NCBI GenBank assembly: GCA_907163375.1
Contig: CAJQUW010003203.1
Span: 372,001 to 436,000, forward strand
Direction of reading: 5' to 3'
From: Prostheceraeus crozeri
Lineage: Eukaryota > Platyhelminthes > Polycladida > Euryleptidae
DNA length: 64,000 bases
Positions 1-64,000 of the stretch are shown here, piece by piece. The translations under genes and the position numbers were made by a program. Below the pieces are notes generated by a model, which saw nothing but the letters and a program-made list of their open reading frames with translations, was not told where the DNA came from and searched no databases. Position 1 is the first letter of the stretch, and each line of letters opens with the position of its first letter.

Positions 1-858
1 GAAACCATAAAATTGGTTTCTCAGCTTTTATATCTTGGTTTTCTAGAGAACCAATATTGATATTCTGGAGATCCAATATTGGTTTTCAAGAGTGACCCGA
101 TATTGGTATTCTATAAAATTTGATATATATAGTAAATAATAGGCCTAAAATAATAATAGTAAGCTTATAAAATAATAGTTATAATTCATTTTTGTAATAT
201 AAGTCTGATATGCTCTAATATATTTACTTCATTCATATTAACATTATTAAAACAACATGCACAAATTGTTGGCTCAGCATAAAATAAGCTCAATAAGGTG
301 TGCAAAACAATTATTGTGAATATGTGTCAAAAATGCTTGAATGCTCAAATGAGGTATTTTGAAGTTTACAATTTATCTAAAACCGTAAAAGATTACCCAG
401 AAAAGTCCCCAAAACGTCAAGAAGTCATTGTTTTTTATTTTTCACTTTTTTCAAGTCAAGCTTGCATAAAATAATACAAGAAAGACAATGGACGATGTCC
501 TTAGTCACAAAATTTCCCATGAAGTTGAGACATTTGCTAGTCTTCTCCAAGATTGTAATTAAAAGCACAGATGGGCCTCGCAGGATGCACGCGCAACTAA
601 TCCGATGCAGCGCAAAGCAACCACGTCGTACCAATACTCGTTGCCACTGGAGTGGAACTCACTACTGAAAAAAGGAAAAGATAATCTCAGAAAGGTCATC
701 CTCAATATTAGGACTGTGTAGAAGAAGCATTTAGAGATTTACCGCAAAATAGTACCGGTACGATGTTATTGAATATGTGTGTAATAAAACTCAACTATGA
801 AATCAATGTTTGTTGATGCGAAAACAATGTCATATAGGCCTACACTGTCATTCATATA
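1..858. other. AT-rich DNA, no recognisable gene
   Basis: I see no protein family, RNA gene or long repeat here. The first 130 bases contain several degenerate copies of a short motif around ccaatattggttttc. Overlapping open frames of 68-69 codons on both strands near 425-668 have no recognisable motif and look like chance. Confidence 0.4.
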
Positions 859-1033
859 CAGTCGAAACTCGTTAGTTCGAACACGGATAATTAAGATCTC
901 GGTTAATTAAGATGATACGGCCGTGGCATTTTTTACATCTTTTGCATGTATAAGCTGATGTTTAATTAAGACTTTCGATAATTGAGAGATTGAAAATCTG
1001 GAATGTATAGTCTTAATTAACGAGCTTTGACTG
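859..1033. mobile_element. Short pogo/Tigger-type MITE (175 bp)
   Basis: The left end reads cagtcgaaactcgtta and the reverse complement of the right end reads cagtcaaagctcgtta. The terminal inverted repeats therefore match at 14 of 16 positions, and TA dinucleotides flank both ends (857-858 and 1034-1035). There is no coding capacity. Ends starting CAGTC with a TA target duplication are typical of pogo/Tigger derivatives, but the family assignment is inferred from the ends alone. Confidence 0.6.
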
Positions 1034-1478
1034 TAGTGTAATCAGAAATAATGATAGGCAATGAATTTTCAAACAAAAGTTTGTACACCATTAGCGGCAT
1101 GCACATAGTAAACGACGCCATGTGAACCAAACACTACAAGAAAAGCTTTTCTGCACAATAAGCGGCATGCAAAGTAAATGATGATAATGAGTTTATTTCT
1201 ATAAATGAAAATCTTCCATTACAGCAAGCATTTCATATGAAGCATCATAATAAGTTACAAAAAAAGAAGAATAATAAATCAATTTTTTAAGATAACCGGT
1301 TAAGATTTTTGTTGTAAAGTTTGCTACACAACGGAAAAAAAGCCGAAGACCTTCTTTCTCTTTTCATCAATGGCAGTGCTATGTGAGACGTATAAACGAG
1401 TCTAGGAGGGACCATATCGTGCAGTGGGTGACCAGGAGTTAATGATTCTGAGAACAGTTTCAACGATCTGTCTTTGCG

Positions 1479-2673
1479 TCAATCAGACAAGGGTCTCATA
1501 CAGTTTAAGGAACAGTATTTTCCGCAAATTATTCTGTGGCACCGTTTCTGCAGATTCTCAAGTATCTGAGAATCCTTCGCTTTCTTGCCAGTCATAAGTG
1601 GGCTGTTGTACTCTATAATGCTCAAGATGAGTTGCTGATATATTAGCATCAGCCCATGCTTATTAACACTGGGAATACGGCTAAGTAATTTCAAAAGATG
1701 AACATTTCGTGCTGCCCTTCTTGTCACATATCTGATATGGTCATTCCACTTCAAAGACTTATGGAAAATAACACCAAGTATAGTGATTGAGTCACTCGGT
1801 TCAATAGTTTTGATGCAGGATGGACAAATTTTGCTTTCGGATGTCCATGACGTTTGTTTTATTCAAATTCAAAATGAGCTTATTTGATTGACACCATCGT
1901 TTCATATTTTCCATTTCGGTCTTCACAACAGCATCTGCATCATCATCTGACGTATAGGAGGATACCAAAACGACATCGTCCGCGTAAGAAAAAATACGAG
2001 ATTGTTGCGTAGAAGTTTCTAAACTACCAATATAAGAACAAAGTAGACTAGGACCGATGACGGAGCCCTGTGGCACACCCGAAGTCACCACACGTGCAGA
2101 GCTTAAAGTATCTAGAAAAACAGATCTTTGTGTCCTTTCAGATAAGTAGCTATCGACCCATTTGAGAAAGCCATGAGGAAGCAAACCGACTTTCAGTCGT
2201 TCAATGATACCATGGTGTGGGACGGTATCGAACGCCCTACTTAGGTCAAATGAAAGTACAATTACACCCTTTGTTTGTCTCTGATCCAAAAGTAGTGTCA
2301 TTTGATCATGCATGCAAATATGAGCAGTTAGTGTTGAAAACTTTGGTCTGAAGCTATGTTGAGTAGAGCTATACAGAGAAAGCATCTGATCTTTAGCCGA
2401 ATTGAGGACAATTTTCTCTGACACTTTGGAAATTATTGGTAACAAAGATATCGATCGGCCTTAAATTTTCAATTTTAGCAGTTTTTTTTTCAGTGCAGGA
2501 ACAACGTAAGCTTCCTTCCAGTGTGATGGCACTTTCCTCTGTTCAATTGAGACAGCAATTAGATGTGTTATAGGAGCCAAAAGCACATCAACGGATGACT
2601 TTAATAAGAATGGAGTCAAATTGTCACTGCCACCGGCCTTGCCAACGAGTTCACTTATCATTTTAAAAATCAT
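1479..2673 (-). pseudogene. LINE-A ORF2 reverse transcriptase, broken
   Basis: Three minus-strand frames (2673-2461, 2445-1801, 1754-1479) together carry RT of the CR1/jockey group. Motif A is seen as SFDLSRAFDTV, motif B as SGVPQGSVIGP and the catalytic motif C as YADD. The last frame holds the usual C-terminal stretch with an IIEYNSP-like motif and a QKRCHRIICG end. The RT core 1801-2445 is uninterrupted and keeps its aspartates. A frameshift near 2455, inside the LRPIS..LLPIISK region, and another near 1780 break the frame. It would act by target-primed reverse transcription if intact. As it stands it is a relic. Confidence 0.8.
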
Positions 2674-2886
2674 TTCTTGAGTGACGTCGACTTTCCAACT
2701 TTTTACAGCAATATTGTTACTTCTTCATAGCATGCTTTCAGCATCGCTCCCGACTTTATTTGTGGAAAATACAGAGACAAAGTGATCATTAATAGCATTT
2801 GAAACCTCAGCAACATTTGAGAATATGCTTGCTATTTCTGATATCGCTTGCTTCTTTTGAGTCTCCGTGTCCTCTTTCACTTGTTC

Positions 2887-3405
2887 TCAGAAAGACCTTT
2901 TATTTTGCTTCATCTTATCAACCCATTTTGCTTTTGCTCTTGTTATTTCTTCTTTAACTTTCTCTTTGTAATGTTGGTATAATCTGCAATTACCAGTGCG
3001 GTAGGCATCAAATCGCTTTTGAATAATAAGCTTGAGAGATGGAGTCATCCAAGGCTTTTCAGTTGATTTCATGGGCACGTAGTGGTCTGGGATAAGTTCA
3101 TTTGCTTTTGTTAGGTGCATGTAGAAAAAGTCGCATTTGGTCTCAATATCATCTATATGTTTATACATTACGTTCCAGGGAACCTGATTGAATGCAGACA
3201 AAAATTCGTTGACATAACCACGACGGTAATCATAGATTTTGTGCACTTTGTTGGTTTTGCTGGTCTGGTTGTTTTTCGGTGACATTATAACAGTGGAATG
3301 GTCACTATTACCAATAAGAGGTCCTGTGATAGGTGCGTTATATTCATCATGAAGATTTGACTTCATCAGGACTTTATCCAGAATGGCATCTTTTCTTGTA
3401 GGTAT
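2887..3405 (-). pseudogene. LINE-A ORF2, end of endonuclease and linker
   Basis: The minus-strand frame runs from IPTRKDAILDKVL through GNSDHS into a linker ending near KAKWVDKMKQNKR. The GNSDHS tripeptide motif is the last catalytic block of exonuclease-endonuclease-phosphatase (EEP) domains, in which the SDH histidine is required. The reading frame stays open past 3366 up to the LINE-B junction at 3405-3410. About 210 bp between this block and the RT block (2674-2886) are frame-disrupted. Confidence 0.75.
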
Positions 3406-3433
3406 ATTGATAGAATTTTAAGAATTTAAGAAT

Positions 3434-3649
3434 TTGGAACAAAAAATTGCAGTCCTCAAGAAAACTTCAGAGTTAAGGAGTTCAGAAAAATTTTCATCAG
3501 TATTCATCAAGAATGATCTAACCATTTTTCAGCAGGAGAAAAGGAAACAATGCCTAGCAATCTTACATGAAAGAAAAAACAATGATGAAGATGTGATCAT
3601 TTTTAGAGATAAAGTCGTCCCGCGTGATTCTGTAAGAAATTTTCACTGA
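3434..3649 (+). pseudogene. LINE-B ORF1, C-terminal end
   Basis: Seventy-one codons ending VIIFRDKVVPRDSVRNFH. The segment KNDLTIFQQEKRKQCLAIL matches the C-terminal domain seen in ORF1 proteins of CR1/L1-like elements. A second, diverged version ends VVIYRGKIVDKSSIKNFRH at 20345. ORF1 proteins of this kind bind RNA and chaperone retrotransposition. The upstream coiled-coil and RRM parts are absent, so this is the residue of a 5' truncation. ORF2 starts about 20 bp downstream. Confidence 0.65.
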
Positions 3650-3669
3650 ATTTTTTACCCTGTAAAAGA

Positions 3670-6298
3670 AATGTGTCTAATCTACTCCCCGATACTGCTC
3701 CGTCATTTCTTGTTGCTAATGTGAGATCGCTCTTTAAGAAGGTTGATGATTTGTACTCACTTACTCAAATTCTCAGACCCCATTTGATTTGTATAACGGA
3801 ATCATGGCTAAATAGTACCATTCCCGATTCACTTGTCTCATTGCCATCATTTTCTCTGTTTAGAGCTGATCGATGTGATCGAGTGGATGGAGGAGTTTGT
3901 ATCTACTGTATGTCAACAACTCAATTAAAGTGCAAAGACTAGAACTTGAAAGTCATCCTACATTTTTTGAGTCTCTTTTATTGTTTTTCCCAACCTTTGA
4001 ACTAATTTTGCTTTGTATGTATATTCCCCCAAATCTCAATGTTCAATCATTATCTGATGTAGAAAATTATACCATTGCAAGCCTTGATAAATACTTATGT
4101 TTGGGATACGGCCCCAATTCTATTGTATGTGGTGACTTTAATAATGTACCTATTCATGATATGAGTTCTAAATTGGGTTCAACTCAGATTGTGTCTACAC
4201 CAACCCGTGGGAACAATATTTTGGACTATGTTTTGATGAGTGACTACCTAGTTCCGATGTATCAGTGTGAAGTTGGATCACCGATTGGATCTTCTGATCA
4301 CAATACGATGTTTTGTCGTGTTAAGTCTGATGTTAATGATAGTCAACTGGAATCTTTCAAAACTGTATATAACTTGAAATCGAGTAATATTATGTCGTTT
4401 GTTACATCTCTTGAAAATGTTAATTGGAATGAAATCTATAAACCATTTTATAGCCCTGAAGAGAAATGCAAGATTTTTCATGAGGTTGTAAATTTGTGTC
4501 TCGTTGAAAATATTAAAACTAAAACAGTACCTTTTTCTGCCCATGAAAAACCATGGATGACCTCTGCCATCAAAGACTTAATAAATCAGAGATGGACTGC
4601 ATTTAGAACCAAGAATTTCCCTTTGTATTGCCACCTGAGAGACAAGGTGAAACAAGAAATACAAAAAGCAAAATTTAACTGGGGAAATCGATCAAAAGGT
4701 TCTGCCAAACAATTATGGAGCGTTACGAACAACGTAACTGGCATGCGTAAAGATGACTCTTTGAAAAATGTCCTGAACAACTTCTCATCCGTACAAAGTG
4801 CTACAGATCACATTAATGACGTTTTCTCTTCCTGTTTTCTCCCGCCCGGTTCTCATGGCCAGATTTGTACTGATAACGTTTTTCCTGTTGAACATTATAT
4901 TGGTGTGGATGAAGTAGTGAAAGAATTGAGGAATTTGAATCCTAACAAAGCTTTTGGTTCGGATCTAATCCCAAAGATTCTCTACAAAGCAGCCTCTAGC
5001 CAGCTTGCAACTCCTCTAACACACGTTTTCAATGTTGGTTATCAAAATGGATATTTTCCAACTTTATGGAAATATGCCCATATTGCGCCAATCCCGAAGA
5101 CAACTCGACCCACAGTAACAGACTTACGCCCGATTTCTCTTCTTCCGGTACAAGGTAGAATTTTTGAGAAGATCATCGGAAATCTTTTTCGTGAAAAATT
5201 TGAAGAATCAGCTGGAGTTTATCAGCATGGTGCAAAACGAGAAGCATCGACAACAACTGCATCTATTATGTTGCATGATACAGTGACATCTCTCCTTGAT
5301 CTTGACACTATATCAGGCGTTCAAATTCTGGCCTATGATTTGTTAAAGGCATTTGATCGCTTAGATCACGGTATTATTTTAGAACGTCTTTTCCAATGTA
5401 ATTTCCCACCTCATTTTATTAAATTTATATCATCATATTTGTCGAACAGATCTCAAAGCGTACGTATTCATTCTGTAGTGAGTAAAGTTGTCTCTGTAAC
5501 ATCAGGAGTATCTCAGGGGGCCTTCCTCGGCCAACTTCTTTTCAATCTTGTTACGGGTAATTTAGAGACTGTATACCCTATAAGCTCAATTGTCCAATAT
5601 ATTGATGACGTGACTATTTGTATAGCACTTTTCAAAAACTGTGAGAATAACCATGGTTGTGAGGAAAAGCATAATGTTTTTGAATGGGCGACTAAGTTGA
5701 ATTTAACAATAAACACTCGCAAATGTAAATCAATCGTTATTAAGAAGACACCTGATTGTATTCCATTTTCTCTTATAGATTTTCAATTTGTTGATTCACA
5801 TAAGATACTTGGGGTTATTTGGAGCTGTGATCTGCGATGGAATCTCCATTTTGATTATGTCCGTAAGATCTTTGTTCAAAGGCTACATTGTCTTCGAGTT
5901 TTAAAAAAATTTCTGTCCAAAAAAATGAATTGTTCTGCATATATAATGGTTTACTACGATCCATTTTGGAGTACTGTACACCTCTCTTTATTGCTATGCC
6001 CACTTTTTTGTCTGATGAAATTCAAAAACATCAACGCCGAGCACACAGAATCATCTGTGGTTTTGAATGTTCTTGTAGCTGTTTGGAGCCTCTAAGTGTT
6101 AGAAGACTGAACTCAGCGTCCAAACTTTTCAGAAAGTGCTCTTTCCCATTACATCCGTTACATTCAATCTTCCCAAGTGTTAGTGAACGTTCTGGTAGAC
6201 TGATTGTTCCATTGTGCCGAACATCTCGACGCCTCAATTCTTTCATGATGTTTATGTCAGTTTACTTCATGCACAAACGTAATGTTAATTTTTGGTGA
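3670..6298 (+). pseudogene. LINE-B ORF2: EEP endonuclease, reverse transcriptase
   Basis: Three frames in order. 3673-3942 gives the EEP N-terminus (NVRSLFKKVDDL, then ITESWLN with the catalytic Glu). 3897-6095 continues the EEP (CGDFNNVP, then GSSDHN) and the RT. 5888-6298 gives the C-terminal region (SILEYCTPLF, then QRRAHRIICG). RT motif A is AYDLLKAFDRL, motif B SGVSQGAFLGQ and motif C YIDD, instead of the YADD of LINE-A. The two frameshifts fall near 3930 and within the A-run near 5921-5927. The domain order is complete, so only small lesions separate it from an intact ORF2. Some lesions, such as the A-run, may be slippage or sequencing errors. Confidence 0.85.
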
Positions 6299-6375
6299 TT
6301 TATATAATTTTTGCTATGCTTAATTTGTCATTTATGATTTTCATTCATTTTCAAATATACACATTTCTCTCTCTC

Positions 6376-6541
6376 TATTGAATACCTGGATCATGTCCAA
6401 AAGTGTCTCTAAAGCATTAGTCGAAAAGTCATTCAAGTCGCCAATAATCATAACGTTCTCAGTATCAAAATGAATGCCATCAATACACTCACAAATGTAG
6501 TCATTTATAATACAGTGATGATTCATAGATAAGTTCGGTGG
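6376..6541 (-). pseudogene. LINE-A ORF2, middle of EEP endonuclease (displaced)
   Basis: The minus strand reads IYIPPNLSMNHH, then VMIIGDLNDFSTNALETLL, a GDFN-type EEP block that parallels MYIPPNLN and CGDFNN of LINE-B. It continues across the LINE-B insertion into 3404 and below. Its upstream side ends abruptly in the TA repeat that borders the Penelope array, so the endonuclease N-terminus is missing. I found no continuation on the far side of the array at 18.47 kb. Confidence 0.75.

Positions 6542-6569
<28 letters not shown>
6541..6569. repeat. (TA)n microsatellite at left edge of Penelope array
   Basis: An uninterrupted TA run between the LINE-A fragment and the 3' end of the first minus-strand PLE copy. 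A matching TA run (18440-18465) closes the array on its right. TA tracts border most PLE and ribozyme repeats in this window. Confidence 0.9.
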
Positions 6570-6575
<6 letters not shown>

Positions 6576-6684
6576 CATAGAAGATCAATAAAAGTATCGC
6601 TTTAGCCAATAGAGTGCTCAATATACTTGCACATAGAGCTAATAATATATATAGTATGATGTTCAAAAGACTATTTCATAACTA

Positions 6685-6724
6685 ACAGTACTATTGGTTT
6701 CACGAATCAACGATCATCAGATGT
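6685..6724 (-). ncRNA. Hammerhead-like motif, PLE-1 copy 1
   Basis: On the minus strand, downstream of the endonuclease, CTGATGA is followed 12 nt later by GAAA and then a GTA triplet, the order expected of a type-I hammerhead. Stem I is short (ACA with TGT) and stem II is weak (about 2 bp), so activity is doubtful. Equivalent copies lie at 9269-9308, 11852-11891, 14314-14353 (minus) and 18370-18409 (plus). Confidence 0.45.
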
Positions 6725-6858
6725 ACAAATTGTGATTTCACATTCTACAAAAAAGGCACTTTAAAATTTAAAGTTAGATGCATAGGGCTATAAAGACAAG
6801 AAATTTAGGTTAGAAAATATCATAGGATCGTAGATTGATCTAAGTCGAGTGGGCATAG

Positions 6859-8970
6859 TTATTTCAGGTGGGCAATTATAAACTTTCTACGGTGCCGACA
6901 TGTGGATATAATCTCAGATTTCTTATTCAGCAAATAAGTGTCTTTGGAGGTCAGAATGTGGAACTTTTCAGCGAGACACAAGGCACATTTTCGAGTTCCG
7001 CACTTGTATGGTCTTGATTGCTCGAGCACTTCCCATTGTATGTTGTATTCTTCATTTTTGTCATTCAAGTTCCAAATGTATTTTGATAATGTTGTTTCGT
7101 TCCGGTATTGAAAGTTGGTGAATGATTTTTTGTGGTTTCTGTATCTAGTATTAAAAAATCATTTTCTGTTTGTCCAATGTACGTTTTCTTTTCGTTTGTT
7201 GTAGATACAGTTGCTTTGTGGACAACAGAACTTTTCAAACATTCTCCATTTAAAGGACAGGAATTTTTTCTTTTACAGTTGCATTGTTTTTCTTCCGCTT
7301 TCACATTGGCCACATTCTGAATTGCTTTGTAGTTGTGCTTTTTGATCATGTTTTTAACGTTTGATGTACAACTGTAGCTAACTTTGACACTATTTCTGTT
7401 AAATAGAGACCTGTATTTGTGGTGTTGAGGAAAATGAATATCCAACAGAGTGAGAAAACGTCTACCAATATTTGTCTTTACACTTAGGTTGAACGGAGGG
7501 TTGAATCAGATTATGTTTGCCGTCTTCTGTTTTTCTTGACATCACTTGGCTGGTACTGCAAATGTTTATTGAAACCACTTTTTTTAAGTGCTCTTTCATA
7601 ATGTCCTTTCACTTTCTCAAACTCGTTTCTGTCACAAGATAAATTCGATATGCGTCTTTCTATCATTGATGGAATTTGTTTGATAATTGATGGTGGATGA
7701 TTTGATTCTTTGTTTATATACATGGTTGTATTGTTTGGTTTGATGAAAGGTCTGTACTTGCCAGATGGTAGGTCGAAGTATACATCGAGAAAATCCGTCG
7801 CTTGAATATTACACTCTGCTGTTATTTTGAGATTATGTTCTTGGAATATTCTGATGATAGATTTCCGTGTTCTATCTGCTTCAGGTCCACTTTGACCAGG
7901 GAACACTGCCAGACCATCGTCTCTGAACAGTCCCACTTGCTCTCTTCCAAATTTGTTGCATAAGATGTCAAGGAGGAATAATCCCACCAATTCGCATACT
8001 TCTGCGCCATCAAACGACCCCATAGTGACGTCAAACGGGTCTCCTTTCTTTATCCACGTGTTTTGACCATCGAATAAGAATGATTTCCTAGCATGCATTA
8101 TTGTTTCTTTCTCTCGTTGTGATATAGTGGTGTGTTGTTCCGCAAATTGAAGACTTTCCAGTAATAGTGACTCACTTATGGAAGGATAAAAGTCAATAAT
8201 GTCAAACTTCAAGAATTTGCAGTTGTTCTTACTTGGAATATTGTTAAACCATTGAATCACGGATGCAGTTTCTCGCCATTGCAATAACTTTGTTTTTGTT
8301 CTGATCATTTCATTATGCTTTTCCAATATTCTTTTGCTGATGATACCAATTTCACTTTTGGCCGGATTTATTAATCTACATTTCAGTGGATTGGGAAAAT
8401 TTTCCTTGTGGTCCTTGAATGTGATGAAGGCGTTATTTTTTGCATAACATTCAACTCGATTTGCGACATTGAAGCTCTTTGCAATCACTTTCGCTTCTAG
8501 ATCAACTTTTCTTACTACAGCATTATCAGTCTTTTTATATGCCGTTGTTATGTTGTCATTCAGAAGTTTTTGATATCTGCTGGCTGGGACTTCATAAATG
8601 TTATTAGTCTTGTCGGCAAACACGAATACATTTTTTGATTGTTTCATTTCGCTGTTGTTTTTCTTTAGTTCTTTCATGAAGCTGTTTTTGATGTGATCCT
8701 TGAATTCAATTTCTTGTATTAGTTGGTACAAGGCCTGTTCAAAAGAAGTCAAATGTTCGTCAATAGGTGGACATCTAATTGATGGAAATCCAAAGTTTTC
8801 TTCAATCTCACTTTCATTCTTGTTGTTATTGTTAAAAAAAAATAAGCTTTCCACCTCATTCTTCGAATAAAGCTTTCGACTTTTTCAATAAAACAATTCA
8901 TGTACGTTGTCTTTGTTGGAATAGGAATATTTTTCATTGAATAATCATAAAAATTTGGTTTGAAATCCAT
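6859..8970 (-). pseudogene. PLE-1 copy 1: RT plus GIY-YIG polyprotein, frameshifted
   Basis: The ATG at 8970 opens with MDFKPNFYDYSMKNIPIP, followed by the FIRRMRW motif. The RT occupies roughly 8850-7511, with motif A FDIIDFYPSI, motif B TMGSFDGAEVCELVG and catalytic FRDD (GLFRDDGLAVF). Next come a zinc-knuckle-like CNCKRKNSCPLNGECL and a GIY-YIG endonuclease (KTYIGQTENDF), ending in STCRHRRKF at 6859. Three lesions are visible: a frameshift in a T-run after RMRWKA (9 T where 10 would keep frame), a stop or frameshift at the conserved WFNPPF, and a frameshift right after ENDF inside the endonuclease. The protein would nick DNA and prime reverse transcription at the target. Confidence 0.85.
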
Positions 8971-9268
8971 TTTAAACAATTGACTAAGTAGATAAGAGTG
9001 CTCAACAATAATGTAATAATGTAATAATGGAGTTTTTCAGAGAAGATCAATGAAAGTATCGCTTTAGCCAATAGAGTGCTCAATATACTTGCATATAGAG
9101 CTAATAATATATATAGTATGATGTTCAAAAGACTATTTCATAACTAACAGTATATACTACAGTATATACTACATATATATACATATATATACAGTATATA
9201 CTACAGTATATTTCATAACTAACTAATAATATATATAGTATGATGTTCAAAAGACTATTTCATAACTA

Positions 9269-9308
9269 ACAGTACTATTGGTTTCACGAATCAACGATCA
9301 TCAGATGT
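9269..9308 (-). ncRNA. Hammerhead-like motif, PLE-1 copy 2
   Basis: Identical in core to the copy 1 motif: CTGATGA, 12-nt arm, GAAA, GTA on the minus strand. It lies downstream of the copy 2 endonuclease. Confidence 0.45.
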
Positions 9309-9442
9309 ACAAATTGTGATTTCACATTCTACAAAAAAGGCACTTTAAAATTCAAAGTTAGATGCATAGGGCTATAAAGACAAGAAATTTAGGTTAGAAA
9401 ATATCATAGGATCATAGATTGATCTAAGTCGAGTGGGCATAG

Positions 9443-11553
9443 TTATTTCAGGTGGGCAATTATAAACTTTCTACGGTGCCGACATGTGGATATAATCTCA
9501 GATTTCTTATTCAGCAAATAAGTGTCTTTGGAGGTCAGAATGTGGAACTTTTCAGCGAGACACAAGGCACATTTTCGAGTTCCGCACTTGTATGGTCTTG
9601 ATTGCTCGAGCACTTCCCATTGTATGTTGTATTCTTCATTTTTGTCATTCAAGCTCCAAATGTATTTTGATAATGTTGTTTCGTTCCGGTATTGAAAGTT
9701 GGTGAATGATTTTTTGTGGTTTCTGTATCTAGTATTAAAAAATCATTTTCTGTTTGTCCAATGTACGTTTTCTTTTCGTTTGTTGTAGATACAGTTGCTT
9801 TGTGGACAACAGAACTTTTCAAACATTCTCCATTTAAAGGACAGGAATTTTTTCTTTTACAGTTGCATTGTTTTTCTTCCGCTTTCACATTGGCCACATT
9901 CTGAATTGCTTTGTAGTTGTGCTTTTTGATCATGTTTTTAACGTTTGATGTACAACTGTAGCTAACTTTGACACTATTTCTGTTAAATAGAGACCTGTAT
10001 TTGTGGTGTTGAGGAAAATGAATATCCAACAGAGTGAGAAAACGTCTACCAATATTTGTCTTTACACTTAGGTTGAACGGAGGGTTGAACCAGAGTATGT
10101 TTGCCGTCTTCTGTTTTTCTTGACATCACTTGGCTGGTACTGCAAATGTTTATTGAAACCACTTTTTTTAAGTGCTCTTTCATAATGTCTTTTCACTTTC
10201 TCAAACTCGTTTCTGTCACAAGATAAATTCGATATGCGTCTTTCTATCATTGATGGAATTTGTTTGATAATTGATGGTGGATGATTTGATTCTTTGTTTA
10301 TATACATGGTTGTATTGTTTGGTTTGATGAAAGGTCTGTACTTGCCAGATGGTAGGTCGAAGTATACATCGAGAAAATCCGTCGCTTGAATATTACACTC
10401 TGCTGTTATTTTGAGATTATGTTCTTGGAATATTCTGATGATAGATTTCCGTGTTCTATCTGCTTCAGGTCCACTTTGACCAGGGAACACTGCCAGACCA
10501 TCGTCTCTGAACAGTCCCACTTGCTCTCTTCCAAATTTGTTGCATAAGATGTCAAGGAGGAATAATCCCACCAATTCGCATACTTCTGCGCCATCAAACG
10601 ACCCCATAGTGACGTCAAACGGGTCTCCTTTCTTTATCCACGTGTTTTGACCATCGAATAAGAATGATTTCCTAGCATGCATTATTGTTTCTTTCTCTCG
10701 TTGTGATATAGTGGTGTGTTGTTCCGCAAATTGAAGACTTTCCAGTAATAGTGACTCACTTATGGAAGGATAAAAGTCAATAATGTCAAACTTCAAGAAT
10801 TTGCAGTTGTTCTTACTTGGAATATTGTTAAACCATTGAATCACGGATGCAGTTTCTCGCCATTGCAATAACTTTGTTTTTGTTCTGATCATTTCATTAT
10901 GCTTTTCCAATATTCTTTTGCTGATGATACCAATTTCACTTTTGGCCGGATTTATTAATCTACATTTCAGTGGATTGGGAAAATTTTCCTTGTGGTCCTT
11001 GAATGTGATGAAGGCGTTATTTTTTGCATAACATTCAACTCGATTTGCGACATTGAAGCTCTTTGCAATCACTTTCGCTTCTAGATCAACTTTTCTTACT
11101 ACAGCATTATCAGTCTTTTTATATGCCGTTGTTATGTTGTCATTCAGAAGTTTTTGATATCTGCTGGCTGGGACTTCATAAATGTTATTAGTCTTGTCGG
11201 CAAACACGAATACATTTTTTGATTGTTTCATTTCGCTGTTGTTTTTCTTTAGTTCTTTCATGAAGCTGTTTTTGATGTGATCCTTGAATTCAATTTCTTG
11301 TATTAGTTGGTACAAGGCCTGTTCAAAAGAAGTCAAATGTTCGTCAATAGGTGGACATCTAATTGATGGAAATCCAAAGTTTTCTTCAATCTCACTTTCA
11401 TTCTTGTTGTTATTGTTAAAAAAAATAAGCTTTCCACCTCATTCTTCGAATAAAGCTTTCGACTTTTTCAATAAAACAATTCATGTACGTTGTCTTTGTT
11501 GGAATAGGAATATTTTTCATTGAATAATCATAAAAATTTGGTTTGAAATCCAT
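9443..11553 (-). pseudogene. PLE-1 copy 2: RT plus GIY-YIG, frameshifted
   Basis: Nearly identical to copy 1 and read from the ATG at 11553. The RT is open from about 11336 to 10068 and keeps FRDD. The T-run after RMRWKA is one base shorter than in copies 1 and 3 (8 T). The WFNPPF region keeps its TGG but is out of frame with the RT. The endonuclease shares the frameshift after ENDF with copies 1, 3, 4 and 5, so the lesion predates the amplification of these copies. Confidence 0.85.
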
Positions 11554-11851
11554 TTTAAACAATTGACTAAGTAGATAAGAGTGCTCAACAATAATGTAAT
11601 AATGTAATAATGGAGTTTTTCAGAGAAGATCAATGAAAGTATCGCTTTAGCCAATAGAGTGCTCAATATACTTGCATATAGAGCTAATAATATATATAGT
11701 ATGATGTTCAAAAGACTATTTCATAACTAACAGTATATACTACAGTATATACTACATATATATACATATATATACAGTATATACTACAGTATATTTCATA
11801 ACTAACTAATAATATATATAGTATGATGTTCAAAAGACTATTTCATAACTA

Positions 11852-11891
11852 ACAGTACTATTGGTTTCACGAATCAACGATCATCAGATGT
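11852..11891 (-). ncRNA. Hammerhead-like motif, PLE-1 copy 3
   Basis: Same core and spacing as in copies 1 and 2, on the minus strand downstream of the copy 3 endonuclease. Confidence 0.45.
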
Positions 11892-12025
11892 ACAAATTGT
11901 GATTTCACATTCTACAAAAAAGGCACTTTAAAATTCAAAGTTAGATGCATAGGGCTATAAAGACAAGAAATTTAGGTTAGAAAATATCATAGGATCATAG
12001 ATTGATCTAAGTCGAGTGGGCATAG

Positions 12026-14137
12026 TTATTTCAGGTGGGCAATTATAAACTTTCTACGGTGCCGACATGTGGATATAATCTCAGATTTCTTATTCAGCAA
12101 ATAAGTGTCTTTGGAGGTCAGAATGTGGAACTTTTCAGCGAGACACAAGGCACATTTTCGAGTTCCGCACTTGTATGGTCTTGATTGCTCGAGCACTTCC
12201 CATTGTATGTTGTATTCTTCATTTTTGTCATTCAAGCTCCAAATGTATTTTGATAATGTTGTTTCGTTCCGGTATTGAAAGTTGGTGAATGATTTTTTGT
12301 GGTTTCTGTATCTAGTATTAAAAAATCATTTTCTGTTTGTCCAATGTACGTTTTCTTTTCGTTTGTTGTAGATACAGTTGCTTTGTGGACAACAGAACTT
12401 TTCAAACATTCTCCATTTAAAGGACAGGAATTTTTTCTTTTACAGTTGCATTGTTTTTCTTCCGCTTTCACATTGGCCACATTCTGAATTGCTTTGTAGT
12501 TGTGCTTTTTGATCATGTTTTTAACGTTTGATGTACAACTGTAGCTAACTTTGACACTATTTCTGTTAAATAGAGACCTGTATTTGTGGTGTTGAGGAAA
12601 ATGAATATCCAACAGAGTGAGAAAACGTCTACCAATATTTGTCTTTACACTTAGGTTGAACGGAGGGTTGAACCAGAGTATGTTTGCCGTCTTCTGTTTT
12701 TCTTGACATCACTTGGCTGGTACTGCAAATGTTTATTGAAACCACTTTTTTTAAGTGCTCTTTCATAATGTCTTTTCACTTTCTCAAACTCGTTTCTGTC
12801 ACAAGATAAATTCGATATGCGTCTTTCTATCATTGATGGAATTTGTTTGATAATTGATGGTGGATGATTTGATTCTTTGTTTATATACATGGTTGTATTG
12901 TTTGGTTTGATGAAAGGTCTGTACTTGCCAGATGGTAGGTCGAAGTATACATCGAGAAAATCCGTCGCTTGAATATTACACTCTGCTGTTATTTTGAGAT
13001 TATGTTCTTGGAATATTCTGATGATAGATTTCCGTGTTCTATCTGCTTCAGGTCCACTTTGACCAGGGAACACTGCCAGACCATCGTCTCTGAACAGTCC
13101 CACTTGCTCTCTTCCAAATTTGTTGCATAAGATGTCAAGGAGGAATAATCCCACCAATTCGCATACTTCTGCGCCATCAAACGACCCCATAGTGACGTCA
13201 AACGGGTCTCCTTTCTTTATCCACGTGTTTTGACCATCGAATAAGAATGATTTCCTAGCATGCATTATTGTTTCTTTCTCTCGTTGTGATATAGTGGTGT
13301 GTTGTTCCGCAAATTGAAGACTTTCCAGTAATAGTGACTCACTTATGGAAGGATAAAAGTCAATAATGTCAAACTTCAAGAATTTGCAGTTGTTCTTACT
13401 TGGAATATTGTTAAACCATTGAATCACGGATGCAGTTTCTCGCCATTGCAATAACTTTGTTTTTGTTCTGATCATTTCATTATGCTTTTCCAATATTCTT
13501 TTGCTGATGATACCAATTTCACTTTTGGCCGGATTTATTAATCTACATTTCAGTGGATTGGGAAAATTTTCCTTGTGGTCCTTGAATGTGATGAAGGCGT
13601 TATTTTTTGCATAACATTCAACTCGATTTGCGACATTGAAGCTCTTTGCAATCACTTTCGCTTCTAGATCAACTTTTCTTACTACAGCATTATCAGTCTT
13701 TTTATATGCCGTTGTTATGTTGTCATTCAGAAGTTTTTGATATCTGCTGGCTGGGACTTCATAAATGTTATTAGTCTTGTCGGCAAACACGAATACATTT
13801 TTTGATTGTTTCATTTCGCTGTTGTTTTTCTTTAGTTCTTTCATGAAGCTGTTGTTGATGTGATCCTTGAATTCAATTTCTTGTATTAGTTGGTGCAAGG
13901 CCTGTTCAAAAGAAGCCAAATGTTCGTCAATAGGTGGGCATCTAATTGATGGAAATCCAAAGTTTTCTTCAATCTCACTTTCATTCTTGTTGTTATTGTT
14001 AAAAAAAAATAAGCTTTCCACCTCATTCTTCGAATAAAGCTTTCGACTTTTTCAATAAAACAATTCATGTACGTTGTCTTTGTTGGAATAGGAATATTTT
14101 TCATTGAATAATCATAAAAATTTGGTTTGAAATCCAT
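12026..14137 (-). pseudogene. PLE-1 copy 3: RT plus GIY-YIG, frameshifted
   Basis: Third full minus copy, with its ATG at 14137 and the RT open from about 14021 to 12651. It carries a handful of substitutions against copy 1, for example SFEQALHQ for SFEQALYQ and DHINNS for DHIKNS. RT motifs A, B and C are intact. The lesions after RMRWKA, before WFNPPF and after ENDF are present as in the sister copies. Confidence 0.85.
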
Positions 14138-14313
14138 TTTGAACAATTGACTAAGTAGATAAGAGTGCTCAACAATAATGTAATAATGTAATAATGGAGT
14201 TTTTCAGAGAAGATCAATGAAAGTATCGCTTTAGCCAATAGAGTGCTCAATATACTTGCATATAGAGCTAATAATATATATAGTATGATGTTCAAAAGAC
14301 TATTTCATAACTA

Positions 14314-14353
14314 ACAGTGCTATTGGTTTCACGAATCAACGATCATCAGATGT
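14314..14353 (-). ncRNA. Hammerhead-like motif, PLE-1 copy 4
   Basis: Same core, but the cleavage triplet reads GCA instead of GTA, which breaks the NUH rule. This copy should not cleave. Confidence 0.4.
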
Positions 14354-14487
14354 ACAAATTGTGATTTCACATTCTACAAAAAAGGCACTTTAAAATTCAA
14401 AGTTAGATGCATAGGGCTATAAAGACAAGAAATTTAGGTTAGAAAATATCATAGGATCATAGATTGATCTAAGTCGAGTGGGCATAG

Positions 14488-15185
14488 TTATTTCAGGTGG
14501 GCAATTATAAACTTTCTACGGTGCCGACATGTGGATATAATCTCAGATTTCTTATTCAGCAAATAAGTGTCTTTGGAGGTCAGAATGTGGAACTTTTCAG
14601 CGAGACACAAGGCACATTTTCGAGTTCCGCACTTGTATGGTCTTGATTGCTCGAGCACTTCCCATTGTATGTTGTATTCTTCATTTTTGTCATTCAAGTT
14701 CCAAATGTATTTTGATAATGTTGTTTCGTTCCGGTATTGAAAGTTGGTGAATGATTTTTTGTGGTTTCTGTATCTAGTATTAAAAAATCATTTTCTGTTT
14801 GTCCAATGTACGTTTTCTTTTCGTTTGTTGTAGATACAGTTGCTTTGTGGACAACAGAACTTTTCAAACATTCTCAATTTAAAGGACAGGAATTTTTTCT
14901 TTTACAGTTGCATTGTTTTTCTTCCGCTTTCACATTGGCCACATTCTGAATTGCTTTGTAGTTGTGCTTTTTGATCATGTTTTTAACGTTTGATGTACAA
15001 CTGTAGCTAACTTTGACACTATTTCTGTTAAATAGAGACCTGTATTTGTGGTGTTGAGGAAAATGAATATCCAACAGAGTGAGAAAACGTCTACCAATAT
15101 TTGTCTTTACACTTAGGTTGAACGGAGGGTTGAATCAGAGTATGTTTCGCCGTCTTCTGTTTTTCTTGACATCACTTGGCTGGTT
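14488..15185 (-). pseudogene. PLE-1 copy 4: endonuclease part only
   Basis: Only the 3' third remains: linker, zinc knuckle and GIY-YIG. It carries the shared frameshift after ENDF. At the conserved WFNPPF position it reads in frame from RRR but has TGA in place of the Trp codon (RRRNIL, stop, FNPPF). The copy breaks off at the inversion junction near 15185, where the array switches to the plus strand. Confidence 0.8.
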
Positions 15186-15232
15186 TAATAATTTGTTTAA
15201 TAATTGATGGTGGATGATTGGTGGTTGACATC
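15186..15232. other. Inversion junction inside the PLE-1 array
   Basis: The sequence passes from the minus copy 4 to the plus copy 5 through about 45 bp of scrambled repeats of taataattgatggtggatg and ttgtttaataatt. These are fragments of the same element (the strand encoding HPPSIIKQ). Such short filler is consistent with template switching or end joining rather than a clean recombination crossover. Confidence 0.6.
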
Positions 15233-16301
15233 TGGCAAGTACAGACCTTTCATCAAACCAAACAATACAACCATGTATATAAACAAAGAATCAAATCATC
15301 CACCATCAATTATCAAACAAATTCCATCAATGATAGAAAGACGCATATCGAATTTATCTTGTGACAGAAACGAGTTTGAGAAAGTGAAAAGACATTATGA
15401 AAGAGCACTTAAAAAAAGTGGTTTCAATAAACATTTGCAGTACCAGCCAAGTGATGTCAAGAAAAACAGAAGACGGCAAACATACTCTGGTTCAACCCTC
15501 CGTTCAACCTAAGTGTAAAGACAAATATTGGTAGACGTTTTCTCACTCTGTTGGATATTCATTTTCCTCAACACCACAAATACAGGTCTCTATTTAACAG
15601 AAATAGTGTCAAAGTTAGCTACAGTTGTACATCAAACGTTAAAAACATGATCAAAAAGCACAACTACAAAGCAATTCAGAATGTGGCCAATGTGAAAGCG
15701 GAAGAAAAACAATGCAACTGTAAAAGAAAAAATTCCTGTCCTTTAAATGGAGAATGTTTGAAAAGTTCTGTTGTCCACAAAGCAACTGTATCTACAACAA
15801 ACGAAAAGAAAACGTACATTGGACAAACAGAAAATGATTTTTTAATACTAGATACAGAAACCACAAAAAATCATTCACCAACTTTCAATACCGGAACGAA
15901 ACAACATTATCAAAATACATTTGGAGCTTGAATGACAAAAATGAAGAATACAACATACAATGGGAAGTGCTCGAGCAATCAAGACCATACAAGTGCGGAA
16001 CTCGAAAATGTGCCTTGTGTCTCGCTGAAAAGTTCCACATTCTGACCTCCAAAGACACTTATTTGCTGAATAAGAAATCTGAGATTATATCCACATGTCG
16101 GCACCGTAGAAAGTTTATAATTGCCCACCTGAAATAACTATGCCCACTCGACTTAGATCAATCTATGATCCTATGATATTTTCTAACCTAAATTTCTTGT
16201 CTTTATAGCCCTATGCATCTAACTTTGAATTTTAAAGTGCCTTTTTTGTAGAATGTGAAATCACAATTTGTACATCTGATGATCGTTGATTCGTGATTCA
16301 A
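15233..16301 (+). pseudogene. PLE-1 copy 5: RT tail plus GIY-YIG, truncated
   Basis: A plus-strand copy that starts in the RT C-terminal region (SGKYRPFIKPNN) and runs through zinc knuckle and endonuclease to about 16137. It keeps the frameshift after ENDF shared with copies 1-4. Its 3' side stops within the hammerhead-like motif (near 16292-16301) and is joined directly to copy 6. Confidence 0.8.
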
Positions 16302-16304
16302 TCG

Positions 16305-18235
16305 TGATTTCCATCAATTAGATGCCCACCTATTGACGAACATTTGACTTCTTTTGAACAGGCCTTGTACCAACTAATACAAGAAATTGAATTCAAGGAT
16401 CACATCAACAACAGCTTCATGAAAGAACTAAAGAAAAACAACGGCGAAATGAAACAATCAAAAAATGTATTCGTGTTTGCCGACAAGACTAATAACATTT
16501 ATGAAGTCCCAGCCAGCAGATATCAAAAACTTCTGAATGACAACATAACAACGGCATATAAAAAGACTGATAATGCTGTAGTAAGAAAAGTTGATCTAGA
16601 AGCGAAAGTGATTGCAAAGAGCTTCAATGTCGCAAATCGAGTTGAATGTTATGCAAAAAATAACGCCTTCATCACATTCAAGGACCACAAGGAAAATTTT
16701 CCCAATCCACTGAAATGTAGATTAATAAATCCGGCCAAAAGTGAAATTGGTATCATCAGCAAAAGAATATTGGAAAAGCATAATGAAATGATCAGAACAA
16801 AAACAAAGTTATTGCAATGGCGAGAAACTGCATCCGTGATTCAATGGTTTAACAATATTCCAAGTAAGAACAACTGCAAATTCTTGAAGTTTGACATTAT
16901 TGACTTTTATCCTTCCATAAGTGAGTCACTATTACTGGAAAGTCTTCAATTTGCGGAACAACACACCACTATATCACAACGAGAGAAAGAAACAATAATG
17001 CATGCTAGGAAATCATTCTTATTCGATGGTCAAAACACGTGGATAAAGAAAGGAGACCCGTTTGACGTCACTATGGGGTCGTTTGATGGCGCAGAAGTAT
17101 GCGAATTGGTGGGATTATTCCTCCTTGACATCTTATGCAACAGATTTGGAAGAGAGCAAGTGGGACTGTTCAGAGACGATGGTCTGGCAGTGTTCCCTGG
17201 TCAAAGTGGACCTGAAGCAGATAGAACACGGAAATCTATCATCAGAATATTCCAAGAACATAATCTCAAAATAACAGCAGAGTGTAATATTCAAGCGACG
17301 GATTTTCTCGATGTATACTTCGACCTACCATCTGGCAAGTACAGACCTTTCATCAAACCAAACAATACAACCATGTATATAAACAAAGAATCAAATCATC
17401 CACCATCAATTATCAAACAAATTCCATCAATGATAGAAAGACGCATATCGAATTTATCTTGTGACAGAAACGAGTTTGAGAAAGTGAAAGGACATTATGA
17501 AAGAGCACTTAAAAAAAGTGGTTTCAATAAACATTTGCAGTACCAGCCAAGTGATGTCAAGAAAAACAGAAGACGGCAAACATACTCTGGTTCAACCCTC
17601 CGTTCAACCTAAGTGTAAAGACAAATATTGGTAGACGTTTTCTCACTCTGTTGGATATTCATTTTCCTCAACACCACAAATACAGGTCTCTATTTAACAG
17701 AAATAGTGTCAAAGTTAGCTACAGTTGTACATCAAACGTTAAAAACATGATCAAAAAGCACAACTACAAAGCAATTCAGAATGTGGCCAATGTGAAAGCG
17801 GAAGAAAAACAATGCAACTGTAAAAGAAAAAATTCCTGTCCTTTAAATGGAGAATGTTTGAAAAGTTCTGTTGTCCACAAAGCAACTGTATCTACAACAA
17901 ACGAAAAGAAAACGTACATTGGACAAACAGAAAATGATTTTAAGACTAGATACAGAAACCACAAAAAATCATTCACCAACTTTCAATACCGGAACGAAAC
18001 AACATTATCAAAATACATTTGGAGCTTGAATGACAAAAATGAAGAATACAACATACAATGGGAAGTGCTCGAGCAATCAAGACCATACAAGTGCGGAACT
18101 CGAAAATGTGCCTTGTGTCTCGCTGAAAAGTTCCACATTCTGACCTCCAAAGACACTTATTTGCTGAATAAGAAATCTGAGATTATATCCACATGTCGGC
18201 ACCGTAGAAAGTTTATAATTGCCCACCTGAAATAA
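16305..18235 (+). pseudogene. PLE-1 copy 6: RT plus the only intact GIY-YIG frame of the family
   Basis: 5'-truncated at PPIDEHLTSFEQ. The RT frame is open to 17612 with motif A FDIIDFYPSI, motif B TMGSFDGAEVCELVG and catalytic FRDD. The endonuclease frame 17651-18235 is intact for 194 codons: CNCKRKNSCPLNGECL, KTYIGQTENDFKTRYRNHKK, LSKYIW, CGTRKCALCLAEKF, STCRHRRKF. Here gattttaagactag replaces the gattttttaatactag of the five other copies, so no frameshift follows ENDF. RT and endonuclease are still out of frame with each other just before WFNPPF. It may be the copy closest to the active ancestor. Confidence 0.85.
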
Positions 18236-18369
18236 CTATGCCCACTCGACTTAGATCAATCTATGATCCTATGATATTTTCTAACCTAAATTTCTTGTCT
18301 TTATAGCCCTATGCATCTAACTTTGAATTTTAAAGTGCCTTTTTTGTAGAATGTGAAATCACAATTTGT

Positions 18370-18409
18370 ACATCTGATGATCGTTGATTCGTGAAACCAA
18401 TAGTACTGT
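18370..18409 (+). ncRNA. Hammerhead-like motif, PLE-1 copy 6
   Basis: Plus-strand counterpart with CTGATGA, GAAA and GTA. It lies between the intact copy 6 endonuclease and the closing TA repeat. Confidence 0.45.
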
Positions 18410-18439
18410 TAGTTATGAAATAGTCTTTTGAACATCATA

Positions 18440-18465
18440 CTATATATATATATATATATATATAG
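18440..18465. repeat. (TA)n microsatellite at right edge of Penelope array
   Basis: The TA run closes the PLE-1 array and mirrors the one at 6541-6569. Confidence 0.9.
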
Positions 18466-18489
18466 TATATGAAAATAATACTACAAAAG

Positions 18490-18690
18490 AAAAAACTTTT
18501 ATCTGCTGCCGATCGATTTCAGCCGTTTCTGGCTTGTCAAGGCAATCAACTGATTTATTCAACGAAATTGTACAGAAATTTCAGATATCATATCTAAATC
18601 AAAGAAATCAAACAGCGTTGAGGCAAGGATGAAATAAATTAATGAACATAGCTTCTTTGGACTCACGGTCAAAGCGATTAGCGTCTGGGG
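18490..18690 (-). pseudogene. PLE scrap, 3' end of a PLE-5-like element
   Basis: The minus strand reads RFDRESKEAMFI, matching RLEREHKETMFI at the C-terminus of the PLE-5 endonuclease (32503-33436). Further downstream gccttgacaagccagaaacg parallels the degenerate hammerhead region of PLE-5. Nothing else of the element remains. Confidence 0.55.
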
Positions 18691-18719
18691 ATTGATATCC
18701 AATTCTGACAAAGAAAATC

Positions 18720-18935
18720 AATAAAGAAGCCCAGCAAATCGCAAAAACATATCGAGTCGAAAACCGAATGGAACACTACTCAGAAAAACCAGCATTTTTG
18801 ACATTCAAAGATAATAAAGAAAACTTCCAAAGCAGCTTGAAATGCAGACTAATCAATCCCGCGAAGTCTGAAATAGGATTGATCAGCAAGAAAATTTTGG
18901 ATAAACACAACGTTACAATGAAAAATACATATATA
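18720..18935 (+). pseudogene. PLE scrap, start of an RT domain
   Basis: The plus-strand frame gives KTYRVENRMEHYSEKPAF, then TFKDNKENFQSSLKCRLINP and KSEIGLISKKILDKHN, clearly homologous to the N-terminal RT blocks of PLE-1 and PLE-2 but distinct from both. It stops at a short TA run (18931-18943). Confidence 0.75.
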
Positions 18936-18943
18936 TATATATT

Positions 18944-20111
18944 GTCAAAAGAATTATTTTTGGTCTTGCAAGAACTAGCCACAAACAGTCACAAAATATA
19001 GGATGTGCAGGTAGATAATCAAGTAGAGAAGGCCTTAACTCGCTTCGTGCAAAGGTGCAGACACCACCACCTCGACGACCATTCTAAACATAGAAGTAGA
19101 TGATAATACACTAGAATGGAAGTTTGATATCTTGCTCATGTACAATGATGGCACACGGAAAAATCTATGGTCTGCAGATCAAATTCGATTTTAAACATTG
19201 TATCATAGTCAAAGTATTTGCAAAGTTGGTTGTGGAAGCTGTTGACAGCAAATTACAGGATTTTCATGAAGAAAATTTTAAGTGAGATGACTGCATTTTT
19301 TTATGTGAAATAGCCTACTATTCCATGGTTTTTCCATATTGTATCTATTTGTAGCAGTCAATGACAGCTGTTATACAATTTTCAATACTGGAATACAAAT
19401 TAAAATTTGGTTCACAGTCATAATTGAAAGTGGTCGGTGTACTGGTTGTAAGTACATGTCAAGAATTCACAGATAAAATTTCTAATTATTGTATAATTTC
19501 TCCGTCAAGCGGTTAAGAAACCTTACACTTTTCTGGAATAAACACATTGAAAGCTTCTTTACCTCCAATCATTTCTCAGATAGATAGAATATCGCTGGAA
19601 ATCATCAATTAATCATTGAAGAACTTATGTGATATAGTGTGATGATATTTTGGCAGCTAATATTCGAATGCATGCAGAGATTTCGGAAATTGTTCAAATA
19701 TAAAGAGCAGGGGAGCCCCTTGAAGTAAAATGATTACTCGAAGATTTGCTGGCCTCTGATTTCAAGATGGAGTAACGTATGTTCTGTAAATCGACATTAA
19801 AAGTTGCATATGTGTCTGATTATACTCTTGATAGATTAAAGGACCGATATTTCATAATGATGAACGTACAGGACGTTTTAAAGGGTTTCCTTCATTGTCA
19901 TCCTGTCGCCGCAGCATTTTTTTAAATTCATTATTGCTTTGTTGCACATGATCTTTGGACAAAGGGCAACAGCCCAGATCACAAATTGGTTTGATAAATA
20001 TAAATGCCAATCAGAAAACTTGGAAACCAGCTCGTACAATTTGCATTTTGCCCCAACTAAGTTCCCCCGGCGTGTGCCATAATTGTCATGCAATTTCCAT
20101 TCTACGACTTT
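18944..20111. other. Unassigned AT-rich DNA
   Basis: No recognisable gene. The right end (about 19900-20111) probably includes decayed LINE-C endonuclease, since it lies directly downstream of its N-terminal block on the minus strand, but I cannot align it with confidence. Confidence 0.35.
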
Positions 20112-20348
20112 CTATGGTAGCCTATTGTTAATTTCTATGATTCTAAACGTACAAAATCCAGGAAACTGTGGATCAGAGTTGTCTTGTGTCAACCACGCTT
20201 CGCATATGCTAATGACAGAAGGTTTAATTGTCGCTGCGTATAAGAAAAAGTCATCAATATTCTTATACAATGATCTCACATTACTCAGGAGAATTTTCGG
20301 AGACACGCTGCATGAACTATGGAGGGAAGGCACATTTGGTAAAATCAA
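20112..20348 (-). pseudogene. LINE-C ORF2, N-terminus of EEP endonuclease
   Basis: Minus-strand frame with ILLSNVRSLYKNIDDF, then SVISICEAWLTQDNSDPQ: the asparagine block and the catalytic-Glu block of LINE endonucleases. It parallels NVRSLFKKVDDL and ITESWLN of LINE-B. It abuts or slightly overlaps the end of ORF1 (20345), the usual ORF1/ORF2 spacing. The remainder of ORF2 is lost or unrecognisable beyond 20112. Confidence 0.75.
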
Positions 20349-20916
20349 TGACGAAAATTCTTAATGGACGACTTGTCGACAATCTTTCCTCTATAGATAA
20401 CCACATCCTTTCCAGCTTTTCGTAACTCTCGAAGCTCCTTTCTCATCTCGAAATTGAGTTGACGTTGTCGACTTGTTAGATCTCGATTGATAAACATGTA
20501 ATAGCCAGCATAATCAGGGCTCTGTCTGAAACGCCAGGCCACTTTAAGTGTCGAATCACAGTCTTCTCCCGACGACAAACGCAATAGCAGAGGTCTTTTC
20601 ATTATCTGATCTCTGTTTTCCCATTCGCTTGCATACTTCAATATCAGCGTTATCGACATCCACGAATTTAAACATCTCCATACAGAAAGTTTCATCTTTT
20701 TCTATTCTTTCCTCCACCGTTCCGGCAACAGTCCCTGGTAACCCTTGAATAACCAGATTTTTTCGTCGACGATTTCGTTGTTCAATTTTCGTTGTCGCAT
20801 ATTTTCTCTGGACTACGTTCCATGAATGACTTGAAAACATCTAGGTCACCTTGTATTCTTTGATTATCCTGCTCAACCTTGTTCACTCGCGTAGCCAGGG
20901 ATGCAATTTCCGTCAT
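20345..20916 (-). pseudogene. LINE-C ORF1 (coiled coil, RRM-like, C-terminal domain), split by pogo element
   Basis: The minus strand begins with MKTELMTEIA at 24470. It is interrupted by the pogo transposon at a TA (20917-20918 and 24456-24457) and continues with heptad-rich SLATRVNKVEQDNQRIQGDL, a coiled coil. Downstream come RRRKNLVIQGLP, typical of the RRM-like core of LINE ORF1 proteins, and the C-terminal domain ending VVIYRGKIVDKSSIKNFRH. Frame changes near 20800 and 20575 show decay. ORF1 proteins trimerise through the coiled coil and bind the element RNA. Confidence 0.75.
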
Positions 20917-20918
20917 TA

Positions 20919-21020
20919 CCGTATTTCTTCTAATAATCGCCCAGGGCGATTATCGAATTCGACGCTAAGTATATGGGCGATTAATAGAGGTTGGGCGATT
21001 ATTAGAGGGTGGGCGATTAC
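20919..21020. repeat. Left inverted terminus of the pogo element with subterminal repeats
   Basis: After the terminal ccgtatttcttctaataatc come iterated units around gggcgattattagagg in inverted and direct orientation. Similar iterations occur at the right end (24340-24455), together with a shared attcgacgct/tacgacgct block. Such subterminal iterons are usual transposase-binding candidates. Confidence 0.75.
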
Positions 21021-21242
21021 TCTGTCAAGCTGCATATCAATAACACCAAAAATGCCAATTCATGTGAAATCAAATATTTACGTGCAAACAGGCTAAGATA
21101 TTCCCATACAGGCTTACCTATGTAGGCCTACATGTATATTAGATAGAAAGAAACCGCGCGTAAACACTAGATATTTAATCATAAAAAGCCCCTCACTCAG
21201 AAAGAAAAAACGAGACATTCCAAAAATGAATTCTTGTTTCAC

Positions 21243-21538
21243 TTAATTAGATTCATCCGAATCACAATAGGAAATAGAATCATCACTGAGGTAAGTGCTA
21301 GAAGCATCGAGATCACAAGTAGCATCAAGATCACATGAGGTGTACTCACTTCGTTTCTTTTGAAGAATCTGCAATCCTTCTTCGTTGCCTAGAACATGGA
21401 AGCAATGTAAGACTTCGTCTTCGGATCCATCTGGCTCCAATGTGATTCCGCATTGTTTCATTGATCTTGCAATCTGCTCTTCGGGGATTGAATCCCAACT
21501 TTGAGAAATCCAGCCAGCAACGGTAGAGAAATGGCAGT
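21243..21538 (-). pseudogene. Pogo transposase, detached C-terminal part
   Basis: Minus-strand frame reading HFSTVAGWISQSWDSIPEE, then IARSMKQCGITLEPDGSEDE, and ending in a Ser/Asp-rich tail. Pogo/Tigger transposases end with a WI..AWDSI..E.I..SFK.CGIT..DGSED pattern, so this is the natural C-terminus of the transposase whose catalytic part ends at 23000. Joining GNE (codons just before 23000) to HCHFSTV would give a continuous protein. The tyrosinase/H3 block therefore sits inside the transposase gene. Confidence 0.8.
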
Positions 21539-21541
21539 GCT

Positions 21542-22575
21542 ATGGATAGTCGAAGCTCTGTGGTCGTCATGACGATTTTCTGCCTCACGTTGGCGGTGAG
21601 GCAATGCGCGGCACAGTTTCCTCGTGTGTGCGCCGCCAACGCTTCCCTCGATGGAGGAGTCTACTGTCCTTCAATGCCAGACGATCCAAATGGCCCTGTG
21701 TGTGGAGGTCCTCTTCGAGGTAGCTGTCAACGAATCAATTCAGCTTGTCCATCTCAAAGATCACGTGTTGCAAGATGGCTGAGAAATGACGACCGCCTTG
21801 ACTGGCCACTGAGCTTCTTCTCCTATTCCTGCTCGTGCATCGGCAATTTCTGGGGCTATGCATGCCATCGCTGTCGACCAGGCTGGTGGGGCGATAGCTG
21901 CAACATCCAAGGTGTCGGACGAATCAGACGAAACGCATTAACAATGACTGCTGAGCAAAAGCGAATCTTCAGAGAAGTCATGACGAAGTCGAGAACCGTG
22001 CAGTCCGATTGGGTTGTCATGAACATCTCCTCCCGACAGAACGGAGATCCGATTGGGTCGGTGCCGACACCCATTCCGTTCTACAATGTTTCGGTCTACG
22101 ACTTCATAGTCTACACGCATTTCTACTCTGCTCGCAGCTCTTTGTTAAGCAACAATATGGATGTCTGCCGTGGAGAGGTCCACCGCCTGGATTTGGCACA
22201 CAAGGGACCCGGCTTTCCTTCTTGGCATCGACGTTTGCTGATCGAGTTTGAGTATGAGGTCGGAGAGGTTCAAAAGCGTTATACCAACTCAACTGAGCTG
22301 TTTGCGATGCCGTATTGGGACTGGGTTGAGGGAACCAATTGCAGCGTCTGCACCAATGATCTGGCAGGTGCGCTCAACACTTCTGATCCCAATCTGCGAC
22401 TGGACAGTGGATCGGGCTTCTACAATTGGCGCAACTTCTGCAAAAGACGCGCGGGTCTCACTGACTGCCACACCTGCGACCCAACACGAAGATGGAACTA
22501 CTTGTGGCGTGCCTACTCAAATGATCCCCAACATAAGGAATTGCCGAAACAAACCGATATCATTTTCGCGTTCAC
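21542..22575 (+). pseudogene. Tyrosinase, 5' coding fragment (CuA half), captured
   Basis: The ATG at 21542 opens a 345-codon intronless stretch. It has a hydrophobic signal segment (VVVMTIFCLTLAV), then a Cys-rich EGF-like region (CSCIGNFWGYACHRCRPGWW), then the tyrosinase CuA site with HFYSARSS, DLAHKGPGFPSWHRR and the downstream MPYWDWVEG. Tyrosinases oxidise phenols with two copper ions. Here the sequence stops near DIIFAFT, before CuB, so it cannot be active. The frame runs on to 22909, but those last residues are merely antisense to H3. The lack of introns over 1 kb suggests a cDNA-derived copy, but an intronless source gene is possible. The layout resembles chordate-type tyrosinases. 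Confidence 0.85.
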
Positions 22576-22588
22576 TAGCGCTTGCTGT

Positions 22589-24082
<1,494 letters not shown>

Positions 24083-24339
24083 TTAGGCATCCATTCGCTA
24101 TCTTATCAAATCAATAAGGAGGGGAACAATGATATCGACCAATCACTGCTGCGGTGTCTGCTCGATCAGTAATATACTATAAGTGACGTCCATGGCTGGA
24201 TACAGAACAATCTCAGTAAAGTTGTGCGAGTTCGATGTATGAAGAAACTAGGCTACCTGGCTCATACATAAGACGCAGCTTCCATAGCTACCGCATAGGC
24301 GCAACTAACATCAGTTGGCAGACTGAAATGAGTGGTTAT

Positions 24340-24455
24340 TAGAAACTGGGCGATTATTAGAGGTTGGGCGATTATTAGAGGCTGGGCGATTATCGAATAC
24401 GACGCTATTTACAGGGGTGCTTATTGGAGGTGGGCGATTATTAGAAGAAATACGG
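24340..24455. repeat. Right inverted terminus of the pogo element with subterminal repeats
   Basis: Contains three or more direct copies of gggcgattattagagg and ends ...agaagaaatacgg, the inverse of the left terminus. It is followed by the TA target duplication. Confidence 0.75.
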
Positions 24456-24457
24456 TA

Positions 24458-24807
24458 ATTCCGTTTTCATTGTGGTGATCTCAGAGCGAAAAGCGGACAG
24501 AATAAAAGAACGTAGTGGAAGAGCTCTGATCACAGAATGGATGCACGTGGAACAAATCCCTCGAAGTACGCCGTATCCCGGCCGGCGTTAAAGAGGCTGT
24601 TAACAACAAAAGAGAGTCACGCATTACACTATGTAAAATAAAATTTTGTGCATAGTAAGTGGTGTGTTGGGCTTGCACAGAATACGGCGTGCAAAAGCGA
24701 AAGCAAAAAGCGAAATTTTTCCTGTAATGCAAAAGCAGCACTAATTAAGCGGCAACAATTGTTTACTGCAGCTACACTGTAATTTGACGATGATAAACGT
24801 GTACATT
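24458..24807. other. LINE-C 5' region and unassigned DNA
   Basis: 24468-24470 holds the ATG of LINE-C ORF1 (minus strand), so adjacent sequence is probably its 5' UTR. No other gene is recognised. The stretch around gtagtaagtggtgtg to attaagcggcaacaattg is reminiscent of 1080-1180 (agcggcatgcacatagtaaa) but too short to classify. Confidence 0.35.
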
Positions 24808-24909
24808 AAATGACACTTGTTCAAAATTGAAAGTGCAAATGTAAGAAATAAATAAATGAATTTTATCTACTTATTATATTTGCACTTTCAGTTTTGAACA
24901 AGTGTCATT
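24808..24909. repeat. Near-perfect hairpin (33-nt arms)
   Basis: Arms 24808-24840 and 24877-24909 are near-perfect reverse complements around tgacacttgttcaaaa, with a 36-nt AT-rich loop. One of several short snapback structures in the window. Confidence 0.75.
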
Positions 24910-25086
24910 GGTATAACTATAGGTTTCAAGAATTCATTTATTCATGATTTCCCATGTATGAGGTAAATTGGAAATTCATCAAGGCTAAAATTAAACTTGT
25001 ATAAAGCTACAATATTCATATAGGACTATATGAAATATACAGTATATATATATATATATATATTCATTTAATGGGCCTCCATATAT

Positions 25087-25960
25087 TCAAATCAAAACAA
25101 ATTGATTCTATTAAAATCAATGTTGGTTCCAGACGCGTTTCAGAGTGTACAACTCTTTTCTCAATGGTTACACACAAAATCGAACAACAATGCTTTTATA
25201 TGAGATGGATGATTTGATTACAGTTTGAAAATGGCATGATATGAAAATGTACAACAACGATCTACAGCAGTGCAAATAAAATCAATAAAATCAATTGTCG
25301 TAACAATCATTAGACGCTGTGATGTGCATAGATGTCAAAAGATACATTATCTATTTACAAATTCAACAATAAAGGAATGGATAAAGGAATAAAGATGCTG
25401 TTTCCTCTGATCTTAAAGATAAATGTACTTATTCGTACACTTGTGGACGGTGCAACTACGTCTATTTTGGCGAAACTTCCAGGCATCTTATTACCCGCGT
25501 TGATGAACATTCGAAAGGCTATCCTGTTCCAACTGAAATTTCTACGCGGCCACACCCTATAGACAAGAATAATTTTAGAATGTTCAATTAATGTTAGAAT
25601 GTTAGAATGTTAGAATCAATTTTAATCAAAGAATCAGTAAATGTAATGAATAACAGGGACGGATCCATTCCTTTATTGTTATTTTTGTAAATAGATAATG
25701 TATCTTTTGACATCTATGCACATCACAGCGTCTAATGATTGTTACGACAATTGATTTTATTGATTTTATTTGCACTGCTGTAGATCGTTGTTGTACATTT
25801 TCATATCATGCCATTTTCAAACTGTAATCAAATCATCCATCTCATATAAAAGCATTGTTGTTCGATTTTGTGTGTAACCATTGAGAAAAGAGTTGTACAC
25901 TCTGAAACGCGTCTGGAACCAACATTGATTTTAACAGAATCAATTTGTTTTGATTTGAAT
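25087..25960. mobile_element. Foldback PLE derivative: inverted arms around a GIY-YIG fragment
   Basis: Arms of about 295 bp (25087-25384 and 25666-25960) are near-perfect inverted repeats. The roughly 280-bp centre encodes a piece of PLE endonuclease on the plus strand. Each arm carries a degenerate hammerhead-like block (a pairing agagt/actct arm, then GAAACGCGTC), on the minus strand near 25130-25180 and on the plus strand near 25875-25920. The right arm is followed by a TA-rich stretch hosting a Tc1 element. Confidence 0.75.
25405..25580 (+). pseudogene. PLE GIY-YIG endonuclease fragment
   Basis: The plus-strand frame gives DKCTYSYTCGRCNYVYFGET, then SRHLITRVDEHSKGYPV. This is the beginning of a GIY-YIG domain, with YVYFG as the GIY-YIG strand pair and R and H downstream. 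No RT is linked to it. It lies in the spacer of the 25087-25960 inverted repeat. Confidence 0.7.
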
Positions 25961-25973
25961 ATATACATATATA

Positions 25974-27308
25974 CAGATTGTTTCATAAAAAATGGATCAC
26001 CCTTAAACATCGCCTTAACTTCAACTTTGTCTAACTCCGTCAAACTTGAACGAATTTCTCTGAAATTTGGAAGATATGTCAGTTGTGCTTACTAATATCA
26101 TTGTTGGAAATTTCAAGCATGAATATTGAGTTGTTTTCCTGTTATAGATAAAAAAGTAGTAGATAATTTGATCTTCATTTAGCAATGTTACACAAAATCA
26201 TACCTCAATCTTATAAAATTACATTTGTTTCCTTTGTTATGTAATATGTTGTTCTACAAGCCAAAAGCTATGAAGCAAAACAAAAATAAAGAAAATCGGT
26301 CAATCAGAGCCAGTATAGCACCATTATTCATCAACAATAATGTAACTGCTACATGTGATTAACTGGACTGTTCCATAGCTTCCTGACTTCGTTGCGATGG
26401 TATTGGCAGCACTCCTGATTGCTTTCAGCTAGAAATCTATCTCTTACCGGTTGAAAACAATACAAAGCACAAATGAACAATAACGAGATCGCATTCACAA
26501 AAGGCAAAGTGTCAGCTTTGCTAAAACTAGGGTTTTCTTTGCGAGGTACAAGCAAGCGACTAAATGTCCCTTACACAAATGTGCATCGATGGCATAATGA
26601 TGATTTTCGACTCTGTCGTAAAGAGGGCTCTGGCCGTCCACGCAAAACATCCAAACGACACACATTTACATCGTCCCCGGGTACAAGGTGGTGCGACTCT
26701 ACTGATTTGGGCTGGCATTTGGACCAATGGCCGATCTGAACTTCACATACAGCAAGGAACCATGAATTCTGAACGCAATGTGAATGTTTTACGAATGAAC
26801 ATTGGCCAAATAACAGATCAACTTGGTGATCCATCGATTTGGTTATCTATGGATGATAATGCTACGTGTCACAGGAGTAGTAGAGTCAACTTATGCAAGT
26901 CTCAATTAGGGCTTAGGACATTATCTTGGCCAGCTCGTTCTTCTGATCTGAATCCCATAGAAAATGTATGGAGTATTCTAAAACGTAACGTTCGTCGTTC
27001 ACTGCTACCTACAGATGGCGCATCACAACTTGCGTCACTGTTAAAAAGAGAGTGGAGAAAGTTAGATCAGTCAAAAATCAACGATAGCATCGAATCAATG
27101 CCTAGACGAATTGGTAATGTCATTGACAATAAGGGTAGGGCCACAAAATATTAGCTTCTTGAGAACCGTTACTGTATCATAGCTTATCAGATTATATAAG
27201 GACATTTAAATATATTAGGGACATGAAATAACATGAAAAATGCTTTCTGTATCATACTTATGTTTTATTTAGTCAAATTTTAGGATGATCCACTTTTTAT
27301 GAAACGGA

Positions 27309-27311
<3 letters not shown>
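25974..27311 (+). mobile_element. Tc1/mariner element, internally deleted
   Basis: The left end begins cagattgtttcataaaaaat and the reverse complement of the right end begins cagtccgtttcataaaaagt. TA flanks both ends (25972-25973 and 27312-27313). Length 1,338 bp. It landed in the AT-rich edge of the foldback PLE derivative. The transposase gene inside is deleted and frameshifted. Confidence 0.85.
26473..27154 (+). pseudogene. Tc1-type transposase, internal deletion
   Basis: The first frame (26473-26660) has the N-terminal helix-turn-helix (AFTKGKVSALLKLGFSLRGT, then RWHNDD). The second frame (to 27154) resumes at GATLLIWAGIWTNGRSELH, then MDDNATCH with the second catalytic Asp, then SSDLNPIENVWSILKR with the final catalytic Glu. 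The region with the first catalytic Asp is missing, so the protein is inactive. Between the two frames roughly 100 residues are lost. Confidence 0.85.

Positions 27312-27369
<58 letters not shown>
27312..27369. repeat. (TA)n microsatellite
   Basis: A TA run of nearly 60 bp between the Tc1 element and the 3' end of PLE-3. Confidence 0.9.
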
Positions 27370-27371
<2 letters not shown>

Positions 27372-27454
27372 CCAATTGTGATTTTCAATTCAAGAGAGTG
27401 CTCAACTATGTAGGAGCAAAATAAGCCAAGTTGTTAAGAGAAAACTGCTTGAAT

Positions 27455-27501
27455 TTCGGTACTTAAAGTTTCATGTATATTGCATACAATCATCAGCCGA
27501 A
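27455..27501 (-). ncRNA. Hammerhead ribozyme candidate of PLE-3
   Basis: On the minus strand: TTCGG, CTGATGA, an arm with tgtat pairing to ataca, GAAA, a short ACT/AGT stem III, the cleavage triplet GTA, then CCGAA. Stem I (TTCGG with CCGAA) pairs perfectly over 5 bp, stem II over 5 bp. All core residues CUGAUGA, GAAA and NUH are present, the best-formed PLE-linked hammerhead here. It lies about 90 bp downstream of the PLE-3 endonuclease. Cleavage would fall after the A of GTA. Confidence 0.7.
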
Positions 27502-27588
27502 TGTGCAGTACATATCTCGCAAGCATCTTTAAAAGGAACACTGAATAACATTCAAAAAGTGTAAATCACGCGACGAAGCACCGACGCA

Positions 27589-28262
27589 TTATGCGCTAGA
27601 CAGCATGTATTTTTTCCGATGCCGGCACTTTGACACCAGCTCAGTACGTTTGTTCAGCAAATATGCACTTTGATTGTCCATGATGAAGAACTTTTCACTT
27701 AGGCATAGATCACATCTCCTCGTCGCCGGATTATAACTCTTGCAATGTTTCTTGATTGTCCATTTAATTACCGGATTATTGCCACTTTCTTTGATTTTCC
27801 AGTACTCTTTCGACAATTCCGTATCATTTCTGTACTTCTCATGCACGAACGATTTCTTGTGGTTAGCATAGCGTAATTTAAATCTGCCTTCACAAATACC
27901 AAAATACTTCTTTGGCACCTCGTCTGCATTTTCTTCTTTCGATATAGTAGCTTCGTACACAATGTTCTCCCACAAGCATTTCCCATTCATTGGACATTTT
28001 CCCTTGTTTTGACAATTACATTCCTTTTCCGTTTCATTTTTCTTCTTCTTTGTATCATTTTTTAGCACTTTTCTGTTGTGGGCACTAACAATTGATTTAA
28101 AGTTGGGCATGCAACTGTAGCTGATCTTCAATGTGCTTCTGTTAAATATCCTGCTTAGCCGATGATCACTTACGAAATACTTGTCCACAAGCATCAAAAA
28201 ATACTTGCCAATATTTGTTGAGACGTTCCTATTGTATGGTGGATCCACACAATTTTCTCAAA
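27589..28262 (-). pseudogene. PLE-3: zinc-knuckle plus GIY-YIG endonuclease, 5'-truncated
   Basis: The minus-strand frame from 28248 reads DPPYNRNVSTNIGKYF, then ISYSCMPNFKSIVSAHN, CNCQNKGKCPMNGKCL, KKYFGICEGRFKLRYANHKK and SKCRHRKKYML. This is linker, zinc knuckle and complete GIY-YIG, clearly a different family from PLE-1 and PLE-2. The RT is absent. The copy breaks off just upstream of the conserved WFNPP site, and the Trp codon is out of frame with the rest. A hammerhead (27455-27501) and a TA tract follow downstream. Confidence 0.8.
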
Positions 28263-29134
28263 AAAATGTTGAAAATTCCAAGTGTGACCTAATTTTAAAA
28301 AGCGCCGGAACCATGCTACACTAAAATAGCTAGAAGGCAGCAGTATGTGCCTGCTCATCCAGTCACCGCATTCGTGTGTACATGAATGGACAATTGAATG
28401 ATCAGATATTTTAACCAAATCAAAGAATTAAAGGATGTTGTGAAAGTTTAAAGGATGGGCACATTCTGAATCTATTCGGCACGAGAATGCCATGAATTAA
28501 CCCATCGAATTCTACAATGCCTACTACCAATACCGTGAGTTTGTATGCTGATAACTTCCATTTGACAGTGTGACCACATAGCGTTACGACGTTGCAATGT
28601 TACGACGCAACGATTTTCAAAATTCTCTATTAAACAAATTTGTGAACAAAAAGCGGATCTGAATAGACATTTCAATATGAATCACTTACCTTGCTTTGCA
28701 CCTAAATTTTGGAAGCTTTATATAGGTTGGTTGAAGGTCGTGAGACGAAAAAACGTCATTTTTCCGTTACGACGTTACGCATGTAAGTTCAGATCTGCAT
28801 ATCAATTTTTTGACCGAATAAAAGAAAGTGAGATTGTTTATAAGTGCTCGACTTTTACTCGAATAAGCAGCAAATATCTGCTATATTTGAATAAATCAGA
28901 AATACATCTTTGCACGAAAGGGCAAATTTTAAAAATGATAATTTTTCAATTTTTTTCTGTTTTTATTACAGTATGTATTTAATTAATTTTTTTGTACTGA
29001 AAGTCAAATTTCTGCGGTAAATTGAATGTTTTTCTGGAAAATATAATTGTCAAGGATGATGTTTGTGCAATCAAAAGTAAACTCATAGATACTTCAGAAA
29101 ATTACCCAAAATGTTGACATTCGCGTAGAATTGC

Positions 29135-29140
<6 letters not shown>
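28263..29140. other. Unassigned AT-rich DNA
   Basis: No recognisable family. An open frame of 101 codons at 28677-28982 (plus) is AT-driven and lacks motifs. Several gttacgacgtt-like words recur at 28580-28620 and 28765-28790, but they form no clear repeat. Confidence 0.35.

Positions 29141-29180
<40 letters not shown>
29141..29180. repeat. (TA)n microsatellite, left edge of PLE-2
   Basis: A TA run bordering the minus-strand arm of PLE-2. The right border is the TA run at 32279-32330. Confidence 0.9.
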
Positions 29181-29423
29181 TCGTTTGATATGAGCTATAG
29201 TATCGTAAAGTGCTCAATGCAAAATACAGAGCTATTTATAATAAATCAAAAGAATTAATTACGCAACTTCGAGTATACTAAAAGTTTCATGTTAATACAA
29301 TCTTCAAAGCATAGAAAAGGATAAGTTATTCAAAAGATGGTAGAGGATACGAATTACAAAAATGACCGTGATATTTGATGACGTTATAGTTATGATGTAA
29401 TGTTTAATGTGTATGTTGAGATA

Positions 29424-30459
29424 TCATTTCACACTTGATAACAGGAATTTACGTCTATGTCTACATGTTGATATCAATTCACTTTTTTTGTTTAGCAGGT
29501 CTTTTTCTTTATAAGTAAGGATGTAGTATTTCTCTAAGAGACATAGATTACATCGTCTTGTTCCACATTTGTATGGTGTCGTTTGGTCCAGTATTTCCCA
29601 TTTCACTTCGTATTTTTTGTTGTTGTTATTTAGCGACCATATTAGTTTGGATAATGCTGTTTCGTTTTCATAATTCAAGTTGGTAAAAGACGTCTTGTGA
29701 TTTCTGTATCGTGTTTTAAAGTCATTGTCTGTTTGCCCAATATATACCATTTTTTCATTGTCATCTGTAGTTACTGTTGCTTTATAAACTACGCACCTTG
29801 TTAGGCATTTGTTTTGTAGTGGACACTGTTGTTTGTTTCTACAATTGCATTGACTTTGGATGGGTTCATTGTTTCGTTCATCTTTGTTTTTGATTAATAC
29901 CTTTGAGTTATGTTGTTTGATAATATTTTTCATGTTTGGCATACAACTATAACTGAGTTTTACATTGTTCTTGTTGAATATAGTTTTGTACTTATGATTG
30001 GCTGGGAAATGTTTGTTTATTAATGATAGAAATTTATGTCCAATATTCGTTTTCACGTTCTGACTAAAGGGTGGGTTGAACCAAATTATATTTCTCTTTC
30101 TTCTACTTCTGCTTTTTGATGGCTTGAACTCTAGGTTGTAATTATGTCCACTTTTATTTAATGCATTTTGGTAATGTTGTTTCACTTTGTTGAATTCGTT
30201 CTTGTCAGATGATAATGAGGACAGTCTTTTTTCTATCTTGAGAGGCACTTGTTTGATGATACTCGGGGGATGATTTGATTTTGTGTTTATGTATTGGGTT
30301 ACATCGCTCGGCTTGATGTACGGCCTGTATTTTCCGGTTGGTAAATCGAGATGAACATCAAGGAAGTCGGTTGTTTTTATGTTAGTTTCGACAGTGATCT
30401 TTAACTTGTGGTCTTGAAATATTTTGATAATATCCTTCCTTGCTTTGTCAGAGTCAGGT
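29424..30459 (-). pseudogene. PLE-2 truncated copy: RT tail plus GIY-YIG
   Basis: The minus-strand frame runs from the RT C-terminal region (KARKDIIKIF, KTTDFLDVHLDLPTGKYRPY) through IIWFNPPF, ISYSC-like linker, CNCRNKQQCPLQNKCL, MVYIGQTDNDFKTRYRNHKT and STCRHRRKF. It is the same sequence as the plus copy but lacks the catalytic RT half. The endonuclease frame is intact and continuous with the linker. Confidence 0.85.
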
Positions 30460-30475
30460 CCTTGCTTTGTCAGAG

Positions 30476-32094
30476 CAGGACGAGTCGAATGTTATAGCCC
30501 AACGCAAGCATTCATCACATTCAAAGACCATAAAGAAGGCTTTCCTAATTCGTTAAAATGCCGTCTCATCAACCCAGCCAAATCGGAAATTGGTAAAATA
30601 AGCAAAAAAATACTTGACAAACACAACACAATCATAAAAGAAAAGACTAACCTGATACAATGGAAACAAACCTCATCAGTTATTAATTGGTTCAACAACA
30701 TAACATTGAAACAAACGAAGAAATTCATGAAATTTGACATTGTTGAATTTCATCCGTCAATAACAGAAGAATTACTATTAGAAAGTATCAATTTCGCTCA
30801 AGAATTTACCAATTTCACAGAAGAAGAAATAAATTGTGTATTACATGCGAAAAAGTCATTCCTGTTTGACGAAACTAATACGTGGCAGAAAAAAGGTGAT
30901 AATTTTTTATTCGACGTCACAATGGGAAGTTTTGATGGTGCAGAGACCTGTGATTTAGTCGGACTTTTTCTCCTGAGCAAATTAGAAAGACGTTTTGGTG
31001 GAAACAACATTGGATTATTCCGGGATGATGGCTTTGCAGTCCTAAACGATGCTTCAGGACCTGACTCTGACAAAGCAAGGAAGGATATTATCAAAATATT
31101 TCAAGACCACAAGTTAAAGATCACTGTCGAAACTAACATAAAAACAACCGACTTCCTTGATGTTCATCTCGATTTACCAACCGGAAAATACAGGCCGTAC
31201 ATCAAGCCGAGCGATGTAACCCAATACATAAACACAAAATCAAATCATCCCCCGAGTATCATCAAACAAGTGCCTCTCAAGATAGAAAAAAGACTGTCCT
31301 CATTATCATCTGACAAGAACGAATTCAACAAAGTGAAACAACATTACCAAAATGCATTAAATAAAAGTGGACATAATTACAACCTAGAGTTCAAGCCATC
31401 AAAAAGCAGAAGTAGAAGAAAGAGAAATATAATTTGGTTCAACCCACCCTTTAGTCAGAACGTGAAAACGAATATTGGACATAAATTTCTATCATTAATA
31501 AACAAACATTTCCCAGCCAATCATAAGTACAAAACTATATTCAACAAGAACAATGTAAAACTCAGTTATAGTTGTATGCCAAACATGAAAAATATTATCA
31601 AACAACATAACTCAAAGGTATTAATCAAAAACAAAGATGAACGAAACAATGAACCCATCCAAAGTCAATGCAATTGTAGAAACAAACAACAGTGTCCACT
31701 ACAAAACAAATGCCTAACAAGGTGCGTAGTTTATAAAGCAACAGTAACTACAGATGACAATGAAAAAATGGTATATATTGGGCAAACAGACAATGACTTT
31801 AAAACACGATACAGAAATCACAAGACGTCTTTTACCAACTTGAATTATGAAAACGAAACAGCATTATCCAAACTAATATGGTCGCTAAATAACAACAACA
31901 AAAAATACGAAGTGAAATGGGAAATACTGGACCAAACGACACCATACAAATGTGGAACAAGACGATGTAATCTATGTCTCTTAGAGAAATACTACATCCT
32001 TACTTATAAAGAAAAAGACCTGCTAAACAAAAAAAGTGAATTGATATCAACATGTAGACATAGACGTAAATTCCTGTTATCAAGTGTGAAATGA
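30476..32094 (+). CDS. PLE-2 RT plus GIY-YIG polyprotein, 5'-truncated but open
   Basis: About 540 codons open from RVECYSPTQAFITFKDHK to STCRHRRKFLLSSVK. RT motif A is KFDIVEFHPSI, motif B TMGSFDGAETCDLVG and catalytic FRDD (GLFRDDGFAV). The linker keeps IIWFNPPF intact, unlike the other PLEs here. The zinc knuckle CNCRNKQQCPLQNKCL and the GIY-YIG (VYIGQTDNDFKTRYRNHK) follow in the same frame. The N-terminal part with RMRW and the ADKT region is missing, because the copy begins at the inversion junction. It is the most complete PLE frame in the window and the best reference for spotting lesions in the others. Confidence 0.85.
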
Positions 32095-32274
32095 TATCTC
32101 AACATACACATTAAACATTACATCATAACTATAACGTCATCAAATATCACGGTCATTTTTGTAATTCGTATCCCCTACCATCTTTTGAATAACTTATCCT
32201 TTTCTATGCTTTGAAGATTGTATTAACATGAAACTTTTAGTATACTCGAAGTTGCGTAATTAATTCTTTTGATT

Positions 32275-32278
<4 letters not shown>

Positions 32279-32330
<52 letters not shown>
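32279..32330. repeat. (TA)n microsatellite between PLE-2 and PLE-5
   Basis: A TA run with one tg interruption. It separates two unrelated PLE inverted structures that share this border. Confidence 0.9.
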
Positions 32331-32331
<1 letters not shown>

Positions 32332-32502
32332 ATTAAAATGAAAACACAGGATTAAGAAGCATGCGCCAACATGTTTCTGCCACTACTGTGGCTTGTCAAG
32401 GCGATAAATGAACTATATTGAATAGCTACAATACAAATGAATTTCAACTAAAAATACATGGACACAGTCATTAGCCTGTAGGCTAGAGAAGATCATAGAG
32501 TT

Positions 32503-33436
32503 TTAGAAGACGTTTAGTGGTGGTCGGTATTTTCTAATGAACATAGTTTCTTTGTGTTCACGTTCTAGCCTTGTAGAAGAAATCGGCATTTTATAGAATG
32601 GCATGATAGAGATTTTTTTACTCAAATTTACCGCACAATTTCTGATATGGGTGCTTGCTGGTAAAAATGAGTATTCAGCATTTTGAATCTGTTGCCGATG
32701 GACAGTAACTCTGTGACGAAGGGTATCACCGGATTGACCTATGTAAAATTTATTGCAACCTAGGCAAGTCAATTTATAAATGAAATTGGAAGACCCACAA
32801 CTCATGTTGTGTCTTATGTTAAAATGAAAGTCAGATTCATCAACTCGAAAAGTAATTTTCTTCCCTGCTGTAATATTGTCGCAGCATTTGCAGCGGGGTT
32901 GATCACATTTAGTTACCCCCTCAATTTGAGTTTTCTTATTTCGTTTTAAAATGGATAATATTGATTTTGGCTGTCTTAGTGAATTCTGAAATTTACAATT
33001 TTCGAAAGATTTAATAGATTTTAATGTATTAGTTAATGGGTAAATAGTTTTGTTGAAGACTTGAGGATTATTGGGATTATAGGTATGTACAAAAGGAATA
33101 ATAATGTCATTTGATGTATATCTATTATCATTATGCTTTAATCGTTCTTTGGCTCTTTGTATAGCATTCCTTACTAAACCTTCAGGATAATTTAGTTTTG
33201 TTAATCTATCCTTTAGTTCTTGATATCTTACAATCTTATTATGATTTTCGGATACAATTCTTTCTATCCTATGGGCCAGCACAAACGGAATGTTTCGAAT
33301 TGTATGTCTCGGATGATTTGACTGAAAAGGTATATAACTAAAACTATCGGTCGGTTTGTTGTAGATGTCTGTTTCTATAGTATTTTTAATGGTATTTTTG
33401 TATACCCGAACATCCGAATATATTTTGTCATATATT
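32503..33436 (-). pseudogene. PLE-5 minus copy: RT tail, linker, GIY-YIG
   Basis: The minus-strand frame opens with DKIYSDVRVYKNTIKNTIET and IYNKPTDSFSYIPFQSNHPR, the RT C-terminal YRKPT-like block. It continues through the LTKLNYPEGLVRNAIQRAK linker and CKCC, then the endonuclease NMSCGSSNFIYKLTCLGC, KFYIGQSGDTLRHRVTVHRQ, and ends RKYRPPLNVF. The GIY-YIG differs strongly from PLE-1/2/3, lacks their CNC.K..CP.N..C knuckle, and belongs to another PLE group. The RT catalytic half is missing. Confidence 0.8.
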
Positions 33437-34137
33437 TAACAAAACTAAATTATCCTGAAGGTTTAGTAAGGAATGCTATACAAAGAGCCAAAGAACGATT
33501 AAAGCATAATGATAATAGATATACATCAAATGACATTATTATTCCTTTTGTACATACCTATAATCCCAATAATCCTCAAGTCTTCAACAAAACTATTTAC
33601 CCATTAACTAATACATTAAAATCTATTAAATCTTTCGAAAATTGTAAATTTCAGAATTCACTAAGACAGCCAAAATCAATATTATCCATTTTAAAACGAA
33701 ATAAGAAAACTCAAATTGAGGGGGTAACTAAATGTGATCAACCCCGCTGCAAATGCTGCGACAATATTACAGCAGGGAAGAAAATTACTTTTCGAGTTGA
33801 TGAATCTGACTTTCATTTTAACATAAGACACAACATGAGTTGTGGGTCTTCCAATTTCATTTATAAATTGACTTGCCTAGGTTGCAATAAATTTTACATA
33901 GGTCAATCCGGTGATACCCTTCGTCACAGAGTTACTGTCCATCGGCAACAGATTCAAAATGCTGAATACTCATTTTTACCAGCAAGCACCCATATCAGAA
34001 ATTGTGCGGTAAATTTGAGTAAAAAAATCTCTATCATGCCATTCTATAAAATGCCGATTTCTTCTACAAGGCTAGAACGTGAACACAAAGAAACTATGTT
34101 CATTAGAAAATACCGACCACCACTAAACGTCTTCTAA
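33437..34137 (+). pseudogene. PLE-5 plus copy: linker plus GIY-YIG
   Basis: Mirror of the minus copy from TKLNYPEGLVRNAIQRAKER to RKYRPPLNVF, apparently without frame damage over the shared part. No RT is present. Inverted repetition of the 3' end is the recurring arrangement of PLEs here. Confidence 0.8.
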
Positions 34138-34343
34138 AACTCTATGATCTTCTCTAGCCTACAGGCTAATGACTGTGTCCATGTATTTTTAGTTGAAATT
34201 CATTTGTATTGTAGCTATTCAATATAGTTCATTTATCGCCTTGACAAGCCACAGTAGTGGCAGAAACATGTTGGCGCATGCTTCTTAATCCTGTGTTTTC
34301 ATTTTAATTTTTTAACTCCATTTGCTTTGATTTCTATTATTTC

Positions 34344-34368
34344 ATTATATATATATATATATATATCA
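34344..34368. repeat. (TA)n microsatellite
   Basis: A TA run at the 5' truncation point of PLE-6. Confidence 0.9.
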
Positions 34369-35522
34369 ACCATCCAACAATCAAACCTTTACCCCTTCCA
34401 TGTAATGTTTTGCGACATCTTCTTCTACTGTGTACCACTGCCACTCCATTCTCTTGGAAAAACAAACTCTTTAAACAAATAGATGGTGTTGCCATGGGAA
34501 GTCCGCTTGGCCCTTTCTATGCAGACATGTGTTCCATTGAAAACAAAGTGATCCCAACCTTAGATGACATGAAGATGTACCGGAGATATGTTGACGATTC
34601 TTTCCTGATTTGTACCACAGACAAAGTGTGCGAAATCATCAAAGCTTTTGAAGACAATTCAAAATTGAAGTTCACTTCCGAATGCGAGAATAACTCTGGT
34701 ATCTCATTTTTGGATGTCAAAGTTATAAGAGAAAATGGCTGTCTACGAACATCAGTGTACCGGAAACCCACGAACAGCGGAGCGTGTCCAGACTACAACA
34801 GTTTCGGACCAGACGTATACAAAAGATCAGTCATTTTGTCATACGTGAATCGAGCGTACAGATTATCATCTTCGTGGAAAGAATTTGATGCAGAGATCAA
34901 CGAAATTAAACAAATTCTAATTAATAACAACTACCCCAATGCATTGGTTGATACAGTTATACAGAAATATCTCAAGAGAAAGATGAAACAGCCGATTATG
35001 CTACAATTTCAGTCTACCAGAAACATAAATTATTTTTTCAAAAGCCAATGGAACTCCGCAGCAAAGACAGAAGAAAAGCGTCTTAATGCTATAATATCTG
35101 AGCATGTCAAAGGTAGAGTAGAAGAGTCACAAGTCAAACTACGAGTGTACTATCAATCAAAGAAACTTGTCAACATGCTAAAACACCAAACCAAACGTCA
35201 AATATCAGATGAGCATCACGTGGTATACCAGTATCATTGTCCTCATAGTTCCTGTAATGGAGCTAATTATATCGGTTTCACCACATGTACTCTGATGCAA
35301 CGTTGTCAACAGCATGTTTCGAACGGAGCGATTAAACAGCATCTCCTCAGTCATCCTCAAGTAAATAAAGGCTACAAGAGCATCCTTCAGAATATGAAGA
35401 TCATAACCCGGTTTCAAAAGCAAAAGGATTTGGAGCTTGCAGAGGCAATAATAATTAAGAACCAACAGCCACCTCTGAATAAACAAGACCAGGGTTTGAC
35501 CCGAAGGCTGATATTACTTTGA
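34369..35522 (+). pseudogene. PLE-6: RT plus GIY-YIG of a third PLE clade, 5'-truncated
   Basis: An open frame of about 370 codons. It begins in RT motif B (QIDGVAMGSPLGPFYADM), continues with the catalytic YVDD (MYRRYVDDSFLI), then SFLDVKVIRENGCLRTSVYR and KPTNSG. The endonuclease reads YQYHCPHSSCNGANYIGFTT, then LMQRCQQH. The YVDD and VYRKPT motifs place it with Penelope/Poseidon-like PLEs, unlike the FRDD-type PLE-1 and PLE-2. RT motif A and everything upstream are lost at the TA repeat. Downstream, 35683-35725 has a degenerate hammerhead (CTGAAGA, ggaag/cttcc stem, GAAGCGCC). Confidence 0.85.
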
Positions 35523-36167
35523 TTTCCTTCCTTCAACATTTATTCTTTACAGTATATTTCCCTTCATTTGTATGAAAGCTATGTAAATATCTAGGTTTCT
35601 GATACTTTTCTGTTTATCCGTAGGTATATGCAAGACTTTAGGTTGTTATTTGAATTTGTACCAGCAGTGTAATTTTCATTCCCTGAAGATGGAAGCTGTC
35701 GACTTCCGAAGCGCCGGAGTTTTAATTAAATGGTACTCGAGCGTTAAAGTCGCCCTTCCGTGGCAGTGACTTCAACTCCGTCCTTTCTTTCATGTTAACT
35801 GTATATAATGACTTGATTTTTCTTTTATTGTACGCGTTCCGAAGTGTTGCCCGAAAAGAATCGGCGAAAGGCCTCGCAACTAATGACATCATTTTGTCTT
35901 ATCTTTATTACCAATACGATTACGGCCAACAAGTGTTTCATATATATATGTATCCAAAAATGATCCCCAAAGAAAACACAGTATCAAATAAAATCCTCGA
36001 CCGGTTTCACTTCATTCTCAGAAGCTTGTCAAGGGAATGATTTATCAATTAAATCTATGTATATACAAAAAATTCAAACTGAAATAGCATTCAGCGCAGG
36101 TTTCAGCAACTCAATGCTATGTAATATGCTATATAATTCAAGCATTTTGATTTGTCTTATTCAGTTT
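35523..36167. other. PLE-6 3' region and unassigned DNA
   Basis: The left part is the 3' end of PLE-6 with its hammerhead relic. Near 35985-36035, the minus strand has a second degenerate hammerhead-like block (cccttgacaagcttc, gaagtgaaaccggtcgagg) with no linked gene. No coding feature is recognised. Confidence 0.4.
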
Positions 36168-36170
36168 ATA

Positions 36171-36202
<32 letters not shown>

Positions 36203-36205
36203 TCA

Positions 36206-36259
36206 AACCTACCCACGACTGATGAGGCCCAACAGGCCGAAACATGTCTCGTGGTGGTT
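36206..36259 (+). ncRNA. Hammerhead ribozyme, solo copy between TA repeats
   Basis: Same ribozyme as in the 53-kb array: AACC, ccacga stem I strand, CTGATGA (36219-36225), GGCC-caaca-GGCC stem II, GAAA, catGTC, tcgtgg, GGTT. Stem I pairs over 6 bp plus an outer 4-bp helix across an internal loop. It is followed by tacatctgttgagatttgat and then TA repeats. On the left, the element begins at ttcaaacc directly after a TA run, so only the ribozyme and tail are present. Confidence 0.85.
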
Positions 36260-36334
36260 ACATCTGTTGAGATTTGATAAATATATACATATATATATAT
36301 ATATATATATGTAAGTGAAAACAACTCACTCGCT

Positions 36335-36385
36335 AGAAACAACACAACATGTTTCAGCATTACAATGCCATCTTCAGGTGTGCAC
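36335..36385 (-). ncRNA. Hammerhead-like motif of PLE-7
   Basis: Minus strand: ACAC, CTGAAGA, an arm with gcatt pairing to aatgc, GAAA, catGTT, GTGT. The core fits CUGANGA and GAAA, stem I is a 4-bp ACAC/GTGT helix, and the triplet is GTT, a permitted but less efficient NUH. It lies downstream of the PLE-7 endonuclease relic. Confidence 0.55.
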
Positions 36386-36599
36386 AAATGAAATTTAACA
36401 ATACTTTTATATGTGAAATCAAGCAACACGGAAAATGAATACAAGTCAACAGTCAGTCGAAGTCAGAAGTCACAAAATGAAGTCACAAAGTCAGCACGTG
36501 AAAGATAAAAGATAGATTTTTACAGTAAAACAGACATAGTTACAGTATTCACAATAAAACAGCCATTTACAAGAAAACACGAGGACTAAAATACATGGA

Positions 36600-37180
36600 A
36601 GGCTATTTACACAAATCTATTTACGGATATAGATACAAAAACGTGGGGCTTCCTCGTTCATTCATCAAAGCTTCATTGTTCGACTTCATTATTATCAAAG
36701 ATTCCACAATTCAGGGATATTTACTGTTTGCAACAATTTTAAAGCCATGTCTTTCCGGGGATGCTTTCTTCTGTCTGACTTGGGTAACCTTTCAAATATT
36801 CATTTATTCTTGCAGATAAGTGTCGAATAGAGCTGCCGATGTAGCACTATCGCAGTGCTCACACGTATAATAATTGTATACGATGTTGGATTTCAAATCG
36901 GCTGACACTTTGTCTTTATTGTGAAAGAAATTAAAGGTCTTCAGGGTTTCAAACTTTCACATCATCAGAGAGAAGTTTGTTTATATCTTTCATATGACTG
37001 CGCAAAATATTTTCACCTTCGGCAATGAACGGGAAGCTCCAGTTTATCAGCGATACATCTTTCTTTTCACCCATGTCATTGGACTGGACCTCGTGTTTCA
37101 CTTCTACTTCATGGCGAACTTTCGAAATAGCTTTTTCAAAAACATGGACTTGAATGGTTTTAAAGTTGTTGCAAACGGTA
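36600..37180 (-). pseudogene. PLE-7: GIY-YIG endonuclease relic
   Basis: Minus-strand pieces in two frames: HNKDKVSADLKSNIVYNYYT, then CYIGSSIRHLSARINEYLKG, then FKIVANSKYP and ESLIIMKSNNEALMNERGSP. The order linker, GIY-YIG strand pair, Arg, C-terminal ESLLI..LN is that of PLE endonucleases. The frame changes near 36865 and stop codons interrupt it. At 37148-37180 the plus strand repeats FKVVANGKY, so part of the element is duplicated in inverted orientation. Confidence 0.65.
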
Positions 37181-37199
37181 AATATAACCATACCATATA

Positions 37200-37732
37200 T
37201 TCCATAACATATATTCCATGACGTTACATTGGAACGTAATAACGCTACACAAACTATATTTTATCATCGAAAACAGTTATCCAAGGTATCAAGAGGAACC
37301 TTGAGACTATCGCGACAAACTTTGATAAATTGCAAATCCTATCGTGTGCATCTGACATCAAATATAATAACTGGCCGTTTCTATGAATAACAGCGATACA
37401 TCTCACGCAAACACAAAATTCCAATATCTTATTTTGTAGTACAGTATTAAGAGCAGTTTGTTATCAATTTAGCTGATAAAATAAATAAAATATATCTTTA
37501 TGGTTTGTGTAGATACTCCGAAGCCAATGTTTGCATGTTTCATTTGTTTTGCTTTTCTTCATAAGTGAATCAATTATGAATTAAAGTCCGTCGTAGCAAA
37601 GTTGCACGATTTGCTATGAAAATCGAGTAATCGTTGCTCATGAGAAAATGTCCATGAATTGAAAGATTTGATCGAGACCATTATACCATACATATATAAG
37701 CAAAGTTGAAATCATATTACACTAGGTGACAT
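37200..37732. other. Unassigned AT-rich DNA
   Basis: I see no gene, repeat boundary or RNA motif here. Confidence 0.35.
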
Positions 37733-38110
37733 GTCACGCGTAATTCACACGTAATTACGGAACACCCCAAACATCCGTGATTACGCGTGAACCACGGCCG
37801 AACCCACTACGCGTGTTGTGTCTATCCTGAGTTTAAACCTAAGTCCTATTACGTTGTTTAGCATCTAATGCATGCAGACATAAGTCGCAAAGTCGAGGTC
37901 TATATAGAAAGGCAATAGACATATTGCAATTAATCACGCGTGATTACTCGTGAACCACGGCCTAGCCAATTATACGTGTTGTGTCTGTTCTGAGCACAAA
38001 ACCTAGGTCCTATTACGTTGTATAGCCTCTAATGCATGCAGACATAAGTCGCAAAGTCCAGGCCTATTTGGAGGGGCCATAGATACGTTTATATCGCAGA
38101 CAATCACGCG
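37733..38110. repeat. Two-unit tandem repeat, about 185 bp each
   Basis: Two imperfect direct copies share cacgcgtgattacg-like starts, tgaaccacggcc, acgtgttgtgtct, tcctattacgttgt, ctaatgcatgcagacataag and tcgcaaagtc. The copies start near 37740 and 37930. No coding potential. Confidence 0.7.
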
Positions 38111-39397
38111 ACGCGTTTGTGTCATTTAAATTGCGCGCAGTTGCGCTTGGTGGTTTCAGATACAGTAGCAAACAAATAACTTGACCTAACTTGGTGAAGA
38201 TCGAAAAATAGTGTGGAAATTAAAGAGAACACCACCAAATGATCTGACCTTAACTTGGAGTCTCCTTACTAATTTTGCTTCTAGATTCTTTTACAGTATG
38301 TTAAAAGTATCAAAAATGTCATTTTAAATGAAATATCAAAAATTTCAGTTCATTTGCTAAGATGTCAGACTCAGATTTTCATTAATCTTAAATGTATGCA
38401 GCAATGCTGGGAAAACCTAGACAGGGTACACCAGTTGATTTAACTTTGAATTGAATTCATAGGAAGATTCTGCATGAAAATGCTGTAGAAAGTAATATTG
38501 CATTCCACGCCAAATTATCGACAAAAATATTTCAAAAACCCAACCGATAGAGTTGATGAGGTACAGGTACGCAGACAGATGCGCCATTTCTTTCAACGTG
38601 AGGTATTGTCCAAATTACATGTAGAGATGCATCAAAGCGGGGCCGACGGCAGCTTGGCTGCCCACGGCTCGGTTCGACTTCATTTTTTTTGAGCTGACTG
38701 GAGCCGCAACTCCTCGCCTTGACTTGGCATGAAATGCTGTCATTGGAAGTCGGTGGAAAGGGAATCGATCCGGACTGAAATTATCACAGCACTCAATCTA
38801 AAGTCTGAATATGTCAGTCCTGTCAGGGAGAAGTTGCGTTAAGTCTCATTCTTTCCTTCACGTTTCCCTATTTTTTCATCACATCCTAATGGACAACAGT
38901 GGCTCATTGTCGTAACTTTACCGATAAATGGCGTTCGCGGACGACAACAGATTTAGCGTACTCGGATGGTTTCCCATTTCATTTATCGGTACTCTTTTAG
39001 CGTCGGGAAAAGAATTGACAGTGTTTTTAGGATGTTGCGTAACTTTATAGCGTCTTTAGGGAAGGAGAATGTGCAACAAGTAGCTGATGAATGAATGTAC
39101 GCTACAATAGTGTGGGATACACATGGTAGCGATAAGTCTTAAACACTCAAGGTCTTCAGTCTGGTCTGACTTTCTCGCAGACTCTCAGAAAGTCAGGAAG
39201 CTGAACACAAACCAGCTATTGCGTAATTACTGAGTGCAATGTGATAAGGAAATAGAAACTGAAATTTTGTTGGATGTTAGCCGTCAACCACCCCATAATT
39301 GATCATGTAATTCATAGACTTCATAAGTCACGAAGAAGGAAAAATATTCACCATTTTACATCCTACATTAGTCAGTAACAGTTCTCGAGCGAAGACA
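38111..39397. other. Unassigned DNA upstream of Crypton-type relic
   Basis: No recognisable gene. Part of it may be the 5' non-coding portion of the Crypton element, whose ends I could not define. An internal frame of 64 codons at 38498-38692 has no family signal. Confidence 0.35.
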
Positions 39398-40601
39398 TGT
39401 CCAGATTTGAATTTGTGAGTACCCAGCAGATAGAGGCAGGTATTGCCAATAAAACACCTGTAAAAACTCGTCGAACCACAAACTTTGATGTGGCCGTGTA
39501 CGACGAATGGAGGAAATCACGAAATGAACGTTTCCCAATGGACCTGATCCGTCTCTGAATGACCTGGCATCAGCAAATTGTGAGACATTTAACAAGACTT
39601 TGTCCCATTTCGTATTAGAAATTCGACACAAGGACGGTCAGGAATATCCCGCCAACAGCATCTACGGAATAATGTGCGGAATAGTGCGGTATTTCCGAGA
39701 TGAGTGTGGCAGACCCGATCTTAACTTCATAAAGCTGGACGACGTAAAGTTCTTTTACTTTGCGACGCTGCCTTGATCGTCGCATGCAGGAGGTGACTGA
39801 GAAAGGAGTGAATATGCATAAACGTCAAGCAGATCCCGTCACACCAGACGATGAGAGAAATCTTTGGAATTCTGGTGCATTCGACATCAACAAAAGTGAG
39901 GGACTTCTGTCAGCTGTATATTAACTGCAAAGGCTTCGGGTTGCGATCACGCGACGAGCATAGAACACTTACTATTGACCACTTCACGTTTGGCGAAGAC
40001 GCTGAGGGCAAGTTCGTCCATTTTGTCGGGAAAACCGAAAAATCAAATAAAGGAGTTTAGCGTCATAGAAATGTGCCGCAGAAGAACACCAAGCATTATA
40101 ATAATAATAATCAAACATTATGATAGTGAATCGTCTGTGGCCACTTATAAACTTATAAAACTATACCTTGAACTACTTCGCCATAGCGGCATATTTGATG
40201 ATGCGTTCCATCGTCGACCTCTGATAGAGCTATCTAATCTTCCCCGGTTTGGTGTCAGCCCGATGGGAGTTCACACAATCTCAAAGCTGTTGCCAAATGC
40301 TGCAATGAAGGCAGGTCTCACCTCAAGCATTACCGGGTACTCTGGGAAGGTCACATGCGTGACGAATCTATATCAATTAAATATAGATGAACAATTAATT
40401 CGTGAGCGCACCGGACATCGCTCAGACGCAATTCGAGCTTATAAAAGAGCCTCCTCATCTCAGCAGAAGACGATCAGCAGCCATCTCGACTTTTCGATTG
40501 AGCCAACGTCAAGCAAGCATGTCAGACTTCAAAACTTGAAGACCAAGTTTACTGTCAAAAACTTCGATACTGATGAATTTGACTTGTCTGTTGACTTATA
40601 A
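39398..40601 (+). pseudogene. Crypton-type tyrosine recombinase relic
   Basis: The ATG at 39398 gives MSRFEFVSTQQIEAG and VYDEWRKSRNERFP. A shifted frame continues SLNDLASANCETFNKTLSHF, VLEIRHKDGQEYPANSIYGI and LDRRMQEVTEKGVNMHKRQA, then LWNSGAFD. Another frame gives KGFGLRSRDEHRTL, and the last (to 40601) gives GYSGKVTCVTNLYQ, then RERTGHRSDAIRAYKRAS. The pattern LR..EHR.L, SGKVT and TGHRS..R.Y matches Crypton/DUF3504-type tyrosine recombinases, the Tyr of RAYKR being the likely nucleophile. Frameshifts near 39540, 39760 and 39915 inactivate it. Such enzymes integrate circular DNA through a 3'-phosphotyrosine link. Confidence 0.75.
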
Positions 40602-43091
40602 GCATGAGTGCATTAGGGCCCTTCTTATATATTCCTTCTCAGCTCCATACTCCCGACTTGACTGTGAAGTCTTGTGTTTGTATTCACTCTTTATACAGGA
40701 TACTTCTTTAATATACTTCGCTCAATTTCTAGTAATACGATACTCTCCAGTTGTCATATTTTCATTGATATGGACTAATTTTTTTTGTATGCAAGTACTA
40801 CAATCTTTGTCGTATCATTCTACTGATTTTGCTGTGTTTTGTATACTGTGCTACTTGACTGTCATTTTTCGATTCATTTTGAGTAGATATCACGCACTGC
40901 ACTATTTGCCTGTAATGTTGCATTCTACTGATTTGTATAAGATGTTTCATGAGTAGATATTTAATTTTTTTGAGTCCATCTGCAAGTATATGTTCCTATT
41001 TTTACACGAATTTTTGTGGTCGTAGCTGTACCGATAATTTTTTAATACTATTTCGCTGTTTTCGATTTTATGAGTATGTCAGTGGTAAATGAAGTGTTTT
41101 AATTAAAACGAAAATATCAACGGTTTGGTTTTTGTCATTATCGTTGCTTATTTCTTTCTGTATTTCTCATCATTAGAAATGCGAGGGTCTGGTTTATTAG
41201 GTTTAGAAAGTTTGAAAGCTGAAGGGTCTTTTGATATGACACTCACGATACTCTATTTTCACTATCGACTGGTCATTTACTGATTCCTCTGATCTTAGAA
41301 TGAACTATTAGAAGAAATGTCCTTCGCGCTGGTTCTTTGAAAGAAGAGAAGATAGTGAGTTTGCGTAATGATCCACTTGTTGATAATCGCTACCCACTGT
41401 GATCGCTGCCATTCATCATTTTCCATGGCTGAAAACAGATTTGGTGGTTCCTTCAACTTCCTTAAATTTGATTCCCCAACTTCCCTAAATTTGATTGCGT
41501 AATCAAATAGCGCTTTAGCTGTTTTGCAGCGCTTCGCAGCTCGAACGGTCCTTCTGTACGATAACTATTACTTATTAACAATTTAGTTAGTAAAATTTAG
41601 ACAATTTTCCTTTGCTTTGAGTGATGTCAGAGACGTTAGTGAAAGTGTCGAAAGATTTAATGGTTTGTCGCATTCTTGTGCAGTTCAATTTCAGCATGAT
41701 GGCAATAAGGGGCCATCCATAACGGACGTCGGCAGCATATTGACATTTTTCAATTCCCCTTGCCTCGCGAATTCAATTTCGATCTAGCCTCTCAATCTCG
41801 AGATCTCGAATCAATATTTTCTAAATACCGAGATCTCGAATTCACTATTACAAGTAGGCCTATATCTGATTGTGACAATTGCTCAGAAAGTGAAGTTAAT
41901 TTCTGACAGTCACCAATAACTGCACAGTAGTCAAAATTTGTAGGCCTCATTGCATTACCTAGTTCTATTTGCAATTGAAATTGGAATAACAACACTAATA
42001 TAGTCTACATTTGGTACTCATTAATGCAATTTAGTACATGTAAGTGCACAAAAGTGTCCTCACAGTAAAGAATTGTTTCCTGTCGTGAAGAAGTTACATG
42101 GACTCCCAGGCTATCATGGCATTGGTTATCTAAGTGCTAATTTAGTTCGCATGGGTATTCAGCATGGTTGCCGTGGGGATAGTTATTTGAATCCCCACCC
42201 CACCATACCCACAGAAAAACCTGTGGGTATCCCCACAGAATCCCTACACCCCCACAGGATAGGCACCTGATTAATATGTTGCTCTTGTTCGCAAAGAATA
42301 ATTGATGTCCAATATCTCCATCTAAGTGGAACTTCTGCACAGCATTCAATGATCCGATCGAAGGCCGTATTTGACTCCAGAAATGCTGAATGGCAGTCCC
42401 TATGAAGGAAGTCTCCTACTCCGTGTTGCAACTTTTATGAATTTTTTTTGCTATCTTCGGTATAGGCTTATTGCTCTTTAAAATTGTAGTAACCTATTTT
42501 CTATCATTATTGAGCCTTGATTCTGACTTGCCACCTAGAAATTATTGTACCGAAAATTTAACTAAATGCTCATTTAAGTAAGGAATTGAGCCCGCTATGC
42601 ACAGTATTTGACTTAAAAATTTACATTTGACTGAATCATTTGTTTGCATTAGCAGATGGGTGCTTTTATCTACTCTACTGATTCGTCGTCCGCTGCCAGC
42701 TTACACGCACAGTTTACATAGGCTCTTCTCATTCCACTCTTAATTCTTTAATGATTCACGAGACATGATACCCTTTTTCCATAAAACTACCATAACGTAT
42801 TTACCGTAAACGTAATTCAATCTCGAAATGTTTCTTTTTAATAGCTTGACGACATTGTCTTTATTTCTTTGCTTTAATAGCAAATCGGCTTTTGATCAGC
42901 TTGTGTTTTTCAAGCTTCCTCTTTTACTCACTTTGAATTTCTGGTTCACTAGTTAATGACCATGTCGGTCCTATCTCATTTTGCTACATGCTTATTTTAA
43001 GGGTACAATTTTTGCATTAGTGTTCCCTTAAAGGAAACACCTTAGTATAAAAATTCAACAACTCTGCATGTAGACTAAAGGAAACATGGCC
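40602..43091. other. Unassigned AT-rich DNA
   Basis: No gene recognised. 42195-42265 holds a small palindromic cluster around tgtgggtatccccaca. A run of ctcgagatctcgaa words lies near 41795-41840. Open frames up to 127 codons here lack motifs. Confidence 0.35.
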
Positions 43092-43188
43092 TTGTAAATT
43101 AATTGGCTAATTGCCTCGGACAGTCCCACGAAGAAAAAACCAACAACTTCGTGGGACTGTCCGAGGCAATTAGCCAATTAATTTACAA
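43092..43188. repeat. Perfect 42-bp hairpin
   Basis: Arms 43092-43133 and 43147-43188 are perfect reverse complements across 42 bp (core gcctcggacagtcccacg), with a 13-nt loop. No ribozyme core or gene lies inside. Perfect identity suggests recent origin by template switching. Confidence 0.9.
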
Positions 43189-44324
43189 TGGATATGACCA
43201 CGATCAAGGAGAAACATGGCCTTATTAAGATGTTGGGATGAAATGTTGATACGAGTATGTCCTTAGTTCTGCGTAACACTCGAGCATTGCATAGCACGCT
43301 ATTTTCATACTTAACTGTTTTGAAATTTCTGTATTTCTTATATTCGCCTTTTACCGCTCGCTGTTTTGAGATTCGGTGTTACAACACTAAGCAACCAGTT
43401 TACATCAAGTAAATTCAAACCTAAGCTTACATTACATCATGTATACATGTAATGCGAAGCATTCTCATGAAATATGCACACATGCATTTCAAAAGAACTA
43501 TGCTTGAATTTCTAGCTGTAGACAATCGTGATTAAGTACAGCATGTTTCACAAAAGCAAGCATGAATATTTATCAATATATTTATTGAAATTTTAAGTGT
43601 AAGTTCTGAAGGACCTTAATGTCCCACAATATTTTTAGTCAGGTGCTTTTCGTGAAGACTCGATTTTTGCTGCAAATAATTCTAAGTGCATGCATGTGGC
43701 TGTTTTGATAGATTATATACGAGTTTCACGTGTTCCATTTGTTATGAGAACATAATCCAGGGCTGCCCTGTAAGTTGGTATTTGGGGTTCCTAGTGTGAG
43801 GATTTTTCATTCGTTTGGTTGCTTATAGTGGTGCTGTTTTCAAATAATGGGAAGTCCATCAACATACAGAGACAAGGTATAACATAAATATTAAAATATT
43901 CATGAGTTGATACACTGTCAGTACTTCAAAATGGTCACTCTATCACAAAAAAGTCACCTGTCAAAAATTCTTTCACTATATGTTTGCGGTCAACCAATGT
44001 GTGTAATAGCCATCGTTTATTGCTCAGTGGATCATGCCATGTTTATGCATGCAAATACGTATTCCCGGGTGATATTCGTTGATTGAATTAATGTAGCTAT
44101 CATTGATAATTTTATCTCCATCAATGTCGATGAAGAAGTAAAATATTAAAGCGAGTTTGGCCTTTAATGCATCTCAAGTCAACCAATCTAATCTACTATT
44201 ATAGACATAGACATCGATGAAAATCATCCTGATTTTCTCAACCACTCATGTCACCGAATTATTGCACAAGAACTTGGAGGATGTTGATCCATTTGTGTAT
44301 GGTGATGAAATGCAGCACATATTA
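43189..44324. other. Unassigned AT-rich DNA
   Basis: I see no gene or repeat in this stretch. Confidence 0.35.
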
Positions 44325-44846
44325 GCAGCAATTTTGGGATTCTCTTACTTTTGAATTATTATCTGATGTAATTTATGCATGTGGAACTTAATGATGTGAT
44401 TTATTCAGCCGTTATTGACCAATTTCGAGTAATTTCAACTACAGAACGCAGTCATCTTCAGGGTATAAAATGATAACTGAAAAGAGCATGCCTTGATGGT
44501 AACAATAAATGCAAATTAATTGAAGCATTTTAAAATTGAAAGCATTTAGAAATATATCTTTATGCATCTTCTTCATTCGCATGTATATAAATGCCTAAAA
44601 TTCCATCAAGGCATGCTCTGTTCAATTATCATTTTATACCCTCAAGATGACTGCGTTCTGTAATTGAAATTACTCGAAATAGGTACGGATGAATAAATCA
44701 CATCATTAAGTTACACATGCATATATTACATCAGATAATAATTCAAAAGTATGGGAATGCCAAATTAGCAGCAATTTGGCATTCCCTTACTTTTGAATTA
44801 TTATCTGATGTAATGATGTGATTTATTCAGCCGTTATTGACCAATT
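44325..44846. mobile_element. Foldback PLE-type derivative with hammerhead-like arms
   Basis: Arms of about 165-170 bp (44325-44497 and 44607-44770) are inverted repeats. A third, direct partial copy begins at about 44776 and continues after a LINE insertion at 45354-45541. Each arm holds a CTGAAGA/CTCAAGA, gact...agtt arm, then GAAATTACTCG block that follows the degenerate hammerhead layout of the PLE ends. No protein remains. Confidence 0.65.
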
Positions 44847-44847
44847 T

Positions 44848-45353
44848 TGACCGTTATTGACCTACTACACTGCCTAAAGCAAATTTCGCCGAATAACCAC
44901 CAATTGCTCCGAACCGTGTACGTGACCATGATAAGATCTATCTTGACATATGCTTATCCCGCGTGGTGCAACATCACTGCCTCGAGATTCAGACATATTG
45001 CTAGTCTTGAAAAGCGATTGTGCAAGTTGTTCGGTTTTAGCTGTTCAGAGGATATTACCAGCTTCTGTTTGCGAACGGCCGAGCAATTAGCATTAAAGGC
45101 AGAAGATGAGGAACACCCATTACATCTTATTCACGATAGCGAAGAAACTCGACATAGTGAAAGACTTGGTAGTCGGAACAGAAAACTCAGATCAAGAACA
45201 ATGCGCTTCCAAAATTCTTTTATTCGCTTTGCCTGACTTCTATCTGATTCTACTTCTGATGTATTTTATAAATGATTTGTGTAACGCTACTTCTGAATAA
45301 CCACCGGTTGTGAAGTACGAATAAAGCTACATTATTATTATTATTATTATTAT
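44848..45353 (+). pseudogene. LINE-D: 5'-truncated RT C-terminus with (ATT)n tail
   Basis: The plus-strand frame gives IDLLHCLKQISPNNHQLLRT, then MIRSILTYAYPAWCN and LEKRLCKLFGFS, the post-RT C-terminal region of CR1/jockey-type LINEs. It ends with aataaagctac and about eight ATT units (45330-45353). It splits the third copy of the 44-kb foldback repeat between ccaattt and cgtgtaatttc, so it is the younger insertion. Confidence 0.8.
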
Positions 45354-45541
45354 TTCGTGTAATTTCAACTACAGAACGCAGTCATCTTCAGGGTATAAAA
45401 TGATAACTGAACAGAGCATGCCTTGATGGAATTTTAGGCATTTATAGATATGTGAATGAAGAATATACATAAGGTATATTTCTAAATGCTTTCAATTTTA
45501 AAATGCTTCAATTAATTTGCATTTTTATTACTGAACAAATG
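45354..45541. mobile_element. Right part of the third 44-kb repeat copy, after LINE-D
   Basis: Resumes the repeat with gtaatttcaactacagaacg and continues to taaaatgcttcaattaattt, as in the first arm. It contains the same hammerhead-like block on the minus strand. Confidence 0.65.
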
Positions 45542-45544
45542 TAA

Positions 45545-46240
45545 TTTCATTTGCAAATTAATTTCTGTTTTCTTCACGAAGCTATCTTCAGGGAACATAA
45601 ATGTTAGATCATATTTAATTAATTATAACCTAGACAAATAGTCTGGCAACCAGAATCTTCTGCAGGGAACGAGGCCGAAAATGAGGTTTTCACAATAATG
45701 TAGGCTACAACCAATGCCTACCACGAATCAGCGTGTCTGCCCAGCTCTAGCTAGTTCCTCTTGTCAGACAGGATCAAAGAAAAACGAATGTTAATTCAAT
45801 CTTTACGCAGATCTAAGTTTTTTGTCAAAAATGCGATTTTCTCTGTTTACTCTTAACAACTGAAAACCATAGAGACATAATTTTTGACATGGACATGATA
45901 TGAAATGACCAGAAGACATATCATGCCGAAAATTATAGCTCTAGACACAATGCTTTTCAATTGATAAGAAAATACATAGAAAATTTCTTTTTGTTCGAAA
46001 AACTTCAATTTGCGTCCCATTGGAAAGCAATTATTTTTCTTTGATCCTGTTTGACAAGAGGAAGTAGAACTCGCGGTAGACGTGCAGATTCGTCGTGGCC
46101 ATGGTGTACCTACATCATTCTGTGAAAGTCTCATTTTCGGCATCGCTCCCATCATAATTCGTTCTTGTTGCCGGACTATAATATCTACGTTCCATGAAGA
46201 TAGCTTCGTGAAGACAAAAATTTAATTGCCATTAATTTTT
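45545..46240. repeat. Imperfect inverted repeat, about 0.7 kb
   Basis: 45560-45600 (tcttcacgaagctatcttca) pairs with 46183-46225 (tgaagatagcttcgtgaaga), and 45725-45830 pairs with about 46020-46090 (tctttgatcctgt..gacaagagga). No open frame of note. Probably another foldback derivative of PLE type. Confidence 0.6.
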
Positions 46241-46363
46241 TATCATAAAATGATGTAATAACTAACTTGGTATTCCCTTACTTTTGAAATGTTTACATTG
46301 AGTGTACGCATTTTTTTCACAATTGCATCAGTTATGGCTTTCCTATTTTCGTTTGTATTTATT

Positions 46364-46451
46364 AAGTGTTCAAGTTTACGTTGATGCAGACGTCCAAAAA
46401 ACCTAATGGCAAAACCAAAAGACGTCTGCATCAACGTAAACTTGAACACTT
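46364..46451. repeat. Perfect 31-bp hairpin at the start of a PLE fragment
   Basis: Arms 46364-46394 and 46421-46451 are perfect reverse complements (core gacgtctgcatcaacgtaaa), with a 26-nt spacer. The right arm is the beginning of the PLE endonuclease fragment that follows. Confidence 0.9.
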
Positions 46452-46659
46452 AAGTGGCAATAGTGCCATTGCAAAACACATAGAACAATGTAACCATTGT
46501 TTTCGTAACTATAATGATTGCTTTAAAATCATTTACCGTGGAAACTCGGACTTTGAGATAAGCATTGTTGAATCTATAAAAATTTTTAGTAGCAATCCAT
46601 TGCTTAACCGAACATTAGGTTATAATGGTAGCTCTTATTTCTTAAAGATATTTAACTAA
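46396..46659 (+). pseudogene. PLE GIY-YIG C-terminal fragment
   Basis: The plus-strand frame reads GKTKRRLHQRKLEHLSGNSA, then IAKHIEQCNHCFRNYNDCFK and FEISIVESIKIFSSNPLLN. This is the R..EH, SAI..H, FKI, ESI.I..NP.LN layout of the C-terminal half of PLE endonucleases. The first half, with the GIY-YIG strand pair, is missing. The hairpin at 46364-46451 marks the breakpoint. Confidence 0.7.
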
Positions 46660-47228
46660 CAATACCTATTGTTTAATTGTTTATACGTATATTTAAATAA
46701 CCTTTTCTTCGTTGCAGATTGTAACCACGTGACTTATAGAAAACATTGACTGAGTAGATCTCAACCGTCTAAACATTAGTATCAGTGTAAAAAGAAGCAG
46801 TCGATATTCATGTATGCAAACAGTACTATAATTAATGTATATTCAACTTTCACCTGAAACCATGATGTATGGTTCAAAATAGAGGACTAATTGTGAGACA
46901 ACTGGGCAAATTTTCATTACATGTGCTATCTTCACAACATCTCCCGCTGAGACAGTGTCATAGTTCATTAGTCATTGAGAAAGTTTATAAACCGATAAGC
47001 TTCATGCTTTATTATCAATCAAATAATTTGGATATTAGAAAAATGCCTACATGTAGGCAATTTTGCTTTTTGACATTCTTTATGATTATGATTATTATGA
47101 TTATTATTCTTCTCTGATTATCCCGACACAGTAGGTATAGAAATATTTCAGTGACGTAGACAAATTTCGTGGATATGAGTAATTGTGGACTCACAACTTT
47201 AAAATATTTGATGAATTTATTATTTTAG
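46660..47228. other. Unassigned AT-rich DNA
   Basis: No recognisable gene or repeat boundary. Confidence 0.35.
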
Positions 47229-48272
47229 CAAGGAAAATAAAACTAAACTCATTCTAATGAATTCTATCTTGAGCGCTTTCGATGACTCTAGTCATAAGAT
47301 ACGTCATTTATAAGAGGATTCTAAACAATCTTGCACTGAAAGTTATAAACATTCAAATTACATAGCTATGAAAAGAATTTATTTTTAGTTTTTTAAAAGA
47401 ATTTTTAGAAAATGAATTTCAGTTTATAACTAAGACTTTGAAAATGAATGGCTATCCGGACCAATTTATTGAACAACATAAAATAAATAAAGATAAAGAC
47501 CAATAATTGGTCCGTCAAAAAAGAAAGTGTATGTTAGAATTCCATTTCTCGGAGACAGATTTCACACAATTGTCTCGAAAAAGCTAAATGAGTCAATTTC
47601 GAGAACTTTTTTTGCCGCACAGCTTGTTGTACTGCCTCAGACAATGAAGATCCCTTGTCGTTCTTTGAATGATCCAATTCCTCTCGTTGACCGATCAAAT
47701 GTCTGTTATAATTTCAAATGCGACTGCGGATGCAGTTATATCGGTCGGACAACGAGATGTCTTGGTATCCGTATCAAGGAGCACTATCCTAAGTGGGGAG
47801 CATCAAGATCTAGAGTCCCAAAAGATCAAAGCAGCTCAATATGTAAGCATCTTTGGGATTGCAATCTATTTGCCGGACGCAAGATTGAGTCATATTTTTC
47901 TGTTGCTGCGTATTTCAGAAATGTGCCCCATGTTAAGATCACTGAGGCCATTTTGTTGAAGCGGTTCAGGCCCTCGCTGTGTGTTATGAAAGAATATGTA
48001 AGTGACTTGCTCCTGCCATGGTCTTAGCCCTTTCTGCTTTCATCTTATCTATGTTAATTTCCGATAGTCTAATGTCTCGATTTTAGCATGTACCTATGCA
48101 TAATTTTTTACTTAATCTCTTTTCATAGCTATGTAATTTGAATGTTTATAACTTTCAGTGCAAGATTGTTTAGAATCCTCTTATAAATGACGTATCTTAT
48201 GACTAGAGTCATCGAAAGCGCTCAAGATAAAATTCATTAGAATGAGTTTAGTTTTATTTTCCTTGCTAAAAT
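47229..48272. mobile_element. Foldback PLE derivative around a GIY-YIG frame
   Basis: Arms of about 145 bp (47229-47370 and 48123-48272) are near-perfect inverted repeats. The centre holds a PLE endonuclease frame on the plus strand. The right arm contains a hammerhead-like arm (atgactagagtcat, then cGAAAGCGCTC) with a degenerate 5' core. Same layout as 25087-25960. Confidence 0.75.
47527..48027 (+). pseudogene. PLE endonuclease (GIY-YIG), open fragment
   Basis: 166 codons with IPFLGDRFHTIVSKKLNESI, then CYNFKCDCGCSYIGRTTRCL, GIRIKEHYPKW, SSICKHLWDCN and ITEAILLKRFRPSL. YIGRT is the GIY-YIG strand, R and EH follow, and the final EAILLK..RPSL holds the conserved Glu. The domain looks complete and undamaged, but no RT is attached. 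It belongs to a PLE lineage different from the others in the window. Confidence 0.75.
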
Positions 48273-48464
48273 TCAGTGGAAGAAAAGGCTGTTTTAAGTT
48301 TTTGAATTTATTATTAATGATGGAGGTCGGTGAATTTCACAACAATTATATTGTTTTATTTAATGAAACGTATAGACGTGCATACTTCTTGTTGTAAATT
48401 CCCAGTGGAAAAAGTTGCGTCGGCCCAATATAATCTGATGTTGGCCCAATAAACAAAGTGGCCC

Positions 48465-48538
48465 AAATTGCGACCTGACAAGACTAAAGAAAAAGAGAAG
48501 AAAGTCTAATTTTCTTTAGTCTAGTCAGGTCGCAATTT
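48465..48538. repeat. Near-perfect 29-bp hairpin
   Basis: Arms 48465-48493 and 48510-48538 (aaattgcgacctgac...) pair with one mismatch, with a 16-nt loop. Confidence 0.85.
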
Positions 48539-51287
48539 CTATTTGCCTTGTTTATTGAGTTTAAAGATGTCTACTGATTTTCTTTACCGTAGTATTTGTT
48601 CATTTAATATTGTATGCGTTATATATAGCCTACAATCGTTTATATGTTTTGTAATTTCAATCTAATGCAGGAATTTGAGCAAATAGATTTCTGACAATGG
48701 CCACTTCAGATGGTAGAAATATTAAGTTTGTCTTCTTATTTTTATCAAAAATTACAACAAGGAAATTATACATTGTAAAATTTGTATCATTTATTTAGCT
48801 TGTTGAAATTGCATGTACTTATTCACTCATTAACATAATCACTTTTTCAGACAAAATTGAACAGACTAAAAGCCTATCTCACCTGCAAAATATTACATGT
48901 ATTTATAGTAAAAATTATGATTTAGACCGGGCTATCGTATGAACAGCCCATGTTGTATGACAGCATGAAATTGAGCAGAAAGCTTGTCTACAGTATCAAG
49001 ATGTGATACTGAGTCATGAATATCAAAGGCGATTACATTGATTCTTCAATCTTCATTAAATAATCTTAATACGTTTTTCACTCGATTGAACGATATAATT
49101 AGAAGTGCTACGCAACAATATTCCACATTTATGTTATAATTCAATTGAAGATTATTTTTCAGTAATTATTTGCACATTAATGAAAGAATAAAACGTGAAG
49201 AAAAAAGACATTTGATTTCAAATAATATAAAATGATGCAAAAATAGAAAAAATCCTTTTTTGTCATTGCATCGCTTATTAATTTTACAAGCTATTTTGTA
49301 TAGTGATTATTTCCTTTCATGAATTTTGTACAATATTTCAAATCATCAGCGGAATATTTACTTGAATTATTGTTTAATGAGTAGGTTTAGAACGTATGTT
49401 TATGGAGAACAGATGGATGATCCCAAATGAGTGATTCCGCGATAAACATTGAATATGTGCTTACTCTATCCTAGTCGTTGGAAATAAGTTCGTGGATTGC
49501 CCTGCAATGGCATGTGCTGCACAGTTGGTCACGGAAATAGTCCTCATGCGAAATGGTCTGAAATGGTTTTGTTAAACCTGTCCACAGAAAAGGTCTCGAG
49601 ATAAAATGCAAATAACAGAGTCGTCCTTAGCAACATCTGAAACCTTCGCTTCTCTAAAATTTTAAGCGGAAAATTTATAGTCTGAGTTTGAAGACAAGCA
49701 TAAGTAGGTCTACTTCCTTTGGCAGTCAGAGGCTATTTGTTTTCCGACTAAAATTTTAACGGAAACATAGTTTTTGATGCTGCTGAGACCGTCTCTGTTA
49801 TTCAAATTTTTTTGAGACTTACCGTGGGACCGGTTTATTGAAGCAGAATTTCAGGACCATTTCGTGAAAATAGCATTTTGACAAGGAGCAAAAGTCACGC
49901 ATTGCCTTCAGATTGCTATCTCATTTGTCATGTGATCATGATACTCAAACTGAGTGGGCAGATCTGCGACTGTCCACGGAAAGCGCAAGCTGTTCGAATC
50001 ATGATTAAAGATGTATGTGCTTTCTTGTATGCATTTGCGACTTCTTGAATTGCAATCTACGCTGCTGTACTATCAACCGCATGTGAAGTCATTTCTCTTA
50101 AGGGAGCGAGTTGAAAGCTTGAGTTATAAACAGATCATCCTGCAAAAAAGAGTCTTCGGGAAATCATAGCTGTCTGAAAGAATGTTTCATCCACAAAAAA
50201 TGTAGTTTGAATGTAGGACGGCAACAGTGTTAAATCGTTGGATGGTCGACACACGTTGCTTCGCAAACTTTTGGTGAGATAAGTTGCTATCTGCGATCAT
50301 GTAAGCATCATCCGAATGTGAATCTGCCGACGTCACCGTTCTATAGTGTTCGTACAGCACATTATTTGAAATTGATCGATCAAAGTTTTAATTCAGCCAA
50401 CTAGTTTTATTACTAAAATCGTGTAATACGCAGTAAATTACTGGCATCAATTGAAATATTTTGGGGTAGATTTAAACACATGAGCAGATAACATGAACAT
50501 TATATCTCTGAAATGCCGAGTTGTTTATTACGGTTTTAGTTCTTAACTATTTTGAATTAAATGTGTCTGCAAGAACTCATGAAATCAATTTGAATGGTGA
50601 GGGAAAACTTCATTAATCCACTTTTCCCAAGATAAAGCATTTTCAAAATAACTGAAAGAAAAATACCTTCATCACTACCTACTTTTATCATTAGTACGAC
50701 AGAAACATCGCACCATTCACCTGAAAACCCCGAGAAAGCATGAGAGGACTTCGAGGGTAACTGGAGCATGTGAAGCCGAAGTAATTTTCACTTCAGCCAA
50801 ATGTAAATCCGGATTTCGCACGTGTAACGTTATTACGCTTTAGCTGTAGCGTTATTACGTTTCCTTTGTTAAGATTGCTACTAGAGGAATGCACGATTTC
50901 AATTCCAACAACTTCTGTGATGTTGATTTGATCTTCAACTTTGATTTCATGGACTAATGGCATCGAGTAAATCATTCAATTCGCAGACTTTTTCACATAA
51001 GTATAGCCACTACTCGATTTTCATGTCAATTCGTGTAACGTTACTACGTTTGATCTTAATTGATTATTGCGTCACAAAGAAAGAATTGTAAAGCAAATGG
51101 AGCATGCAAACATTAATTTCAGGGAATCTGCTAGCCATTCTGTCCGGTAGATCGATGCCAACCTGGTAGCATCTACTACAAAAATGTTATTGAAATGTAG
51201 TAAATGCGTGCGATGTAACGTTATTACGCATGGAATTGCTCATATATATCTGCATAGATATATAATATCTATAGAGACCCTCATGCC

Positions 51288-51289
<2 letters not shown>
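48539..51289. other. Unassigned AT-rich DNA
   Basis: About 2.75 kb with no recognisable coding region. The word gtaacgttattacg recurs at about 50823-50838, 50849-50861 and 51217-51230, with a variant near 51033-51048, without forming a tandem array. Confidence 0.4.

Positions 51290-51333
<44 letters not shown>
51290..51333. repeat. (TA)n microsatellite hosting a hAT element
   Basis: A TA run left of the hAT element. TA sequence also follows the element at 52319-52348. Confidence 0.9.
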
Positions 51334-51337
<4 letters not shown>

Positions 51338-51358
51338 GAGTATTAAATATATATATAT

Positions 51359-52315
51359 CAGTGGCGGCTCTATGGATTTCTGTTAGGTCATGCTCATCAA
51401 TTTTTACTGGCTGACGAAATAGGGATGGTCAAACACAGTTTCAAAAGTTTTACAACTTCGGGCAAGCTCTTTTGTAAATCCTCAGAGAAAATGAATTTTA
51501 ATAAGTCTTTCAATGGTTTCTTGAAGTCATCATCGTGATAAATAAATTTTAATTCATTTTGGAGACGACTTATATCAAAAAAATCTTCATATGCAGATTT
51601 TAGAGATCGGAGTAGATGGTGAGGGAAATCCCATTGATAAGAAGAAAAGAAATTCATGTCCAGGAGGCTCAGAAATTCAAAATCTTTGTGATCACGAAAG
51701 CGTGCTTCCATACCTTCAGAAATTGTGTCAATAATTTTGAACATAAGGGGACACAATTCTGATGCAATTAGTTCTTCCGTCTTATGATTGGGGAGCATCT
51801 CAAAAACCTTTGCTGTCAAATCATGATACTCATCATCAGAGTCGTAAACAACTGAGACTCGAGACATCTCATGATTTCACTACACCGATAAAATCAGCAG
51901 ATTGCCGTCCAATCAGCTACCGTTAGTTGGTTGAAACGAGCTATACGTATCATTTGTGCTTCCCGTCCACGGCATGAGATGGAGTATGTAAATCGTCATC
52001 CGCAGATTTTGCTATTGTTCTCCCGTCAGATGATCCGGCCAATAACAAATGAGGTATGCTCGAAGCGTTCCCCTGAATTTTTTAGAACAAGTTAGCTACT
52101 TGATAAATCTTAATTGAGTATGACCTTAATGTCACAGCAACATGATCTGACATAGTAATCAAATGTTGTCAAAGCTTGAAAATGATGTTGGAAGTTTTTT
52201 TATTGATTCAAAACTTTCCCTTTCTTGTGGTTGGCATCGTTGATTTGTGTGGAGGAAAATTAGACAAAATACTTCGTCATGCTGAGCAGGAAGTGCATGA
52301 TCGCTAAAGCCGCCA

Positions 52316-52318
<3 letters not shown>
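51359..52318. mobile_element. hAT-type element, internally deleted (960 bp)
   Basis: The ends are cagtggcggctctat and, as reverse complement of the right end, cagtggcggctttag, an 11-bp inverted repeat. atatatat flanks both sides, compatible with the 8-bp target duplication of hAT elements, although the host is a TA repeat. Inside lies a piece of hAT transposase. Confidence 0.8.
51397..51867 (-). pseudogene. hAT transposase fragment
   Basis: 156 codons on the minus strand with DFEFLSLLDMNFFSSYQWDF and LPEVVKLLKLCLTIPISSAS. The second block is the start of the hAT C-terminal dimerisation region, which normally continues ..ER.FS. Here it stops at SASKN. The BED zinc finger and catalytic Asp residues are missing. 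Such ZMYM1/Charlie-like proteins are common in animal genomes. Confidence 0.75.
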
Positions 52319-52352
<34 letters not shown>

Positions 52353-52520
52353 CGACAAAAAGATAGTTTACAACATAAACTACCTGGGACTAGACACGCC
52401 GACCACTGCCAACCGATAATATCATAAAAGCAGAACGATGAGTTGGAAGACCGGTTTCGTGATGTTAAACACTTTCTCGATTCCAATATAAGACAGGTGG
52501 TGATACAACGAGTTAAAGAC

Positions 52521-52521
<1 letters not shown>

Positions 52522-52569
<48 letters not shown>
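52522..52569. repeat. (TA)n microsatellite, left edge of ribozyme repeat cluster
   Basis: A TA run. Similar TA runs at 52664-52698 and 54135-54170 divide and close the cluster. Confidence 0.9.
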
Positions 52570-52570
<1 letters not shown>

Positions 52571-52571
<1 letters not shown>

Positions 52572-52661
52572 GACAAGTAACCTGGCAATTAATAAATTTA
52601 TCAAATCTCAACAGATGTAACATGTAACATGTCTCGTGGTGGTTACATCTGTTGAGATTTG

Positions 52662-52666
<5 letters not shown>
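52571..52666. repeat. Foldback of the ribozyme-repeat tail
   Basis: The segment holds the repeat tail on the minus strand (tcaaatctcaacagatgtaa) followed by the ribozyme 3' strand and tail on the plus strand (gtctcgtggtggttacatct). It forms an inverted repeat around acatgtaacatgtctcg. Confidence 0.75.
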
Positions 52667-52697
<31 letters not shown>

Positions 52698-52701
<4 letters not shown>

Positions 52702-52892
52702 CAAATCTCAACAGATGTAACCACCACGAGACATGTTTCGGCCTGTTGGGCCTCATCAGTCGTGGGCAGGTTTGAACCAGCGACGTTGGAGCTAGAGGAC
52801 GTGCAAGCATACCCTCTAACCACAAGGCCACCGGACCATCTGTTGAGAGCGTGAATTAGCCAGGAAGGCACTGCTTTAACGCAGGCACGTAT
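52698..52892 (-). mobile_element. Truncated minus-strand copy of the tRNA-like/hammerhead repeat
   Basis: Contains tail, hammerhead, B box (ggttcaaacc as reverse complement of 52769-52778), tRNA-like head and the flank gtgccttcctggctaattca. It ends near 52892. The reading direction is opposite to the tandem array. Confidence 0.85.
52719..52772 (-). ncRNA. Hammerhead ribozyme, minus-strand copy
   Basis: The same sequence as in the tandem array: AACC, CCACGA, CTGATGA, GGCC-caaca-GGCC, GAAA, catGTC, TCGTGG, GGTT on the minus strand. All core positions are intact. Confidence 0.85.
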
Positions 52893-53061
52893 GTACTTGT
52901 AGTAGTATGTACTTGTCCAAACATGTAATGAGTAGCGCCTGCGTGAAGCGCCTCAATCTCGGATGCGGTATTAAGTGATTGCAGAAAGCATTCCACCCTC
53001 CACGTGCCTGCGTTAAAGCAGTGCCTTCCTGGCTAATTCACGCTCTCAACAGATGGTCCGG

Positions 53062-53123
53062 TGGCCTTGTGGTTAGAGGGTATGCTTGCACGTCCTCTAG
53101 CTCCAACGTCGCTGGTTCAAACC
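53062..53123 (+). promoter_or_regulatory. tRNA-like Pol III promoter (A box and B box), unit 1
   Basis: The A-box-like tggccttgtgg is at 53062-53072 and the B box ggttcaaacc at 53114-53123, about 41 bp apart, as in tRNA-derived SINE heads. Surrounding gtccggtggccttgtggtta resembles a tRNA D-arm region. The A box has T where A is usual at one position. Units 2-4 repeat it at +303, +606 and +909. The last four bases of the B box (AACC) are also the outer strand of hammerhead stem I. Confidence 0.65.
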
Positions 53124-53173
53124 TGCCCACGACTGATGAGGCCCAACAGGCCGAAACATGTCTCGTGGTGGTT
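53120..53173 (+). ncRNA. Hammerhead ribozyme, array unit 1
   Basis: AACC (53120-53123), internal loop tgc, stem I CCACGA (53127-53132), core CTGATGA (53133-53139), stem II GGCC/GGCC with loop caaca, GAAA (53153-53156), minimal stem III, cleavage triplet GTC (53160-53162), stem I TCGTGG (53163-53168), outer helix GGTT (53170-53173). All invariant nucleotides are present. The very short stem III is like that of retrozyme and satellite hammerheads, which often cleave as dimers. Confidence 0.9.
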
Positions 53174-53422
53174 ACATCTGTTGAGATTTGATAAATTTAT
53201 CAATTGCCAGGTTACTTGTCTAAACATGTAATGAGTAGCGCCTGCGTGAAGCGCCTCAATCTCGGATGCGGTATTAAGTGATTGCAGAAAGCATTCCACC
53301 CTCCACGTGCCTGCGTTAAAGCAGTGCCTTCCTGGCTAATTCACGCTCTCAACAGATGGTCCGGTGGCCTTGTGGTTAGAGGGTATGCTTGCACGTCCTC
53401 TAGCTCCAACGTCGCTGGTTCA

Positions 53423-53476
53423 AACCTGCCCACGACTGATGAGGCCCAACAGGCCGAAACATGTCTCGTGGTGGTT
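53423..53476 (+). ncRNA. Hammerhead ribozyme, array unit 2
   Basis: Identical to unit 1, one period (303 bp) downstream. The cut sites of neighbouring units delimit a 303-nt monomer. Confidence 0.9.
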
Positions 53477-53725
53477 ACATCTGTTGAGATTTGATAAATT
53501 TATCAATTGCCAGGTTACTTGTCTAAACATGTAATGAGTAGCGCCTGCGTGAAGCGCCTCAATCTCGGATGCGGTATTAAGTGATTGCAGAAAGCATTCC
53601 ACCCTCCACGTGCCTGCGTTAAAGCAGTGCCTTCCTGGCTAATTCACGCTCTCAACAGATGGTCCGGTGGCCTTGTGGTTAGAGGGTATGCTTGCACGTC
53701 CTCTAGCTCCAACGTCGCTGGTTCA

Positions 53726-53779
53726 AACCTGCCCACGACTGATGAGGCCCAACAGGCCGAAACATGTCTCGTGGTGGTT
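53726..53779 (+). ncRNA. Hammerhead ribozyme, array unit 3
   Basis: Identical core, stems and loops to units 1 and 2. Confidence 0.9.
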
Positions 53780-54028
53780 ACATCTGTTGAGATTTGATAA
53801 ATTTATCAATTGCCAGGTTACTTGTCTAAACATGTAATGAGTAGCGCCTGCGTGAAGCGCCTCAATCTCGGATGCGGTATTAAGTGATTGCAGAAAGCAT
53901 TCCACCCTCCACGTGCCTGCGTTAAAGCAGTGCCTTCCTGGCTAATTCACGCTCTCAACAGATGGTCCGGTGGCCTTGTGGTTAGAGGGTATACTTGCAC
54001 GTCCTCTAGCTCCAACGTCGCTGGTTCA

Positions 54029-54082
54029 AACCTGCCCACGACTGATGAGGCCCAACAGGCCGAAACATGTCTCGTGGTGGTT
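54029..54082 (+). ncRNA. Hammerhead ribozyme, array unit 4
   Basis: Identical core, stems and loops. This unit runs into the closing TA repeat at 54135. Confidence 0.9.
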
Positions 54083-54134
54083 ACATCTGTTGAGATTTGA
54101 TAAATTTATCAATTGCCAGGTTACTTGTCTAAAC

Positions 54135-54165
<31 letters not shown>

Positions 54166-54170
54166 TATAT

Positions 54171-54461
54171 TGTGATGGATTCTGTGTGTTAATTTCTGTG
54201 ACTTTAATTGACCTTGACTTTTGTTTGTCTGCTCTGTCTGAAGCTAGGTGTTTTCTCTTAAAATCTAAATTGGCTACTGTTGTCCCCGTAAGGAATGTAA
54301 ATAAAATCAGCTGTTCTACAATCCAAGTCGATTTTAGCGTCTCAAATCCGAACGGTAGACCATACGACGGGAAGCTAAGAGTCTCTTACCTCTTGACCGC
54401 GCCTTAAGTCATTATTATCGCTATTTATTCCTTACATACATATATATATATATAATATAAT
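54171..54461. other. Unassigned DNA between ribozyme array and PLE-8
   Basis: No gene recognised. Ends in a short TA run (54439-54457) at the truncation point of PLE-8. Confidence 0.35.
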
Positions 54462-54996
54462 CATCCAAAAACTATCATTCGAAAGATTCCCAAAATGATT
54501 GAAACAAGAATTTCAAGATTGTCTTGCAACAAAATTGATAAATCGAAGCCAATTTTTCAAGATTCTCTAAAAGCGAGCGGATATTCAGATGTTTTGCATT
54601 ACAAAGGTAGTATTGAGTCCAGACCGAGACGCAGAAGAAGCATCATCTGATTTAATCCAACATGCAGCTCAAATGTCAAAACAAACATTGGGCGTATCTT
54701 CCTTTCATTGATACGCAAACATTTCCCGAACAGTCATAAATATAATGTTTTATTCAATAAAAACAATCTGAAAATAAGCTATAGCTGTGTGCGAAATATG
54801 GAGGCTATAATCAAAAGCCACAGCACAAAATTGTTGAAAAGTGAACAACAAAATCATGTTGAAATCAACAAATCATGAACAAAATCAAATTGAACGGAAA
54901 TGCAATTGTAGAGTGAAAGAAAATTGTCCTTTAAGTGGTGATTGCTTACAAGAGAGTGTTGTATACAAAGCACTGTTAAGTCAAGAACAGAAGAAA
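54462..54996 (+). pseudogene. PLE-8, first part: RT tail, linker, zinc knuckle
   Basis: Plus-strand frames give HPKTIIRKIPKMIETRISRL, RRRRSII then TGA then FNP, SNVKTNIGRIFLSLIRKHFP, ISYSCVRNMEAIIKSHS, CNCRVKENCPLSGDCLQESV and VYKALLSQEQKK. TGA occupies the place of the conserved Trp in WFNP. A frameshift lies in the knuckle upstream region near 54870. The gene is cut at 54996/54997 by an insert and resumes at 57117 with KIYFG. Confidence 0.8.
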
Positions 54997-57116
54997 CCCT
55001 GTGCAAACGGAAAATCGGCAAACAATTTCGGCCCAAACGCGACGTGTCCGGACGCCCCTAAGTCGGCCCACGTTCGGCTGGTCGACTTCGGCCCGTAGTG
55101 TATTGACCGTATGTAGCGGGTCGATTTGTGGTGGCTGAATCCAGTCCGCGAGATCTGCGTTGGCTTGCCTTTACCTAACCACATGTAATAAGCAATAACA
55201 ACTATTCATCAGATGATGAAACTTACCTAGATTGAGTCCACTGAAGGTCAATTTTGTAAACGTAGACATCGGGATTCAGGTTGATTGTACCTCAAACAAG
55301 TTTAAATCTTGAACACAATAATCATATCCAGTGGAATTCAAAACTATCGTAGATGAGGTTCATTAGGATATTCTGCTCCTAAATTTTGATGTCTGAAACC
55401 AACAAAAATACATTATAAGCGAATTCAGATAGTAAAACGCAGACAAACCGTGAACAATGATGTAAAACACAAACCATGTAGAGCTCTATAACGACACATA
55501 ATAAAGAAGTATGTGACACAGAAATGAGCATTAATTTATTGTAAGATGAAAGGTGATAATTGATCTAAACTATTTTTATATTTCATCATTCCAATAATTT
55601 ACAACAGCACGAATCAATCGACAACACATTTTCCCAGGGTGGACAACGCAGAAAGTCCGATCAATTTGATATGTAATTTAAAATGATTTCTCCTTTAGCT
55701 GAAATAAATAACAACGTACCGCAAGATGGTTTATACTTACACATCCAAACCAACCATGTAGTGAAACATTCGAACCTGTGACTTATTTTCAAAGTTTGCG
55801 ACTTGTTGCCATACAGGCCGTGAGAAGGGAAGAACGTGGTACCGGCGGAAATTCACATTTCAAGGAGGCTCAAAAAGGCCAACAAAATAATACTTAAAGC
55901 CGAGCTATTACTAATAGAAATCCGCAGAAAATTCTCCCTTGTAAAAATTAGAAAAAAAATTTCAATCCCAATTCATGACCTTAAATTTAAATAAAGCTTC
56001 TTGCAATGACACCCGACGTCTTGCATGCTGACTTGATCACGGGAATAACCCGATGCTGGTGAAATCAAAACATTCGGAGGCAGTGACAAGAATAGCCTTA
56101 CAACATATTTACACATTACAAAATACTGTCGATCACATCAGTCTGCAGCAAAATGCTTCAAGGATTAACAGCAGAAATATATACTCAATACTGAAAAAAC
56201 CGAATCATTCGGAAGCAGTTACAAACAATCGCAAAAAATTACTTGTCACAGTCGCAGACGATGAAACGTCGGGTGTCATTTCAGGAAGTTTTATTCAATA
56301 TGTAAGGTCGTAAATTGGGAGTGAAATTCTGTTTTTTTAACCAATGGCCAACATCCCGTGAGACTATAAACTGCAAACATATGCATGTACATGGAAATTA
56401 AATGGCATGAATAATTACAGTGGTATGGCATAATTTTCTCCTTTTGATTTTTTTGTTTGCTTATAAGAATGCTTTCAATTGCCTTAACTCTTTTTCATGT
56501 ACAATAGGCCTAATTAAACAACCCACTGCCTAAATTACACGTAGGCCTGACAAAACGACAGACGGCTTGCTCACAAACGACATTATCGAAAAGCATCAAT
56601 CAGCTAATTGAATTTTAAGATGGAGGACATTCATGTTTATTCACCACTCCTGTTTTTAGGAAATGCTTCAATATCAAGGATTGAACTTTTCATCTCCTAT
56701 CAACGATCCTGATGAATCACGCGATTAATTCTTTAATCAAATACATATTTTATTTTGTAACTTTAGGACAATTTGAATGGTTGGCTTAGAATCTGTTACT
56801 ATACAAGTTACCTATTGATGCGGTTTATTCACCTGATTTACGAGTACGATTTATTTGCTACTCACATGTCTTAATAGCGTTGACGCACCATACACTCCAT
56901 TTAGATAATCATATATCCGCGGTAATAATCTTTAGCGAAGGATGTCAACATGTATACTATCTTCAATGAATAGAGAACACTGCACCGTCAGCTGTTCAAC
57001 GAGTTGATTCACACCCACACACAGCATGAGGAATCCATGAACTGACTGATAGACGAAGCGCGCGGCGAAGAAATGCATTGCGAAGAACACGGTTCGACAT
57101 TTAAGTTTGCACAGGG
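54997..57116. mobile_element. 2.1-kb insertion with short inverted ends inside PLE-8
   Basis: ccctgtgcaaac (54997-55008) and its reverse complement gtttgcacaggg (57105-57116) form 12-bp perfect terminal inverted repeats. They fall exactly where the PLE-8 endonuclease is split between EQKK and KIYFG. No transposase is recognisable inside, so this would be a non-autonomous DNA element. Flanking A-rich bases make any target duplication ambiguous. An inner imperfect inverted repeat lies at 55951-56022 and 56265-56334. Confidence 0.7.
55951..56334. repeat. Imperfect inverted repeat within the 2.1-kb insert
   Basis: Arms of about 70 bp pair around atgacacccgacgt (56008-56022 with 56265-56280) and ctcccaattt-like flanks. 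The spacer includes two copies of a segment encoding a HSEAVT peptide on the plus strand, which may be chance. Confidence 0.6.
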
Positions 57117-57442
57117 AAAGATCTATTTCGGTGTGTGAGAAAGACTTTAGATTGAGATGCAGAAATCACAAAAAATCGTTCTCAAACTTTTCGCATATCA
57201 ACGAAACATCACTCTCAAAATATATCTGGAAGCCAAAAGATGAAGATCAAAATTATGCAATCAAATGGGATGTTGTTTCAAAATCATCACCATATGCGTG
57301 TGGAATGAGACACTGCAATCTATGTCTCACAGAAAAATATTTCATTGCAACAGCTGACCCTAGAAATTTGATAAAAAAAGTGAGATCATTATTGCCAAAT
57401 GTAGACATCGCAGAAAATATCTTCTATGCAATCTTAAGACCT
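57117..57442 (+). pseudogene. PLE-8, second part: GIY-YIG endonuclease
   Basis: Plus strand: KIYFGV, a 1-nt loss, then CEKDFRLRCRNHKKSFSNFS, LSKYIWKPKDED, CGMRHCNLCLTEKYF, and after a shift in an A-run near 57377, KCRHRRKYLL. It completes the element begun at 54462. Downstream at 57523 a CTGATGATCG...GAAC sequence parallels the PLE-1 hammerhead but has lost GAAA. Confidence 0.8.
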
Positions 57443-58131
57443 AGATGTATGCTGTTAATGAATGTGAGCCTTTTGAATTTTAAGTTATCCTGTACTTTCG
57501 TTGATTATCAGTTTATTACTATCTGATGATCGGTTGTGTGAACATGTATATAGTCGAGGATGGATTCCCAGTATGTCAGAAATCACTTGTGTCATAATAC
57601 ACGTGTTCTTACCAACCTTCAAGAAAAATCTTTAAATAGATGTATCATTTTTGAACTGAAAGTCATACTCTCTTGAGTGTAGACTTTGAAGAAATTCATG
57701 CAGTTGTACAGCGCTTTGAAATATTTTCCGAGGAAATTTATTGACAGTGCTTACTTGTTTAGCAATGTATGGATCATGGTTTATTATCTTGCTGCCGTAA
57801 AATCAAACGACGACATATTCCTTTTTGAAGAACTTGCATTTTGCAGACATCTCTGGGTCATCCCATGCAAGCCTTCTATAATTTAAAGAATCGTGACTAA
57901 AACTACGGATTCATGTCGAACATAGATTGTGCCGCTTCATTGAGTGCTGTAATATTGTAGTTGGTTGCTGTAACTGGGTCTGGTTTTGGCTGAAGTTCCA
58001 CTTTATTGTAATTCTCTTTATCTCTTGTACACATATTAAAAGTGACAGCTAGCGGTAGTAGTAATAAAACGGCGAACACACGACCGGCGCCCCCCCCCTC
58101 GAAAACGAAAGAGTGTGAGACTCGGGTGAGT
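57443..58131. other. PLE-8 3' region and unassigned DNA
   Basis: Contains the hammerhead relic near 57523-57555 and a C-run at 58090-58098. No gene is recognised. An open frame of 66 codons (57686-57886) lacks motifs. Confidence 0.4.
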
Positions 58132-58195
58132 TGGCCTAGGTTGACGTGGGCGACCGCCTAGGTTGACGTGGGCGACCGTCTAGGTTGTCGTGGAT
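58132..58195. repeat. Short minisatellite, unit about 23 bp
   Basis: Three imperfect units of cctaggttgacgtgggcgac (third: tctaggttgtcgtggatgg) immediately precede the satellite array. Confidence 0.8.
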
Positions 58196-58199
58196 GGTG

Positions 58200-61100
58200 A
58201 AACGGACTTTAGATTCGTGATGAGCGTAAAATTCTGCATCGGTATGGTGAATTTCAAGTCAATCGGAGAGAAAAAATTTTCAACATTTTTCGAAAAAACG
58301 ACAGAGTTAGAATTTTGGACGTTTTGGTCTGTAGCGCCAAAACGAAGCATCGGATGGGAAAACGGAGGCCAGATTTGGATTCAGCGTGGAATTCTGCATC
58401 GGTATGGTGAATTTGAAAGCAATCGGAGAGAAAAAATTTTCGCTGACGTCCCCCCCCTCGGGAGAGCTAGCTTCGATCTTGGCTTCCAGTGGACGGATTT
58501 TGTCGTGCAATAGCTCGTTTGAAAGCTAAGAGTGAGACAAATTCACTGAAAGAAACGCCTTGTTCATATCTGTCTTCGTCGTCGTTTAGATGTGAGACGC
58601 CATTTAAGATTTTGGGAGATTGTCGAAAAAACGACAGAGTTAGAATTTTGGACGTTTTGGTCTGTAGCGCCAAAACGAAGCATCGGATGGGAAAACGGAT
58701 TTCAGATTTGGAATCAGCGTCAAATTCTCTGTCAACATGGTGAGTTTCAAGTCAATCGGCGAGAAACAATTTTCAACATTTTTCGGAAAAACGACAGAGT
58801 TAGAATTTGGGACGTTTTGGTCTGTAGCGCCAAAACGAAGCATCGGATGGGAAAACGGAGGCCAGATTTGGATTCAGCGTGGAATTCTGCATCGGTATGG
58901 TGAATTTGAAAGCAATCGGAGAGAAAAAATTTTCGCTGACGTCCCCCCCCCTCGGGAGAGCTAGCTTCGATCTTGGCTTCCAGTGGACGGATTTTGTCGT
59001 GCAATAGCTCGTTTGAAAGCTAAGAGTGAGACAAATTCACTGAAAGAAACGCCTTGTTCATATCTGTCTTCGTCGTCGTTTAGATGTGAGACGCCATTTA
59101 AGATTTTGGGAGATTGTCGAAAAAACGACAGAGTTAGAATTTTGGACGTTTTGGTCTGTAGCGCCAAAACGAAGCATCGGATGGGAAAACGGATTTCAGA
59201 TTTGGAATCAGCGTCAAATTCTCTGTCAACATGGTGAGTTTCAAGTCAATCGGCGAGAAACAATTTTCAACATTTTTCGGAAAAACGACAGAGTTAGAAT
59301 TTGGGACGTTTTGGTCTGTAGCGCCAAAACGAAGCATCGGATGGGAAAACGGAGGCCAGATTTGGATTCAGCGTGGAATTCTGCATCGGTATGGTGAATT
59401 TGAAAGCAATCGGAGAGAAAAAATTTTCGCTGACGTCCCCCCCCTCGGGAGAGCTAGCTTCGATCTTGGCTTCCAGTGGACGGATTTTGTCGTGCAATAG
59501 CTCGTTTGAAAGCTAAGAGTGAGACAAATTCACTGAAAGAAACGCCTTGTTCATATCTGTCTTCGTCGTCGTTTAGATGTGAGACGCCATTTAAGATTTT
59601 GGGAGATTGGCGAAAAAACGACAGAGTTAGAATTTTGGACGTTTTGGTCTGTAGCGCCAAAACGAAGCATCGGATGGGAAAACGGAGGCCAGATTTGGAT
59701 TCAGCGTGGAATTCTGCATCGGTATGGTGAATTTGAAAGCAATCGGAGAGAAAAAATTTTCGCTGACGTCCCCCCCCCTCGGGAGAGCTAGCTTCGATCT
59801 TGGCTTCCAGTGGACGGATTTTGTCGTGCAATAGCTCGTTTGAAAGCTAAGAGTGAGACAAATTCACTGAAAGAAACGCCTTGTTCATATCTGTCTTCGT
59901 CGTCGTTTAGATGTGAGACGCCATTTAAGATTTTGGGAGATTGTCGAAAAAACGACAGAGTTAGAATTTTGGACGTTTTGGTCTGTAGCGCCAAAACGAA
60001 GCATCGGATGGGAAAACGGATTTCAGATTTGGAATCAGCGTCAAATTCTCTGTCAACATGGTGAGTTTCAAGTCAATCGGCGAGAAACAATTTTCAACAT
60101 TTTTCGGAAAAACGACAGAGTTAGAATTTGGGACGTTTTGGTCTGTAGCGCCAAAACGAAGCATCGGATGGGAAAACGGAGGCCAGATTTGGATTCAGCG
60201 TGGAATTCTGCATCGGTATGGTGAATTTGAAAGCAATCGGAGAGAAAAAATTTTCGCTGACGTCCCCCCCCTCGGGAGAGCTAGCTTCGATCTTGGCTTC
60301 CAGTGGACGGATTTTGTCGTGCAATAGCTCGTTTGAAAGCTAAGAGTGAGACAAATTCACTGAAAGAAACGCCTTGTTCATATCTGTCTTCGTCGTCGTT
60401 TAGATGTGAGACGCCATTTAAGATTTTGGGAGATTGTCGAAAAAACGACAGAGTTAGAATTTTGGACGTTTTGGTCTGTAGCGCCAAAACGAAGCATCGG
60501 ATGGGAAAACGGATTTCAGATTTGGAATCAGCGTCAAATTCTCTGTCAACATGGTGAGTTTCAAGTCAATCGGCGAGAAACAATTTTCAACATTTTTCGG
60601 AAAAACGACAGAGTTAGAATTTGGGACGTTTTGGTCTGTAGCGCCAAAACGAAGCATCGGATGGGAAAACGGAGGCCAGATTTGGATTCAGCGTGGAATT
60701 CTGCATCGGTATGGTGAATTTGAAAGCAATCGGAGAGAAAAAATTTTCGCTGACGTCCCCCCCCCTCGGGAGAGCTAGCTTCGATCTTGGCTTCCAGTGG
60801 ACGGATTTTGTCGTGCAATAGCTCGTTTGAAAGCTAAGAGTGAGACAAATTCACTGAAAGAAACGCCTTGTTCATATCTGTCTTCGTCGTCGTTTAGATG
60901 TGAGACGCCATTTAAGATTTTGGGAGATTGTCGAAAAAACGACAGAGTTAGAATTTTGGACGTTTTGGTCTGTAGCGCCAAAACGAAGCATCGGATGGGA
61001 AAACGGATTTCAGATTTGGAATCAGCGTCAAATTCTCTGTCAACATGGTGAGTTTCAAGTCAATCGGCGAGAAACAATTTTCAACATTTTTCGGAAAAAC

Positions 61101-64000
61101 GACAGAGTTAGAATTTGGGACGTTTTGGTCTGTAGCGCCAAAACGAAGCATCGGATGGGAAAACGGAGGCCAGATTTGGATTCAGCGTGGAATTCTGCAT
61201 CGGTATGGTGAATTTGAAAGCAATCGGAGAGAAAAAATTTTCGCTGACGTCCCCCCCCTCGGGAGAGCTAGCTTCGATCTTGGCTTCCAGTGGACGGATT
61301 TTGTCGTGCAATAGCTCGTTTGAAAGCTAAGAGTGAGACAAATTCACTGAAAGAAACGCCTTGTTCATATCTGTCTTCGTCGTCGTTTAGATGTGAGACG
61401 CCATTTAAGATTTTGGGAGATTGTCGAAAAAACGACAGAGTTAGAATTTTGGACGTTTTGGTCTGTAGCGCCAAAACGAAGCATCGGATGGGAAAACGGA
61501 TTTCAGATTTGGAATCAGCGTCAAATTCTCTGTCAACATGGTGAGTTTCAAGTCAATCGGCGAGAAACAATTTTCAACATTTTTCGGAAAAACGACAGAG
61601 TTAGAATTTGGGACGTTTTGGTCTGTAGCGCCAAAACGAAGCATCGGATGGGAAAACGGAGGCCAGATTTGGATTCAGCGTGGAATTCTGCATCGGTATG
61701 GTGAATTTGAAAGCAATCGGAGAGAAAAAATTTTCGCTGACGTCCCCCCCCTCGGGAGAGCTAGCTTCGATCTTGGCTTCCAGTGGACGGATTTTGTCGT
61801 GCAATAGCTCGTTTGAAAGCTAAGAGTGAGACAAATTCACTGAAAGAAACGCCTTGTTCATATCTGTCTTCGTCGTCGTTTAGATGTGAGACGCCATTTA
61901 AGATTTTGGGAGATTGGCGAAAAAACGACAGAGTTAGAATTTTGGACGTTTTGGTCTGTAGCGCCAAAACGAAGCATCGGATGGGAAAACGGATTTCAGA
62001 TTTGGAATCAGCGTCAAATTCTCTGTCAACATGGTGAGTTTCAAGTCAATCGGCGAGAAACAATTTTCAACATTTTTCGGAAAAACGACAGAGTTAGAAT
62101 TTGGGACGTTTTGGTCTGTAGCGCCAAAACGAAGCATCGGATGGGAAAACGGAGGCCAGATTTGGATTCAGCGTGGAATTCTGCATCGGTATGGTGAATT
62201 TGAAAGCAATCGGAGAGAAAAAATTTTCGCTGACGTCCCCCCCCCTCGGGAGAGCTAGCTTCGATCTTGGCTTCCAGTGGACGGATTTTGTCGTGCAATA
62301 GCTCGTTTGAAAGCTAAGAGTGAGACAAATTCACTGAAAGAAACGCCTTGTTCATATCTGTCTTCGTCGTCGTTTAGATGTGAGACGCCATTTAAGATTT
62401 TGGGAGATTGTCGAAAAAACGACAGAGTTAGAATTTTGGACGTTTTGGTCTGTAGCGCCAAAACGAAGCATCGGATGGGAAAACGGATTTCAGATTTGGA
62501 ATCAGCGTCAAATTCTCTGTCAACATGGTGAGTTTCAAGTCAATCGGCGAGAAACAATTTTCAACATTTTTCGGAAAAACGACAGAGTTAGAATTTGGGA
62601 CGTTTTGGTCTGTAGCGCCAAAACGAAGCATCGGATGGGAAAACGGAGGCCAGATTTGGATTCAGCGTGGAATTCTGCATCGGTATGGTGAATTTGAAAG
62701 CAATCGGAGAGAAAAAATTTTCGCTGACGTCCCCCCCCTCGGGAGAGCTAGCTTCGATCTTGGCTTCCAGTGGACGGATTTTGTCGTGCAATAGCTCGTT
62801 TGAAAGCTAAGAGTGAGACAAATTCACTGAAAGAAACGCCTTGTTCATATCTGTCTTCGTCGTCGTTTAGATGTGAGACGCCATTTAAGATTTTGGGAGA
62901 TTGTCGAAAAAACGACAGAGTTAGAATTTTGGACGTTTTGGTCTGTAGCGCCAAAACGAAGCATCGGATGGGAAAACGGATTTCAGATTTGGAATCAGCG
63001 TCAAATTCTCTGTCAACATGGTGAGTTTCAAGTCAATCGGCGAGAAACAATTTTCAACATTTTTCGGAAAAACGACAGAGTTAGAATTTGGGACGTTTTG
63101 GTCTGTAGCGCCAAAACGAAGCATCGGATGGGAAAACGGAGGCCAGATTTGGATTCAGCGTGGAATTCTGCATCGGTATGGTGAATTTGAAAGCAATCGG
63201 AGAGAAAAAATTTTCGCTGACGTCCCCCCCCTCGGGAGAGCTAGCTTCGATCTTGGCTTCCAGTGGACGGATTTTGTCGTGCAATAGCTCGTTTGAAAGC
63301 TAAGAGTGAGACAAATTCACTGAAAGAAACGCCTTGTTCATATCTGTCTTCGTCGTCGTTTAGATGTGAGACGCCATTTAAGATTTTGGGAGATTGTCGA
63401 AAAAACGACAGAGTTAGAATTTTGGACGTTTTGGTCTGTAGCGCCAAAACGAAGCATCGGATGGGAAAACGGATTTCAGATTTGGAATCAGCGTCAAATT
63501 CTCTGTCAACATGGTGAGTTTCAAGTCAATCGGCGAGAAACAATTTTCAACATTTTTCGGAAAAACGACAGAGTTAGAATTTGGGACGTTTTGGTCTGTA
63601 GCGCCAAAACGAAGCATCGGATGGGAAAACGGAGGCCAGATTTGGATTCAGCGTGGAATTCTGCATCGGTATGGTGAATTTGAAAGCAATCGGAGAGAAA
63701 AAATTTTCGCTGACGTCCCCCCCCCTCGGGAGAGCTAGCTTCGATCTTGGCTTCCAGTGGACGGATTTTGTCGTGCAATAGCTCGTTTGAAAGCTAAGAG
63801 TGAGACAAATTCACTGAAAGAAACGCCTTGTTCATATCTGTCTTCGTCGTCGTTTAGATGTGAGACGCCATTTAAGATTTTGGGAGATTGTCGAAAAAAC
63901 GACAGAGTTAGAATTTTGGACGTTTTGGTCTGTAGCGCCAAAACGAAGCATCGGATGGGAAAACGGATTTCAGATTTGGAATCAGCGTCAAATTCTCTGT
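58200..64000. repeat. 493-bp higher-order satellite array, continues beyond the window
   Basis: About 11.5 units with a period of 493-494 bp and very high identity. The extra base comes from a C-run of 7 or 8. Within a unit, a block of about 159 bp ending catcggatgggaaaacgg occurs twice and is followed by a third, diverged block with the C-run, so the array is a higher-order repeat of related sub-blocks. One unit (59476-59810) is only 334 bp and lacks one 159-bp block. The first unit (58200-58490) is variant and lies at the array edge. Open frames of 67-103 codons in all directions are by-products of repetition. I see no splice or protein signal to suggest coding. Confidence 0.9.

Follow-up and report, generated by a model that had tools for sequence, protein, structure and literature searches.

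A tandem repeat of 303-bp units, each combining tRNA-like sequences with a hammerhead ribozyme, was found in a 64-kb stretch of the Prostheceraeus crozeri genome (64,000 bp of contig CAJQUW010003203.1, referred to below as the window). The question raised by this locus is what kind of element the repeat represents and how its copies are spread. An earlier note on this DNA considered it a self-transcribing and self-circularising hybrid of a SINE and a retrozyme. The analysis described here leads to a different reading, which we hold to be probable: a non-autonomous metazoan non-LTR retrozyme, the circular RNA of which would be mobilised by the machinery of Penelope-like elements (PLEs).

Tandem-repeat detection showed that the 303-bp repeat is real. 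Three of its units are identical, and the fourth differs by one base. The array forms one arm of a larger head-to-head composite, and its inverted partner, a second small insertion and a dispersed copy had been overlooked by the earlier note. Unit positions are numbered U, U1 being the first base after the predicted ribozyme cut.

52910–54136, + strand: direct array of 303-bp units, 4.0 copies
52911–54133, + strand: right arm of the larger composite, ending after GTCTAAA (tail end, U62)
52697–52890, − strand: inverted 5′-truncated arm of the larger composite, with a complete hammerhead at 52730–52759, ending after GATAAA (short end, U33)
52568–52666: second small head-to-head insertion, its − arm (52568–52621) with the tail end and its + arm (52626–52666) with the short end
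36203–36281, + strand: dispersed truncated copy with a complete hammerhead, a short 3′ end and (TA)n on both sides

The exact ends of the copies at 52697–52890, 52568–52666 and 36203–36281 were trimmed by eye. No stop-to-stop frame of at least 120 aa spans the array, and one such frame (53946–54407) begins inside it and extends beyond. No frame encoding a reverse transcriptase or GIY-YIG endonuclease was found inside the array, so it is not an autonomous PLE. Upstream, at 51362–52321, about 960 bp lie between the inverted sequences CAGTGGCGGCT and AGCCGCCACTG within AT repeats, as judged by eye; this stretch looks like a non-autonomous hAT-like DNA transposon and contains a 159-codon open frame on the − strand (51397–51876).

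The ribozyme of the first unit was located using an Rfam match, our own descriptor and the predicted fold.

53120–53173, + strand: type I hammerhead of unit 1

Each unit matched the Rfam family Hammerhead_HH9 with 31.5 bits (E 6.6e-5), which is under the gathering score of the family (52). Our descriptor found six hammerheads in the window, all of the 303-bp family, and none in 200 shuffled windows (one strand). In unit 1, the core consists of CTGATGA (53133–53139) and GAAA (53153–53156), stem I is composed of inner CCACGA/TCGTGG and outer AACC/GGTT strands with a small internal loop between them, and stem II (GGCC/GGCC) has four G-C pairs. Cleavage is predicted after 53162 in unit 1 and after 53465, 53768 and 54071 in the other units. 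The assignment to type I held for all units, but the ribozyme had also been described as fully intact, which is too strong because helix III (GAAA-CAUG-UC) can form only a single A-U pair below the palindromic tetraloop CAUG. This matches the description in PMC7229834 of the amphibian hammerhead HHR_Amex1, which has a one-pair helix III with a palindromic tetraloop and whose cleavage is poor in the monomer and improves in the dimer. By analogy, activity of the P. crozeri hammerhead is predicted to be likelier as a dimer than as a monomer. The 30-nt hammerhead core is present in 285 exact copies in 205,617 bases, and an exact core pattern was absent from viral and prokaryote contig collections.

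The 303-bp family is dispersed in the assembly (2,048,925,868 bp), with at least 228 matches; this is a lower bound, as 39 of 848 first-look candidates were scored. Among the matches listed, copies were found on 39 contigs, including that of the window. The loci studied below comprise the copies on 38 other contigs, nine of them with longer flanks, and two places in the window; all belong to one genome and were drawn from the best-scoring, that is, the youngest copies. Further dispersed copies that include the tRNA-like head do exist, with 186 full units in 39 loci. The proposal of a retrozyme-like element with a hammerhead is supported, and the element is dispersed and multi-copy. The whole family is young: units differ on average at 1.3 sites within an arm, at 1.9 between opposite arms of one composite and at 3.9 between loci, with medians of 0, 0 and 2, respectively.

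The ends of the copies are informative about the way in which they were inserted. Head-to-head composites, 40 in number, were found in 35 of the 40 places (38 loci and the two places in the window), each with a − arm followed by a + arm and with 3′ ends facing outward. These ends fall at two fixed sites, given here for unit 1, at which reverse transcription may have started.

53195/53196, + strand: short 3′ end site U33, after TTTGATAAA
53224/53225, + strand: tail 3′ end site U62, after TTGTCTAAA, 29 nt downstream of U33

In the predicted fold, both sites are located in small hairpin loops or at their edge. The aligner runs past these ends by a few bases within (TA)n, and the ends were read at the sequence level. 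The segment finder leaves gaps in long arrays; gaps of up to 620 bp were bridged, and eight family hammerheads fall inside gaps. One short and one tail end were present in 34 of the 35 composites with both ends readable (p = 2.1e-9). The single exception, L044, has two short ends and mirrored flanks. As for the other five composites, the left end is odd in L040 (U235) and in one composite of L045 (U216), two composites in L055 have an end at U300, and that of L052 is cut by the contig end. The short end of L024 was read at U45 and is doubtful. Eleven segments lie outside any composite, namely three single arms (L012, L036 and the copy at 36 kb of the window), a pair of facing pieces in L023, one additional arm in L025 and five array pieces in L054.

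Two of these loci deserve a separate remark. The arms at 4751 and 5415 of L055 end at U300 in GAAACAT followed by (AT)n. This point is three bases short of the predicted cut and could be a third 3′ end. The composite of L044 (1442–2585) with its mirrored flanks is either a large palindrome or an assembly fold-back.

The targets of insertion are AT-rich, with (TA)6 or longer tracts within 45 bp of 57 of the 75 readable ends. Target duplications of about 10–14 bp, a length that is inexact because flank bases are shared with the element, were found in five of the six composites without (TA)n on either side; L044 has none. The duplications of L021, L029 and L039 were found by script, and those of L014 and L030 were read by eye.

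This copy anatomy, with two fixed outward 3′ ends 29 nt apart normally used once each, a tail on one side, an AT-rich target and a short target duplication, is the published signature of PLEs. Insertions of Adineta vaga PLEs are described as containing direct and inverted pLTRs, the inverted copy being partial and the head-to-head arrangement most frequent; a 31-bp tail is optional at one inverted pLTR of Penelope in this species, and target duplications of 8–10 bp occur in some insertions and are missing in others (PMC3846280). According to PMC11167929, the protein of the anole PLE (Poseidon of Anolis) cleaves both strands and extends both, has a preference for AT-rich DNA and initiates reverse transcription at two adjacent internal sites, the interval between which is the optional 30–40-bp tail. 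As far as these descriptions go, the P. crozeri element shares with these PLEs the inverted partial copy in head-to-head position, the direct tandem, the one-sided tail, insertion into AT-rich targets, short duplications of the target and a hammerhead motif near the start sites. In contrast to them, it encodes neither a reverse transcriptase nor an endonuclease, its unit has 303 nt, and its arms reach 16 units.

The same signature was observed in three PLE composites of the window itself.

6570–18449: PLE-A, tandem PLEs arranged head-to-head, with (TA)n at each outer end; of the 3′ ends, one is short and the other long, the short one lying 37 nt after a hammerhead-like GTA
29180–32277: PLE-B, head-to-head composite whose outward ends, a short and a long one, lie at (TA)n; the short end is 37 nt after GTA
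32332–34345: PLE-C, head-to-head composite whose outward ends, a short and a long one, lie at (TA)n; the short end is 37 nt after GTT

Several frames of the window were read by eye as putatively of PLE type from reverse transcriptase and GIY-YIG motifs. The structural model of the PLE-B frame was moderate (mean pLDDT 77, pTM 0.60), and the predicted structure matches reverse transcriptases, telomerases being among the top matches (rank 1, E 9.5e-6). The GIY-YIG match in the PLE-C frame was weak (Pfam, E 0.026, below the cut-off). Pfam gave no confident match for the PLE frames, none of the homologues listed for them is named Penelope, and a PDB sequence search with a PLE frame returned no match. 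In the window, no autonomous PLE sharing sequence with the 303-nt unit was found.

The distance from the end of the hammerhead-like pattern GAAAC..GTH to the short 3′ end is 37 nt in each of PLE-A, PLE-B and PLE-C and 33 nt in the retrozyme. Such a pattern at 33–40 nt was met at 76 of 18,258 sampled window positions; as the ends were already known when the pattern was selected, this comparison is a lead only. The survey also covered three further PLE-like ends, likewise inside the 64-kb window: E has such a piece 36 nt before (TA)n, D has one about 90 nt before it at one end only, and no hammerhead-like piece was found at F. The tails measure 76, 59 and 36 nt in the three PLEs and 29 nt in the retrozyme. 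Of 15 (TA)n tracts, 7 lie near PLE ends; this was matched by 57 of 20,000 random draws but by 2145 of 64,000 rotations, and the clustering is suggestive only. In addition, a PLE-type hammerhead-like motif (CTGAAGA..GAAACATGTT) is located on the − strand at 36348–36377, 36 nt before the (TA)n tract that adjoins the truncated retrozyme copy.

Other features of the window were also noted. A LINE-like frame at 3879–6095 (+) contains an RVT_1 domain and a weak match to an EEP endonuclease below the cut-off. In a single open frame at 22589–24082 (−), transposase domains (Tc5-type HTH and DDE_1) are joined with a complete histone H3; this frame is antisense to the end of a tyrosinase frame (21527–22909), for which matches were found at 40% (trematode) and 35% (annelid) identity. 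A large satellite with periods of 493 bp and 160 bp occupies 58244–64000 and reaches the window end.

If a PLE protein inserts the retrozyme, the form of its RNA template may be read from the variation among units. Three or more full units are present in 20 of the composites. Departures from the majority sequence comprised 17 variants fixed in all units of a composite, 155 singletons and 4 variants of intermediate frequency. Nine of the 17 are fixed in a single one of the 20 composites, and such private variants span full units of both arms in four composites (10/10 units in L026, 8/8 in L041, 6/6 in L037 and 3/3 in L032). Across the cut site, 163 of 167 junctions are exact. The 5′ ends of the arms are scattered: among 80 head ends, one L045 joint being counted twice, no pile-up was seen at the cut site (2 within 5 nt, with 2.9 expected; Rayleigh p about 0.16), and the densest place is U145, with 9 within 5 nt. 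The fold predicted for the 303-nt circle (−99.7 kcal/mol) is lower than those of all 100 shuffles. Near-uniform arrays without an end at the cut site would be what a circular template gives, and in this respect the variant pattern fits the circular RNA suggested earlier, with homogenised parent arrays as the rival source of uniformity.

In that rival account, PLE machinery would have copied a linear multimeric transcript, and the uniformity would come from homogenisation of the parent arrays at the DNA level or from the youth of the family. It is in line with the low overall divergence and with the anole PLE, for which PMC11167929 describes the use of unprocessed RNA in vitro and a hammerhead that is dispensable for insertion there. 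Nevertheless, variants fixed in both arms and private among the 20 composites, with only 4 intermediate ones, would need repeated homogenisation of parent arrays, and we regard a linear template as rather unlikely. With a family this young, in which units of different loci differ at a median of 2 sites, the uniformity test is of limited power, and homogenisation of the DNA could also operate; our confidence in a circle combined with PLE insertion was lowered accordingly.

The explanation that we prefer, a circular RNA inserted by PLE machinery, can be outlined as follows. Genomic arrays would be transcribed into multimeric RNA, which the hammerheads would cut into 303-nt units that are then closed into circles. 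A PLE protein, with its telomerase-type reverse transcriptase and GIY-YIG endonuclease, would accept the circle as a substitute for its own RNA and cut both strands of AT-rich DNA with a stagger of about 10–14 bp. Reverse transcription would start on both strands, on one at U33 and on the other at U62; counted from the hammerhead cut, these sites lie 33 and 62 nt downstream. Copying may go several times round the circle and stop anywhere, after which the two cDNAs would be joined head to head.

The source of the RNA brings in the tRNA-like head of the unit, for which the following features were identified in unit 1.

53062–53072, + strand: A-box-like TGGCCTTGTGG, recurring every 303 bp, one mismatch to the consensus
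53114–53124, + strand: B-box-like GGTTCAAACCT, one mismatch to the consensus, its AACC doubling as outer stem I
53044–53055, + strand: left arm TCTCAACAGATG of a 12-bp inverted repeat that closes the module of tRNA-like head and hammerhead
53175–53186, + strand: right arm CATCTGTTGAGA of this repeat

The box-like sequences reported earlier are present in each unit, 52 bp apart; an overlapping A-box alternative at 53054, 60 bp away, scores equally. Boxes this good were found in 12 of 2000 shuffled units (one strand) and nowhere in the 64 kb outside the family. The hammerhead had been placed directly after the boxes, which is not the case because the AACC of the B box belongs to stem I itself, pairing with GGTT at 53170–53173. 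The likeness to a tRNA is modest: ARAGORN found no tRNA, the Rfam tRNA model gave no match up to E 10, and the head is predicted to fold into a long hairpin and not into a cloverleaf. A tRNA gene was rejected on the results of ARAGORN and Rfam. Conservation of the boxes was dropped as an unreliable argument, as the counts flip with the point at which the unit is cut (12 vs. 0 events in the A box and 3 vs. 6 in the B box, depending on alignment phase). In either phase, low counts were retained only by the arms of the inverted repeat (3 and 1) and by the hammerhead core (2 and 2).

These boxes are the core of the earlier proposal of a SINE-retrozyme hybrid, in which Pol III would transcribe the units from internal A and B boxes and a LINE would insert the copies. 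The best local score of the head against a panel of 18 human tRNAs exceeds those of all 500 shuffled heads, although one of 1224 other window pieces equals it. TTTT is absent from both strands of the unit, but so it is in 891 of 2000 shuffled units. A precedent exists in the tRNA-Gln-derived Sm-alpha, as described in PMC2770079. Against this, head ends are not gathered at the start expected near U188 (5 within 5 nt, with 2.9 expected), and the only basis for calling the unit self-transcribing is formed by box-like sequences that neither ARAGORN nor the Rfam tRNA model recognises. Above all, LINE-type insertion, with one copy and one 3′ end as in a tRNA-derived SINE, was not seen in the copies. 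The hybrid is not supported as stated because the copies have the anatomy of PLEs, not that of LINE-mobilised SINEs, and we consider it distinctly improbable. Transcription by Pol III as such could hold together with mobilisation by a PLE.

Two other explanations were rejected on the fixed ends and target duplications. An ordinary satellite spread by unequal crossing over, with a hammerhead retained by descent, would account for tandem and homogeneous units, but is scarcely credible in view of copies on 39 listed contigs that have two fixed 3′ ends, target duplications, head-to-head arms and truncation. An assembly artefact as the origin of the head-to-head structure is just as hard to believe: the mirrored flanks of L044 would suit it, but five other composites have matching target duplications, and arm break points differ within and between loci.

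By its anatomy and content, as far as DNA can tell, the retrozyme reading preferred here places the 303-bp element among the metazoan non-LTR retrozymes known from coral, mussel and axolotl (Cervera and de la Pena 2020, PMC7229834). As described there, these have 150–450-bp tandem repeats, type I hammerheads, no coding capacity and strong self-pairing. Tandem units within this size range, each with a type I hammerhead, the lack of a coding region, dispersed copies and target duplications that, when present, exceed 4 bp were all found here. The GC content of the unit (50.2%) is slightly over the 45–50% below which these elements are described to lie, which is a property and not a part of the definition. 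The P. crozeri element differs in that its insertion anatomy is resolved here as Penelope-like and in that it contains box-like sequences, whereas retrozymes seemingly lack promoters according to the review PMC7761336. The schistosome elements Sm-alpha and Sj-alpha are SINE-like and bear hammerheads, Sm-alpha being related to tRNA-Gln (PMC2770079, PMC8490949). By description only, they resemble the present element in the short repeat, the type I hammerhead, high copy number and, for Sm-alpha, tRNA-related sequence. The combination of SINE-like, tRNA-derived and hammerhead features is thus already known from Sm-alpha, as PMC2770079 describes it.

A role of PLEs in the mobility of retrozymes has been proposed before. 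In the statements available from PMC7229834, PMC7761336, PMC8969392 and PMC11722881, animal retrozymes may rely on PLEs, or LINEs and PLEs are candidate mobilisers; PMC7761336 treats PLEs as likely mobilisers, PMC8969392 and PMC11722881 put this as a possibility, and PMC11722881 further suggests an origin of retrozymes from PLEs by reduction. Among the literature matches listed, a set mostly without subscription papers, no description of retrozymes with PLE-type ends was found.

Measured from the position of the hammerhead cut, the first putative start lies 33–37 nt downstream in the three PLEs and the retrozyme, including cases in which the PLE core seems degenerate on visual inspection. Tentatively, the reverse transcriptase of PLEs might choose its starts by the hammerhead as a landmark. 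Retrozymes would then be pared-down recognition modules of PLEs, with a closed circle, rolling reverse transcription on both cut strands and a Pol III-type head supplying the RNA. We regard this wider idea as possible rather than probable. A universal spacing is doubtful because, from the positions stated in PMC11167929, the anole PLE uses a stem loop that lies about 85–92 nt beyond the cut site.

The two 3′ end sites, used one of each, together with the target duplications provide genomic evidence for the PLE step in the spread of retrozymes, which has hitherto only been proposed. The near-uniform arrays provide genomic support for a circular template that is independent of RNA gels. Finally, with the similar spacing between hammerhead and start site, the role of hammerheads in PLEs, hitherto unexplained, can be put to the test.
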